The notes under the pieces were generated by a model. The model was not told where the DNA came from. It ran no database searches and saw only the letters and a list, made by a program, of their open reading frames with translations. A stretch of 64,000 nt of DNA from NCBI GenBank assembly GCA_003024785.1, contig PUQB01000043.1, forward strand, positions 798,429-862,428, given 5' to 3'. The position numbers and the translations under genes are program-made. This document shows, in pieces, positions 1 through 64,000 of this stretch. The stretch comes from Selaginella tamariscina (Eukaryota; Streptophyta; Lycopodiopsida; Selaginellales; Selaginellaceae). Numbering within the stretch: position 1 is the first letter of the stretch; every line of letters starts with the position of its first letter.

Positions 1-500
1 TAGAATAGAAAACAAAAAATTGAGCTGATGTCTTATGATGAGGATTAAAAGGTCCGCTTTAAGATTTGGTGTTATGATTATAAAAAAGGTTTTCTGAAGG
101 CAATAAATGAGATGTTTGGAATAATTTTCACCGTTCATACATTCAATAGTAGAACACTTAAAGAAGTTAGCTAAAAGATTGAAGAATGAGAACAACATTT
201 TCTTAAGTGCAATGCTAGTAGCTCTAGAAGTAAAGACACTTCAAAGGAAAACAATGAAGGTGACGAGCAAGAGTTCTTAAAGAGAAGGTTCGTGAAGCAC
301 TAGCTTGTGTCAATGAATGTTCAAAGAATATGACTTGCAACTTTGAACTATACAAGGAGATAAAGTACATAATTGAAAAGGAAGTGTACATTTAATGTTC
401 TACTAATTACAAAACTCTTGGCTTTATTTCCTCGTACTGGTACTTGTTCCTTTTATTATTTTGTTCCATCTTTTTTGAGTTTTTATTTATTTATTTTAGG
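1..500. other. Unassigned AT-rich flank
   Basis: No gene could be supported here. Short open stretches on the plus strand (about 60-420) read as a lysine- and glutamate-rich, possibly exon-like sequence broken by stops, and a pyrimidine-rich tract ending in TTTTAG stands at about 490-500. Directly after it, similarity to the minus-strand gypsy element begins, so position about 500 is a breakpoint of that element. The sequence could be another insertion or a host fragment. Confidence 0.4.
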
Positions 501-559
501 AACAAGGAGAAGCAGGAGAAGCAAAGTCAAAAACGTGGATGGTAACCTATAAGAGCAAA

Positions 560-1640
560 GAAAGGTGTCTGGCCTGTAAATGCATGAACGGAGTTGTTGT
601 TAGGCAAACTTCGTCAATGGAAGAAGGTCCAACCAGTTGTCTTGTTGATAAATGATGAAGCAACGAAGATACTATTCTAAGGTCTGAATTGTGCATTCTG
701 ACTGCCCATCAGTTTGCAGATGATATCCTGAAGAAAGACCCACTTTAACCTGTAAACTTCGAAGAAGCTCTCGCCAAAACTTGGACATGAATTGTGGACC
801 TCGATCAGAAACAATGCTCTCAGGAAGACCATGGTTCGGAACACTTCACGGATCACCAACTCAGCAGTTGTCTAGCATGTAACAGTCTTGTTATATGGTA
901 GGAAATGAGCCTGTTTTGGTGAAACGGTCAACCACCACAAGAACTGCATCAAATCCACAAGGAGTAAGATCTTGAGGAAATCCATCAAAATGGATTTCTA
1001 AGGAGCAGAAGGAACGTGAAAAAGGACGAAGAAGACAGAGGGTTGCGTGACAAGGCATCTTCGACCTATTGCAGGTGTCACAACTCCTTTACAAACTTGT
1101 CCACCAAATCCTCGCAAACCCAGGCCACCAATACTTGCGAGTCACCAACTCAACTGTCTTGACCACACCAAAATGTCATGTAGCCGGGGTATCATGACAC
1201 AATCCTGTACCACACGAGTCCTGCAAACACCAACAGGAACGTACAGGAGACCTTCCCGGTACAGGAGTCGTCCTGTATGGCACACAACTTGTAATTTGTA
1301 CGGGAACTAAAGGAAGAGGAGCTTGTGATGTCAGGACTAATGTTGTGAGAACACATTCCTTGCCAAGTCGTCTGTAGCCAACTGAATGGATGTCCTATCG
1401 AAGTGTTGAATTTGCTGGAGCCTAATGAACTTGTAGAGCCGCAAGCCGGAAATGATCAGGACCCAACAACACTTGCCTTTAACAATCATATGCAGGATCG
1501 CCCAGGGTCGGTGCAAGGTAAGAGCGTCTAGACAATGCGTCCGCCTTACCATTTTGGAAACCAGGCCTGTAGACAATGACAAAATCAAAACGTGATAGGA
1601 ATTCCGCCCACCTAGCTTATCGCCGACTGAGAATTCGAGC
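560..1640 (-). pseudogene. Gypsy integrase remnant
   Basis: Pieces matching the integrase of the plus-strand relative appear in order: the linker around 1,337-1,400, the zinc-binding HHCC region around 1,050-1,200, and core fragments including VIREVFR at about 830-857. They are followed by the region near 560-690 equivalent to positions 32,390-32,560 of the relative. Multiple stops and small indels mean no integrase could be made. Confidence 0.7.
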
Positions 1641-1643
1641 CGT

Positions 1644-2900
1644 TTAAAAAAACTCCAAGTTCTTGTGATCCGTAAGGACTTGTACAGGATGCACAGCACC
1701 TTCTAGAAAGTGCCGCCACTCCTCGAACGAATCCACAATGGCTTTGAGTTCCTTGTTCATGAATCTCATAATTAATCTTCCCGAAAAGAACTTACGAGAG
1801 TGAAAGGCTACAAGATGGAGTAACTTGTCTTCTCCAACTTGTGATAAGATAGAACCAACCGCAAAATTCGAAGCATTTGCTTCAACAAAGAAGGACGGAA
1901 GAATCAGGATGTTACTAAGATCGGAGCTGTCGTGAAGGCATTCTTGAGTGTTATGAATGCATGTTCCGCCTTGTCGGAAAACCCTTGTGCGCTTGTGATT
2001 CCGTGAGTGGAAGTACACACTTGGAGAAGTCCTGTATGAACCGCCTGTAGAAGCAAGAAAACATTGTACGTCTCGTACAAACTTGGGCCTCTCCCACTCC
2101 ACGATGGTCTTCACCTTGTGCATGTCCATGGAAACGCCAGCAGGAGAGACGATGTAGCCCAAGAACTCTACATAACCCTGTTGAAAAAACACTTCTCCAA
2201 CTTTGCATATAAGCTATGCTCGTGAAAGCCACTATAGAACAAATCGTACATGCTTCTTATGTGCCGCCTGGTCCTTGGAGAAAATCAAAATATCATCGAG
2301 GTCGATCACCACAAACTGGTCCAAGAAGTCGCGAAAGATGTTTCACCATGTGTGAAACACGGCTGGGGCATTTGGTAAGTCCGAAAGGCATCACCTTGTA
2401 CTCGATTTGTTCATACCTTATACAAAAGGCAGTCTTCCACTCATCGCTTGGACGAATCCGTACAAAATTTGTAGGCCCCTCATAAGTCGATCTTTGTGAA
2501 CACCTTTGCTCCTCGCAGCCGATCAAAGAAGTTTCGGGATCAATGGCAACGGGTACCAATTCCGAATGGTGACTTGATTTAAACCATGTAGTCCACAACC
2601 AAACGTAAACTCCCATCCTTCTTCTTGACAAAGAAGATAGGTGCTCTGCAGGAGGGGAGTGACAAATGAAGCCGGATGTCAAGTTGTCCTCGATGCACTG
2701 ATAAAGAACCTCCAATTCTGTGGTTGACAGTGCATAAATCGGTCCGAACAGTGGAGTCTTTCCTTCTGCAAGATCAATAGGACAGTCATAGGACTTATGA
2801 ACAGGAAGAACTGCAGCCTTGTGCTTGTCAAAAACGTCCTGAAAGGAATGATATTTGGATGGTAGGGAAAGAAGGAGGAGAAAGAGAAGGAGCAGGAGAA
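1644..2900 (-). pseudogene. Gypsy reverse transcriptase and RNase H remnant
   Basis: From about 2,860 downward the frame fragments give the RT N-terminal fingers (CPIDLAEGKTPLFGPIYALS), then YKVMPFGLTKCPSRV (palm), then DLDDILIFSKD at about 2,290-2,330 in place of the usual YXDD. The RNase H part (about 1,640-1,900) has FFVEANASNFAVGSILSQ, with the first catalytic aspartate changed to glutamate, and ends at TDHKNLEFF. At least three frameshifts are present. This RT/RNase H segment is exactly what the plus-strand relative at 28,977-33,945 lacks. Confidence 0.75.
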
Positions 2901-3303
2901 GAAGATACTGAAAAAACAGGAGAGTCAGATACAGGAAAGGTAAAAGAGGACATAGGAGTTACTTGAAAGGCAAAAAAGATGGAAAAGGAGCAGGATCAGT
3001 GGCAAGTTCGTGCATGGTAGTGTAAGAACTTGGAGAGGAGAAGGAGGGAGCTGTGATTGAAAAAGAGGAAGGATCTTGGGGGGTGGAACAGAAGCAGAGT
3101 AACAAAAAGAGGCAAGATTGGGAAAAACCTGTGTGGATGTTGACGAGTGTACAGGATTGGAAGAATCATGTACAAAAGTCCGTGGTTGAACAGGAGTGAG
3201 GAAACCTGCGCAGTGTGCTGACGAATCCGTAAACTTACAGGAGTGGAAAGAGCCTGCGGATGTACTAAGGAACTGACATGAGATGCATCCTGTCGAGAAG
3301 TCT

Positions 3304-3795
3304 TCAACACTGATACAGGACAGGCACGGTCAATCCTGTAGCTTGTACTGGCTCAAATATTAAGGATGTATCCTGCACACAGGAAGGTACAGGATTGATC
3401 CTGGCTGCTGGAGAGGAAAACGTGAACGTCCTACGACCTCCAATTAATTGCGGATTTGCAACAACGAACCATGGCATGCACAAAATGATGAGAGTCGATC
3501 GAGTCTTGATTAAGTTGAAGGAAATTGAACAGTTGAATGCTCCATTTGCAAGAGAGAGGTTTGGTAGCATGGGTAACTGCACCAGAAGCAATCAGACGAC
3601 ATCGGCCACCTCTACAGGAACTGCATGCTTCAACTCCACCACTAGAATGCCATGTTGAGTTGCAAAAGTGTCATCCATGAAGCATGCATTTGCACCAGTG
3701 TCTAACAGGGCAAACTCCTTGAGTTCTCGATTATTGAGATGAATGTGTATAGGAAACTTGAGTGATGGATTGAGCATCACCAATGGAGCCTGCAC
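3304..3795 (-). pseudogene. Gypsy aspartic protease remnant
   Basis: The active-site triad is visible as ALLDTGANACFMDD near 3,690-3,720. About 95 residues downstream is the second conserved block IILCMPWFV, near 3,470. A one-base break near 3,592 separates the two halves. The related copy at 30,850-31,164 reads through the same region in one frame, which supports the assignment. Confidence 0.7.
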
Positions 3796-3816
3796 CTACG
3801 TCCAACTTCGTGGCTC

Positions 3817-4785
3817 CTAGACGAAGTGAACATTGAAGTTTTTCGATTGAACTTCAGCTTCAACTTTACGTATCTTGAACTTCTTGGCTTTAATAGAACA
3901 TTCTACCACCTTGTGTCCTGTTTCACCACAATATAAGCATAGGTTCTCACTGCGGCGACGTTGCTTCTCAACAGTGGAAAGAGAGCCATGCTTGGATTTC
4001 TCAACCTCCATAAGAACTACTCCAGAAGGTGGTGCAGGAACATGTACCACAGTTGCAGGATTGGTTTGCGGGAACTGCTGACGGGATCTTTCTTAACGAC
4101 GCTCGAACAAAACGTTTGTCGCAGCGAACGGCTTATTGCATGATCTCTGCTAATGTTTAGGCATCCGGTAACATAAGAAGAAGGTCCTTTACGTCATCCC
4201 TCAACCCAAAACGAAAGTGTTCAATCAATGCAGTCTCGTCCCATGGTATGTTTGTGCAAAGTGCTGAAATTCGGATGCATAGACAGAAGCTGGTCGGGAT
4301 CCTTGGGTGAGCTTTCATAACTTCGTGCATGCGAAACGGTACTTATCAGGATCTCCAAAGCAGGCTCAAAGGTAGGCACGAAACCTTCAAAGTCTTTCAT
4401 TAATGAGTTGTCACGCTCTAGTAAGGGGTCAACCCAAGCTCGTGGAGATCCAACTAGTAGGGATTGCCAAAAGGCCAATCTTTTGTGCATCAGTCGAGTA
4501 GCGGCGTGGTTGCATGTGGATCAAAAGCCTGATCTGATTTAGGAACCCTTGGAAATTAGCACGATTGCCATTGAACTTTTCCGGCATGTTGATCTTCGGC
4601 TCCGAAGAAGTGTTCAATGGAGAGGAAATCACGATGCTTGAGAGAGAGCCTGCGCCAGCAGCCTTGGAAGATGCACCAGCAGTTGCATGTGCCGCGTTGG
4701 TGGAACCTTGCAGATCTGTGACCACAGTGGCTAGCTCATGAAGTAACATTTGGTGTTTGCATTGAAAGTGCTTAAAATCAGCCAT
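3817..4785 (-). pseudogene. Gypsy gag (capsid/nucleocapsid) remnant
   Basis: The start is the ATG at 4,785, 100 bp inside the LTR, matching the start of the related copy at 29,814. The N-terminal part contains an alanine-rich coiled region and then the motif KFNGNRANFQGFLNQI, typical of retrotransposon gag. The reading frame breaks near 4,430 and again near 4,220. The C-terminal zinc knuckle CLYCGETGHKVVEC (CX2CX4HX4C) lies at about 3,920-3,965. It would have packaged element RNA; here it is nonfunctional. Confidence 0.75.
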
Positions 4786-5233
4786 GATCTATGAAAGAAA
4801 AAGAAGGAAAACGAAGGAAAAGAACCAAGGAAAAAAAAAAGTAGCTAGAAAAATGGAGAGCTATGAAAGGAGTTATTATCAAATTGTCAAGCCACGATCC
4901 AGAAATCAGGAAGAGAGCAAGGTTCCAAGAATAAGAAGGTTTGACTCAGGAGCAGAACATGGAGTAGGACAGGAAGTAGGAACTCAGGAGTAAGACAAGG
5001 CGCAAGATAGAATCCAGGAGCAAGATAGGAACAAGATAGGATCCGGGAGCAAGACAGAAGCAGGATAGGAAGGCAAAGGACAGGATTCAGGAGCAAGACA
5101 GGAACATAACAGGATCCGGGAGCAAGACAAGAGCAGGACAGGAACCAGGAGCGACAAAGAGCAGGAGGCAAGGAGCAAGACACGAACAAGACAAGAACAA
5201 GAATGATCGTAGAATGACTGGTGTTGATAATAA

Positions 5234-8200
5234 CACCGGAAAATGTAAACCCTATTTTTGTCATTTTTAGGGTAAAAAACATCTCTAGAAAAACAAGCCT
5301 TTGTTTTTGTAAAAAGTAGTTAACATACTAGGGGTCGAACATTGGTTTGTTTTTTTACATAGTTAATATACCTTGTAATATTATTTTGTTTTACCCTTGT
5401 TTTTAACTTGTTTATACAGTAATAATTTCTGTTTGTTTTCTATATAATTTATTTTATTTAATTTTAAATTTATTTATTAATTTTAATTGTACTTAATAAA
5501 AACTCTTTAACTTTCATTATTAAACTAAAAATAATAAACATTATTGATTTCTGGTGATCTCTCTGTGAATCCCCTCTCTCTCTCACACACACCAGTCCAC
5601 CTTTCGGAAGCGTTTCTTCATGGGTGAGGTTCTGGCATCAACGAGGCCTCTGCAAGAAAAGAAACTAATGTAACAGGATTCACCAGTTATACTGTGTGTG
5701 TGTATATGCTATTATAATATTATTGCAGTAAGCACAGGCCTATACGTATATTGTCAATCCTGATATATATGAATGCATACACATCTAGAATACATGTATG
5801 TATGCTATATAGGAATATATATAATAGGACTCGGCTGAAAACTGTTGTTCTTTTAAGCTACATGTCTTGTGTTCTTCTCCTCTGTGTGTGTGTGTGATAA
5901 CTGACCAAAACATATTAGATAAAAGAAAGCCATTGTACATGTGTGTGTGTGTGTGTGTGAGAGTGAGAGAGAGAGAGAGAGAGACAGAGTTGCGAGCTTT
6001 ACCATAAAGCTCGCAAAGACAATGCCGGGAAGGCAATGTACTTAATGCCTTCTGATGTTGCCAGATTCAAAGCAGCCCTGTGAGTGAAACATCATCCAAA
6101 CAGTGAGCAAAATAAACAATCAAGTAAGACGTATCAAGCATGTACATTTGTGTATATAAGTATATACACGTACATACTTAAGATAAATACATAATGAAAT
6201 AAGAAAATGCAATACTTACACATAGGCTTTGGTTAACATCTTCTCAACTCCTCTCTGTTCTTCTCTTCGTAAACAGGGCCGACCACATGAATCACACGCG
6301 AGGCCTGTAGATTAAACCCTCTACAAAGAAAAATATATTAAGTAAAATTAATAAAACATAAGACTACAATCTAATAGAAACGTAAACTTTCAAATTAAGT
6401 ATGCGTGTATATGTAATAATAATAATAATAATAATTAATGAATCGATAAACAAACAGACATTGTTTACCTTGTGATGACAACTTGCCCAACCTCACATTT
6501 GATACCTTGAGGAGCTACATCAGGCAGCTTTTGACAAGTATCAAGTAATCTAGGACCGGCAAAACGATGAATAGCTGCAAAAATATTAATCAAATATTTA
6601 CGAGGATGACTTACATAATCTTTAATAAATAAAAAACTTACTTCCATCAACACCATAGCCTGCATTGCATCTTTTATTTGCTGGAGCCACCTGCATATGA
6701 CAAATCAATAGCATGTAGAACAACAATAAAGTGATACAACACCACACACACACACACACACACACACAAGTGTACAAGTGCACATGCACGTGTACGTTCG
6801 TATGCTCTCTCTCTCTCTCTAAAAGCTGTTGTGTATTACATACAGATGTGCAAAACAGAAAAAAACAAGTATATATGCATGTCACTTAGATGCCATATTC
6901 ATCCTGTCTTTTTTTTCTAATTTTTTAGACTTATAAACGTGTATGTCTGTCTGTGTCTGCGTGTATAAATGCATATATAGACTTAGATGATAATTTGCTT
7001 ATATGTATAGACAGGAATTATAACTGTCTGAACTGTCCATACATACAGTGTGTGTGTGAAGAACAAAAAACTTACGACTGCATCTGTTTGTCCATCGATG
7101 AACAGAGCCCTATATCCGCTGGACTCGGACAGCTTGTACTTGACCACTCCAGTGAGTGGCTCCGGAGGCGGAGGTGGGGGAGGGGTCGGTTTCTCCCCAC
7201 TGGGACGATCGAAATTGGGTCTTCTCCGGGGCCTGTCCATGGACCTCGGACCACCCATTGCACATCTTATCCTTGTTGGCATTGCATAGAAATCTGTACA
7301 CATACATAGAAATCTATAGTGAATCCACTCACCAGATTGAGTGGCCACCGTTGATATTGCACACGCCATATCTTGGAGAGCTAAACCCATGCCCCGGATT
7401 TGCGGAGCACGCTCTGCCGCTTCACAAAAAGAACCCTAAAGCATATTCTAGGATCCCCTGTTTAGGTTAGCTTACATGTATTACATGTAATATTTTATAT
7501 AATATTCTATAAATAAGTAGCGAAGAACAATAACTGTATAATGTATATATATACTAAGAGTTTCATAAATATCTATTATATCTATTATAATTTAAATATG
7601 TGAGTCTATACATCTTACATACATTATTTATATATATGTGTAGAGAGGGACAAAGAGACATGAATTTATGCATGCACACATGCTTGTATATATATACACA
7701 CACGTGTTTACCTTCAACACATGCTAGTGTCTATGCACATAGTCACAAATTTTTAATTAAAATATTAAACCATTAAACCACATTATAAAACTCAGAAACA
7801 AAAAATCAACATGGGCACATCATATACACATCCACAGACACACACACACGTATATGGAATTAAACATTCATAGGCACACCATTTCAATAGATCGCAGAAT
7901 TTATAATGCATCTCTTCTCTTTTGTCTCTCTCTCACATACACACACACCACATAAGTTAAACATTATGTAATTCAAAATGAAATATCTTTTGTTAAGCCA
8001 TAATTATCGAGTTTGCATGGAGGATGTGTGTGTGTATAGTATAATATATAGGTGTGTGTTCTTGATATAATTCAAAACTAAAATAAATTTTATTATAATA
8101 TATTAAACTAAATAATTTTTTCTTTTTATCCTATTTACAAAGTAGAAAACTATCCTTAATTTAGTTACAGAGTATAACTTACTATCAAACTACATATGCC

Positions 8201-8405
8201 ATAGTGAAATAAAAACATAATTTAAATAAGAAAGTAAATAAAATATTTTTTCACTGTATTTTAATGAATTATAACATAATTTTATACATGTTACAAACTC
8301 AAAACCAAAACCCTTAGTACCCCCTAGTATGTTAGTCAAAAATTTTTTACCCTAGTATTTATAAAATTAGGCATAGTTTTTTTGTTTTGTTTATATTTTC
8401 CAGTG
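5234..8405. mobile_element. CACTA-like (CMC/EnSpm) non-autonomous DNA transposon
   Basis: The left end reads CACCGGAAAATGTAAAC. The right end, reverse complemented, reads CACTGGAAAATATAAAC. Both ends continue with subterminal AGGGTAAAAAA and AACATACTAGGGG. The insertion splits the gypsy LTR and is bordered by TAA at 5,231-5,233 and TAA at 8,406-8,408, a 3-bp target duplication as expected for CACTA elements. No transposase was found. The 3.17-kb interior carries a spliced macrodomain pseudogene and AT-rich microsatellite DNA (7,460-8,280). The superfamily call rests on the CAC terminus plus the 3-bp duplication. Confidence 0.8.
6000..7445 (-). pseudogene. Multi-exon macrodomain (ADP-ribose-binding) gene copy
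   Basis: Reading downward, exon segments join at good GT-AG borders: one ending 7,333, then 7,293-7,076, then one starting 6,690, then about 6,580-6,469, about 6,318-6,235 and about 6,076-6,000. They spell macrodomain landmarks in order: GQTDAV then VAPANKRC (cf. DAIVNAAN), NAGYGVDG (ADP-ribose loop), IHRFAGPRLLDTC, GQVVITR, GFNLQASRVIHVVGPVY and NLATSEGIKYIAFPA. A proline-rich stretch precedes the domain (about 7,140-7,200). A single missing base after RRC near 6,245 creates a stop, and the final glycine-rich loop is not recognisable, so this copy is probably dead. Retained introns mean it was captured as DNA by the transposon. Confidence 0.7.
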
Positions 8406-8699
8406 TAACTAATTGTACAACAATTAGGTCGGAGCTTTTATGCTCACAACTCCAAGAGCTAATCTAGGCATGAGTGCTAAAAGTGGTTGCATGCATCTAA
8501 ACGTGGATGTATGCATGCAGAGGCTAAAACGAGTCCCATGTCCCTTATCCTCTAGGCATATCTTGTAGTATATCCTGTAGGAATATCTTGTAAGGCATAT
8601 TCTGTAGGTATATCTTGTAGGAATATCCTGTATCCCGTATCATGTATTGTATCCGGAATTCTGTATCCGAAATCCTGTATCCTATATCGGGTCGTGACA

Positions 8700-9231
8700 C
8701 TTCGTAGTGGAGGAGTCCCTCAATGCTGAGAGCAGCGGGAAGATGCACTCCTGGGGTTGCACTAGCCTCATGACTAAGATGTTTGAACAGTATATCCCAG
8801 TTCAAAGAAGTAGTGGTGTGGTGTTGGGGAAAAATGCCCGATTGGACATTGCTGGTTGAGGCACTTTGACACTCCCACTTCAGGACGGTGGGGAGATGAC
8901 GTTCAAAGACACCTTGCACGTCCCAGGCATGCAGAAAAACCTTATATCGGTGGCGAGGTTGTGTGACGACGGGAAGTCGACGTGTTTACTAGTCATGGTG
9001 CGGATTTATATGACAAGTTGGATTTCCGTGTGATTGGGAGGAAAGTTCTCCACGCCAGGCGACATGGGAACTTGTATGAGATTCTTTCATACTCATCTTG
9101 CTATAGCCGTTGAGAACGTCGTTGGTGCAGATGCCTATTTGTGGCATTGCCAGTTGGGTCATGCAAATCATCATGTGTGTTGGGCAAACATCATTGCTGA
9201 AGTTTTGGATCTTCAAAGCACCGCTCTTTAG
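8700..9231 (+). pseudogene. Copia protease C-terminus and GAG-pre-integrase remnant
   Basis: The end of the copia protease is recognisable as TFKDTLHVPGMQKNLISV at 8,899-8,952. It is followed by the HHCC zinc-binding motif region of GAG-pre-integrase, YLWHCQLGHANHH, at about 9,138-9,176. Frame changes between these two parts and the missing 5' end (cut at 8,700 by the gypsy insertion) make this nonfunctional. Confidence 0.7.
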
Positions 9232-9236
9232 AGCTC

Positions 9237-10060
9237 TTGGAGCTGGTGCACTCCGACCTGTGTGGGCCCATGGACATCCCGAGTCATTTTGGCACACGTT
9301 ACGTTCTTATGTTCATTGATGACTTTAGTCGCCTCACCAAACTTTTCTTCCTACGTCGTAAAAGTGAGATGGTGGAGGCCTTCCGCGTGTACAGAGCTGC
9401 AATGAAAACTCAAGTTGACAAGAAGCTTAAGGCCTTGCGCACGGATGGTGGCAAGGAATACCTTAACTCCACCATGCAAGAGTTATGTCGGAATGTCGGT
9501 ATTCAACACCATGTCACCACCTGGTACACCTCCCAACAGAATGGCGTGGCTGAGAGGAAGAATCGGATGTTGGTGAATGCAGCGTGCAACCTTCTTGCTT
9601 ATGCACATTTGGGCAGGGAGTTCTGCAGGAGGCTATTGTAGTAACCATGCATGCTCAGAACCAGTTGCCAATTGTCGCATTGAAAGGCAAGATGCCTGAG
9701 GAAGCATGGACGGGTCTAAAGCCTAATGTATCCCACCTTAGGGTGTTTGGTTGCATAACGTATGCCCATATTCCTGATCAGATGTGGAAGAAGCTGGACC
9801 CCAAGAGCCAGAAGTTGATCTTTGTTGGCTATGCACAAGATGATGAACGGCGTCGGAAAGCATACAGGATGTGGAACCCGGTGGACAAATGCACCATCAT
9901 CAACACGGATGTGGTGTTTGCTGAGGATGACCTCACATGGTGTCGTTCCACAGAACAACCTGTGGACTCCTTCATTGACGATGACTTGTTGGCTCCCCTA
10001 ATCCCAGTTGGTTTTGTGGACGTAGGGGAAGACCATGGCCTTGATGCCCTAGGGGAGTAG
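9237..10060 (+). pseudogene. Copia integrase (rve core)
   Basis: The D-D-35-E triad is seen as VHSDLCGP (first D), ALRTDGGKEY (second D) and QQNGVAERKNR (E). The first frame ends about 9,641; the C-terminal half continues in another frame from about 9,590 with HLRVFGCITYAHIP and KLIFVGYAQDD, both typical of the copia integrase C-terminus. The overlap of the two frames marks a one-base frameshift. A stop at about 10,060 closes this part before the RT. Confidence 0.8.
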
Positions 10061-10237
10061 CTGCAAGGTGATTTTCAAGGTGATCAAGGTGATGCTGATG
10101 TCCATGAGCAGCTAGCACCTGAACAGCCTGAGCGGCAAGTGCAGTCGAAGCAACTAGTTGATGTCCATGAGTAGCTGGCACCTGAGCAACCGGAGCAGCA
10201 AGTTGATCGGCCTCCTCATGTCCCTTGCTGACGGGGC

Positions 10238-11425
10238 ATGCCGGATCCTGTGGTAGCTCTAGACAGACAATGCACAAGAGTGCCTTCTTGCAAGGTGTTG
10301 GAAGATGCCACTTCTCTACTTGATGAGAAAGCCAAGATGTGCATGTTTGTGGATAAGAAGGTTCCCTCCACCTTTAAAGATGTGGTGACCGGAGCGGAGT
10401 CTCTTGAGTGGAAGCGGGCCATTCAGGACGAAGTGAATGTGCAAGTGCAAAATTTGCACATTCGAGGAGTGTGCTGCCCCACACCGACGTCAACTTGTTG
10501 ACTACAAGTGGGTCTTCAAGCGAACAATGGATCCCTTGACTGGGGATGTCAGACACAAAGCCAGACTCGTGGCAAAAGGCTTCACCTAGGTGCAAGGAGT
10601 TGACTATGAGGAGACATTTTGCATCTGGTGAAGTTTCCTAGTGTTCGCGCACTCTTGGCACTTGCTAACGCCAGGAGGTGGCAAGTGCACCAGTTGGATG
10701 TGAAGATCGCGTTCTTGCATGGGGATTTGCATAAGGAGATCTTCATGCGCATTCCCCTAGGCTTTCTCGGGCATGGGGACACAGCTCGAGCTTGGCGCCT
10801 TAACAAGGCCTTATATGGTCTCAAGCAAGCTTCTCGGGTGTGGTACCAGAAGTTTGATGAAGCTTTGCGTCGACAAGGCTTTCGGAGAACACACAATGAT
10901 TCCAATGTCTATGTGTGGGGAGTTGGTCATGGATGGATCATTGTTGCCCTGTATGTGGATGATCTCCTCATTACTGGAGGTGATGAAGATGGGATTGGCA
11001 GGTTGAAAGCAAGCTTGGCACAATGGTTTCAGATGAAGGACATGGGAGAGGTGAAAACTTTCTTGGGCCTACAAATTGAGTGGGATATGCAAGCTAGGAC
11101 TTTGAAGATTCACCAGCAGCACTATGTGCAATCTCTTCTCTCTCGATTTGGCATGCAGAACTATCGTCTAGTTGAAACTCCCATGCTCGTCAGTGCTGTC
11201 AATCCAAACTCGCATCAGACGGAAGGAGAGATATGTGATTCTGAGATTCCATACCGCAGCCTCATAGGTTGTTTGATGTTTCTGGCGTTTTCCTCTAGAT
11301 TGGACATAGCATATGCCACTGTGCTGCTTAGCCAGTTTGGATCTGCTCCGAGTTTGTGCCATTGGAAGGCTGCCAAACATGTACTCAGGAACGCCTCACC
11401 ACAGCCTATGCTTCTTAGGCCATGA
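10238..11425 (+). pseudogene. Copia reverse transcriptase
   Basis: A weakly conserved linker (10,238-10,501) leads to the RT N-terminus KWVFKRTMDPLTGDV, then KARLVAKGF and, in the long frame from 10,619, QLDVKIAFLHGDLHKEIFM, LYGLKQASRVWYQKFD and the catalytic LYVDDLLIT at about 10,951-10,977. The catalytic YVDD is intact. Frame breaks near 10,500 and 10,600, and a premature stop at 11,425 just before RNase H, show decay. Confidence 0.85.
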
Positions 11426-11921
11426 CACTCAGCTGGTCACTTACACTAATGCAAGTTGGGGGACAAACAAAGGAGCTTGGTCCACCACTGGCTACTCTTT
11501 GGAATTGTGCGGGGCCTCGATTGCGTGGGGGAGCAAGAGGCAGAGTGTGGTGGCCCTTTCGTCTGCAGAGACTGAGTACATTGCCCTCACTTCTGGATGC
11601 AAGGAGCTTATATGGACGCGGGGACTCTTACAGGAGCTTGGAGAGGTGCAACGAACCCCCATGCTCAGCTGGTGTGACAATCAAAGTAGCATTGCTATAA
11701 GCAAGAACCCCGTCTATCATGGACGGACTAAGCATGTGCTCATTCAGTTTCACTACGTTCGAGAGCTTGTAGAAGGCGGTTTGGTGAAGGTGGCTCATTC
11801 TTCTGTGGATGAGATGGTGGCGGATGTGCTCACCAAACCCCTGGGCCCGACCAAGTTCGCTTTGTTCCGGGGGCCTCGAAGTCTTTTGAGCACCAGTTTA
11901 CGGGGGAGTGTTGAGACATAA
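11426..11921 (+). pseudogene. Copia RNase H
   Basis: This is the region after the frame break at about 11,425. It carries YTNASWGTNKGAWSTTGY, where the usual first catalytic aspartate (Y-S-D-A-D) is N, then SVVALSSAETEYIALT, HGRTKHV and ADVLTKPL, the standard ending of copia polyproteins. The stop lies 3' of the polypurine tract, inside the presumed LTR start. Confidence 0.8.
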
Positions 11922-12105
11922 ACTGATGCTCTACAATAATAGAGGAGTTTCTAGGGTTTGGAGGCTATAGATGCACAGGCGTTCGTATACACTTCATGTT
12001 ACTGAGGTAGGATTTTGTGTTAGTTCTGAATAGACTCAAAGTAGCTTTGCAGCATGGCTATATGTAGGAATGTCACATCATTCATTCATAGTCCATCTCT
12101 TTACT
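11900..12105 (+). repeat. Polypurine tract and presumed copia 3' LTR
   Basis: ACGGGGGAG at 11,900-11,908 is the expected primer for plus-strand synthesis, and TGTTGAGACATA at 11,909 is a typical copia LTR start. The 5' LTR is not in the window, so length and right end cannot be set by comparison; the boundary near 12,105 is arbitrary. Confidence 0.5.
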
Positions 12106-12114
12106 AAACTAAAC

Positions 12115-12228
12115 ATTTTGGAAGTCTCCCTCATGTGAGCTATCCACAAATGAAGAGAATGCATCTTGCTAAACACCTCTTCAGCTGCAGCCATGTTACC
12201 ACATTTCCCATAAAAGTCCACTGTGTCT
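12115..12228 (-). pseudogene. PPR-like fragment
   Basis: The minus strand reads DTVDFYGKCGNMAAAEEVFS, which fits the plant pentatricopeptide repeat consensus (Y-x-K-C-G ... A-x-x-V-F-x-x-M), then KMHSLHLWIAHM. Only about one repeat is present and no start or continuation was found. It is probably a captured fragment of an organelle RNA-editing type PPR gene. Confidence 0.5.
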
Positions 12229-12635
12229 GTACACATAGAGAGTTACATAGAGCTGCATATATGAAAAATGTAGACATGTTGGTAGAGTTTGAACCTTAAT
12301 CTCTCTCTCTCACACACACACACACGCGCACACATTCGTATTTCTGTAGACACGCATCAACTATGTTTAGACACTAGCTTCTATTTGAACAAAAATTGAA
12401 CGGTTCCAACACGTGGGTGGATGTAGTTTAGGCATAATATAGTATACATAAGTTTGATCGCGATCTACGTGAAAATGTATTCATACATGAAAAGTTATAT
12501 ATACAGAAACGCTCGTTATTTGTATCGACACATTATCTAGATTCCACACACACATATGCACACATAGACAAGATGCAAGCACATGTGCAATGTGCTTGTT
12601 CACATTGGTATTGCCGTCTAGGTGGCTTTGGCAAG
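12229..12635. other. AT-rich spacer with microsatellites
   Basis: No gene seen. It contains (TC)n/(CA)n runs at about 12,301-12,330 and scattered CACA-rich AT sequence, then grades into the GC-rich element that starts near 12,640. Confidence 0.5.
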
Positions 12636-12682
12636 GGCTCTTATTGGTGCTGGATTAGCGATTGTGGTGCTTGCAATACTGG

Positions 12683-13260
12683 TTGACGGTGGCCCGTCAT
12701 CGCGGCAATCCGGCAAGTCGCCACTGGCGTGGACAAGCGGCTGGACGAAACGCCGGATAAGGGAGGTACTTCAGGTACGGACTGATGGCGACCGGTGTTA
12801 GGCGGCGGCATAAGCGGGCAAAGATCCGATCGTCCGGACCAACCACCCTAAGTACGAAGGACAGCACGCATGGGGAGGCGCATAAATGTGACAGGCAGGA
12901 CTCTGTCACCAGGTGGCAGACCAGTGAGAGAGTGCCACCTGTAGCTAGGGACTAGTGGTAGGTACCCACTATATAAGCTGGAAGGCTGGTAGTGGGTCGG
13001 GGTCTTTTTGGGAGTCAAGTCTGTGTCTTATAAATTACTCCACTGTCGAAGATAGTTGTACTCAGGCAGGCAATATATATCCATTTCCTTCTATTCTCCC
13101 CACCAGCGGGCGTTCCCCGCTTGCCGACTCCTGTGTCCCGCAATCCTCTCTGCCCAATCATCTCAGTAGAACTCCCCTCTCACCTGTACACGGACCCTCG
13201 CGGTGTCCGGTAGAGGCCATCCCAATACATTCCACCACTCCTAAGGTAAGGTCCGGCGTG
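12683..13260 (+). promoter_or_regulatory. LTR-like leader with TATA box
   Basis: ACTATATAAGCTGG at about 12,968-12,981 is a good TATA box. The pyrimidine-rich tract at about 13,080-13,230 and the AAGGTAAGG near 13,245 fit an LTR/leader of a GC-rich plant gypsy element. Without a second copy in the window, the LTR edges are guesses. Confidence 0.4.
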
Positions 13261-13397
13261 TGACCAAACCTCCGGGGTTGGACGCTCTCGACAGCGTCCT
13301 AGCGACCACTACAGCTTCCTGAGAAGCACCACATCTGGCCTGCGGAGTCCCCGACGACCATTTGTGGCAACCACGGAGGGATAGATAGTACACATAG

Positions 13398-13625
13398 ATG
13401 GAGTTCACTATAGCAAGTAGAGTGGCGGCTCGACGAAGAGCCGGGATTAACTCATTCGAGCAAATAGAGATTGACGAGCAACAGCTGACCAGGAGAATGC
13501 GATGGGCCGGCCGAGGGAGATTGATGGACGGCGGCGAGGCACCTCGGTTGCCGCAATCGGCCCCTGCCTCACCTAATCGAGGGAACGACGGTAATGCCGC
13601 ATGGCCGAATCTCCAAGCAGCGTAA
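13398..13625 (+). CDS. Short arginine-rich ORF in retroelement leader
   Basis: A 75-residue open frame, rich in arginine and alanine, begins 140 bp after the leader. It could be a broken start of the element's gag. No domain was recognised, and GC-rich DNA easily gives long frames, so confidence is low. Confidence 0.25.
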   Translation: MEFTIASRVAARRRAGINSFEQIEIDEQQLTRRMRWAGRGRLMDGGEAPRLPQSAPASPNRGNDGNAAWPNLQAA

Positions 13626-14608
13626 ACTAGCACACCAGCGGCAGAGGGGTCGCACGCCACTGACGACGAGAAGGATATGAAGGAACCGCAGCACGTCGGA
13701 TGACAATCCAGGCACGGCAGCATGCGGGCATGATCAGCACCCGGACGGGCGACTTCGCCCGACAGTAACCTACGAAGCAGAGTGGGATGGATGGCAAGAC
13801 GACGAAAGCCCTCCGCCTCTCGACGTAGGTGAAAGTGACGGCCACGAAGAGCCCATACCAACAAGCAGAACAGTGTTTGACGAGTACCCCCGAAGGAGGA
13901 AACTTCGCCCAGGACAACCCCAGGAGAGGGCAGCCCTGCGACGGAGGCAAGAATCTCGAGGGGCGAAAGCAACACGGATAGCGGGGACGTGAGCCAGAAG
14001 CCCAGCGTGACCAGCGCCACGATGGAGGTAAGATAGGAAACCCAGGGCCATCGTCACCCATCAGGGTGCGGGGGCCCGTGTCTGCCCGGAAAGAGGGGAG
14101 GAAGAGCCTCATCCGGGAAGCCCCGTAGGGAGGGGCATCGATTGCCAACAAGGCAACCTCTGCACCAGGAGTTCAGCCGATCGGACGACGCAGCAGGTCA
14201 GGGTGGTTACCAGGATGAGAACCCAAGGCTTCGGAAGGCCGGGGTACACATGGGACGACCGCCTGCCGAGGCGACTGGACGTCGACGAGCTGACGGACTG
14301 GGAGGAGGCACCAGAAAGAGGGCCGCACAGTGGCTACCTTGGAGAAGGGACGAGAGGAATTCGTCCAAGGGCAGGAGAGATTCGCCCGAGCGACTAGTAT
14401 CGCACCGGCCCCGCAAGGGAAATCCGCCAGGGCACACGGCAGAGCCGCAACCATCACCAGAGGGGGATACCGTCTCGGGGCGAGGAGGAATCGCCCCATC
14501 GATCACGACCGTCTAGACGTCGCGGGGGATTCCGCACGTCATACAAAACTACTCGCTGGAGGAGGGAAAACCGTCCAGCCAAGGTAAGCCGCGCCACCAG
14601 CCGTCAGG

Positions 14609-15630
14609 TTGGTCCCGCGCGGGGGCCCCGAGGGACACGGGAGGAGCCCGTCCTCGTCACCAACCCTCAATGGGAGGGCAGGGCCGCGAGGAAGGAAAGG
14701 GTGCCCGCAGAATACCAGGACGTGGACTACACCACGTCCGAAGCGGAGGGTCCGATCGGAACAACTCTCAGGCACAACGGGACGCCAGGGAGCCGACCCG
14801 GTCACCTTATTAGCCCAAGCACTCAATCGGATGCAGGAGAGCACTGTAACAGTGCCCTTACCCGCGTTCCGTGGAGCGAAGGGGGAAGACGCAGACCAAC
14901 ACGTACACAAGTTCGAACAGGTGTGCGAACTCCGGAGTGTGAGCGACAATCACAAGAAGTTGAGTGCCTTTGCATGCACTCTGGACAAGAAGGCACATGC
15001 CTGGTGGATGCGATTCCACGAGGCGAACGAAGGAGCCCGCTGGGAGACCGCACGAAGGGCTTTCTGGATACCTTGGGAAGAAAAGAGTGAAGAGGAGGTG
15101 ATCCACAAGCTAACGAGCTTGAAACAGAAAGCAGGAGAGTCGGTCGACGAGTACACGGTCCGCATGCTGGGGTATATCGCCCGGCTAAGAGACGCCCCAG
15201 TTGACCTGACCAAGAAAATGTGGTACCGAAAGGGACTGCGGCGGAGATCCGCAAGTGGATCGGCTTGGACGACGACCGGACGTTCGACAAGTTACTCCGG
15301 TACGCCAAGAAGGCCGAAAAGCGGGAGGCTGAAAGACGCCAAGAAAGGAAGGCACATGATAAATCGGACGCAGAGAGGCGAACGATACCGCATCGGATGA
15401 GGAAAACCTCTCAGATGCTCCAAGGCCGACCAAAAAAGAGAGCCGGTCGGGTACCAAGGGACACAGGCAGCTGCAGCGGGGGAAACCCTACGAGGGGCCA
15501 CGGAAGGAAGACTTATCCACGACACTGGCTCAAATGGGATACACCGCACGGGGGGATAAGTACTGTCGGGTGTGTAACATCCGCGGATCTCACAACACGG
15601 ACGATTGCTACCGGCTGGCCGAACTCCTGA
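14609..15630 (+). pseudogene. Retrotransposon gag
   Basis: The long frame from 14,609 contains PLPAFRGAKGEDADQHVHKF, AFACTLDKKAHAWWMRF and VIHKLTSLKQKAGESVDEYT, the classic retrotrans_gag pattern with a tryptophan-rich core and the later Q-x-x-x-E-S-V-x-E-Y motif. The frame shifts by one base near 15,225 and continues with EIRKWIGLDDDRTFDKLLRY and a basic helix rich in E, R and K. This would be the capsid of the GC-rich element. Confidence 0.75.
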
Positions 15631-15896
15631 GCAAAAGGCCACCACAGGTAGCCACTGGCAGTAGAACGAGGAACCGAAGAGGGTACAGATGGCCGAAGGA
15701 GTTACGGCCGCAGGACGGAGGGAGACAACCAACCCGTAGGAGGTCCCGTTCAGGGGACCAAAATCGTAGGCCCCACTCCCGAGAACGGCCACCGTACCGA
15801 CCCAGGTATGGCGACAGAGAGAGAAACGCAAGGAGGTGTTGTGCGCACTATGCGGAGGCCCACACCCGCTCTACCGTTGTTCATGGGTATCATTGA
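15534..15896 (+). pseudogene. Nucleocapsid zinc-knuckle region
   Basis: CRVCNIRGSHNTDDC near 15,565-15,610 is a CX2CX5HX4C variant of the gag zinc knuckle. A second cysteine-rich block, CALCGGPHPLYRC, lies in a neighbouring frame at about 15,839-15,877. The basic, arginine-rich linker between them fits an RNA-binding nucleocapsid. Frames overlap, so at least one frameshift is present. Confidence 0.6.
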
Positions 15897-16362
15897 TCAA
15901 ACCAATGCTAGAAGCGCAAGCAGCCGGCGTGCCAGGACGAGTAACGGGCAGATCCCGCCAACCCAATTCCAAACTCCACACCGCAAGTAAACCAAGTAAC
16001 GGTGGTACTACCAGAACAGGACGTCAGGACAGACATAGTACGCAGGCTCCCGGCAGACGAAACAAGGGAAACCCAAAGGCGGAGAACCAGGGGGCGCAAG
16101 GCGCGAAAAGAGAAGACAGGCAATAAACACCCCGGTTTTAAAGCAGTGGGTAAGGAAGCAAACGCAAAACTGACAGCCTCGGAACCTGTGGAGCCCAGCC
16201 GAGGCCAGGAATGCTAAGAAAACTAAGGAGAAGGCGAAACCGCGCATTCGTAAGGGGGGAGGCCCAGAAGGGGTCAAACAGGAAACACGCTAGTTCCCAC
16301 CGCACAATGGGAGAATCGGGTACGACCAGCAGCAAGACCCCACCAAGAGGCACTGCAACCAC

Positions 16363-16734
16363 ATGGACTACGTGAACGACGTACCGACTATCCCGGTTCG
16401 CATGGTGGGACACACAATCAGCGAAGTAATTATAGATGGGGGGTCAGCAGTCAATGTCATGTCAGCAGAGCTCCACAGGAAATTACGTATGCCAACTCCG
16501 GAACCCACCCATTTCAAGTACGCATGGCCAATCAGGCCGAGGTGGCCCCAAGGGCATTCTGAGGGCAGTGGAGGTCGAGATCCAAACGGTCAAATTTTGG
16601 ATCAACGTTGTGGTCCTGGATATGCACGCCAGGGGGGATTCGACCTACTCCTCGGTCGACCCTGGCTCAGGGGTGCAAAGGTACAGCACGATTGGGAGCA
16701 CCAACAGATACATTCCGCACCAGACGGGCGATAA
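16363..16734 (+). pseudogene. Retropepsin-like aspartic protease
   Basis: The active site reads VIIDGGSAVNVMSAEL (D-G-G in place of the commoner D-[ST]-G; DGG occurs in many plant gypsy proteases). FDLLLGRPWL, the second conserved block, follows at about 16,640-16,670. One frame carries both, although the sequence between them looks damaged. No reverse transcriptase follows. Confidence 0.65.
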
Positions 16735-17705
16735 GGTCCATACCCACAGGCGAAACCCAGGCCCCACGAGATTGGGGCGATGGAGTATCAGGGGCCCGGC
16801 GGGCTGGGGATGGAGCAGGGCGTAACAGCGACCTCCGCAGGCCGGCCCCGGGATTGGGTCGCGCCAGACAGGAGGCCTCGCATCAGAGGCAGGCCTACGT
16901 AAAGGAGCTAGGGATCGCAAAGCAACCAAAGCCCGAGACTATCGGCACCGGAACGTTGGTTCCCAACCACCAAGACAAGTCCGGAGGGCCTATGTGGACA
17001 TACCCAAGCCAGACGGCCCCCCAATCAAGCGGAGCCACTCCAGAGCCGGTATCGACAGGGATCGGCAGCCCTTTTATGGTCCTGGTCCCAAGGAGAGATA
17101 TCCTCTACCTGGGCCGATCAGATCGGCCCGGGAAGTGGGGGGAGAAGCTCCGGTGTAGACACGCCGGGTGGAAGTAGGACACGGAAACCTAGATAGGGGA
17201 CATGCGGGGCCAGTATGGGGAAGAAGTGGCAGGAAGGGATCAACAGGTAAAACTGTGCAGTTAGAGCCACAAGGGATCTCACCAGGCGGCAGCAAAACAA
17301 CCACAGTCTACGTTAACAGACAAGTACCATGACGAACGGCCGATAGTAGCAGCGCTGGTCACCCAGATGGAACACAGATTGAGGAATCCGGGGCAGAACC
17401 AGCGAACCATGGGGCGAAGAGATAGGGAGGACGGAGGAGCCGGAAGCAGGATCTCCAAACGCACGTGTGGCCAGCTCACAGGACCACATGGTCCACGAGG
17501 TTGGACCACAGGCGTGAGGCACACACTACGAAGGCAATGATGGTCAGGCGGCGCCATCATTGCATATCCAGGCGCAGGATAGACGCGCCAGACACCTCGG
17601 AGGACGCCACAAGGACGGTCACGGCACCTACACTCAAAAGGCGGTGCACAATGCCACACCTCCATTACCATGACCACGGGTGGAAAGAGAAATCGGAGTG
17701 GTGAT
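16735..17705. other. GC-rich degenerate tail of the gag-protease element
   Basis: Only short, arginine- and glycine-rich frames occur here and none shows RT, RNase H, integrase or chromodomain motifs. The right edge at about 17,700 is a sharp drop in GC content. Confidence 0.4.
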
Positions 17706-17871
17706 CAGAGAAATTCGAGTGCTCATCAAGGGCAAGACAAGCATTGGAGCTAGTATCGCCCAGGTACTCCAAGTTCAAGGAATTAATTCTTGATGAAAGG
17801 GGAAATTAGGTTGTATGGCCTTACAATCTACTTAAATCCTCCAGTGAAAGCATGTTCAAATCACAATGAGG

Positions 17872-18240
17872 ATATATAGAGAAACTTTCAACTACTTATG
17901 CCAGCAGTTAGGTCCAAGTTGCGGTGTTTGATACACATATGAGGGCTACAATTTCTGTGGAGAAAAAACTTGTGTGGCTTCTCACCAAGCTGGCTACATG
18001 AAATCTGATCAAAGATATAGTGACATTTATGGAATTGGTGTAGCACAGTGCAAACTGTAGTGATAGAATTTTGCATGGTTTAGAAAAGAAGTTGAAACCA
18101 TTATGCATCAATTGGCCTCATCCACAGAGAATGAAAATTCTAGCTCAAGAGTTTGAAGCAGTTAGAGGCATTTCTTTGGTGGTCGATGTTATCTTGCTAG
18201 TTTGAAAATTAGTGAAGGGCATCTTGGGGCATATAGCTAG
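17872..18240 (+). pseudogene. PIF/Harbinger transposase (HARBI1-like) relic
   Basis: In-frame pieces read MRATISVEKKLVWLLTKLAT (cf. the helix-turn-helix region of HARBI1-type proteins) and then NWPHPQRMKILAQEFEAVRG followed by SLVVDV, which fits the W-P ... F-E ... G-x-x-x-V-V-x-x-I-D block holding the first catalytic aspartate. Stops and at least one frameshift lie between and after these. No terminal repeats were identified. Confidence 0.65.
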
Positions 18241-19262
18241 TGGGGGATGCAGCTTATGCTGCAAAATTGGCTCTAGTTGCCATAAATTTATAATAAACTT
18301 CTCTACTAACTTCATTATGCCTTTTAATTTCTTGTACTCTGCGTATTCAACCCTCTACTTGTTATAACATGCTTTTAAAAATCTGGTGCTTGAGTTGTGT
18401 ACAGAAAGAATGAATGAATCATTAATTTAAATTTGGTGTACCAATTATTCTAGCTTGGACAATTTGTCACAAGTTCACTCCTTGCTTGGATGGCTTGTTA
18501 AACTCCTCAAGCATCTCCTCCCTCGTAGCAATAAACAATTCTACATGTTTGGTCTTTTTATCTATGACTAGAATCCTCTTTAGACTTAATTTTCTTACTG
18601 GTGGTTGCATCTTGGACCAAGTGGCCTTCCTTTCTTCTTCTTGGGCTGCTCTACAAGGAATTGCAAGATTTCAACCTCATGATGTGGCTTGGAAGGAATA
18701 TACAGATTGAAACATGGAGAGCCTTGGGACTCTATGAGAATACTCAGCTCATCCTGAATGAATTGTTGCTCCAGGTTCATAGCCATCACAAATTGCCCTA
18801 TTCTTGTTTGCCAAAAAATTGAAGCAAAAAAAAAAAGACGTTTAACAATTGTTTAAGGGAAAAATCCTACGGTGGCCCCTGTCATATACGTGTATGCTTG
18901 AATACGGATACATACAGAGCATATACATAAACGAGAACAGTGTATGATCTACATGTGTAAAAATGTCAAGTGAGATAAGGAATGCCTTACTAATTATGTT
19001 GTTTATAGAAAACATACATTCATTATCGCCTACATACATGTACATTCAGGGTGTATCTTGTGAATACACACACTAAGATAAAGCGGCAGAAACTCGTATT
19101 TATACAACTTTGGAGACCATATTAAGGAACAGATCCAACTGAAGATGAGAAAACACCGTAAAAGTTCACACACACAGGCAATGAAAAACACGCTGCACCT
19201 CAAAGAAACGTGCACCACTTCAAGATTATAAATGATAATAATTCTCACTTGAAAATAAAGAA
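18241..19262. other. AT-rich intergenic stretch with an unassigned coding-like patch
   Basis: On the minus strand at about 18,480-18,790 two overlapping frames give sequence that looks protein-like (for example LSLKRILVIDKKTKHVELFI and QFLVEQPKKKKGRPLGP), but no family is recognised and no start or splice structure is convincing. The rest is AT-rich with (CA)/(TA) microsatellites. I see no other gene. Confidence 0.35.
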
Positions 19263-19270
19263 GCTGTTTC

Positions 19271-19855
19271 TCATTTCAAGTCCTTGACATATCCAGCTTC
19301 CTCTAGAAACCTAGTCTCAGTGGAGCCAAGGCTGTTGAGCTCTAGAAAGGAAGCTATCTGTTTGCTCAGGCAACAGCAATCTGTCGTAAGGTGTGGGGAC
19401 ACCGGAACAGGTGAACGACTCGACTTCGGATACGATACGACCCCGGGAGAACCTCCCCGTATGTCTTGAAGAGTACTTTTCGTTATTGAAGGACAGGTAC
19501 AGACACTGTCTATAATAGGTAGGTGTAAATGCATCCCTGTAATGTATACGTGGCTGTCTATTTCAGAATGCATGTGCAGCACATGAAAGACATGCACACT
19601 ATGGACCGTGAATAAACATGCAGCTGGAGTGTGTGTGTGGTGTGTGAGAGAGAGACGAGACGATACCATGTGCCGAATTGCCGTGTCGAGGGACTTCTTG
19701 GAAATGCAGTAGATGGTTGTAGCTCCTGTAGATGAGAGGGTAACGCCCAAGTTCCCGTAGTTTTTGAGTGTGGAAGAGGAGTGTTCGTGGGGGGCTGATA
19801 CTTGCCGCGGTCTACGAACGGGGGACGTTCCTCTGGAGGCTCGTCCATTGCTCAT
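19271..19855 (-). CDS. Unrecognised protein, probably two exons
   Basis: A 194-codon open frame runs from the ATG at 19,855 to the stop at 19,271. Its middle (about 19,490-19,670) is histidine/threonine-rich, contains a GT-rich microsatellite on the plus strand and has a possible donor (CATG|GTATCG near 19,668) and acceptor, so it is probably a retained intron. The ends read GNLGVTLSSTGATTIYCISK and LSKQIASFLELNSLGSTETR. I do not recognise the family. It is head-to-head with the Crinkler-like gene 1.1 kb to the right, so the GC-richer DNA between them could hold promoters. Confidence 0.35.
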   Translation of the reverse strand: MSNGRASRGTSPVRRPRQVSAPHEHSSSTLKNYGNLGVTLSSTGATTIYCISKKSLDTAIRHMVSSRLSLTHHTHTPAACLFTVHSVHVFHVLHMHSEIDSHVYITGMHLHLPIIDSVCTCPSITKSTLQDIRGGSPGVVSYPKSSRSPVPVSPHLTTDCCCLSKQIASFLELNSLGSTETRFLEEAGYVKDLK

Positions 19856-20934
19856 CTAAGACGTCATGGAGCTTGTCAATGGAGTCGTATTAGGAGTTCT
19901 TCGTGTAGGGGTCAAAGGCCGAGAAGAAGAACAAGGAGGGAGCCGGTGAATTCCGAGTCGGAGTCGAAGGCCGAGAAGCGGTAGTCCGAGTCGGAATAGA
20001 AGGCCTACGGCGGTACAGGTGGTGAGGGAGACGGAGCCGATGAAGGCCTTCGGGGTGTAGAAGGCCTAGAGGCACTACTAGTGGATGTTACCCTTTGGCG
20101 AGCTCGAAGGAAGCGGTGCACTCTGTCTACGGTTCGCACTCGGTTTCCCCTTATAGTGGTACTAGTGCTCACTCTCAAAGAAGATCCTCCAGATGATGAT
20201 CCTCCCCCAGGAAGTAGGACGATCCCAACAGTTGAGATTCCGTTGCGAGCTGCAGAATCGTTGTTAACGAGTTAGAACGTCGTAGCTTCAGATGTTGGAA
20301 ACAATAAATGCTTCTGCTTTCGTCGAGAAGGCTTGCCAGGCCAGCGAGATGATGCATCTCCCTGTTGTGTGGAGCTTGCCACGAGCCAGTCGCGGTCTGG
20401 AGAAGGAAACAGTGACGTCCTGGTGCCTGAAAGAAAAAGACACACAAGCATATTCAGACATAAAAATATTTTCTGCACTTTCTACTTCCGCAGATACACA
20501 TATGAGATTTATACCAATCGTAATCGTTTTTGTTGTCGGTCTCAGATGTCATTTGAAACTCTGCTCCGCGCGGGAAAAAGCCCCCGCCCTGCACAATCCA
20601 ATCCGACATCCGACATTCAATCGCCCGTCAGAGCAACAAGCATTCACTTACTTCCCATGATGATCCGCTGTCGCGTCGTGCTTTCTGATCATCCCTCCGG
20701 CCCGTCAGGTCCGGTTCATTCTCGGGAACCCTAAATTGGCATCATAAAACCCATCGACACGCAATCTCGGACCTTTATATATGATTAGGGTTATTGAGTT
20801 ACGATTCCGCCCATTGTCTTCTGCGTAATCTCCTATCTGTTCGATCTTGCCTCCTGATCCACGGATTGAAGACCGGAGGAACATAATCCGAGGGTTTAGC
20901 TAGAAAGCATTAAAGCTGCTGGGCGGCGCCGGGG
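19856..20934. other. Intergenic DNA between divergent candidate genes
   Basis: No supported gene. The segment contains an acidic/basic codon-biased repeat at 19,900-20,050 (GAGTCGGAGTCG-like) and, at 20,720-20,934, a leader with short AT tracts (TATATATGATTAGGG) followed by the pyrimidine-rich 5' region of the Crinkler-like gene. Confidence 0.3.
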
Positions 20935-22441
20935 ATGGCGCAGAAGACTGGTGAGATGAGTCTTTTGCTGATGTTTGTGCGACTAAATTTTGTTTCCCCA
21001 GGTCATGCATTCCTCAAATCAGCTCCCCATAAGGTCGGGGACTGGATGTGCTTGCCTCCGTATCAGTTTGAAGACGGTCAAGGTCCTCATTCGACAGTGC
21101 TACGAGCTGCTGTACATGGACATCCAGGAGTACTTCGCACTTGGTCAGCGGTTCATTCACATATCTGGGAACCCCGGCATTGGCAAGTCGTACTTTCTTT
21201 GGTACGTACTGGTTAGAATTCTCAACGACCCGGCCGAACAGGGTAATGCCGTCATTCTTCAGCTCGTGGAAGACGAGAATCGAAAAAACATTTCACATCT
21301 CTCCTGGGGGAGAAAATTGATCCGAATTGACGACCCGGAGGCATCACCTTATTACACTCGTCAAGGGACTTGGCTTCTAACAGATCAAAGATTCGTGGGA
21401 TTTGCCGCAGCAAAAACCGTCTTGTTCGCGTCTAAAAGAGGGTAACTGGGGGAAGGCTGTGAAGCTTCTTGACGAGAGCAAGTTCACGACTCTGTTCATG
21501 CCTCCCTGGTCATTGGAGGAACTCAAGATTTCTTTCTTCCATGGCAACGCTACTCGAACCATGCCTGACATCAATGAGTTTTGGGTGCGGTTCTATCTTT
21601 CCGGGCATATCGTCAGGTGGTACACATTTCCGCTGGAGAGCGTCTACTCGCAGCTAATGACCCGCGTGACCACGGTTGTCTCTACGGAGAAGACAATCAA
21701 CGCCACGCTGTTCCGGGGTGCTGGCGTTGACAAAGGCGAGTTTTCACACCACATCTTCTGCTCATGGCCATCTTTGGACTATACGCAGTTGAAGTCAACT
21801 TTCATCTCGGAGTTTGTAGCCGACTGCTTTGCGACGGCTTGCTTTCGAGGGGATTTAAAGGACTGGAATACGGAGGTGCTCAAAGCTGGCGGGAGACCCG
21901 GAGCTAAGATCTGCAGCTGGTGTTTTGTTTGAGAGATATGTGCATCATCGGCTGTCTCGAGGAGGTTTCTTCCCCAGTATTGACAACCCTGAAGTCGGTC
22001 TAGAGCTTCGAACTCGGGATGTAGAGTTCTTCAGTGGCAAGGATTTTCCTTTGCGCAATCAGTACTTGGACTTGTACCTCCGGCCGAATAGTTTCGAATT
22101 TTCCATGGTGGGACTCGGCATGTCTTCCAGATGTTCTGATTCAGGTCTCTATAGCGAAGACCAAGAGGCTGATTCCTAAGGAGGCGTATGAGGCACAGGT
22201 ATCCAAGATGAAAGAGTTTTGGAATCTGCATCCCAATGCCAAGTCGGGTCTGCGAGGAGTCTCCAACAAAGAGGTGTATGCTGTGCTGGTTAAGCTGGAG
22301 GGAGATGATTATACTTCTGTTCTTGATGGGCTTCGGGTCTGGGAGCCAGATGAGGAATCCTCTGAAGAAGAAACTGCGGTCCCAGCCTCTGGAGAGGAAA
22401 CTGAGGACGCAGACCACAGACGCAAACGGAGCGCACTATAG
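20935..22441 (+). pseudogene. Crinkler/RHS-like P-loop ATPase-domain gene, frameshifted
   Basis: An ATG at 20,935 starts a five-codon exon; a GT at 20,951 and CCCCAG at 20,996-21,001 fit an intron. The main domain has LIRQCYELLYMDIQEYF, then ISGNPGIGKSYFLWYVLVRI, a Walker A motif (GNPGIGKS) as in Crinkler and retrotransposon-hot-spot proteins, and later LFMPPWSLEEL. Frame changes occur near 21,075, near 21,430 and near 21,930-22,080. The last part carries DVLIQVSIAKTKRLI and an acidic tail. Such proteins combine an NTPase-like module with a variable effector module. The breaks suggest a pseudogene unless unannotated introns explain them. Confidence 0.6.
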
Positions 22442-22461
22442 CGTCAAGGAAGCCCATCGCA

Positions 22462-23232
22462 GTGAACTTGCAAACGGAGACAACAGAGCTGAAGAAGTTG
22501 AAAAGGAAGGTGACTCAGATACCTTTTCAGATGACAATCGCTCTCAAACAGGAGGACGGCTCAAGTCTGGATTACACGTCTCTGCGTGTTATCCACGAAA
22601 ATGTCAGGAACAGGATAGTCTACGAGCGCAATGCCACAGCACAGGTCATCGATGGGACTGATACTGTTGCTAAGGAACTTGGTAGCATTGACAACGAAGA
22701 AGAGGATATGAACCAAATGCAAGTCCTCATGAGACAAGGTCAGAAGCTAGGACTTTCTGCTGCTCTCTAACACGTCCGTGCAGGGAAAGGCGTTTCCTAC
22801 TACGAAGAACTAGAGGACGATGGTGAGCCAGTGTTTGCTGTATCGATAAATGCGAGGCGCACGGATGGAGCGGACGAGACGACGGAGCTGACAATTGACT
22901 GTACGGCTGGTCGGCTGGATGAAGAGGGGCGAGAGCTGGTATCTTTGTTGATGAGGTAATCTCTTCTTTGTGCTGTCTAAACTACTTACTTGCTGTCTAA
23001 ACAGCGTCGAGGAACGGACATAAGATACGACCGTCCTTTTAAGATCGTGGTTACGAAGGATAACGTAGGCAGATTGGGGGCCGCCTCAGATGTCCACAGT
23101 AGTGACCAATACGAAGTGCTTCTCACCCCTGCGAGGATGACAGTGAAGATTGTGTGCAAGGAGGACAGGCGCAGACTCAGCAAGTATTTCAGCGTCTGCG
23201 TTCAGGAACAACGACGAGGAAGTGCATTATGA
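22462..23232 (+). pseudogene. Downstream coding remnants, unrecognised
   Basis: Two further open stretches follow in the same orientation: 22,462-22,770 (lysine- and glutamate-rich, with KQEDGSSLDYTSLRVIHENV) and 22,990-23,232 (IRYDRPFKIVVTKDNVGRLG, ending KEDRRRLSKYFSV). They may be the C-terminal part of the Crinkler-like protein or a second protein. I recognise no domain. Confidence 0.3.
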
Positions 23233-23319
23233 TAGAGCATCTGGTCCTTCAGAAAGAACGGAGTTTGATCAAGACGTCTCACAGGAGCATTGTTCGTATT
23301 CTCTCCATAGTTTTCAAGT

Positions 23320-24816
23320 TTTATTTCACATCTAGTGTGTCATGTCACGAGCATCCCATCCAACGGCTGCCTCAAATCCTAAATTACGTGGCATTATTAG
23401 GGCTGTTTGATCATGGCCATGCAACGGATAAAATCAAATAATAATTAAATTAATTAAGCAGTAAATTTAGGAGGTTAAGAGTTTAACTTAGGGATAAACT
23501 TATTAAATTAAAGATAATAATTAAATTAAGGATTATTAAATAATTAAGTTAAGATATAGTCATAAATTCATCGTATTGAGGTTGACATGTCAAAGTGATA
23601 AATGAAGTCACCAAGTTAAAAATAATAATAATTTAATTAAATATTTATGTAAGGAACATACAATAAGAACATAAAAAGAAAATAAGAAAACTGGGTTGTA
23701 TTTAGATTAAAATTTATATATACAAGTAAAATGTATAGTCCCTATCTTATAAATCTATATAATAGATTATGTTAATTATAGAAATATGTAATAACTTACA
23801 TATTTATCGTAGTTACCTTATATTACTCCTTTCCGTATCAAAAAATTCTTCAACCACATAAAAAAGTAACCATAATATTAAAAACTTTATAATACGATTT
23901 CTCGGTCTTTTAAATATACTCTTATTGTAATTCTTGATATTAAGAATGGACTTTGGCACTACATATACTTTACTTCATTCCACGAGGAACAAAATTTCTT
24001 GAACTACATCTACATATTATCCTCAAACCCTAAAAACAGACGCGTGTTAAATCACATTCACATACTTTACTTCCTTAATCCAACCCTAAAAACAAAGGTC
24101 ATGTTAAATCACATTCACATACTTTACTTCCTTAATCTATGCACTTGTAACTCTCATTCTTTACGATGAATGTTATTTAAACGAACTTATATTGTCCGAG
24201 AATGAAATTTTCATCATTATTCATATTTTACCTTTTTTATGTGAAAAAAATATTTCTTTCTTCTTTATTTTCATTAAATATTGTAAAGAGAATTAACATA
24301 ATAAAAACAATTAAAAAATCAACAACATAACATATATCATAAAAATAATAAAATTAACAACACAATATACCATAAGGGTTATGAAAATTAACAACATAAC
24401 ACATTACGAGAGTGACAAAAATCAACATTTTGACAGAATCAACAATACTTATATTGGGCTAGACCGATAGTTCCACTTGAACATATTACCTAACAATAAC
24501 TTGAACATACTACTTGACAATACTTATATTGCGCTACACCAATAATTCCACTTGGACATATTATCTGGCATCTCCACCAATGTAAGTACCCCGAGACAAC
24601 ATACAGTAACAACATTAAGAAACTCAGAATAACCTTTGTATTTATATTAAAGTTTATATATACAAGTAAAAGGTATAGTTTGAACTATCCTATAAACTCA
24701 TAATATATTATCCTAATTATAAAATTAACCTTCGTATATACTAAGATAACTTACAATAACTTACATGTTTATCGTAGTTACCTTACATTTACTTTAAAAA
24801 TAAACTCACTAGGTTA
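23320..24816. other. AT-rich DNA with internal duplications
   Basis: No gene seen. A segment of about 110 bp is repeated: TATATACAAGTAAAA with flanks at about 23,718 and about 24,658, each followed by ATCGTAGTTACCTTA. A second tandem repeat, ACATACTTTACTTCCTTAAT, occurs at 24,059 and 24,117. These look like remnants of an unidentified repeat. Confidence 0.5.
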
Positions 24817-24929
24817 TGTTGGGGCATGTTATAATTACTAGGTAGTTAGATGAGAGACGATGCATTTGTATATGTAACTTTATTCATCGAATATATACGT
24901 ACATTTCATTTCATCATGGTATCAGAGCC
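24817..24929 (+). repeat. Short LTR-like sequence with tRNA-Met primer-binding site
   Basis: TGGTATCAGAGCC at 24,917-24,929 is the standard plant retrotransposon primer-binding site for initiator tRNA-Met. Immediately upstream, a 100-bp block begins TGTTGGGGCATG and ends ATCA, which suits a very short LTR. No second copy was found in the window, so the LTR length is unproven. Confidence 0.55.
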
Positions 24930-25093
24930 AATGTTTGATCAAGAACTTCTTTTCTTCTAGTCTAATTTCTTCAAAGTTGCCTTCTAGATAAAGAGTGTTG
25001 GAAGTTGAATGCCTCCATCCAGATAATCCTGATGGTGCCACATTAGAATTAGGGCGAGCAACAATGGCGTGTGCATCTGCTAAGGTGATGGTA

Positions 25094-25180
25094 GGATAAT
25101 TGTCCATCTCGAGGGGTTACTGGGATAGAACCCCTCGAGAGGGGCTATATCCTAGTACCCCGAGAGATGGACGATTATCC
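25094..25180. repeat. Long imperfect hairpin
   Basis: GGATAATTGTCCATCTC at the left end pairs with GAGATGGACGATTATCC at the right end. The arms are about 40 bp with few mismatches around a centre CCCCTCGAGAGGGG. It lies about 165 bp after the primer-binding site. It could be a MITE-like hairpin or a structured leader in retroelement RNA. Confidence 0.65.
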
Positions 25181-25641
25181 TTCCATGGCCAATCGGTCCG
25201 AGATGGTTTTGATGCACAGGATTGACAGGGTTGGTTCCGGACAATTCACCCACTGTGATCCAACGACAATGGATGGTGCAATTTCTAGAACTAGTGAGGA
25301 TCGATTGGTTATGAAACTTTCAGGATAGGAGAATCTGCATTTGGAGCATGGCAAGGCTTAAGCGGCTTGCAATCCTGCACAAATCGGCTATGACAACAGA
25401 CTGCCCATGCTATACCTACCTTTCTAGCTTTGATCTTTATTCCCATTAAAGATCTATCTTTATTCCCATTAAAGATCTAGGTTGCATTTCCATACTTTCA
25501 AGTTTTATAGCATGAATTAGCAAGTGATAGCTTTAGGACCATGATTCATACTTTCTGTTCTAGACAAATAATTTAAATTTAGACGGTTTTTTTGTTTATT
25601 AAATGCAGTTGGTGCATACTTAGTGCATTTTCCTTTTCCAT

Positions 25642-25767
25642 GGCCACTGACTCTTCTTCTTCTAATAAGTGCAAGGTTGGAGCTTTATCAGCTGACAATG
25701 TAGCACATTGGTTTATCGTACTTGAATCCAAATTCAAAAGAGAAGAAGCTCTAGGAGGTGATTAAAT
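25642..25767 (+). pseudogene. Truncated copia-like gag start
   Basis: A 41-codon frame starts ATGGCCACTGACTCTTC and encodes a protein with VGALSADNVAHWFIVLESKF, similar in style to copia gag N-termini, then stops. It follows the primer-binding site by about 710 bp in the same orientation, so it probably belongs to the same remnant element. Family identity is weak. Confidence 0.35.
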
Positions 25768-26358
25768 GTCATAGTTTTTATTATGACTCCTCTTTACTTT
25801 GGACATTGACTGTTGTTATCTACTGTATTATGTTGACAAGCCCTAGATGTAGTGAGAAATAGCCCCACTTAGTGCACTTAGGTGTTTAGGGGTAGTCCGA
25901 CCGGCTGTCCTTAAATACTTTAAGCGAAGGTAGCACTTACCTTCTAGAAAACTCTTACCCTCGTTTTCCGTGTCCCGGTTGGGTTAATGGTTAGTTCCGG
26001 TGAGTTCGCATGTTGGATATGCTTAGAAATACCCCTAAGTTTGACAGGTTAGGGTTTAAGAGTTGATGGATAACTGACCAAGTATGTTCCCTCTGGTAAT
26101 GAGATTTCAGTGCTAGCCCACTTATGTAAACAGGAAAACAGGGGGAAGGCCTCTATCACATAAATAAAGTAGTATATAGGAGTGAGGGTTCTTGGGTTCA
26201 TGACTGAGCTCGTTACTCTTTTCCCGGTGCAAGCTCTAGCTTGTGTCGTCAAGGCACAACCCTCTGTTGTGCCGCCCTAACTTCCAGATGCTAAGGGTAC
26301 GTCCCACTTTCGGGGTAGCTTACCGTTAACGTTGGTGAATCCATGCCTGGGAGGTCTT
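25768..26358. other. Flank of element 2, no gene seen
   Basis: Moderately GC-rich DNA with short inverted motifs (for example AAGGCACAAC ... GTTGTGCC at about 26,250-26,272). It looks like an old LTR or leader but no boundaries could be set. The last four bases, TCTT (26,355-26,358), are the predicted target duplication of element 2. Confidence 0.4.
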
Positions 26359-27190
26359 ATGCATGTTGTAACTAAAATGGGCATGGCTATAGTCCCATTT
26401 CCTAATAATTAGTAATTTTAGCTATTTAATTAGCATTTTCTAATATTAAAGGAATATTCTTTAGAATAAATGTTTGAAAACAGAATATTTTTTAGAATAT
26501 TTCTATTTTCTAATCGACCCTTTAATAAATTATAGCATTCATTGAACAAAAATTAATAACATTATAAAAGTAGGAAGTATTAAATTATATAATATATTAT
26601 ATTTAAGATTGTATGGGCCTAATATAAAAATTAAGGAAGAGCATAAGAGGTACATTATATAAAATTGATGTTGTTATTAAAATATTAATATTTAATATAA
26701 CATTATTAATTAAAAATTTGTACTAGTAATAATAATATATATAATATACAAAATCCTATAATAATATAGTTAATCTTCCATATCTTTTATAAATTTATAT
26801 AGTTAAGTAAACAATTTGGTACTATTATTAAAGAGTTTATAATAATTATGAATATTAAATATATGATATTTTATAATTTTGTAATTGCTTTAAGCTTCAT
26901 AAAACATACATTCTCTTGCAGTTTTTGTTAATCATGACTTTATCAACGTTTTTTGTTATGACTTCAGATATGTTGATAATTCGACCCATCCAAATATGTT
27001 GATTATATGACACATCTGGAGTAATAAGGACGATCATTAGTTTTTAAGATCCTTGCAACAATCAAAGTATGATTTAGGTTTTTGGTTTTTTGTTCAACAA
27101 AGTGTGTGGTTTGCACTTCCACATCACTACTTGCTTCTATGTCGACCACATGATTATATAGATCTAAGTAACCAGTCACCTTATTACATT
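26359..27190 (-). pseudogene. Element 2 terminus with 3' end of the DUF7869-like gene
   Basis: 26,359-26,920 is the reverse-complement counterpart of 50,885-51,391 of element 1 (terminal repeat plus AT-rich subterminal DNA). 26,920-27,180 matches the gene end at 50,470-50,880 with many substitutions, a deletion at the A-run near 50,665, and stops. At about 27,180 it jumps to sequence equivalent to 38,395 of element 1, a rearrangement joint. Confidence 0.8.
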
Positions 27191-28830
27191 TGTAAAATAA
27201 TTGTTAGCTAGCCTTATAATTACTAATATATATTATTTACTTTGTTAATGTGTGACCCATGTTTGAACTAAAAACTTCATTAGTCCTTGAGAATTTATTT
27301 TATGTACAAATATACATGAAATATACAAAAATGTCTTATGTTACACTCATTCACAACTATTTATTACTTTAATAACTCATTAATAATTCATCTTCGCTGT
27401 TACTTTCTGATATCAGGTAAGTGTGCAAGAATTCAATAATAAATACCTTCTCTATATATGCTTGCATAGCTAAGCTTCTTCACCAAATCTTCTAGCGCCT
27501 TTTCTAAAGAAAGATTTTTTTAGAACAGTTAAAACAGTTTTCTGTAGGTAATGATGTTATTCCATAAAGTCTCTGTAAAGCTTGTCATGATTTGTAGTGT
27601 TCAACTCGGTTCTCCACTGTTAAAGGACTGCCATAAGAAGGCGTTATGGGGATGTTCTTCTTTCTCGTGTTGACATGCAATAGATTCTTGCCCAAATTTT
27701 CCAATTGGTTTACCCATTGGACAAACATATCATCGTTTGTCACCTACAAATATTTGTTGACCTTCTCATATGCTAGAGTCGAGGTCCAACCCAGTTTATG
27801 ACAGTGTATTTCTAACCACTCCTTGAAGTGTCTGATCGTTTTTAACTCCATTGCCTTGAGATGAAAAGGAGAAGTGGGGCTGCTGTTGTTAAATTGTAGT
27901 TTGCCATCAACCACCAAATTAGCTAACACATCCATCTCCTCCACTGTAGTTCTGTTCAAAAGCTTCAACCATGTGAGCTTGAAGTCGTTGTCTACATCCT
28001 TCGTAGGTTAGACAGACTTAGCCTTGGGCGTCTTACTAGGTTTTTTTGTAGACTTCTCCGAAGGCTTCACTTGTTTGCTTTTTCTTTAGTATTCCTTTTG
28101 CGAACGATGCCATGATTCCCACCCATTTGCAAAGACCTTGTCCTTGGGGCAAGAAATCAGCATCATATGAAAGATGTTTTCTTCATGCCCACCTAGGCAA
28201 AATCAACTGTTATAATTTCTTTAACTCTCTACAAATGGAATAATTAAAAAATTAATATACTGGCAAGATAAATCCTGCTAAGAATTTTCTTACTTGGTAT
28301 TCCACATTTTGTTTTCTCCTTGCAGTAGCTCTTTATAGCTGCCCAAGAGTTATTCACATGGATCGCTTGTGTTTGAACTTCTCCTATATTTTTGCTATTG
28401 TAGTGGTTGGTGTCTGCAGCATCCCGCTTTGCAGATAACTTATGGTACTGCTTAGTTATGAGATTCGGCATAGCTAAAAAAGCCAATTTTGTCGAATTGT
28501 TGTCCTTCATCTTCTCCATGAGATCAACTACACATTCCTAGTTGAGTGGCCTATAGTTGAAGTTAGGGTTAACGCTACTACACTCGTAAATCCTGTCATT
28601 TAGCATCATTTCCTTGTGGCTTATCACAGCATGGGTGCAGTTGATAGAACGCCATAAAACTTTCTTTTATGGTCAGAATTAAGATGCGTGAGCCTCAACT
28701 GCAACTGTTCTAGTGTTCTAACACATTCTTCCACCCTCCGAAGATTCCTAGGCAAATTGAACATGATCAGTAAAGAACTTAGGACCGAGCTACCCTCTTA
28801 ATCTCCCAAATAATATCATTGTGTTCTTCT
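27190..28830 (-). pseudogene. Decayed ParB-like/methyltransferase gene copy of element 2
   Basis: This matches element 1 from about 38,395 to 38,606 and then from 39,330 to about 41,075, so the methyltransferase end is deleted. Recognisable pieces are SPTSPFHLKAMELKTIRHF (27,830-27,880) and, around 28,380-28,550, the ParB-domain part. Numerous stops are present. In one place (near 27,745) it keeps a frame that element 1 has lost, showing that the two copies decayed independently. Confidence 0.75.
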
Positions 28831-28835
28831 TCAAT

Positions 28836-28912
28836 ACAGGGTGGCGGGATTAATCTTGCCCACCATTTCTAAGAGATAGGGAAGGGGTGGCAGGATTAAT
28901 CCCGCCACTGCT
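28836..28912. repeat. Two palindrome units of element 2
   Basis: GGCGGGATTAATCTTGCC at about 28,851-28,868 and GGCAGGATTAATCCCGCC at about 28,889-28,906, 38 bp apart, are one-step variants of the family palindrome. They mark the start of the array region that the gypsy insertion at 28,977 interrupts. Confidence 0.85.
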
Positions 28913-28976
28913 TCCCTGCCTCTTTGAATTTATGTGTGAGAAAAGATATATAGAAATTATAATATACATATACAAT

Positions 28977-29714
28977 TGTCACAACTCGATATAGGATACA
29001 GGATGCAGGATACAGAATTTTGGATACATAATACGGGTTACAGGATATGCCTGCAGGATATTCCTACAGGATATACCTATAGGATATTCCTATAGGATAT
29101 GCCTATAGGATATGCTACAGGATATGCCTAGTGGATAAGGGACACTATTCTTAGCTCATGACTAGATTAGACTCATGTCTAGATTAGTTTGGAGTTGTGA
29201 GCATAAAAGCTCCGACCTAATTGTTGTACAATCAGTTATTATCAACACCAGTCATTCTACGATCATTCTTGTTCTTGTCTTGTTCTTGTCTTGTCTTGCT
29301 CCTTTGCCTCCTGCTCTTGTCTCGCTCCTGCTATCCTGCTCCGGTTCCTATCTAGCTCCTTGTCCTGCTATCCTACTCCAGTTCCTATCCAGCTCCTTGT
29401 CCTGCTATCTTGCTCCGGTTCCTATTTAGCTCCTTGTCCTGCTATCCTGCTCCATTTCATATCCTGCTCCTTGTCCTGCTATCCTACTCCAGTTCCTATC
29501 CAGTTCCTTGTTCTGCTATCCTGCTCCAGTTCCTATCCTACTCCTTGTCCTATTCCTGAGTTCCTAGTTCCTATCCTGCTCCGGTTCCTATCCTGCTCCT
29601 TGTTTCTGCTCCTGAGTTCCAAGTTCCTATCTTGCTCCTTGTCCTGCTCCTGAGTCAAGCCTTCTTGTTCTCAGAATCCTGCTCACCTCCTTGTTCCTGG
29701 ATCGTGGCTTGACA
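28977..29714 (+). repeat. Gypsy 5' LTR
   Basis: Starts TGTCACAACTCG and ends GTGGCTTGACA. The first 150 bp are degenerate AGGATAT/AGGATAC repeats. Positions 29,270-29,690 consist of tandem TCCTGCTCCTTG-like units, giving long spurious leucine/proline/serine-rich frames. Differences from the 3' LTR are few. Confidence 0.9.
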
Positions 29715-29813
29715 GTTTGATAGTAACTGCTTTCATAGCTCCCCGATTTTCGATTACTTTTTTCCCCTTGGTTCTTCTCCTTTGTTTTCCTCCTTTTTTT
29801 TCTTTCATAGATC

Positions 29814-30408
29814 ATGGTCGTTTTTGAGCAGATTCAACGCGAGCACCAAATGTTGCTTCATGAGCTGGCCACTTTGCGCCAAGTGGTCACCGATCTGCAA
29901 GGCTCCACCCATGCAGCACATGCAGCTGCTGATGCATCCTCCAAGGCTGCTGCGCAGGCTCTCTCTCAGGCATTAGTGGTTCCTTCTTCATTGAACTTTT
30001 CTTCGGAGCTGAAGATCAGCATGCCAAAAAAGTTCAGTGGCAACCGTGCTGATTTCCAAGGTTTCCTAAATCAGATCCGGCTCTTGATCCGCATGTAACC
30101 ACGCCGCTACTCGACTGATGCACAAAAGGTTGGCCTTTTGGCATCCTTACTAAGTGGATCTCCCCGGGCTTTGGGTTGCCCCTTTGCTGGAACGTGACGA
30201 TCCATTGATGGAAGATTTTGAAGGATTCGTGGCTGCCTTTGAAGCCTGCTTTGGAGATCTTGATAAGTACCATTCCGCATGCACGAAGTTACACAAGCTC
30301 ACACAAGGATCCCGACCAGTTTCTGTTTATGCATCCGAATTTCAACAACTTTGCACGAACGTTCCATGGGATGAGACTGCATTGATCGAACATTTTGTTT
30401 TGGGTTGA
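29814..30408 (+). pseudogene. Gypsy gag capsid region
   Basis: Begins ATGGTCGTTTTTGAGCAG and encodes a coiled, alanine-rich N-terminus and KFSGNRADFQGFLNQIRLL. A TAA stop after LLIRM (30,098) interrupts it, and capsid sequence resumes in another frame at 30,154 with FEACFGDLDKYHSACTKLHK. One nonsense change and one frameshift inactivate it. Confidence 0.8.
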
Positions 30409-30486
30409 GGGATGACGTGAAGGACCTTCTCCTTACGTTACCGGATGCCCAAACCTTAGCAGAGATCATCCAACAGGCCGTTCGCT

Positions 30487-31164
30487 GTGACAATCGTTTG
30501 TTCGAACGTCATCGAAAAATCTCGTCAGCAGTTCCTGCAAGTCAATCCTGCAGCTATAGCACATGTTCCTGTGACACCTTCTGGAGTAGTCCCTATGGAG
30601 GTTGAGAAATACAAGCGTGGTCCACTTTCAGTTGCGGAAAAGCAACGCCGTCGCAGTGAGAACTTATGCTTGTATTGTGGTGAAGTAGGACACAAGGTGG
30701 CGGAATGTCCTGCTAAAGCCAAGAAGTTCAAGACGTGCGAAGTTGAAGCCGAAGTTCAATGTCCACTCCGTCTAGGAGCCGCAAAGTTGGACGTAAGTGC
30801 AGGCTCCATTGGTGTTGCTCATACCATTTCATCACTCAAGTCTCTTATATACATTCGCCTCAACGATAGAGAGCTCAAGGAGTTTGCCCTATTAGACACT
30901 GGTGCAAATGTATGCTTCATGGATGACACTTTTGCAACTCAACATGGCATTCCGGTGGTGAAATTGAAGCGTGCAGTTCCTGTAGAGGTGGCCGATGGTC
31001 GTCTGATTGCTTCTGGTGCAATTACCCATGCTACCAAACCTCTCTTTTGCAGTTATGGTGCATTCAACTGTTTGATTTCCTTCAACTTGATCAAGACTCG
31101 GTCGACTCCCATCATTTTGGGCATGCCATGGTTCGTTGTTGCAAATCATCGACTGGAGGTCTAG
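30487..31164 (+). pseudogene. Gypsy nucleocapsid and aspartic protease
   Basis: One 225-codon frame holds the zinc knuckle CLYCGEVGHKVAEC and the protease motif ALLDTGANVCFMDDTF, then IILGMPWFV (the I-L-G-M block). The protease catalytic region looks intact. The frame is separated from the capsid by a break near 30,405 and ends at 31,164, where RT would be expected but is missing. Confidence 0.8.
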
Positions 31165-31385
31165 GACGCTCACGTTTTCCTCTTCGGCAGCCAGGATCAA
31201 TCCTGTAACTTCCTGCGTGCAGGATACATCCTTAGTATCTGAGGCAGTACAAGCTACAGGATTGACTGTGCCTGTTCCTGTATCAGTGTCGAAGACTCCT
31301 CCTCGGCTCCTCAGCACATCCGCAGGCTCTCTCCACTCCTATAAGTTCGCAGATTCCTGTACAGAGTTCTTTCAATCTTGTATCA

Positions 31386-32530
31386 GTGTCGAAAGTTCCT
31401 CCTCAACAGGATCCACCTCTTATTGGTTCCTCAGCACATCCGCAAGCTTTCTCCACTCCTGTAAGTTCACGGATTCCTGTACAGGGTTCTTCTAATCCTA
31501 TATCAGTGTTGAAGACTCTTCCTCGGCAAGATTCACCTCATGTCAGTTCCTCAGCACATCCGCAGGCTTTCTCCATTCCTGTAAGGTCGCGGATTTCTGT
31601 ACAGGGTTCTTCCAATCCTGTATTAGTGTCGAAGGTTCCTCCTCGACAGGATTCACCTATTTTCCGTTCATCAGCACTACAGGTTCATCAGGCTCCAGCA
31701 GACTCAACACTTTTACAGGACATCCATTTGCAGTTGGCTACAGACGACTTGGCAAGGAATTATGTGTTCTCACACATTAGTCCTGACATTGCAAGTTCCT
31801 CTTCCTCCAGTTCTCGTTCAGACTACACGTTGTTTGCCATACAGGACGGACTCCTGTACCGGGAAGGTCTCTTGTACGTTCCTGTTGGTGTTTGCAGGAC
31901 TCGTGTGGTACAAGATTGTCATGATACCTCGGCTACAGGACATTTTGGTGTGGCCAAGACAGTTGAGTTGGTGACTCGCAACTATTGGTGGCCTGGGTTG
32001 CGAGGTTTTGTGGAAAGGTTTGTACGGAGTTGTGACACCTGCAACAGGTCAAAGATGCCTCGTCATGCACCTTCTGGTCTCCTTCGTCCTCTTCCTGTTC
32101 CTTCTGCTCCTTGGAGATCCATTTCTATGGATTTCCTCACAGATCTTCCTCCTTCTCGCGGATTCGATGCAGTTCTTGTGGTAGTTGACCGTTTCACCAA
32201 ACAGGCTCATTTCCTACCATGTAACAAGACTGCTACAGGCCAGACAACTGTTGAGTTGGTGATCCGCGAAGTGTTCCGACACCATGGTCTTCCTGAGAGC
32301 ATTGTTTCTGATTGAGGTCCACAATTCATGTCCAAGTTTTGGCGAGAACTTCTCCGAAGTCTATAGGTTAAAGCGGATCTTTCTTCAGGATATCACCCAC
32401 AAACCGATGGGCAGTTCGAACGCACAATTCAGACCTTAGAACAGTATCTTCGTTACTTCATCAATTACCAGCAGGACAACTGGTTGACCTTCTTCCAATG
32501 GCGGAGTTTGCCTACAAAACTCCGTTCACG
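31386..32530 (+). pseudogene. Gypsy integrase
   Basis: After a serine/proline-rich linker of repeated units (31,270-31,700), the zinc-binding H-H-C-C region reads GHFGVAKTVELVTRNYWWPG and CDTCNRSKM, and the core reads SISMDFLTDLP (first D). A TGA at 32,313 falls just where the second catalytic D region (SD.GPQF) begins, and another stop follows near 32,360. The catalytic E region appears as [13 protein letters not shown]. It is therefore nonfunctional as read. Confidence 0.8.
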
Positions 32531-32885
32531 CATCTACAGGACAGACACCTTTCTTTGCTCTTACAGGCCACCATCCATGTTTTGACTTCACTCCTCCCGC
32601 TTCTCCTTCTTCCGCTCCTGCAGTACATGATCGTCTTCAGCATCTTCGGCAGGTACAGGATGATCTCCAGGTTCACCTTCAATAGGCACAGGAACGGTAC
32701 AAGCATCATGCTGATGCTCACCATCAGCTGGCACCTGCATACAAGATTGGTGATCTCGTGTGGCTTCTTCGTCGACACATTCGCACCAACAGGCCTTCTT
32801 CTAAGTTGGATTTTCAACGATTGGGCCCTTACAGGATCGTGGCGGAGGTAATCCTGTAGCTTTCCGACTCGAGTTACCATCCACG

Positions 32886-33197
32886 GTGAAACTTCATCCT
32901 GTGTTTCACACCTCCTTGTTGGAGCCATATCATCCTTCTTCTCTCCCTGGTCGTGCTTCTTCTCCTCCCCCTCATGTGGTCATTGCTGGTGAACCTGAGT
33001 ACGAAGTTGCAGCCATCCTTGATTCTCGTCTTCATCGCTGCCAACTTCAATACTTGGTGGATTGGAAAGGTTATTTGCCTACCGATCGCACTTGGGAACC
33101 TGCATCCAACTTACTTCATGCTTCTTCCAAAGTTGCTGCCTTCCATCGGCATTATCCTGCTAAACCAGGTCCTAAGACTCGTGGAACTCGTCCTTAG
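32886..33197 (+). CDS. Gypsy chromodomain end
   Basis: The frame ends with a chromodomain: EYEVAAILDSR, then QYLVDWKGYLPTDRTWEP, closing just before the polypurine tract AGGGAGGAGGTGC at 33,196-33,208. Chromodomains at the integrase C-terminus define chromoviruses and guide insertion to particular chromatin. It is open in itself but belongs to a broken polyprotein. Confidence 0.75.
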   Translation: MKLHPVFHTSLLEPYHPSSLPGRASSPPPHVVIAGEPEYEVAAILDSRLHRCQLQYLVDWKGYLPTDRTWEPASNLLHASSKVAAFHRHYPAKPGPKTRGTRP

Positions 33198-33208
33198 GGA
33201 GGAGGTGC

Positions 33209-33945
33209 TGTCACAACTCGATACAGGATACAGGATGCAGGATACAGAATTTCGGATACAGGATACGGGTTACAGGATATGCCTGCAGGATATTCCTACA
33301 GGATATACCTATAGGATATTCCTATAGGATATGCCTATAGGATATGCTACAGGATATGCCTAGTGGATAAGGGACACTATTCTTAGCTCATGACTAGATT
33401 AGACTCATGTCTAGATTAGTTTGGAGTTGTGAGCATAAAAGCTCCGACCTAATTGTTGTACAATCAGTTATTATCAACACCAGTCATTCTACGATCATTC
33501 TTGTTCTTGTCTTGTTCTTGTCTTGTCTTGCTCCTTTGCCTCCTGCTCTTGTCTCGCTCCTGCTATCCTGCTCCGGTTCCTATCTAGCTCCTTGTCCTGC
33601 TATCCTACTCCAGTTCCTATCCAGCTCCTTGTCCTGCTATCTTGCTTCGGTTCCTATCTAGCTCCTTGTCCTGCTATCCTGCTCCATTTCATATCCTGTT
33701 CCTTGTCCTGCTATCCTACTCCAGTTCCTATCCAGTTCCTTGTCCTGCTATCCTGCTCTAGTTCCTATCCTACTCCTTGTCCTATTCCTGAGTTCCTAGT
33801 TCCTATCCTGCTCCGGTTCCTATCCTGCTCCTTGTTCTGCTCCTGAGTTCCAAGTTCCTATCTTGCTCCTTGTCCTGCTCCTGAGTCAAGCCTTCTTGTT
33901 CTCAGAATCCTGCTCACCTCCTTGTTCCTGGATCGTGGCTTGACA
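33209..33945 (+). repeat. Gypsy 3' LTR
   Basis: Starts TGTCACAACTCG directly after the polypurine tract and ends GTGGCTTGACA. The length differs by one base from the 5' LTR. Confidence 0.9.
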
Positions 33946-35496
33946 CATATATATATATATATATATAAATACATGTGTGTGTGAGAGAGAGATAAATGAA
34001 TTATAATATACAGATACACATGTACATATAAATACAGGTGTGTGTGTGTGTAAGAAATAAATAAATAAATTATATTATACATATATACACACATACACAC
34101 ACATATATATGTTATGTATATATAGGAGTGTGTGTGAGAGAGAGAAATAGATAAATATATTATATTATATAAATAAACACACATATATATTTGTATATGT
34201 ATATATAAGAGTGTGGCGGGATTAATCCCACCACCATTTTAAGGCCTCCTAAAAAGGTGGCAGGATTAATCCGCCACCTTTCCAGGAGACCTTGAAATGG
34301 TGGCCGGATTAATCCGGCCACTCCTTTTAGGGCTCCTAAAAATGGTGGTGGGATTAATCCCGCCACCAGAAGGGTGGCCAGATTAATCCGGCCACTCTTT
34401 TCTAGGAGACCTTGAAATGGTGGCGGGATTAATCCCGCCACCAGAAGGGTGGCCGGATTAATCCGGCCACTCCTTTTAGGGCTCCTAGAAAGGTGGCGGC
34501 CACCATTTCAAGCATGTGTGTGTGTGATAAATAAAAAAAATACAAAAAACTTATAAAATATATATAAACATGTATATATACATACAATTGTGTGTGTGAG
34601 AGAGAGATAAAGAAATTACATATATACAATACATTCAAGAGATAGATAAAGTAATTATTATATATACAAATACACAGATACATACACATACAGTTGTGTG
34701 TGTGTAAGAAATAAAAAATAAATTATATTATACAAATACACACACATATATATATGTTATACATGTGTGTGTGTATGCGAGAGATACATAAATAAATTAA
34801 ATTATACAGATAGTATACATACACACAATATATATGTATATGTATATACAGGAGTGTGTATGCGCGAGATATATATATATATATTATATTATACAGATAA
34901 ACACACATATATATTTGTATATATATATATATATATATATATATAAGAGTGTGGCGGGATTAATCCCGCTACCTTTCCAGGAGACTTTGAAATGGTGGCG
35001 GGATTAATCCGGCCACTCCTTTTAGGGCTCCTAAAAATAATGGCGGGATTAATCACGCCACCAGAAGGGTGCCGGATTAATCCGGCCACTCCTTTTAGGG
35101 CTCCTAGAAAGGTAGGTGGCGGCCACCATTTAAGCATGTGTGTGTGATAAAAAAAAAATATAAAAAACTTATAAAATACATATAAACATGTATATATACA
35201 TACAATTGTGTGTGAGACACACATACATATACATTCAAGAGAGAGATAAGTAATTATATATATTACAAATACACAAGTACATACACATATGGTTTGTGTG
35301 TGTAAGAAATAAATAAATAAATTATTTATACAGATACACACATATATATATGTATATACATGTGTGTGTGTGTGTGTCTGTGCGAGAGATACATAAATAA
35401 ATTAAATTTACAGATAATATACATACACACACAAATATATATGTATATGTATATCGGGAGTGTGTGTGTGCGAGATATATATATATATATTATACT
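33946..35496. repeat. Microsatellite and palindrome block of element 2, left arm
   Basis: (TA)n, (CA)n and GTGTGAGAGAGATAAAT units alternate with two palindrome clusters, 34,214-34,500 and 34,950-35,115, whose units read GGCGGGATTAATCCCGCC or variants (GGCCGGATTAATCCGGCC). The block is the reverse complement of DNA at about 60,330-62,580. Apparent open frames rich in Y, I, H and T are microsatellite artefacts. Confidence 0.85.
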
Positions 35497-36838
35497 GGAA
35501 TTCTGTGTATCTTATTCAATAGTGTAGTAGTGTACATCAGAGGGTTCCTTTTGGAATGAGAAAAAGCTACCTTATTTTCTACTGCCCACTACCTCTTATA
35601 CCTAGCCTAGATCCATCTACCTTTGCCACATCAGCAGCCTGCCACGTCAGCCACCTGCCATGTCAGCCATCAGCCACATCAACCGCATGCCATCTCATCA
35701 AGTTGCAGCAAGTGGAACTCAGTCTCTCTAGGCAGCATCCAAGGAAGCATCTCCCTCTAGAAACCACAAAGGTGGTTGCCACCTCCAGTAAACGGATGCG
35801 CGCAAGCTCCCATGTCCTCGCACAATGCGGCCAAGTGCTGGCAACCACTGTTCTTCGTACACCCGATACTCCCCTATGTCGCACGTATCACGTGCTTCCT
35901 TATATATCCGGCTACTAATGAGACTAAGGTTACCACATAAATGCTATCGTTCGTTGCAGACTCCATCTATGCCCTTGAAAAAACCTCTGCATTGCGGGCT
36001 CGCCAGATCGTCCACATGGTCACCCCTCGCAAAAAATACCACTGATTCACCCAGAGTCCAGGTGGCTCTTCCATCACCTCTTGCAGTCCCCCGGGATCAA
36101 AGACCGGCCTGGTGGTCCAGCCTCCCAGGTACGCGCCATACTCCTGCTGTTGCACGCACGTGTACCACATGTTCACCAAGGCAGGCAGTCTCCCAGCCTA
36201 TTGTAGCATCATCTCCCCGACCCAATCTCTGAACCATGGTCATCGCTCTGCTCCAGACTGCTTTGGCTGCGCGACAATCCCATAGACAGTGTCTCTCGGT
36301 CTCCACTTCTCCATAGCACACACATGCGTTGCAAGGAAGTCCCCGGATGTTATCTCTAACTGCTAAACTGTTCTGCAAAAGGAGCCACATAAAGGTTTTT
36401 ATCCCACTCGACCAGTAGCCTGCCCAGAGCTCACTCCCCAATGCTTGCGCCAGCGACTGAGGTAACCCGACTCTACCCAGGTGCTCCTCCAACTTTGACA
36501 GGTGCTGCTGGCCAGCAAAAGCCTTTCGTCCCACTCGTGGTTCATAGCTAAAAAAACCATGTCCTGTTGCACTTCTCCATTTCCACATCTTCGGGTCCAT
36601 CTCCAATTCCTCCACTAGCTGATTTCTAAAGAGCATCAAATGCCTCCATTGGCCATGCTTGACTTCCGGGTCCACAGTCGGCCTCTTCTTTGCCATGTCC
36701 ACACACGCACCAAGCCAAACATCTACCAGCTCCGGGAGAGGGGAGAAGTGAATCGTGTGCGGGTCAGAAGACCGTCAGGTCCCACTTGAAAGCCGGCTCC
36801 CTCCTGAGTGTCCAAGTCAGCCACATACCATACCATTG
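35497..36838 (-). pseudogene. LINE 3' part with reverse-transcriptase zinc-binding domain
   Basis: From about 36,760 downward: SPLPELVDVWLGACVDMAKK, then WSSGIKTFMWLLLQNSLAVR and CVCYGEVETERHCLWDC, the zf-RVT pattern found at the end of plant LINE ORF2. A frameshift near 36,170 leads into LRGVTMWTIWRARNAEVF, also typical after zf-RVT. The 3' untranslated part (35,497-35,960) shows no gene. Confidence 0.8.
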
Positions 36839-36866
36839 ATGCACGTTGTAACTAAAGTGGGCATGA
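36839..36866 (+). repeat. Left terminal inverted repeat of element 1
   Basis: ATGCACGTTGTAACTAAAG followed by TGGGCATG, preceded by the duplication ATTG. It differs from the right terminus at two of 27 positions. Confidence 0.85.
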
Positions 36867-37127
36867 TACGTGAAAATGGGAATATAAAATAAATTACTAA
36901 TTAATACTTAAGTTTTAATTATTAATTAATCATTTAATTAATATGTAATTAAGCCTTAAATATTAATTAATTAATTAATTAATCCTTCAATAACCTTACT
37001 TAGTAAGGAATATTCCTAAAATATCTTAGAATATTCATATTATTCTAAAAATAGTTTACAATAATGAAGAAATACTATCAAACATAATTACAAATGAAAT
37101 CATTTTCTTATCAACATGTTAATTTTT

Positions 37128-38113
37128 TTATAAATACTTTCTTTCTATCATACAAAGAAATCTTTTCATTTTGTCTAAATCATCACTCTCCGGATTAATC
37201 AAATCATTTTGGTCAATATCTTGATGTTGTTGCCACCACTTAACACTCTCACGAATGCAATTGGGAGTTGCCATCCTTGTTAATACATAAGATGTGATAA
37301 GAGAGGTCTGCATAAAGGCTCATCTAAAAACTGACGTTCCTTAAGAATAATATTATAAAGCGCCCGGTTGCTATCCTTCATTTTATAAAATTCAATATCA
37401 CGAGAAAGAAAAGCTTCAGGAAATGTATGATACGGTGGATACTGCTCACAAAAATTTTCGAGATTCTTCTTTCTGAGGCACGTATCCAAGTAGTTCACTA
37501 GCTCATCCATGATATCGATATCAGAATATGGATCGAAAGTGATTGGATGAATACAAGCAATGTTTTGGTTGAGCATAGCCTTCTGAGGAGAGTCGTCTAC
37601 TACTAAGATATGTGCATTCTTCGTTATCCTTAAGCGACTGATCTCCCCATGAGTCCCAATTATTCTTTCATTCTTGAAGAAGTATGGCTTGCTTTCCTTT
37701 CTTATATTGTGAAATTCGAGAGGTTTATAACACATTCGCTGGTCAAAAATCCAATCTTTACGAATCACCTCTTCTGCAACACTACAATGTTTCTTAAGTA
37801 AACTCAACAGCGGTGTTAAGTTATGAATCTGCATGCATGACCAAATCCCCACAAGCGCACCCATCTCCTTAAGCTTTTGAAAGAGACGATCCAACCCTGG
37901 ACGAAAAATAATATCATATCGAAATTTACCATGACAAGGAATGAAATCTCCTTGTTTGATTTCTGTTTTTCTATCCTCGGGCCTTTGTCGATGAAGCAGA
38001 ACACCATTGACATCCAACAACACAATATGGCCATGAGTAACATGAGATAGCGTTGCCTCTTGAATACTTTGCAAATCACTTGTTTGCTCCCTTTCACATT
38101 TATCCGTTGCCAC
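37128..38113 (-). CDS. FCP1/NIF-type HAD-fold protein, element-borne
   Basis: The open frame from the ATG at 38,113 has 277 codons. HAD motif 1 is LLDVNGVLLH (residues 32-41), with the second aspartate of D-x-D replaced by N as in some plant paralogues. Motif 2 is ALVGIWS (86-92) and motif 3/4 is VVDDSP (171-176), the FCP1/NLI-interacting-factor layout. The nucleophile-position aspartate is kept, so activity is possible but reduced function is likely. A one-base deletion near 37,300 ends the frame early; the homologous C-terminus continues in the next frame to 37,128. An upstream coding-like exon (38,120-38,250) is conserved in element 2. Its 3' end lies about 290 bp from the left terminus. 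Confidence 0.7.
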
Positions 38114-38571
38114 TATTCGTTGCCTATCCCTTCATCATTTAATTGTACATCATCCTTACAAGATTCAGATATTGCATGCGCTGAAGAAATTGATTTCGGA
38201 ATTGAAGCCAATAAAAATGATGATGAAAAACTGAAGTGGCCCCCATGGTAACGATGTTTTGAGCTGCATTATTATCCATTTCCTGCATGAACTCTGTCAT
38301 TCTGACATGTGGCACAAGAAATTGTCGCCAAACCCCTCTCTTACCTCATGGCAATGCTGAAAATCCATGTTCTCAATTATTTCATTACATCTGCAAAATG
38401 ATAATTAGCTGACCTTAAAATTATCAAGGTATATTATTTACCTTGTTAATGTGTGACCCATGTTTGAACTAAAAGCTTCATTAATCCTTGAGAATTTATT
38501 TTCTGTACAAATATAAAAGAAATATACAAAAATGCCTTATGTTACACTCATTTACAACTATTCATCACTTA
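38114..38571. other. Interval between HAD and methyltransferase genes
   Basis: 38,120-38,250 (minus) holds a probable upstream exon of the HAD gene reading SIPKSISSAHAISESCKDDV. The rest (38,260-38,571) is AT-rich presumed 3' untranslated DNA of the methyltransferase gene, conserved in element 2 at 27,190-27,410. Confidence 0.5.
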
Positions 38572-41500
38572 TCAATTCATTATCAATTCTTCTTCGCTAT
38601 TACCTTCTGAATGAGGCGAAGAAGGTCTAAGCCGCTTGTGAGATGGTTCAAGATCTTCTGCATCTTCTATTGATGTTTCCATGGGTCCTGGAGTGTGCGA
38701 ATGTTCTGTACTCCTCGAGATAACTTCCGGTCTAATATCTGATTGATGTTCGTTCTCAGACTCCGAGATTGAACCAGATTCACCTTCAGAGCTATCGCAC
38801 TTATCTGGAGGGAACTTTCTCAAATACGCCTTTATGGATTCGTTGGGGTACTCAGTTGAGACCCAATCTATCCACTTGTTCAGGTCCTCAACCATGGTCT
38901 TATCCTTTCAACGGCAAACACACATGTATGCCGAAGGTAACACTCCTTCAAGACGGACCCCCTAGTGCAGTAGTCAAAAACCCACGCATCACTGTGAGGA
39001 CCCCTGATCAAGTTGACGATGCTCCGTGCCGCTTGACTTGTAATGTTTGGATAACGTACATTGCCGAATACGTCACTCATACCTATCGGTGTATCGGATG
39101 GAGGTTCAGGGCCGTTGGAGTGCAAACAGATGCCTGGCCAGTCATTTGGAAGCTTGAAATTGTTTGGCGCATTCCTAACAACCAAGTGAACAACGTATCA
39201 ATGCACTTGGGATTAGCATCGTTCATATAAAATCCTGTCCAACGATGTCTATTCTTCTTGGCGAAGGCGAAGGCAAAAGTATCGGTGACATGAGCAAGAA
39301 TCAAGAAATAAATACCTGAAAAAGTAGGTATCAGTGAAGAGCGCAAGCATGAATTCAATAATAAATACCTTCTATGTATATGCTTGCACGGCTAAGTTTC
39401 TCCACCAGATCCTCTAGTGCCCTATCTGTCGAAAGATTTTTTGACACCCGCCGATCCATCACGAACAATTGAAACGGTTTCCTACAAGCAGTGATGTTAC
39501 CCCATAAAGTCTCCGAATCTAACAACAAACATCTGTAGGGCTTGTCGTGATTCGTAGCATCCTCCTTTATAAGGTTCAATTCGGTTCTCCGCTGCTGAAG
39601 GACTGCCATAAGAGAAGGCGTCATCCCAATGTTCTCCTTTTTGGCGTTGGCGTGCAATAGATTCTTGCCTAGATCTTCCGATTGGTTCACCCATTCGACA
39701 AGCATATCATCGTTCGTCACATGCAAATATTTGCTACCTCTTCATATGTTGAAGTCGAGGTCCAACCCAGTTTGTGGCAGTGTATTCCCAACCACTCCTT
39801 GAAATGCCTGACCGTCTTCAACTCCATTGCCTTGAGATGAAAAGGAGAGGTTGGGCTGCTGTTATTAATTTGTAGTTTGCCATCGATCACCAAATCAGCC
39901 AAGACTTCCATCTCCTCCATCGTTGTTCCATTTAAAGGCTTCAACCATGTGAGCTTGAAATCGTTGTCTACATCCTTTGTAGATTGAACAGACTTAGCCT
40001 TCGGCGTCTTACTGGGTTTCTTTGCAGACTTTTCTGAGGGCTCCCCTTCACTTGTCTGCTTCTTCTTCAGTGTTCCTTTTGAAAAGGATTCCATAATCCC
40101 CAACCATTTGGCAAAGATCCTATCTTCGGGGCAAGAAATCAACATCATCAGAAAGATGTTTCCTTCCCGCCCACCTGGGCAAAATCAACTGCTGCAATTT
40201 CTTCAACTCTCTGAGGAAAAAGACAGATTAATATACCGGCGAGATAAATCCCGCCCAAACAATTTGCTTACCCGGTATTCCGCAGATTGTGTATTCCCTG
40301 CGGTAGCTCTTTGTGGTCGCTGAAGAGATTCCCACACGGCTCGCGTGTGTTTAAACTTCTCCCATATTTTGCTGTTGTAGTGGTTGGTGTCGGCAGCGTC
40401 CCATTCCGCCGATAACTTATGGTACTGCTCGATTGTGAGATTCGGCTTAGCTAAAAACGCCGATCTTTTTGTCAGCTTCTCACGGGTATGCTCGGAAAGT
40501 TTTGTTGCCATCGTTCCTTTGTTGTGTTCATCGAGAAGTCGTTGGGCTGCCGTTATTGTGTGCTGGCCACTAATGATGTAGTACTTGATAGATCTTTTAT
40601 TCTCCGTCTGAATCTTCATGAGTTGTTCTGGTGTTGTGATCCAGACTTTGTCAGCACCCTTCCTTCTTTCATAGTATGGACACAAAACAGCATTATGTGG
40701 AACGGTATAAGAATTGTCGTCCTTCATCTTCTCCATGAGCTCAGCTACACGTTCCTGGTTGAGTGGCCTGTAATTGAAGTTTGGGTTGACGCTGCAATAT
40801 TTAACCCTACAAGGATAAATCTTATCATCCAACATCATTTCCTTGTGACTTATTGCAGCATGAGATGCCACAGGTGCAGCTGACAAAACGATTGATGATT
40901 TTCTTTTGCGATCCGAATCAACATGTGTGATCCCCGACTGCAGCTGTTCTAGTGTTCTCGGCACACTCTCCAGCTCCCGAAGCTTCCTAAGCAAATTGAA
41001 CGTGATCTGTAGAGAACCTGAGACCGAGCCACCTTCTCAATCTCCCTTATGATGTCGCTGTGTTCTTCTTCAATGTGAAGAGGGAAGATTGCTCCACTTG
41101 CTGATTTTCTGTATTGTGAAGCAATATCTCCTGACAATACACCTACTCGATGAGTCTGAAGATCTTCGAAGTAGACATCCAGATGGATCCCCTCCATAGA
41201 TGGGCGTTGAGTTGAAGAAGAACTCCAAGGTCAACATCATTAGTGAACACGTGAACGTCATTATCCACAAGTCGACAAAACCACCCGAAATTAATGTTGT
41301 AACTGACGACCTCTGGATCCGAGAACGTGACATTGGATGGAACAAGGCATATCTGTCGAGCATCGTCCAATCTGGGTTCGCAGCCTGCTTTCGGGTGCTT
41401 GACTAGCGAATCTACTTTCCATTGTTTTGCTTGTCCATGAGATGTGACAGAGGTTAATTTGACAGCAACCATGGTTGCTCCAATGCGCTTCCCATTTATC

Positions 41501-41707
41501 TTAAAATATGGCCAAGTTGATTCCAGAATCCCCCTGCCCATCTCTTCTCCTGCTCTTGTCTTTAATGTCACCTCAATTCCACATCTGAATACAAAAATGA
41601 TTAGTTCAAGTATCCGAGTATAACAGATTTTATTTTAATTCTTACCCAGAATTTGACGACGACTCCATACTAATGACTCGATCTCCTTGTTTGATCAAAT
41701 CGTCCTT
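38572..41707 (-). pseudogene. ParB-like domain plus DNA-methyltransferase-like gene
   Basis: The first recognisable exon is 41,707-41,646; its donor GTAAG and the acceptor at 41,586-41,585 join in frame to a long exon. The ParB-like part has FNYRPLNQERVAELMEKMKD (40,778-40,720) and YYIISGQHTITAAQRLLDE (about 40,583-40,527), matching the ParB/Srx fold where a G-x-H-R-like motif binds nucleotide. After a lysine-rich linker come SPTSPFHLKAMELKTVRHF and CLLLDSETLWG, perhaps a lost catalytic D-P-P-[YFW]. Then, at 39,000-38,900, ARSIVNLIRGPHSDAWVFDY, CTRGSVLKECYLRHTCVFAV: a motif I-like D-x-F-x-G-x-G region at the C-terminus, the beta-class order seen in bacterial ParB-methyltransferases. An acidic tail ends at 38,572. 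Single-base frameshifts occur near 41,206, 41,020, 39,740, 39,210 and 38,900. Confidence 0.6.
40237..40256. repeat. Palindrome copy inside a methyltransferase-gene intron
   Basis: GGCGAGATAAATCCCGCC lies between a donor GTAAGC at about 40,275 and an acceptor CCTCAG at about 40,205 on the minus strand. It is a variant of the array palindrome and is conserved, more decayed, at about 28,260 in element 2. Confidence 0.6.
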
Positions 41708-41810
41708 CTGCAAAATAATACACTATAAATATAAATTATATAAAAACGCACACACACTTGTATAAACCCGAATATACAAAAATAATACACAGAGAGAAGT
41801 AGACGTAATT

Positions 41811-41898
41811 AACTGTCCGAAGCTCACATTTGTGTTAGTGCAAAAGAAAGATAACATTTCGTTTTAGAACCACCACAAATGTGAGCTCTGGACAGTTT
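41811..41898. repeat. Stem-loop upstream of the methyltransferase gene
   Basis: AACTGTCCGAAGCTCACATT then TGTG at 41,811-41,834 pairs with CACAAATGTGAGCTCTGGAC then AGTT at 41,874-41,897 with two mismatches and a loop of about 40 bases. It stands about 100 bp upstream of the first recognised exon of the divergent methyltransferase gene and just before the palindrome array. Confidence 0.7.
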
Positions 41899-42007
41899 TA
41901 CATAGATTCCTAGCTTTTACTCGAAATATTATGATAAGATGATAAAAGTAAATAAAATGAGATATGCAACTTATATATACTAATACACATATATATTCAC
42001 ATGGAAG

Positions 42008-43368
42008 GTGCGGCGGGATTAATCTCGCCACCCCTTCAATGCCTCCTGAAAGAGTGGGCGGGATTAATCTCGCCACCTTTCTGGAGGCCTTGAACGGGAG
42101 TGCGGAATTAATCTTGCCACCCTTCTCGGTCTCAGAGAGAACTGGGCAGGATTTATTTCTCACACCCCTTCAGTGACTCCAGAAAGGAGGCGGGATTAAT
42201 CTCGCCCACCATGTAAGGGATGGTTAAATGAATTCCCACCCTTCCCAGTCCTCCATTGGTATGTTGTAAACCTTCTACGTCTCAGACAGAAACGTTTGGG
42301 ATTGGTCCGACTCACCAATGGAGAAAAAGGAAGGGTGGCGGATTCATTCCTCCAACAGGCATTGAAGACTCGGCGGGATTAATCCCGCCGCCCAGGGCCT
42401 TCACTCGGTCCCTATGCGGCGGGATTAATCCCGCCGGACGCCAATTCCCTGCGCGGAATCGGGCGGGATTAATCCCGCCGCCTAGGCACTTCAGGCAGGC
42501 CAATGGCGGCGGGATAAATCCCGCCCGATTCCGCAGGGCATGCGTACGCGGCGGATTAATCCCGCCCCCATGTAAGGGATGGTGAAATTAATCCCACCAC
42601 CCTTCTCGGTTCCCTCCATTGGTATTTTGTTAAACCTTCTCCGTCTCAGACAGAGTTAGTCGGGATTGATTCAACATACCAATGGGGTAATGAAGGTTCG
42701 GAGATTAATCTCGCCACCGGGTAATGAAGGTTCGGAGGCTAATCCCGCCGCCCTCTCGTAAATCATGCGCTCACACATATATATTGGCTGCGGCATTTTT
42801 GAACAGGGATGGGTGGGGGCGGGATTAATCCCGCCGCCCAGGGAATTCACGCAGGACATGAACGGCGGGATTAATCCCGCCGCCCTCCGCGAAGGGCATG
42901 AGCGTGGGGCCGGATTAATCCCGCGTTCATGTCCTGCGTGAATTCCCTGGGCGGCGGGATTAATCCCGCCGCTCTACGACAAACCGAAGAGCGGCGGGAT
43001 TAATCCTGCCGCCCATTCCCTGTAAATGCACTACGCGGAATCCGGCGGGATTAATCCCGCCCATTAGAACCTTCACACAGGCCATTGCCGGCGAGATAAA
43101 TCCCGCCGCATTCCGCGCAGGGCATGGATGAGCGGCGGGATTAATCCCGCCGCCGAGGCCCCTCACGCAGGCTATGGGCGGCGGGATTAATCCCGCCGCT
43201 CTTCGGTTTGTCGTAGAGCGGCGGGATTAATCCCGCCGCCCATAGCCTGCGTGAAGGGCCTCGGCGGCGGGATTAATCCCGCCGCTCACCCATGCCTGAA
43301 GGGCCTCGGCGGCGGGATTAATCCCGCCGCCATGGCCCCAACTATATAGCGGCGGGATTAATCCCGCC
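42008..43368. repeat. Palindrome array A, about 27 units
   Basis: The unit is the perfect 18-bp palindrome GGCGGGATTAATCCCGCC or a near variant, usually flanked by GC/CG extensions. Exact copies sit at 43,134, 43,180, 43,220, 43,266, 43,311 and 43,351, spaced 46, 40, 46, 45 and 40 bp; earlier intervals (42,370-42,550 and 42,818-43,000) are also mostly 38-47 bp. The first units (42,008-42,240) are more degenerate. Intervening DNA is about 20-28 bp. Open frames through the array encode repeating G-G-I-N-P-A or A-G-L-I-P-P and are not genes. Confidence 0.95.
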
Positions 43369-43379
43369 GCTCGAGGGGC

Positions 43380-44062
43380 TTAGCGAGATAAAAACACACA
43401 CATATATATGTGTGTGTGTGTATATATATGTATGTATGTATGTATGTATAGGAGTGTACGTGTGTGTGCAAGAGATAGATAAATAAATAAACTTATACAG
43501 TACTGGTACACCTAATATATGTGTGTACATAGGTATATATATGTGTGTATATGTATATCGTGTGTATGCGTGTGAGCGAAACAAATAAAATCATACAGAT
43601 AAACAAACACACACACACACATATATATATACACAGGAGTGTGCGTGTGTGTGCAAAAGATAAAACTAATAAATAAATAAAATTATACAGATAAACACAC
43701 ACATATATATGTGTGTATATAGATATATAATCTATAGAGAAAGAGAGAGAGTCTGTGAATATATAAGCATATATATAAACTAGTGTTGTATGTATGTATA
43801 TATGTATATAGGTATATATATATGTGTATATGTATATTGTGTGTATGCGTGTGTGAGCGAAACAAATAAAATCATACAGATAAACAAACACACACACACA
43901 CACATATACATACACAGGAGTGTGCGTGTGTGTGCGAGAGATAAAACTAATAAATAAATAAAATTATACAGATAAACACACACATATATATATGTGTGTA
44001 TATTATGAATATATAAGCATATATATAAACTAGTGTTGTATACTATTTGTTAATATGCATTG

Positions 44063-44101
<39 letters not shown>

Positions 44102-44214
44102 GTGTGTGTGTGTGTGTGTGTGTAAAGCAGTGCGCGTGTGTGTGGGAGAGATAGATCAATAAAAAAAAATTTACAGATACTGGTACACATAATATATATA
44201 TATATATATATATA

Positions 44215-44258
<44 letters not shown>

Positions 44259-44437
44259 GCAAGATCAATAAAAAAAATTTACAGATACTGGTACACATAA
44301 TATATGTTATATCGTGTGTATGCGTGTGTGAGCGAAACAAATAAATCATACAGACACATATACATACACAGGAGTGTGCGTGTGTGTGCGAGAGATAAAA
44401 CTAAGAAAAAAAATTATACGCACACTCCTATACATAT

Positions 44438-44468
<31 letters not shown>

Positions 44469-44480
44469 GATCTCACCTGT
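43380..44480. repeat. Microsatellite block of element 1
   Basis: (TA)n, (GT)n, (CA)n and GAGATAAAT units, with an approximately 300-bp segment repeated at about 43,600-43,760 and 43,880-44,040. Homologous to the microsatellite arms of element 2. No gene. Confidence 0.9.
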
Positions 44481-44843
44481 GTGCACAGCCGCCGCCGCCG
44501 ATTTCACAGCCGCCGCCTCTTGAAACCCTAAGAATATACCTAAACCCTAAAGGAATTAAATATATATATCAACCCTAATAGAATATTCCTTCTGAGAATA
44601 TACTTAAACCCTAAAAAGAATAAAATATAGATTCGCCCTAAACGAATATTCTTTCATTATATTATTAGCGCGTGCGTGTGTGTGGGTGTATCACATACAC
44701 CTCAAAAATATAAATCATGCAGGGATTTAACATGTGTGTGTCCATGAGAGTGTTAAAGTTTCATGTGTACACATTGCATATATTAATACACATAATATAT
44801 ACATACACACGTGTATACACACAGACATACACACATATTACAT
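44481..44843. other. Conserved central segment shared with element 2
   Basis: Begins with CCGCCGCCGCC-rich DNA, then GAAACCCTAAGAATATACC and GAATATTCTTTCATTATATT, followed by (GTGTGTG) and a TATCACATACAC motif. The same order is found at 58,600-58,800 and, inverted, at 59,930-60,200. No gene. Confidence 0.6.
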
Positions 44844-44872
44844 GGGTTTAGGGTTTAGGGTTTAGGGTTTTG
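44844..44872 (+). repeat. Interstitial telomere-like repeat
   Basis: About four copies of the plant telomere unit TTTAGGG in tandem, within element 1 DNA. Confidence 0.9.
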
Positions 44873-45289
44873 GATTTAGGATGGATCATGCATGGTGTGT
44901 ATGTATGAGAGAAGAGAGAGTGTTGAAAAATTATTTTTGTACACATTGCATATATTAGTACACATATATACTTACACATATTATACACAGATATACATAC
45001 ATAGTATATGAGAGAAGAGAGACAGTACATATTAATATGGATCATGCATGGTGTGTATTATACACACAGACATACATACATATTAGTACATAATATTAGA
45101 GAGACCGAGTACATATTATAGATCATGTATGGTGTGTATGTTTGAGAGAAGAGAGACAGTACATATTAATGTATGAGAGAAGACAGAAAGTACACATATA
45201 TACATACAGAGTACACATATATACATGCACACGTGTATACACACAGACATACATACATATTACATGAGTAAATTCATTGTGTTACATAT

Positions 45290-45332
45290 TAGGGTTTAGG
45301 GTTTAGGGTTTAGGGTTTAGGGTTTAGGGTTT
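45290..45332 (+). repeat. Interstitial telomere-like repeat
   Basis: Six consecutive TTTAGGG units. Single telomere-like words also occur at homologous places in element 2 (59,010-59,170 and 60,140), so the motif belongs to the element and does not mark a chromosome end. Confidence 0.9.
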
Positions 45333-46575
45333 GCTCCCAACAAGCTTAATATAAATATTACACATGTAAATTCAATGTGTTACATATACACAGATTGAGT
45401 ACATATATCATACATGCGTTGAACATGATGTTTTCAATAAAGAAGCAACATATTTCTTCAGTTTGGTTTAGGGTTGTGCATGTGTGTGCATATGTGTTTT
45501 TGTAAGTTCTTGTAATGCGTGTGTAAATTTATGATTGTGTTTATATATGTGTGCAAAACAAACATCGAATAATTAAGAAAATAAAATTAATTACACACTA
45601 GGAACATATTTTAAATTATACATAATAATATATGATTTTATCTAATATATAGCCATATATAGTTTTAATAATATATTAATTTAATATTGATAAAAAGGTT
45701 TAACATTGAAATATTCTTGAAATAATAAGAAATTAATTGAGAAAATCCCATTAATATATACAAATGTAAATTAAGTACTCAAATAATTAACTAAATTAAT
45801 TATCATAATCATGTTTAATATTGGAATATTCTTGGAATAATAAGAAAATAATAAAGAATATCCCATTAATATAAAGAAGATTAATTACTCAAGTAATTAA
45901 GGAAATGATATTAATATATATATTATTAAAACTATATATGACTATATATTAGATAAAATGATGTATTATTATGTATAATTTAAAATATGTTCATAGTGTG
46001 TATTAATTTAATATTGATAATAAGGTTTAACACATGAATATTCTTGAAATAATAACAAATTAATTGAGAAAATCCCATTAATATATACAAATGTAGAATA
46101 ATTACTGCAATAATTAAGAACAAGACTAATTTAATTATGATAATCAGGTTTAATATTAGAATATTCTTCAAATATTAATAAAATATTAAAGAATATCCCA
46201 TTGATACTAGGAAATGAAAACTAAATACTCGAGTAATTAAGAAAAATAATAATAATAAACAGACTATGAATATATTTTAAATGATACATAATAATATATC
46301 AATTTATTTATTGTATAAGTATATATTTATTATATATATATAATATAAATATACTTGAATACTAAGAATGTAGAATATAGTCTAAAATTTCGTAATATTA
46401 AACAGCTTGAATCACTTGAATAACATTAAATGCAATTTTAAAATACTCATTGGAACTGGAGAGTATATATGTCAGAGTGTCGGATATTTGTGTCAACTCA
46501 TCTTAAATTTTATTTTCTGTTCTTTTTAAAAATTTTGAATTTCTGACATATGTATTGTCGGTCTGACATATAAAT
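45333..46575. other. AT-rich centre of element 1
   Basis: No gene. It contains several loosely repeated blocks of TTTAATATTGGAATATTCTT-like sequence (45,700, 45,810, 46,010 and 46,150) and stretches that are reverse complements of one another (45,600-45,680 against 45,910-45,990). Confidence 0.6.
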
Positions 46576-47762
46576 TTGAAAATGCATTTAATTTCCCACT
46601 CAAATTCAGATCTGGTTCTTTCTCCGGCAAGGGTTTCTTCATTTCTGTATTTTTCACTCTTTAGATCTTCTTTTTTCTTCATAGTGATCATCTCAGGAGC
46701 GAGATTAAATTGGGTGCTATTCTTTATAGGAAAGCACGGCGCCTTCAGTGCTGTTTACAAGTAAGTATTATAAACAAATTTAAAAATACTTATTAAGATT
46801 CACTCTCTTACATTCTCTCTTAAAATTACAATTTAGGGGTTTAGAAATGCATTAGGATTATAATATATTCCGTTAGGGATTTATCACGTTTAAATATCCT
46901 TTTAACTTAATATTCTAGGTTAACCGGGGCGGCGGGATTAATCCGGCCATTTCTTTTTCGCCTCTTTGAAGAAGTGGCGGGATTAATCCCGCCACCATCT
47001 CCCGGGCAATGCTTCTCCGCCACTGAAAAAGAGTGGCGGGATTAATCCCGTCGATAACCTTCTCAACTGATGAAGAGTTACCAGAATTTATTAGAAAGAG
47101 TTGTCGGCGGGATTAATCCCGCCAACCATTTTAGGAGGCAGGGAAGGGGTGGCGGGATTAATCTCGCCACCACTTCACTGTTTTAAAGATTTGGGGACAG
47201 GATTTATCCCGAGATCTCTTTGAAATCATAGTTTTGGAGAGAGTTATGTGCGGATTTAATCCCGCCACCCATTCCCCGTCGTAAGAATTGTGGGCGGGAT
47301 TAATCCCGCCTTGGACTCCCTCCGACGAGGAAGAGCCGGCGGGATTAATCCCGCCGGACTCCCTTCCTCGTCGGAGAGAGTCGGCGGGATTAATCCCGCC
47401 GGACTCCCCCCGAGGAGGAAGAGGCGGCGGGATTAATCCCGCCGGCTCTTCCTTGTCGGAGGGAGTCCAAGGCGGGATTAATCCGCCGCTCTCTCCGAGG
47501 GGGAGTCGGCGGGATTAATCCCGCCGACTCTCTCCGAAGGGGTTGAGTCGGCGGCGGGATTAATCCCGCCGACCGTTCCTCGTCGGAGGGATTCGTGGCG
47601 GGATTAATCCCGCCCATCAGTTGTATTAATCAAACATGAGATATTATCTCTAAACATAATTATGTATTATTGCATATGCATATTATTAAGTAACCGTAAT
47701 TCAGATTTCTTAAAAATATTGCATAAACAGATATCATAAATAATACAATTATTTATGTGCAG
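46576..47762 (+). promoter_or_regulatory. 5' region and possible first intron of the DUF7869-like gene
   Basis: TTTACAA|GTAAGT at 46,761 is a strong donor and TTATGTGCAG ending 47,762 a fair acceptor. In one frame the sequence before the donor (LGAILYRKARRLQCCLQ) joins the coding region without a shift. If real, array B sits inside a 1.0-kb intron. The start codon would then lie upstream and is not identified. Otherwise the array is simply promoter-proximal. Confidence 0.35.
46928..47615. repeat. Palindrome array B, about 15 units
   Basis: Units of GGCGGGATTAATCCCGCC or variants occur at roughly 46,930, 46,975, 47,033, 47,106, 47,150, 47,199, 47,250, 47,293, 47,338, 47,382, 47,426, 47,472, 47,508, 47,554 and 47,598. 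From 47,293 on the spacing is 36-46 bp, mostly 44. Spacers are variants of one theme (GGACTCCCTCCGACGAGGAA and its reverse complement). It stands directly upstream of the DUF7869-like coding region and may lie in its first intron. Confidence 0.95.
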
Positions 47763-50700
47763 GACAATATGTTTAATACTGGAGATAAAGTATGTCTTCT
47801 TCGGAACAACGAGATAGTTGGCACTGGAACTGTGGAAGTTCGAGATAATAATGCATCATGTCACAATATTTCCCAAGGATCTTGTGTGTACGTATGGGTG
47901 AACACCATTTTCAAGCATGTTGAGGTTCTGGGAATGGAATTTGAGGAGGGTTCTCCTGTATTGTGGAATTTGGATGAAGTCAAGGCTGACACAAAATATG
48001 CAGAGTCACAAACAAATAGTAGCACGAGTTTACCAGATGATGGCTTGCCTGCTGTGATGGATGAGGTGATTCTCTTTCTTCGTGAGATTGAAGTCGGAAG
48101 AGGCATCATCACAGCTATAAATCCAATGGAAGCAGTGTCAGAAGAGAAACTAGGGTCCGACTTCGTGGGTGTAGTTGTGACAGAGGTTTCACCTAATGGC
48201 ACATTGTATCCTGGATCCCTCGTGAGGTGGCGAACATCTGAATTAAGACGGCAAGATGGTTCAACATATTCTGGGTTGGATTTCAATAATAACAACCCGG
48301 AAGAACAACTCATATTTGAAGAGGTTCCTTGCATTGGTCCTATTGTAAGAAAAAGGCGATTCATGGGTTGTAGATCTTCCCCTGCAAGTTTCAGCAAGAG
48401 GGTAAAGATGGATCCTACATCTTCCGAAAGTGTTACGAGCATTTCCACGATTGACTGTTGCAAGAAGAAGTGTTGTCAGATGGCAGACCGGAATGAAATT
48501 ACCCAATGTAGACATGTCTTTCGTATGCTCACCCAAAAGCAAAGGCATGAGTTTGTATATGCTGCACTAACTGGGTGTATTGATGGAATGGCCTCGGACA
48601 CAGGTTATCAGAGTACATCCATGGTATTTAATAAGGTGGCCATCTGCTTCAAAGCTTGGTACAGTATATACGGGATCCCAAAGACCACGTTCTACCGTCG
48701 GAGGGATGAGTGGCTAGATGGAGCGCGAACCTCAGTTCATGGGAACACTGCTTGGTCAAAACCCGCTCTCACATCATGGCAGCCATAGAGATACTCAAGG
48801 CTTTTGTGGAAGCAAATGCAGACAGGATGCCTCACAAATGCCGAACCACAAATGCAGGGGTCAGGGAAAATCTCAAGGTTTTACCTTCAATCTACACTCA
48901 ATTGAAACTGTGTGAACATGTGAACAAGTGCCTCAGTTTGATGGGGCTCCAAGCAATCTGCACTGGTACCTTCAACAACATATGGAATACTCATTTTAAG
49001 GATGTGGAGATTGCAAAACACTCTAGCTTTTCTAAGTGTGACACTTGTACATCATTGAAGGCTGCAGAGGCTTGTGCAAAAACCTTGGTGGAGATCACTA
49101 CCATTCAAAGGAAGATGGAGGCCCACATGATTGCACAACAAACTTGTCGGTCTCAGTACTATGCACACCGCATGCTTTCTGTGTCACGCCCATCAGAGTA
49201 CCTGTGCTTGATCCATGACAAGATGGATCATTCAAAGACCAGCATTCCAAAGCTCTTTGCAACACCAAAGTGCCTTGGAAATGTCATGAAACTTCCGATT
49301 TCTTTAACAGGTGTGCTAACACATGGACACGGTTGTGAGTCATATGGACACTTTTCACTTCCACATTGGTCTAGCGACTCCAATTTCACTATTGGGTCGT
49401 TAGCCATGTGTTTCAGAAACCTTGAAGCCCACTCACAGACAAGTCCTATCAGTGATCTCAAAGTGAAGAAACAACACCTTCAACCTTTACATAATGCTCT
49501 CATGAACACGTCTGCACTTGAGGCTACTTGGGAATATGAGAGGCATTGTCAGCAACCTGCACAAAAAACAGATGGCCCTGTTGAGAGTTCAGGTTCAGTG
49601 GAGGGATCTAGCTCAAATAGTGTACATGTGTCCTCAACATCAAATAAGCTTCCTCGTCATTTGCTTTTACAGATGGATAATTGTGCAGGCGAGAACAAAA
49701 ATAGGTAAATCATTTTACTTAAGGGTTTCTCAAGCTCATACTTACTTTTATTTTCTAGATATGTGCTAGCATACTTGTCAATGCTTGTTGCCAAAGGTGT
49801 GTTTGAAACAATCACGCTCAGTTTCCTTATGGTTGGTCACACTCATGAAGATATTGATGCGTTCTTCAGCAAGGTCTCCAACTCTACAAAAAGGACAAGT
49901 GCACTTACCTTACCGCATATGATGAATCTTTTTGAAAATTGCATCTCCAAAAAAAGTTGTGCTTTGCTTGTGACTGAGGTGCCAGACTTCAAAAAATTTC
50001 TCAAGGAGTATATAAAAGAAGGGAGTGATTCTTTAGTTGGTCACCTTGTGCCGCTACAATTCTTTTTCTCCATACGAGATGGTATACCTATTATGCAGTA
50101 CAAGTTACGGCCATCAGAGCAGGAGTGGTTACCGAAAGAGGGCTTAATGCTCTTCAAAAGTGGAGAGGATGGAAAGCCACTTCTCCCAGAAGGACAACCA
50201 GACCCTATTCCATTGAGTGCCCAGCTCAAGGAACAAGAGGTTATTATTGATGGCATCAAAAAATATGTGGCATGGGTTCAAAAATCGATGCCAAAGAATT
50301 CTGATAAGGCAACTGGTTACTCAGAACTATATAAGCATGTGGTCAACTATTGGGAGACTGTTGTTCGAGAGTTGGAAGGGCCTACTGTCACAAGTACAGA
50401 ATTGCAACACCCTTTCTGGCCTAAAACAAGGTGGCGAGAGGAGATTGAAATGACATCACTGAGCACAGACGACATAGAAGCCAGTAGTGATGTGGAAGTG
50501 CAAACCCCACACTTTGTTGGACAAAGGAACCAAAAACCTAAAGCATACTTTGATTGCTGCAAGGATCTTCAAAAACTAATGATGGTTCTCATTACTCCAG
50601 ATGCGTCATATAATCAGCCTATTTGGATGGGTCAAATTATCGACACACCTGAAGTAATCACAAAAAAGTATTGTTAAGGTTGCATGGTTCAAACCACAAA

Positions 50701-50884
50701 AAAGGCGACACGAGAAGGAGAGCGAAAGATATAATGGATGCCTAGAGAAAACATGGTCTCCCAATCAAAAAGACCCAGCATGTTTTATAAATGTTAAATC
50801 CATTCGATATGGGTGGATGTCAAGAAGCGTTGATAAAGTCACGATTAACAAAACTGCAAGGGAATGTATGTTTTCTGAAGCTTA
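47757..50884 (+). pseudogene. DUF7869-like protein, candidate transposase of the family
   Basis: The coding region from 47,757 reads through to 48,788, shifts frame near 48,755, continues to 49,704, and after a 54-bp intron (GTAAAT to TTTCTAG, 49,705-49,758) joins in frame to 49,759-50,677. A shift at an A-run near 50,667 leads to a C-terminal end at 50,884. Conserved blocks are LIHDKMDHSKTSIPKL (about 49,208), LLQMDNCAGENKNR (about 49,663) followed by YVLAYLSML, and FLMVGHTHEDIDAFFS (about 49,825): three acidic motifs spaced as in an RNase H-fold nuclease. N-terminal parts include a cysteine cluster (CCKKKCC) and a FYRRRDEWLDG motif; the C-terminus has WMGQIIDTP and VKVAWFKP, resembling a chromo/BAH-like barrel. 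Transposase role is inferred from position and motifs. Confidence 0.6.
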
Positions 50885-51391
50885 AAGCAATTACAAAATT
50901 ATAAAATATCATATATTTAATATTCATAATTATTATAAACTCTTTAATAATAGTACCAAATTGTATACTTAACTATATAAATTTAAAAAATGATATGGAA
51001 GATTGACTATATTATTATAGGATTTTATATATATATTATTACTACTACAAATTTTTAATTAATAATGTTATATTTAAATATTAATATTTTAATAACAACA
51101 TCAATATTTATATAATGTACCTCTTATGCTCTTCCTTAATTGTTATATTAGGCAATATATTATATAATTTAATACATTCTACTTTTTAATGTTATTAATT
51201 TTTGTTCAATGAATGCTATAATTTATTAAAGGGTAGAATACAAAATAGAATATTCTAAAGAATATTCTCTTTTCAAACATATATTCTAAAGAATATTCCT
51301 TTAATATTAGAAAATGCTAATTAAATAGCTAAAATTGCTAATTATTAGGAAATGGGACTATAGCCATGCCCATTTTAGTTACAACTTGCAT
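50885..51391 (-). repeat. Right subterminal region and terminal inverted repeat of element 1
   Basis: AT-rich DNA from the gene stop to the terminus. The last 27 bp are the right inverted repeat (ATGCAAGTTGTAACTAAAA then TGGGCATG on the minus strand), and ATTG follows at 51,392. The whole segment recurs inverted at 26,359-26,920 in element 2, with an AGAATATTC-rich stretch (51,240-51,300). Confidence 0.85.
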
Positions 51392-53013
51392 ATTGTGCCA
51401 ATGCGGCACCAATCCCCCACACGAGTCTCACGTTCCGGCCACAACCCCTGAAGCCTTGTAGCACCTGTTCGCGTGCCGACAACATGATGTTGATTGCTCT
51501 GACCTCGCTGTCCGTGAGTCGCACCTCACCCCTGTCCGATTCCCATCTACAAATCCATGCTGAGATTCTGTCCGGCTGCATATCCAGCTCCCGAAGCTGG
51601 CCCACTGTGCGCAGCCTTGCTGCATGCCAACGTCTATATATCACCTTCACTCCTTGCGGCATTCGCTCATCCCCGAGAGATATTCCAATGCCTACCGGGT
51701 GCACCAACTCGTGAAGAAAAAGGAAGGGAGACTAACTCCTCGATCCGTGATGGCGGCACAGGTACAAGGGCCACACGGAGCTCCATCCAATACCTCAGCA
51801 ACGTCCCACTGTATGAATCACGAGCCATTGGAATCTTGAAGGGTGGCATACTGAAAATCTAGCGAGGGTCTTCAGCCCACTGAACTGCTGCTCCCGTGGA
51901 GGACCGAAGAGGCTTGACTTGCAAACACAATGCACGGAGCATTACCTTCCACGGCTGTCCACCTGGGAAGAAGCATCTTACCATCATCTTCACCATTAGT
52001 GCACGTGCTGCTGGGCCTGGGATATCAGTCCAACTCCTCCTTTGCTCGTGGGCGGCACAAGAATCCCATCGCACACGAGCTTGGTACCTCTGCTTGCGAT
52101 TTGAGCCCTTCCAGATATATACTCGAAGCAGCTGCTCGATTTCTTTCAAGTCCATCGCGTTAAGACTCCAGACGCCGGTATAGAACCAAAGGCTACCCAG
52201 AAGTACGGCATTGGCCACCACAAGCCTCGCGGGAAGGGAGAGTGGACGGTTGCCCCAACTACACATATGCGTAAGAAGCCTCTGTAGGATGAATGCGCTC
52301 TGTCGATTTGTGTCATACCGGTCTCCTAGTTGAAACCCTAGGTATCTCGTTGTTCTCCCCTGTTCCACCCATACAAAATCCCAGTCAGCTCCCCAATCAG
52401 GACGCACACATCCACTTAGCCAAACACCACGGGATTTATGCCAATTCGTCTTGCCTCCAGCCGCAAAATTAAACCGATCAAGCAACTGCTTCACCCTATC
52501 CAGATTCTCAATTGTTCCTAACACCAGTAACCCAGTGTCATCTGCGAACAGGCTATCAAGAACAGTCCGTTCTCGTGGTGGGTCGAGGTCACGTAGTGGC
52601 CCTTGACACTCAGGCAGCGGGATCCCCCTAGGCTTGGCTAACCGATCATGATGCATGTACACATGTAACGCTTCCGCCTGCATCAAAAAAAGGTACGGGG
52701 CAAGCGGGCAGCCTTGCCGAACTGACCTAGAAAGACGGATCGGCTGGCTCATCCATCCGTTAATGACCAAACGACTTGTTGACTGCCTGTAGAGCCTGGC
52801 CCTCCATCTCACAAACCTAGCCGGAAAGCCTAACTGTCTCATTACAAGCTCCAAAAAGCGCCAATCCACTCGGTCGTAGGCCTTCTCCCATCTAGCAACA
52901 GCAAGCAGTATGGATCCGGGAGGCTCCCTACCCACTCTCCAGCCAAGATCATCGTCATCACATTCTCGTAAAGCTGTCGCCCTTGAGAAACCCATTTTGT
53001 GCTTGAGAGACAA
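51392..53013 (-). pseudogene. LINE reverse transcriptase (ORF2, middle)
   Basis: The frame from 53,013 contains ARWEKAYDRVDWRFLELVM, then SVRQGCPLAPYLFLMQAEAL and the catalytic SLFADDTGLLVLG (F-A-D-D) and LDRFNFAAGGKTNWHKS, matching LINE RTs. A frameshift near 51,860 leads to a second frame (VHPVGIGISLGDERMPQGVK) running to the element 1 junction. The start of RT lies in the endonuclease frame; the shift between them falls near 52,990. Confidence 0.85.
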
Positions 53014-54658
53014 TCACTCGCATGACCGGCTGCAAACGGTTAGCAAGTGTCTTTGCGAAGATCTTGTAGATAGAGTTCATCATGGATATCGGACGCCAAC
53101 ATCGCACTTCTGCTGTGTCTTCACTACCTTCCTTCGGGATGAGTGCCACCAATCCATCTGTGAAAGCCGAACTCCACGCTTGCACCGGGTGTGTATCCTT
53201 CGCCACATTCCATTCAGCAAGCACTGCTTTTCCCATCCATCGCCAGGCCTGTATAAAAAATTCCATCGGAAGACCATCTATGCCTGGAGACTTATCTCTT
53301 CTGTTGAGCTCTCGTGCCGCCACAAGCATCTCTGCTTCAGTGAAGGGGCGTAGCAGTTGGTGCGCCATCTCATCAGTGACCACTGTGGGAATGGTCGAGA
53401 TTACAACTTCACACCCTCGGGAATGGTGAGTTGTCCATGGCTCCGCTGTGAAGAGGTGTTGGAAGTAGGCCGTACCTATCTCTAACATTCCATCAATGTC
53501 TTCACAGATCTGTCCTGTCGCATCCCTAAGGCCAAAGATGGACTTGCCTCTCGTTGTCGGACGGATAGCCCGAAAAAACTCTGCGTTGAGCGTACGCTCA
53601 CTCGTATACCAGCGCAAGTCTCTGAGTCTGTGGCAGTCCATCGCTTTTTCCGCTTCGAGTTGCTCGAGGTGACGTGCTAGAGCTTCCCGTCGAGTTGTCA
53701 ACCACTGGTGCCCCGGATACCTGCCCAACAACCGCTCACTCGCTGCAAAACTGGCTCGAACAGCCTGTATTCTGTTGAATATCCTACGATGTCGCTGCGT
53801 TTGGACTTCCCGGCAGTACTGCGACACATACTCCAAGAAGGCAGCCAAGTCCGTTGTCCCTTCTTCCTCACGTCTGGTCCATTCCTTCTCCAAATGAGTC
53901 AGGATTTCGGGGTCTTGCACAAATCGTCGAGTGATCCCTGGGGGTCTACGCTGAGCAATCGGATGGTCCAAGACCTTCACGCGCACAGAAAGCGGAGCGT
54001 GATCTGACACACCGAATCCCTGCCACCTGGTCATGCACCCACTGCACGTCGAAAACCAACCTGAAAGATATAGTCGATCCAAGCGTTTGCTGATTGGCCT
54101 GCCCCCGGGAAGCACACCTGTCCATGTGAACCTCGGAGTATGCGGCACATATCCGTCCAAGCCATAAGCGTCCAAGATCCCAAAAGTAACTTGTAGCAAT
54201 CTCCACGCTTGCATCTCATTTTGCCCTCTTCCGGCATGCAAGGTGTGCCTGGCTACCACGGGGTTAGACGAGTCGTCCTCAGCCTCCACCATGTTAAAAT
54301 CCCCTCCCACAATCCACTCATCTACATCATCCGGTGCCCATTCCACCAATTGCCTCCATAACTGCACACGCTCCCGCGACCAACGGTCTACTGGTGCATA
54401 TACGTTGAGTACGCCAACTCTTCGTCCCCAGATATCCAACACAACACAATGTGCACGACTCCGCACAATTATCTCATGCCTTACAACCATCCCGGCCCAC
54501 CGATTAGCAACTCCAATGAACGTGCCACCTGTTTGCCCGGTTGCTGGGTTCCAAAACGTTTGTCCAGCGGGAAAAAACACCCGCCCTTCACTAACGTTGA
54601 CTGCTGCTACATGGTGTTCCTGCAACATCAACAGGTCAACTGAATGCCTTGCCCCCAC
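52958..54658 (-). pseudogene. LINE endonuclease and RT N-terminus (ORF2, start)
   Basis: One 566-codon frame. LLMLQEHHVAAVNVSEG holds the catalytic Q-E pair of the endonuclease/exonuclease/phosphatase fold, then VGVLNVYAP and EWIVGGDFNMVEAEDDSS (G-D-F-N) and VSDHAPLSV (S-D-H). It continues into the RT fingers (RDKSPGIDGLPMEFF, WRPISMMNSIYKIFAKTLANR). A nick of the target by this enzyme primes reverse transcription. It ends where the frame shifts near 52,990. Confidence 0.85.
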
Positions 54659-54759
54659 TTCTGCTATGTTCTGTGCTATCCGCGCTCTACGTCATATTCC
54701 TGCTGCGTCCACGTTCGCGAGACCGTTGACGTTCCAGGTAACGATGTGAAGGCTTGTCA

Positions 54760-56147
54760 TTAAGTTGATGTAGAACCCGGGTCCGGAATCTGTCCCGTGT
54801 CCGCCACCCAGACCAAATCCTTAGGCAGATTTGGAGCTCTTGCAAACCGCAACTCTGCCGTTACATAATCTAGCGAAGGAGAGAAGTCTCGCACTAACAC
54901 CTGCAAAGCATCCTCTGCCCCGCCCAGCATTGTCGTGAGAAACTTCACCAACTCCGTCTTCTCATCAAACCCCGGGGCAATCAGGAGAACCTCCCCAATC
55001 CCCTCCTTGCGTGTCACGAGCAGTTCACGCGTTCCATCCTCCTTGGTCCTCCACGGGTAACAGCGTTTCGAGGCTGGTTGCACTCGCGCCTCAACAAGCT
55101 TCTCCGTTGGTCCACCATCTGCCACTACCTTCTTCGTCCCACATGTCCGTGCTCCGAGTGTAGACGCCACACTCTTACGAGCATACGGTTGCACTCTGAC
55201 CTTTCTCTTCTTCTTGGTCCACTGTTTACGATTGGCCTGGATTGGTAGTGAGGGCGGGACTTCCCCCTGTTCCGATTGCTGCTCCGTCTCAGTTTCCAGT
55301 CTGGCAAAGGGGTTACTGTTTGCAATACTCTTTCGCGGAGTTGCTTGGGGAGTTTTTCGAGCCTTCTTCGGGGTTTGCCATCCGCCACTCTGCTCGTCAC
55401 CCTGCTCTACTCTCGCCTCTTCTCTCTGCTTCAACTTCTTTGCTGCCAGTCGCTTACACTGATCCAACGTGTGCCCCTGCATCTTGCAAAACCTGCATGC
55501 CCCAACTCCGCCCTTGAGGACCAATCCTACGCATACCCGGTCAAACCACATAATTGCAGGATATGTCCTATGGCTCGGAACACGCATCCGCACTGGCCCT
55601 TCCACACCGTGAGGCGGTTGGGAAACAACATACTCTGTCGCTCCGAGATCCACGGCTAGACGAGTCATTAATTCCTCACTATCACAGAAGAGGGATGGTA
55701 GGCCCCACACCTCCAACTCCCTGTCCTCGCTGGCTGCCAGCAAGTCATCCTTATCCTCCACCGAAAATAGAGGTGCCCACTTTAGGAGTCGCGCCTTAAA
55801 TTGGCCCATCCTCAGCGTTTTGCGGTCCAGCAACTCCTGCAGGCCATCAGCGTCCTTCAACATGGCTTCAAAGCATCCTCGGCCGAGGTTTCGAATACGA
55901 GTCACCGAGTGTTGTTGCCCCGGATCACCTAGCGCTGCGTTCATCCAGTCACGAGTTTCTCCTGTCGGTGGATAACGGCCCATGAACAGCACCATGAAGC
56001 GGTTTCCTTGAGCTTCCATCCGGTATTGATTCTTCTCAATTCTTCCTCCTCCTCGTCTGACAGGCCAAAACGCAGTTCCAGCTCTCCATCAGCGTTTTCG
56101 ACCTCCTTTGAGTACTCAGAGCGTACTCCCGGTGACACTCGAATCAC
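54760..56147 (-). CDS. LINE ORF1 protein with zinc knuckle
   Basis: The 419-codon frame from 56,019 begins MEAQGNRFMVLFMGRYPPTG, resembling the DUF4283-type RNA-binding fold of plant LINE ORF1s, and has the zinc knuckle CRFCKMQGHTLDQC followed by a long basic region. An acidic leader in another frame starts at 56,147. It is the best-preserved ORF of the LINE. The protein would coat the LINE RNA. Confidence 0.7.
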
Positions 56148-56847
56148 CCTCTCCGGGGGGTGTCCACAGCTACCTTCAGTTTTTCACTGCCGTTATTTGC
56201 CCAAGCATTTGCAGGTCCCGTCTTCACCGACCTTGGAGGGATTGCCTCCTATGCACAAACTTCAGTCGGAGCTGGAGCTACCTGACTTGGCCCTGCACGC
56301 TGCTCACATCAACCATGACAGGGAGCGAGGTGGTGAGCTCCTCTGCTTCGATTGCATCGGAGGCGGTTGCCAAGGTACGATAGCATTGTGATTCCCCCCT
56401 TGCGGGAGGGCATCTTGCACTGCTCAGCCCATGCTCGGTTCTCCGCTTCCTGTTTCCACAGAGCGTTTGCGATGTTATACGCTCTCGCACGTCGTTAACC
56501 TCATCCGACAAGCTCCACACATACGCAGTCGGGAGCTGCGGGAGTTTCTTGCTGGTCCATCAAACTTCACATACACCCGGCTCCGTTTCTTGGGTAGAAA
56601 AGCTACTCTTGATCCAGCCAAACCTATCTTCAGCCATACGCTGCAGTGCCACTGCCGGGTTTCCTCCTCTCCACAAGCAGGCGAGCAAGAACCCATTGTC
56701 CGTCTTCCAACCGTTCCATGAGGATACGTTGGGGTCCCACAGCAACTAGCACCACCTTTATTGGAGCTAAGGTTCGCACCTCCTCCTGCATCGTTCTCAG
56801 AAACGTTGAAGAGTGATCCTCTAAGCGCAGCACACGGACCCACTCCT
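56148..56847. other. LINE region between RNase H-like ORF and ORF1
   Basis: Several overlapping minus-strand frames are open (for example EWVRVLRLEDHSSTFLRTMQ at about 56,780-56,840), but none shows a known domain. Probably a decayed linker or internal promoter region. Confidence 0.3.
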
Positions 56848-57588
56848 TCAATTCTCCAGGGACTTTGGGAAGCGTTTCCCACACCACAACACCCTCATCC
56901 ACTGGTGGTTGTTCCACACTTCCATTCTTGGCAGCTGCTGCAAAGCAGCGGCCTGGTTAGAGAGAACATCCACCCTCTCATTCTCCTCCCGGGGTATATG
57001 AACCATCTCAAAGTGCTCAAACTGTCTCGCCAAAATCATTACACGCTCGTGCAGTACTTGGAGAGACGGCTTCTTCACCCCACCTGTCCACGAACCTGTC
57101 TGGCCATCAAGTCCGAATCGCAAAACGCCCGCACCGATTGAGCTCCAGCTTCCTTCGCCACACATAATCCGATTGTGAGTCCTCAATACTCTGCTTCGTT
57201 GTTGGTTGCACGCAGAAGTGGCTGCAACACTTCACGAATAACCTTCCCATTTAGCATCGACAGTACCGCCCCAGCACCTGCCACTCCCTTGGGTTCTCCT
57301 TTGCTGCACCATCAGAGTGTAGAATCATCCAGCCTTCACCCCGTCCTCACTCGCTGCCCGCTCACTGTCCGAACCTTCCGCACTCTTCCCTGAATTGTAT
57401 GTACCATCCGAACCTGAGTGCACTCGATCATTGCTGTCCGTCCCCGACTGATGAGCCGAATCCTGATTCATCAAATACACCTGCCCAGTTGCCGCCGAGT
57501 CCCCTTCTCCGCCGCCCATCTCCTCCAACTGGCTCGACAAACCTTCTCTCATCTGCCGAATAAGCCTTGTCTCCACCATGATCCTCAC
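56848..57588 (-). pseudogene. RNase H-like ORF at the 5' side of the LINE
   Basis: From 57,588 an acidic, serine-rich leader (about 87 codons) is followed in another frame by MILHSDGAAKENPRG, ATNNEAEY, FCDSDLMARQ and VHIPREENERVDVLSNQA: the D, E, D signature of an RNase H with the T-N-N-E-A-E-Y motif. A nonsense codon follows Y. Plant LINEs normally carry RNase H at the end of ORF2, and I saw none after the zf-RVT part, so this upstream place is unusual. It might instead be the tail of another LINE copy. Confidence 0.6.
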
Positions 57589-58105
57589 GCTCCTCCGACC
57601 CTGCTCCTGTTCGATTCTATCTCTGCTCTACTCTGCTTTACTCTGCTCTGCCCTAATCCTTACGTATGAACCCTAATTCCCTGCTTGCCCTGCACACCGT
57701 GATCCCTTCGATTCTACACCATCCCACCGAATTGTTTGGAATCCATCATGCCACTTGCAATTCCAATCTTCGCGCACCGCTTTCAACCTCGAAACCCCAC
57801 ACCCATATCCTTGCCCTTGCCCTACGTCCTGTGCACAGGTCCAACCTGCCCAGATCCTACCTCCCCCTACTCCACCTAAGTGCTGCTATCTACTGTATGC
57901 AACGCCACCCCAGTCCTACGGATGCATCTGCTACTACTTCAGCCGAAACAAATCAGCCCAAACAAGAAACCTTGCAAGAGACCTCACAAACACATGGCGC
58001 CAGTGTGGCGCCATGGCGGTGTCCCCCATGGAGACCTCCCACAGCCCGAATCGATTGAATCTCACAGTCAATCCGGCAACAGTCTTTAGCCTCTCTTGCT
58101 CCTAC
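57589..58105 (-). other. LINE 5' end, no gene seen
   Basis: Pyrimidine-rich on the plus strand (purine-rich in LINE sense). No domain seen. It ends at the junction with element 2 microsatellites near 58,106, where the presumed 15-bp target duplication begins. Confidence 0.4.
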
Positions 58106-61100
58106 TTATATATATTATATTAAAGATAAACACACATATATATTTGTATATGTATATATAAGAGTGTGCGTGTGTGAGAGATAAATAAATAATAAATTAT
58201 ACATATACAATCACATGTGTTTGTGTGTGTGTGAGAGATAGATAAATAAATCTAGTATACAAATACACACACACATATATATGTATATGTATATACATGT
58301 GTGTGTGCAAGAGATAGATAAATAAATTATAATATATAGATATTGTATATGTATGTACGGGTGTGTGGTGCAAGAGATAAATAAATAAATTAAATAATAC
58401 AGATGCACACACATATATTATGTATATGTATATACAGGAGTGTGCGTGTGAGAGAGAGATTTAACCTTGCTGCACCGCCACCTTTAAACCCTATTTGCAT
58501 CATCATGCCTTTTTACACCACCACGCCTTTTAGCCTTCTTGTGAGAATGGATCTATGAATATGTGATGCTGCCGCTCTCAAATCTTTCGCTGTCTCTCTC
58601 CTCTGCCACCTTGAAACCCTAAGAATATACCCTAAACTCTAGAATCAATAATATATATATTAATCCTAAACGAATATTCTTTCATTATATTATCAATAAG
58701 TTTATTGTGTAAGTGTGTGTAAGTGTGTGGGTGTATCACATACACACAATCATGCAAGGGTTTAACATATGTGTGTCTGTGAGTGTATTAAGTTTTCACG
58801 TATCATTTAAAATATATTAATTGTGTGTATATTACTATTATTTTCAATTTATTTCAATGTTTCTTTTGTACACATATATAGACACAATAAAAAAATTTAC
58901 ATATACATGCACACGCATTAAAAGCACCCATAGAACACATATGCACACACATACACACGCCGATGAGTGGATCATAATATAAATAATGTTAGGGGTCTAA
59001 CATTTAGCTTTGTGTTTAGGGTTTACGGTTTAAACCCAAACCAAGCATTTATCGTTACACACACTCTACAATGGGGCTTACATATACACACACGAACTAT
59101 TTATAGACTCAACACACGTGTTAAAAACATTCAATTGTGGGACTTAGTGTTTAGGGTTTAAACTCTAAACCAAGTTGAGTGTATAAATTTATGTTTAATG
59201 TTAAAAGTAAATGTATATTAAATATTTGTTAAAATGTGCATGGATTTAATTTCTATGTCTTAAAGATTATGTAATATACATATTATATCTTATGTGCTAT
59301 AATTGCTTTAAAATATGTTTTAATAACACTATGTCATTTTAAATTACAATAGGGTAAAATTCTATACAATTTTAATGTATGAGCAAATTATATTTGCATT
59401 TTTAAAATTAATTTTTTAAAACTAATTTATAAATCACTAAAATGATTTGTGATATTAATAACTACTTGACTATAAACAATTCTTTATGTGTGTTTTCTTA
59501 TGTACTTTTATAAGAATAATAAACTTTTTATACAGATATTAAAAGTAATGATATGTGACGGTGATATATATTTAATATTGATAGTGTTTACACAATTTTA
59601 ATATTAGCTTATATATTATCTTACCATCTATGTGGCATACCGAGATAAATAATTGATTTGGAATAATCATTGTTGGGTCACCATGCCCAGCTCAGGAGAT
59701 TTGTTGCTTCTTTATCGAAATAATTATGTTAAACGCATGTATGATCCATGTACTGTGCGTATTGTATGTAACACATTCACACATGTAATATGTATGTATG
59801 TCTGTGTATACATGTGTGTATGTATAGATGTGTACTAATGTATATAATGTATGTAAAATTAATTTTTCAACACTCTCTCTCTCTCTCTCACACACACCAT
59901 GCACTGACGTGACACATTCACATATGTACTATGTGTGTATATATTTGTGCATGTGTGTATTGTGTATACGTGAAAACTTAACACACTCACAGACACACAT
60001 ATGTTAAACCCTTGCATGATCTATATTATTTGTGTGTATGTGATACACCCACACACCTACACACACAAACCAATAAACTTATTGATAATATAATGAAAGA
60101 ATATTCATTTAGGGTTAATATATATATATTAATTCTAGGGTTTAGGGTATATTCTTGGGTTTCAAGGCGGCGGAGGAGAGAGGCGAAAGATTTGAGAGCG
60201 GCGACACTACATATTCATAGATCCACTCTCACAAGAAGGCTGGTGTAAAAAGGCGCGGCGATGCAAATAGGGTTTAAAGGCGGTGGTGCAGCAAGGTTAA
60301 ATCTCTCCTCACACGCACATTCTGTATATACATATACATATATATGTGTGTGTATCTGTATTAATTTATTTATCTATCTCTTGCACACACACACCCCTGT
60401 ATATACATATACAATATCTAAATATTATAATTTATTTATCTATTTCTCGCACACACACACATTATTACATAACATATATATGTGTGTATATGTATATTAT
60501 AATTTATTTTTTATCTCACACACACGCACTCTTATATATACATATAAAATATATATGTGTTTTAATATATATATATAATATATATTTGTTGTGTATGTAT
60601 ACTATTTGTATAATTTAATTTATTTATGTATCTCTCGCACAGACACACACACACATGTATATACATATTATATGTGTATAATATTTTTTTTATTTTTTAC
60701 ACACACACACAAACTGTATGTGTATGTACTTGTGTATTTGTATATATATTATATAATTACTTTATCTCTCTCTTGAATGTATGTATGTGTGTATTTGTAT
60801 ATATGTAATTTCTTTATCTCTCTCACACACACAATTGTATGTATATATACATGTTTATATGTATTTTATAAGTTTTTTATATTTTTTTTATTTATTCACA
60901 CACACATGCTTAAATGGTAACCGCCTTTTGGAGCCCTAAAAGGAGTGGCCGGATTAATCCTGCCACCCTTTTGGTGGTGAGATTAATCCCGCCACCATTT
61001 TAAGGTCTAGAAAGGAGTGGCTGGATAATCCGGCCACCCTTCTTTTAGTAGCGGGATTATCCCGCCACCATTTTTAGGAGCCCTAAAAGGAGTGGCCGGA

Positions 61101-62585
61101 TTAATCCGGCCCCTTTTGGTGGCGGATTAATCCCGTCACACTCTTATATATATATATATATACAAATTAATATATAGTGTGTTTATTTGTAAATATTATA
61201 TATATATATATATATTATATATATATATCTCGCGCGCACACACTCCTGTACATATATATTTGTGTGTGTATGTATATTATTTGTATAATTTAATTTATTT
61301 ATGTATCTCTCGCACAGACACACACACACATGTATATACATATGTACATGTGTGTGTATCTGTATAATACAATTTATTTATTTATTTTACACACACAAAC
61401 TGTATGTGTATGTACATGTGTATTTGTATATATATATATATAATTACTTTATCTCTTTCTTGAATGTATATGTGTGTGTATTTGTATATATGTAATTTCT
61501 TTATCTCTCTCTCACACACAATTGTATGTATATATACATGTTTATATGTATTTTATAAGTTTTTTATATTTTTTTATTTATCACACACACATGCTTGAAA
61601 TGGTGGCGGGATTAATCCCGCCACCATTTCAAGGTCTTCTAAAAAGGTGGTGGGATTAATCCTGCCACACTCTTATATATATACATATACAAATATATAT
61701 GTGTGTTTATGTATATATATATATATATATATTTTGCACACACACACTCATGTATATACATATACATATATATTTGTGTGTATGTACACTATTTGTATAT
61801 TTAATTTATTTATCTCTCGCACAGACACACACACATGTATATACATATATATATGTGTGTGTATTTGTATAATATAATTTATTTATTTCTTACACACACA
61901 CAAAAACTATATGTGTATGTACCTGTGTATTTGTATATATATAATTACTTTATCTCTCTCTTGAATGTATATGTGTGTGTATTTGTATATATGTAATTTC
62001 TTTATCTCTCTCACACACACAATTGTATATATACATGTTTATATGTATTTTATAAGTATTTTATATTTCTTTATTTATCACACACACATGCTTGAAATGA
62101 TGGTGGGATTAATCATGCCCCACTCTTATATATATACATATACAAATATAATGTGTGTTTATATGTATAATATAATATATTTTCTATCTCTCACATACAC
62201 ACACACTCATGTATATACATATACATATATATGTGTGTGTATGTATACTATATGTATAATTTAATTTATTTATGTATCTCTCGCACAGACACACACACAC
62301 ACACATGTATATACATATATATGTGTGTGTGTATCTGTATAATATAATTTATTTATTTATTTCTTACACACACACAAACTATATGTGTATGTACCTGTAT
62401 ATATATATAATTACTTTATCTCTCTCTTGAATGTATATGTATGTGTGTATTTGTATAAATGTAATTTCTTTATCTCTCTCTAACACACACAATTGTATGT
62501 ATATATACATGTTATATATATTTTATAAATTTTTTATATTTCTTTATTTGTCACACAAACACATGCTTGAAATGATCCAACCACC
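58106..62585. repeat. Fold-back core of element 2
   Basis: 58,447-58,830 and 59,930-60,330 are reverse complements of each other (for example TTTAACCTTGCTGCACC at 58,461 against its complement near 60,285), centred near 59,390. Further out, 60,330-62,580 mirrors 33,946-35,496 plus 58,106-58,440. Without the LINE this is an inverted repeat with arms near 2.8 kb. The central 1.1 kb (58,830-59,930) is AT-rich with TTTAGGG-like words and no gene. Tyrosine- and isoleucine-rich frames here are microsatellite artefacts. Confidence 0.8.
60945..61145. repeat. Palindrome cluster C of element 2
   Basis: About seven degenerate units (GGCCGGATTAATCC, GGTGAGATTAATCCCGCC and others) spaced 28-45 bp, mirrored by the cluster at 34,214-34,500. 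Two further units occur at about 61,605-61,670 and one at about 62,104. Confidence 0.85.
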
Positions 62586-62587
62586 CC

Positions 62588-62905
62588 AATGATGCTGATT
62601 CAGATGTATTAATACGGTTGTTCGCTTAGTTATTAGGAATATGCCAAATAATTTCAAACTTTTAAATGACTGGCCAGGCATTTGTTTTCACTTCAACGAG
62701 CCTGAACCACCATCAGAGGGACGTATTCAACAATGTACGTTATCCAAATATTACAAGTCAAGCTGCATGGAGCATTGTCAAATTTGATCAGGGGTCCGCA
62801 CAATGATGCATGTGTTTTTTACTACTGCACTAGCGGATCCGTTTTGGAGTGTTACCTTCGAGATACATGTGTGTTTGCCGTTGAAAAGGATAAAACCATG
62901 GTTGA
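62588..62905 (+). pseudogene. Methyltransferase C-terminal fragment, element 2
   Basis: Matches element 1 from 39,218 down to about 38,880, inverted: NMPNNFKLLNDWPGICFHFN, then decayed motif I sequence, then CVFAVEKDKTM in a frame where element 1 has lost one base. At the word CCATGG (62,897) it jumps to sequence equivalent to 38,246, a deletion of about 630 bp at a shared 6-bp word. Confidence 0.7.
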
Positions 62906-63850
62906 CCACTTCAGTTTCTGCATCACCATTTCTATTACTTTCAGTTCCTAAATCACTTTCTTCAGCGCCTGTAATATCTGAATCTTGTAAAAATGATGTA
63001 CAAGTAAATAATAAAAGGATTAGTAATAATATAGCATTAAAAGATAAGTGTGAAATGAACCAAACAAGTGGTTGCAAAGCATTCAAGAGGCAACGTTGTC
63101 CCTTGTTACCCATGGTTATATTGTGTTGTTGAATGTCAATGGTGTTTTGCTTCATTGACAAAGGCCTAAGGACAAAGAAAAAGAAATCAAACATGGTGAT
63201 TCATTTGTTGTCATGGTAAATTTCAATATAATATCATTTTTCGTTCGGGTTGGACAGTTGCTGAATTTGCTTAACAAACATTGTAGTGTTGTAGAAGAGG
63301 TGATTCGTAAAGATTGAATTTTTTTAACAGCGAATATGTTAGTGGTAAAGGAAGAATAATGAGGAAGAATAATGAAGAATGCACATATCTTAGTGGTAAA
63401 CGACTCTCCTAAAAAGGCTATGCTTAACCAAAACATTACTTGTATCCATCTAATCACTTTTGACCCATATTTTGATATTAATACCATGGATGAGCTTGGA
63501 TACATGCTTCAGAAAGAAGAATCTTGAAAACTTTTGTGAGCAATATTTACTATATAAAACATACCCTGACGCTTTTTTTAGTCATTTTAAATTTTATAAA
63601 TTAAAGAGAGCAACCGGGCACTCTACAATATTATTATTAAGGAACGTCATTGTTTAGATAAGCCTTTATGCACTCCTTTTCTTATCATATCTTATGTATT
63701 AACAAGGATGGCAACTCCTAACTGCATTCCTGAAGTGTTAGGTGGTGGCAACAACATAAAAATATTGACCAAAATGATTTGATTAATCCGAAGAGTGATG
63801 ACTTAAACAAAATGAGGAGATTTCTCTATATGTTAAGGCGAAAGTAATTA
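62906..63850 (+). pseudogene. Decayed HAD (FCP1/NIF-like) gene copy, element 2
   Basis: Counterpart of 38,250-37,128. HAD motif 1 reads as L-N-V-N-G-V-L (the nucleophile D is lost) near 63,130. A large middle part is deleted (after about 63,210 and near 63,330), and the DDSP motif survives as NDSP near 63,405. The C-terminal end (CTPFLIISYVLTRMATPNC) keeps the frame that element 1 has lost. Many stops. Confidence 0.7.
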
Positions 63851-64000
63851 CAAAAAGATTAACAGGTTGATAAGGAAATGATTTCATTTGTAATTATGTT
63901 TGAAAGTATTTTTTAATTATTGTAAATATTTTTACAATGGAGAATAATACGAATATTTTCAGATATTTTAGGAATATTCCTTACTAAGTAAGGTTAATGA
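63851..64000. other. Subterminal AT-rich DNA of element 2
   Basis: Reverse complement of about 37,135-36,987 of element 1, including the AGGAATATTCCTTACTAAGT word. The window ends before the terminal inverted repeat. Confidence 0.7.

Follow-up and report, generated by a model that had tools for sequence, protein, structure and literature searches.

Algal genomes have been reported to carry transposons with accessory genes of a ParB/methyltransferase type, and we know of no DNA target of the proteins that these genes encode. In Ectocarpus, Sola1-1_Ec32 is a 21.5-kb element in which a gene antisense to the transposase encodes a protein with ParB-like and N6A/N4C methyltransferase parts; in the available text its authors suggest that accessory proteins bind and modify their own element, and no more (PMC12477816). 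The Sola superfamily is characterized, in the portion of the survey available, by 4-bp target-site duplications (TSDs), a DDD transposase and terminal inverted repeats (TIRs) of 11-1,124 bp, with some elements exceeding 15 kb (PMC10741241). Excerpts of three reports place Sola in the moss Physcomitrium and the fern Azolla (PMC10741241, PMC9033089, PMC6786969). A further system of interest is VANDAL21 (Hiun), in which VANC21 is described, in the text available, as binding arrays of a motif that lie upstream of VANA21 and within introns of VANB21 and VANC21 (PMC5735166).

Here we describe a 14.55-kb element in a window of 64,000 nucleotides of Selaginella tamariscina DNA, the whole stretch that was analysed. 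Taken as a whole, it is likely to be a recently amplified giant cut-and-paste Sola transposon with a putative DUF7869 transposase and, less certainly, a self-binding accessory protein. It resembles Sola1-1_Ec32, as far as that element's available description goes, as a giant element with one gene antisense to the transposase and in the 4-bp TSDs of the superfamily, but it is 14.6 kb long, has a plant-like host, and carries a gene for a NIF-type phosphatase as well as two palindrome arrays; arrays are not mentioned for the Ectocarpus element in the available text (PMC12477816), and ParB and methyltransferase domains went undetected in the present accessory protein by the tests run. Plant Sola elements, in the excerpts available, are similar in their 4-bp TSD, DDD transposase and short to long TIRs, whereas most are 2-9 kb and are described without accessory genes or arrays. 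The likeness to VANDAL21 is one of arrangement only: dense element-specific arrays of one short motif lie 5' of the transposase and in accessory-gene introns, with repeat number varying among copies, but the VANDAL21 motif given in the available text is YAGTATTAY, not an 18-bp palindrome (PMC5735166). The second gene is unusual, and the dense arrays of an 18-bp palindrome are the most unusual feature.

Element boundaries and copy number

The element spans positions 36,839-51,391, with ATTG on each flank:

36835..36838, no strand: left TSD, ATTG
36839..36865, plus strand: left TIR, 27 bp, the exact end found family-wide
51365..51391, minus strand: right TIR, 27 bp
51392..51395, no strand: right TSD, ATTG

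The ends, coordinates and ATTG duplication are exactly those of the first-pass annotation of this DNA. Left and right TIRs agree at 25 of 27 positions, and inward of these 27 bp the similarity is just short and scattered. Pfam domains of a LINE (the PF03372, PF00078 and PF13966 set) are divided between the two flanks, with the endonuclease and reverse-transcriptase part on the minus strand of the right flank and the zinc-binding reverse-transcriptase part on the minus strand of the left, and the element therefore interrupts a LINE. Joining the flanks with one ATTG gave 40 matching places genome-wide, 38 of them continuous through the joint; two of the 38 align over all 148 bases at 97-98% identity, and the remaining two matches are the window's own flank halves, with an overlap of exactly 4 bases. 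Empty sites had been proposed as a check on the insertion, and these 38 homologous places lack the insert. The interruption had also been argued from a LINE frame that stays open across the joint. The longest frames there measure 164 codons (plus strand) and 136 (minus) with one ATTG kept, 151 (minus) with two kept, and 133 (plus) and 117 (minus) with none; taken alone this argument is weak and not decisive.

A genome search with the element end, another check suggested at first pass, found ATGCAMGTTGTAACTAAA exactly 2,725 times (1,397 + 1,328) in the 300.7-Mb genome and its reversed-pattern control 0 times. The family amounts to ~1,200-1,400 copy-equivalents and occupies ~6% of the genome; its copies are very similar, small gaps being commoner between them than substitutions, and three complete copies measure 14.55-14.73 kb. 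Of 19 end pairs fetched, 9 have an exact TSD. Once the window copy and copies C444 and C549 are counted as well, and C358 and C504 left out for having a single end within the fetched stretch, exact 4-bp TSDs were found in 12 of 22 copies versus 2 of 462 cross-pairings. They read ATTG, ATGT, TAGA, AAGG, CGTT, CTAT, ATAA, TGGT, AAGA, TATC, ATAC and AATA. Two of the 10 copies without an exact TSD are off by one base, and misassembly or recombination between similar copies may explain what is missing. Many copies and empty sites back the original claim that this is a DNA transposon with termini of its own that duplicates 4 bp of its target, although followed across copies the duplication is exact in 12 of the 22 and not in the other 10.

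Gene content

Three genes were recognized within the element:

37280..38300, minus strand: HAD/NIF-like phosphatase gene (PF03031, E 1.5e-11)
38572..41541, minus strand: accessory gene, three exons, ~950 amino acids, introns 40,271-40,211 and 39,368-39,316
47769..50742, plus strand: putative transposase gene, DUF7869 (PF25273), exon 1 starting at ATG 47,769
49705..49758, plus strand: intron of the putative transposase gene, with exon 2 from 49,759 to at least 50,742

This gene list agrees in outline with the three-gene cargo annotated earlier, but the label is partly wrong, because the DUF7869 gene is probably the transposase. Its match to DUF7869 holds, this being the sole Pfam family above the cut-off, and a protein of ~1,000 residues with three conserved acidic motifs is probably a transposase rather than cargo; we infer that it is a DDD transposase. 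A profile search returned 16 relatives of the protein. The motifs HDKMD, LDNC..ENKN and VGHTHEDID are invariant in eight aligned homologues, and the window protein carries all three, the second reading MDNC..ENKN; in the most distant homologue, P0003, LDNASGDNKN replaces LDNC..ENKN. The strand-helix order of the predicted structure fits RNase H, as judged by eye, and a structure search with a transposase homologue (model pLDDT 62.3) placed no DDE transposase among the best 50 of either program. The literature searched contained no mention of DUF7869. The window copy of the gene has a frame shift near 48,755; a 660-codon open frame spans this place in 38 of 121 scored copies, which were drawn from 6,137 first-look candidates, and 101 of the 121 have 100% identity across the aligned part.

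The accessory gene lies antisense to the putative transposase gene, in the position and orientation known from Sola1-1_Ec32. By eye, one part of its protein appears ParB-like and the last part N6/N4 methyltransferase-like, the same reading from motifs as in the first-pass annotation, but statistical support was not obtained. Pfam gave no match at E<=10 and no ParBc or DNA-binding domain, and neither PHROGs nor a search through 5.8 billion proteins, in which 7,995 candidates were scored, supported a ParB/methyltransferase identity. The hhalign comparison with ParB gave a probability of 0.24%, equalled by 16 of 60 shuffles and outscored by the reversed sequence, and the AlphaFold2 model (pLDDT 34.9) was unusable. 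No ParB CTPase motifs were seen by eye. The methyltransferase catalytic motif is DPPY, and the corresponding position here reads DSETLW. L093 was excluded from the accessory-gene alignment because this copy fails to align in that region.

Membership of the third gene in the NIF/HAD family, as first annotated, is borne out by a PF03031 score of 44.7 bits, where the curated cut-off is 21.8. The frame is fragmented in the window copy upstream of 38,113, and the NIF-type phosphatase is possibly a captured host gene that is carried along.

Palindrome arrays

Non-coding parts of the element contain palindromes in two arrays and at one isolated site:

40238..40255, no strand: isolated palindrome with 2 mismatches, within accessory-gene intron 1
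42012..43371, no strand: palindrome array 1 (GGCGGGATTAATCCCGCC), 5' of the accessory gene, spacing mostly ~45 bp
43402..46930, no strand: AT-rich/microsatellite spacer between the two arrays
46931..47614, no strand: palindrome array 2, 5' of the putative transposase gene, spacing again ~45 bp

The 18-bp palindrome GGCGGGATTAATCCCGCC has 27,128 exact copies genome-wide, and its reversed control has 0. Each of three complete elements contains 21-22 palindromes, and 82 of the 100 first-listed palindromes are found no more than 16 kb inward of an exact element end (random expectation 6.6%). The arrays sit ~5 and ~4 kb inward of the element ends, and parts of them are tandem duplications. Palindrome positions within arrays are 87-96% identical versus 35-43% for the 14-bp flanks, the former value being inflated because the palindromes were chosen by similarity (<=4 mismatches). 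C444 and C549 have a palindrome at the matching intron place, likewise with 2 mismatches. A variant form of the palindrome reads GGCCGGATTAATCCGGCC.

Telomere-type TTTAGGG repeats occur in the spacer at 44,844-44,880 and 45,289-45,332. A second copy in the window (26,359-28,930) is a diverged, deleted relative with 82-92% DNA identity where aligned. The palindrome arrays had been described as common to both copies; two palindrome-like sites adjoin the second copy, and a larger palindrome cluster lies at 34,215-35,090.

Discussion

The first-pass annotation assigned the element to no named superfamily. Its non-specific 4-bp TSD, putative acidic-motif transposase, length above 10 kb and an antisense gene placed as in Sola1-1_Ec32 argue that this was probably wrong, and the element probably belongs to Sola, as judged by published features. 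The duplications (exact in 12 of 22 copies, not exact in 10, plus the 4-base overlap at the empty site) are of Sola length, and the 27-bp TIR and the 14.55-14.73 kb of the three complete copies agree with that superfamily. A new DNA transposon superfamily, defined by a DUF7869 transposase and Sola-like in TSD length only, would suit the absence of DUF7869 from the literature searched and a Pfam name that gives no Sola link; it is nevertheless unlikely, given that TSD length, DDD-like motif set and size are all Sola-like, that Sola occurs in a moss and in Azolla, and that Ectocarpus Sola1-1 has, in the text available, an antisense ParB/methyltransferase gene (PMC12477816). We consider it highly improbable that assembly errors account for most of the family size and of the TSD mismatches: copies do differ more through small gaps than substitutions, and 10 of 22 pairs have no exact TSD, but 2,725 ends, 12 matching TSDs among 22 and 38 empty sites are hard to make by misassembly.

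Several other candidates were set aside. Kolobok and piggyBac, which have TTAA as TSD, are ruled out by the 12 observed TSDs, none of which is TTAA. An assembly artefact was rejected on the existence of homologous sites without the insert. Viral or Polinton-like elements were rejected, with no viral hallmark in the scanned ORF pieces and no relative among viral contigs, as was Ginger, described in the available text as having a Gypsy-like integrase transposase (PMC10741241), with no integrase match in the same pieces.

In the mechanism that we propose, the DUF7869 DDD transposase would cut at the 27-bp ends, and the cut element would join 4-bp-staggered, sequence-unspecific targets. The accessory protein, encoded antisense and read as ParB-like with a degenerate methyltransferase-like part, would bind the 18-bp palindromes, and its binding upstream of both element genes and in its own intron would mark or de-silence its own family only. 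A parallel would be VANC in Arabidopsis: VANDAL transposons are Mutator-type elements, and each VANC protein binds motif arrays in non-coding parts of the element that encodes it; we know of no relationship between VANC and the accessory protein. With less certainty than for the transposase, we infer that the element encodes a system that binds its own DNA and perhaps counters silencing.

It is a tentative and somewhat doubtful proposal that the ParB/methyltransferase-type protein of the element has the 27,128 copies of GGCGGGATTAATCCCGCC as its cognate sites, that self-recognition keeps both genes active (or adenine-methylated) and drove the burst, and that the protein, with methyltransferase motifs that look degenerate, acts in this lineage as a reader that only binds. 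It is quite conceivable that the arrays instead serve the transposase or a host transcription factor as binding or enhancer sites: many transposases bind internal repeats, array 2 is directly upstream of the putative transposase, and no DNA-binding domain was detected in the accessory protein, but at ~5 and ~4 kb from the ends the arrays are not subterminal, and one array stands upstream of the accessory gene with a further site in that gene's intron. We give scant credence to a ParB-parS-like partition/replication module maintaining an extrachromosomal form. Palindromic sites of 16-18 bp together with a ParB-like stretch are reminiscent of bacterial ParB-parS (B. subtilis Spo0J and relatives); here, however, there are 27,128 sites, Pfam found no ParA or replication protein in the ten ORF pieces scanned, ParB CTPase motifs were absent by eye, and hhalign against ParB did no better than shuffles.

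The self-recognition proposal has the merit of an explicit candidate target, GGCGGGATTAATCCCGCC, present in 27,128 copies and upstream of both genes. If it is true, GGCGGGATTAATCCCGCC would be, as far as we know, the first DNA target proposed for the ParB/methyltransferase accessory class, and a plant-like genome would hold an anti-silencing or self-marking system that evolved independently of VANC, the second of its kind. A likely identity as a transposase also emerges for the uncharacterized domain DUF7869.

Insertion, termini and copy number

The element ends in terminal inverted repeats (TIRs) of 27 bp, identical at 25 positions, inward of which its left and right ends share only short and scattered similarity. 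Reading both ends bore out the termini and the ATTG duplication proposed in the first-pass annotation. The insert splits a LINE, as minus-strand coding on its two sides shows: an endonuclease and a reverse-transcriptase part (PF03372, PF00078) are found to the right, a zinc-binding part of the reverse transcriptase (PF13966) to the left. Direct evidence of insertion comes from empty sites, for which the same annotation had recommended a search: when the flanks were joined with a single ATTG, 38 of 40 genomic matches crossed the joint, two of them spanning all 148 bases at 97-98% identity, while the remaining two are the window's own halves, overlapping by exactly the 4 duplicated bases. The argument that a LINE frame stays open across the joint is weaker: with one ATTG the longest frames measure 164 (+) and 136 (-) codons; with two, 151 (-); with none, 133 (+) and 117 (-).

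A genome search with the element end, also proposed earlier, gave 1,397 forward and 1,328 reverse occurrences of the terminal 18-mer in the 300.7-Mb assembly (2,725 exact ends; reversed control, 0). From the list of these matches, 19 end pairs in correct orientation were sampled, and 9 have an exact 4-bp target-site duplication (TSD). Two complete copies picked for an open transposase frame, C444 and C549, are flanked on both sides by ATAC and AATA, respectively. Pooled with these and the window copy, the duplication expected across many copies is exact in 12 of 22, compared with 2 of 462 cross-pairings; the other 10 show no exact match, two of them differing by a single base. We suspect that the mismatches reflect assembly joins of very similar copies, or recombination. 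The twelve matching TSDs share no sequence, so insertion is not tied to one particular tetranucleotide.

The ends correspond to about 1,360 copy-equivalents, and 27,128 exact palindromes (described below), at about 22 per complete copy, to about 1,230, although older relatives carry palindromes too. If full length, 1,300 copies of 14.6 kb would make up about 6% of the assembly. Across the gene-bearing ends, identity among the three complete copies is 98.1-99.1%, and gaps are opened more often than bases are substituted; the accessory-gene region of seven copies differs by 2-47 pairwise substitutions in about 3,400 columns. Given this near-identity, the amplification is recent. Elements lie close together at L091 and L092: one element's end is about 220 bp from the next element's start on contig C1, and 3.35 kb separates two left ends on contig C91. 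The genome also has 26 PF00504 matches (chlorophyll a/b-binding proteins), one of which matches LHCII chains in the PDB (E down to 1e-162) in entries such as 5zji, presumably plant entries; what reads by eye as a plant-type PPR protein adjoins one LHC gene. TTTAGGG repeats are present as well, and we regard the host as a green plant, probably a streptophyte.

Related features of the window are as follows.

26359-28930, opposite orientation: older, diverged and deleted relative, with a right-end TIR at 26,359 and accessory-gene pieces containing stops (protein identity 48-70%)
34215-35090: cluster mixing the palindrome GGCGGGATTAATCCCGCC with the variant GGCCGGATTAATCCGGCC; searching the window at protein level turned up no fragment of an element gene next to it
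44844-44880 and 45289-45332: two stretches of telomere-type TTTAGGG repeats within the element; this copy has at least four exact units in a row, a run not found in C444 or C549
60947-64000, inverted: third, old relative that retains palindromes, pieces resembling the methyltransferase and the NIF phosphatase (45-63% identical), and whose left terminus is apparently outside the window

Accessory gene and phosphatase

The accessory gene has three exons with GT-AG introns in the majority sequence of seven copies. Exon 1 holds a stretch that reads by eye like ParB (NPNFNYRPLNQERVAELMEKMKDD ... YYIISGQHTITAAQRLL), and the last exon one that resembles the final part of an N6/N4 methyltransferase (VFDYCTRGSVLKECYLRHTCVFAVEKD). 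The place of the catalytic DPPY-type motif would read LLLDSETLW, which suggests that the methyltransferase-like part is inactive as an enzyme; the only older window copy that covers it has TETLW. The ParB-like/methyltransferase label given on first pass agrees with the motifs by eye, but neither domain was supported by searches of the protein against Pfam (E<=10), PHROGs or 5.8 billion proteins (7,995 candidates scored), by a PDB search with exon 1, or by an AlphaFold2 model (pLDDT 34.9); in hhalign against ParB, 16 of 60 shuffles reached the score of the real sequence, which the reversed sequence surpassed.

At the HAD catalytic motif, the NIF phosphatase (37280-38113) reads LLDVNGVLL. HAD enzymes normally carry DxDx(T/V), so Asn apparently takes the place of their second catalytic Asp.

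Superfamily placement

Sola elements are described with a 4-bp TSD, a DDD transposase and a TIR of 11-1,124 bp, and some are longer than 15 kb (PMC10741241); they occur in a moss (PMC10741241, PMC9033089) and are substantially more abundant in Azolla than in Salvinia (PMC6786969). For a choanoflagellate Sola1, the tabulated values are 32 and 4, which we read as ITR and TSD lengths (PMC6875170). The Ectocarpus element Sola1-1_Ec32 carries a ParB/methyltransferase gene antisense to its transposase (PMC12477816), a layout that the accessory gene here matches in position and orientation. The ParB/methyltransferase identity of our accessory protein is a lead that draws what weight it has from this parallel. 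Given these features and the shared layout, we provisionally place the element in Sola, most likely Sola1, arguing from features rather than homology; the DUF7869 protein is probably its transposase. The new superfamily favoured on first pass is possible, yet rather unlikely beside Sola. The open-access literature searched yielded no mention of DUF7869 and no description of a Sola-type element with such palindrome arrays.

Palindrome arrays and their possible role

The three complete copies contain 38, 41 and 40 sites with at most 4 mismatches to GGCGGGATTAATCCCGCC, of which 22, 21 and 22 are exact; for comparison, single-base shuffles of the 6-kb middle part average no more than 0.02. The sites form two arrays, at element positions of about 5.2-6.5 kb and 10.1-10.9 kb, where 26 of 35 steps in the window copy measure 40-50 bp. 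Both genes have an array upstream, ending about 470 bp short of the first Met in the accessory gene and about 150 bp short of the transposase ATG. One extra palindrome (2 mismatches) lies inside the accessory gene in all three complete copies, in intron 1 in the window copy. Of the exact palindromes genome-wide (reversed control, 0), 82 of the 100 first listed, all on contig C1, lie at most 16 kb inward of an exact element end, against 6.6% of random positions over the same span. Within arrays, palindrome positions agree at 87-96%, a value inflated by choosing sites for similarity, versus 35-43% in the 14-bp flanks. Parts of the arrays are plain tandem duplications of 45 or 88 bp, and site number varies from copy to copy, so the arrays seem to expand and contract.

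The arrays are moderately supported candidates for protein-binding sites. Their binder might, more tentatively, be the element's own accessory protein; the literature searched contained no description of a target site for this protein class. A precedent for such logic, with no membership in that system claimed here, is VANC21, the accessory protein of Arabidopsis VANDAL21, which binds arrays of one short motif upstream of VANA21 and in VANB21/VANC21 introns, leading to methylation loss (PMC5735166). By binding the palindrome arrays of its own element, the accessory protein would act as a putative self-recognition and anti-silencing factor.
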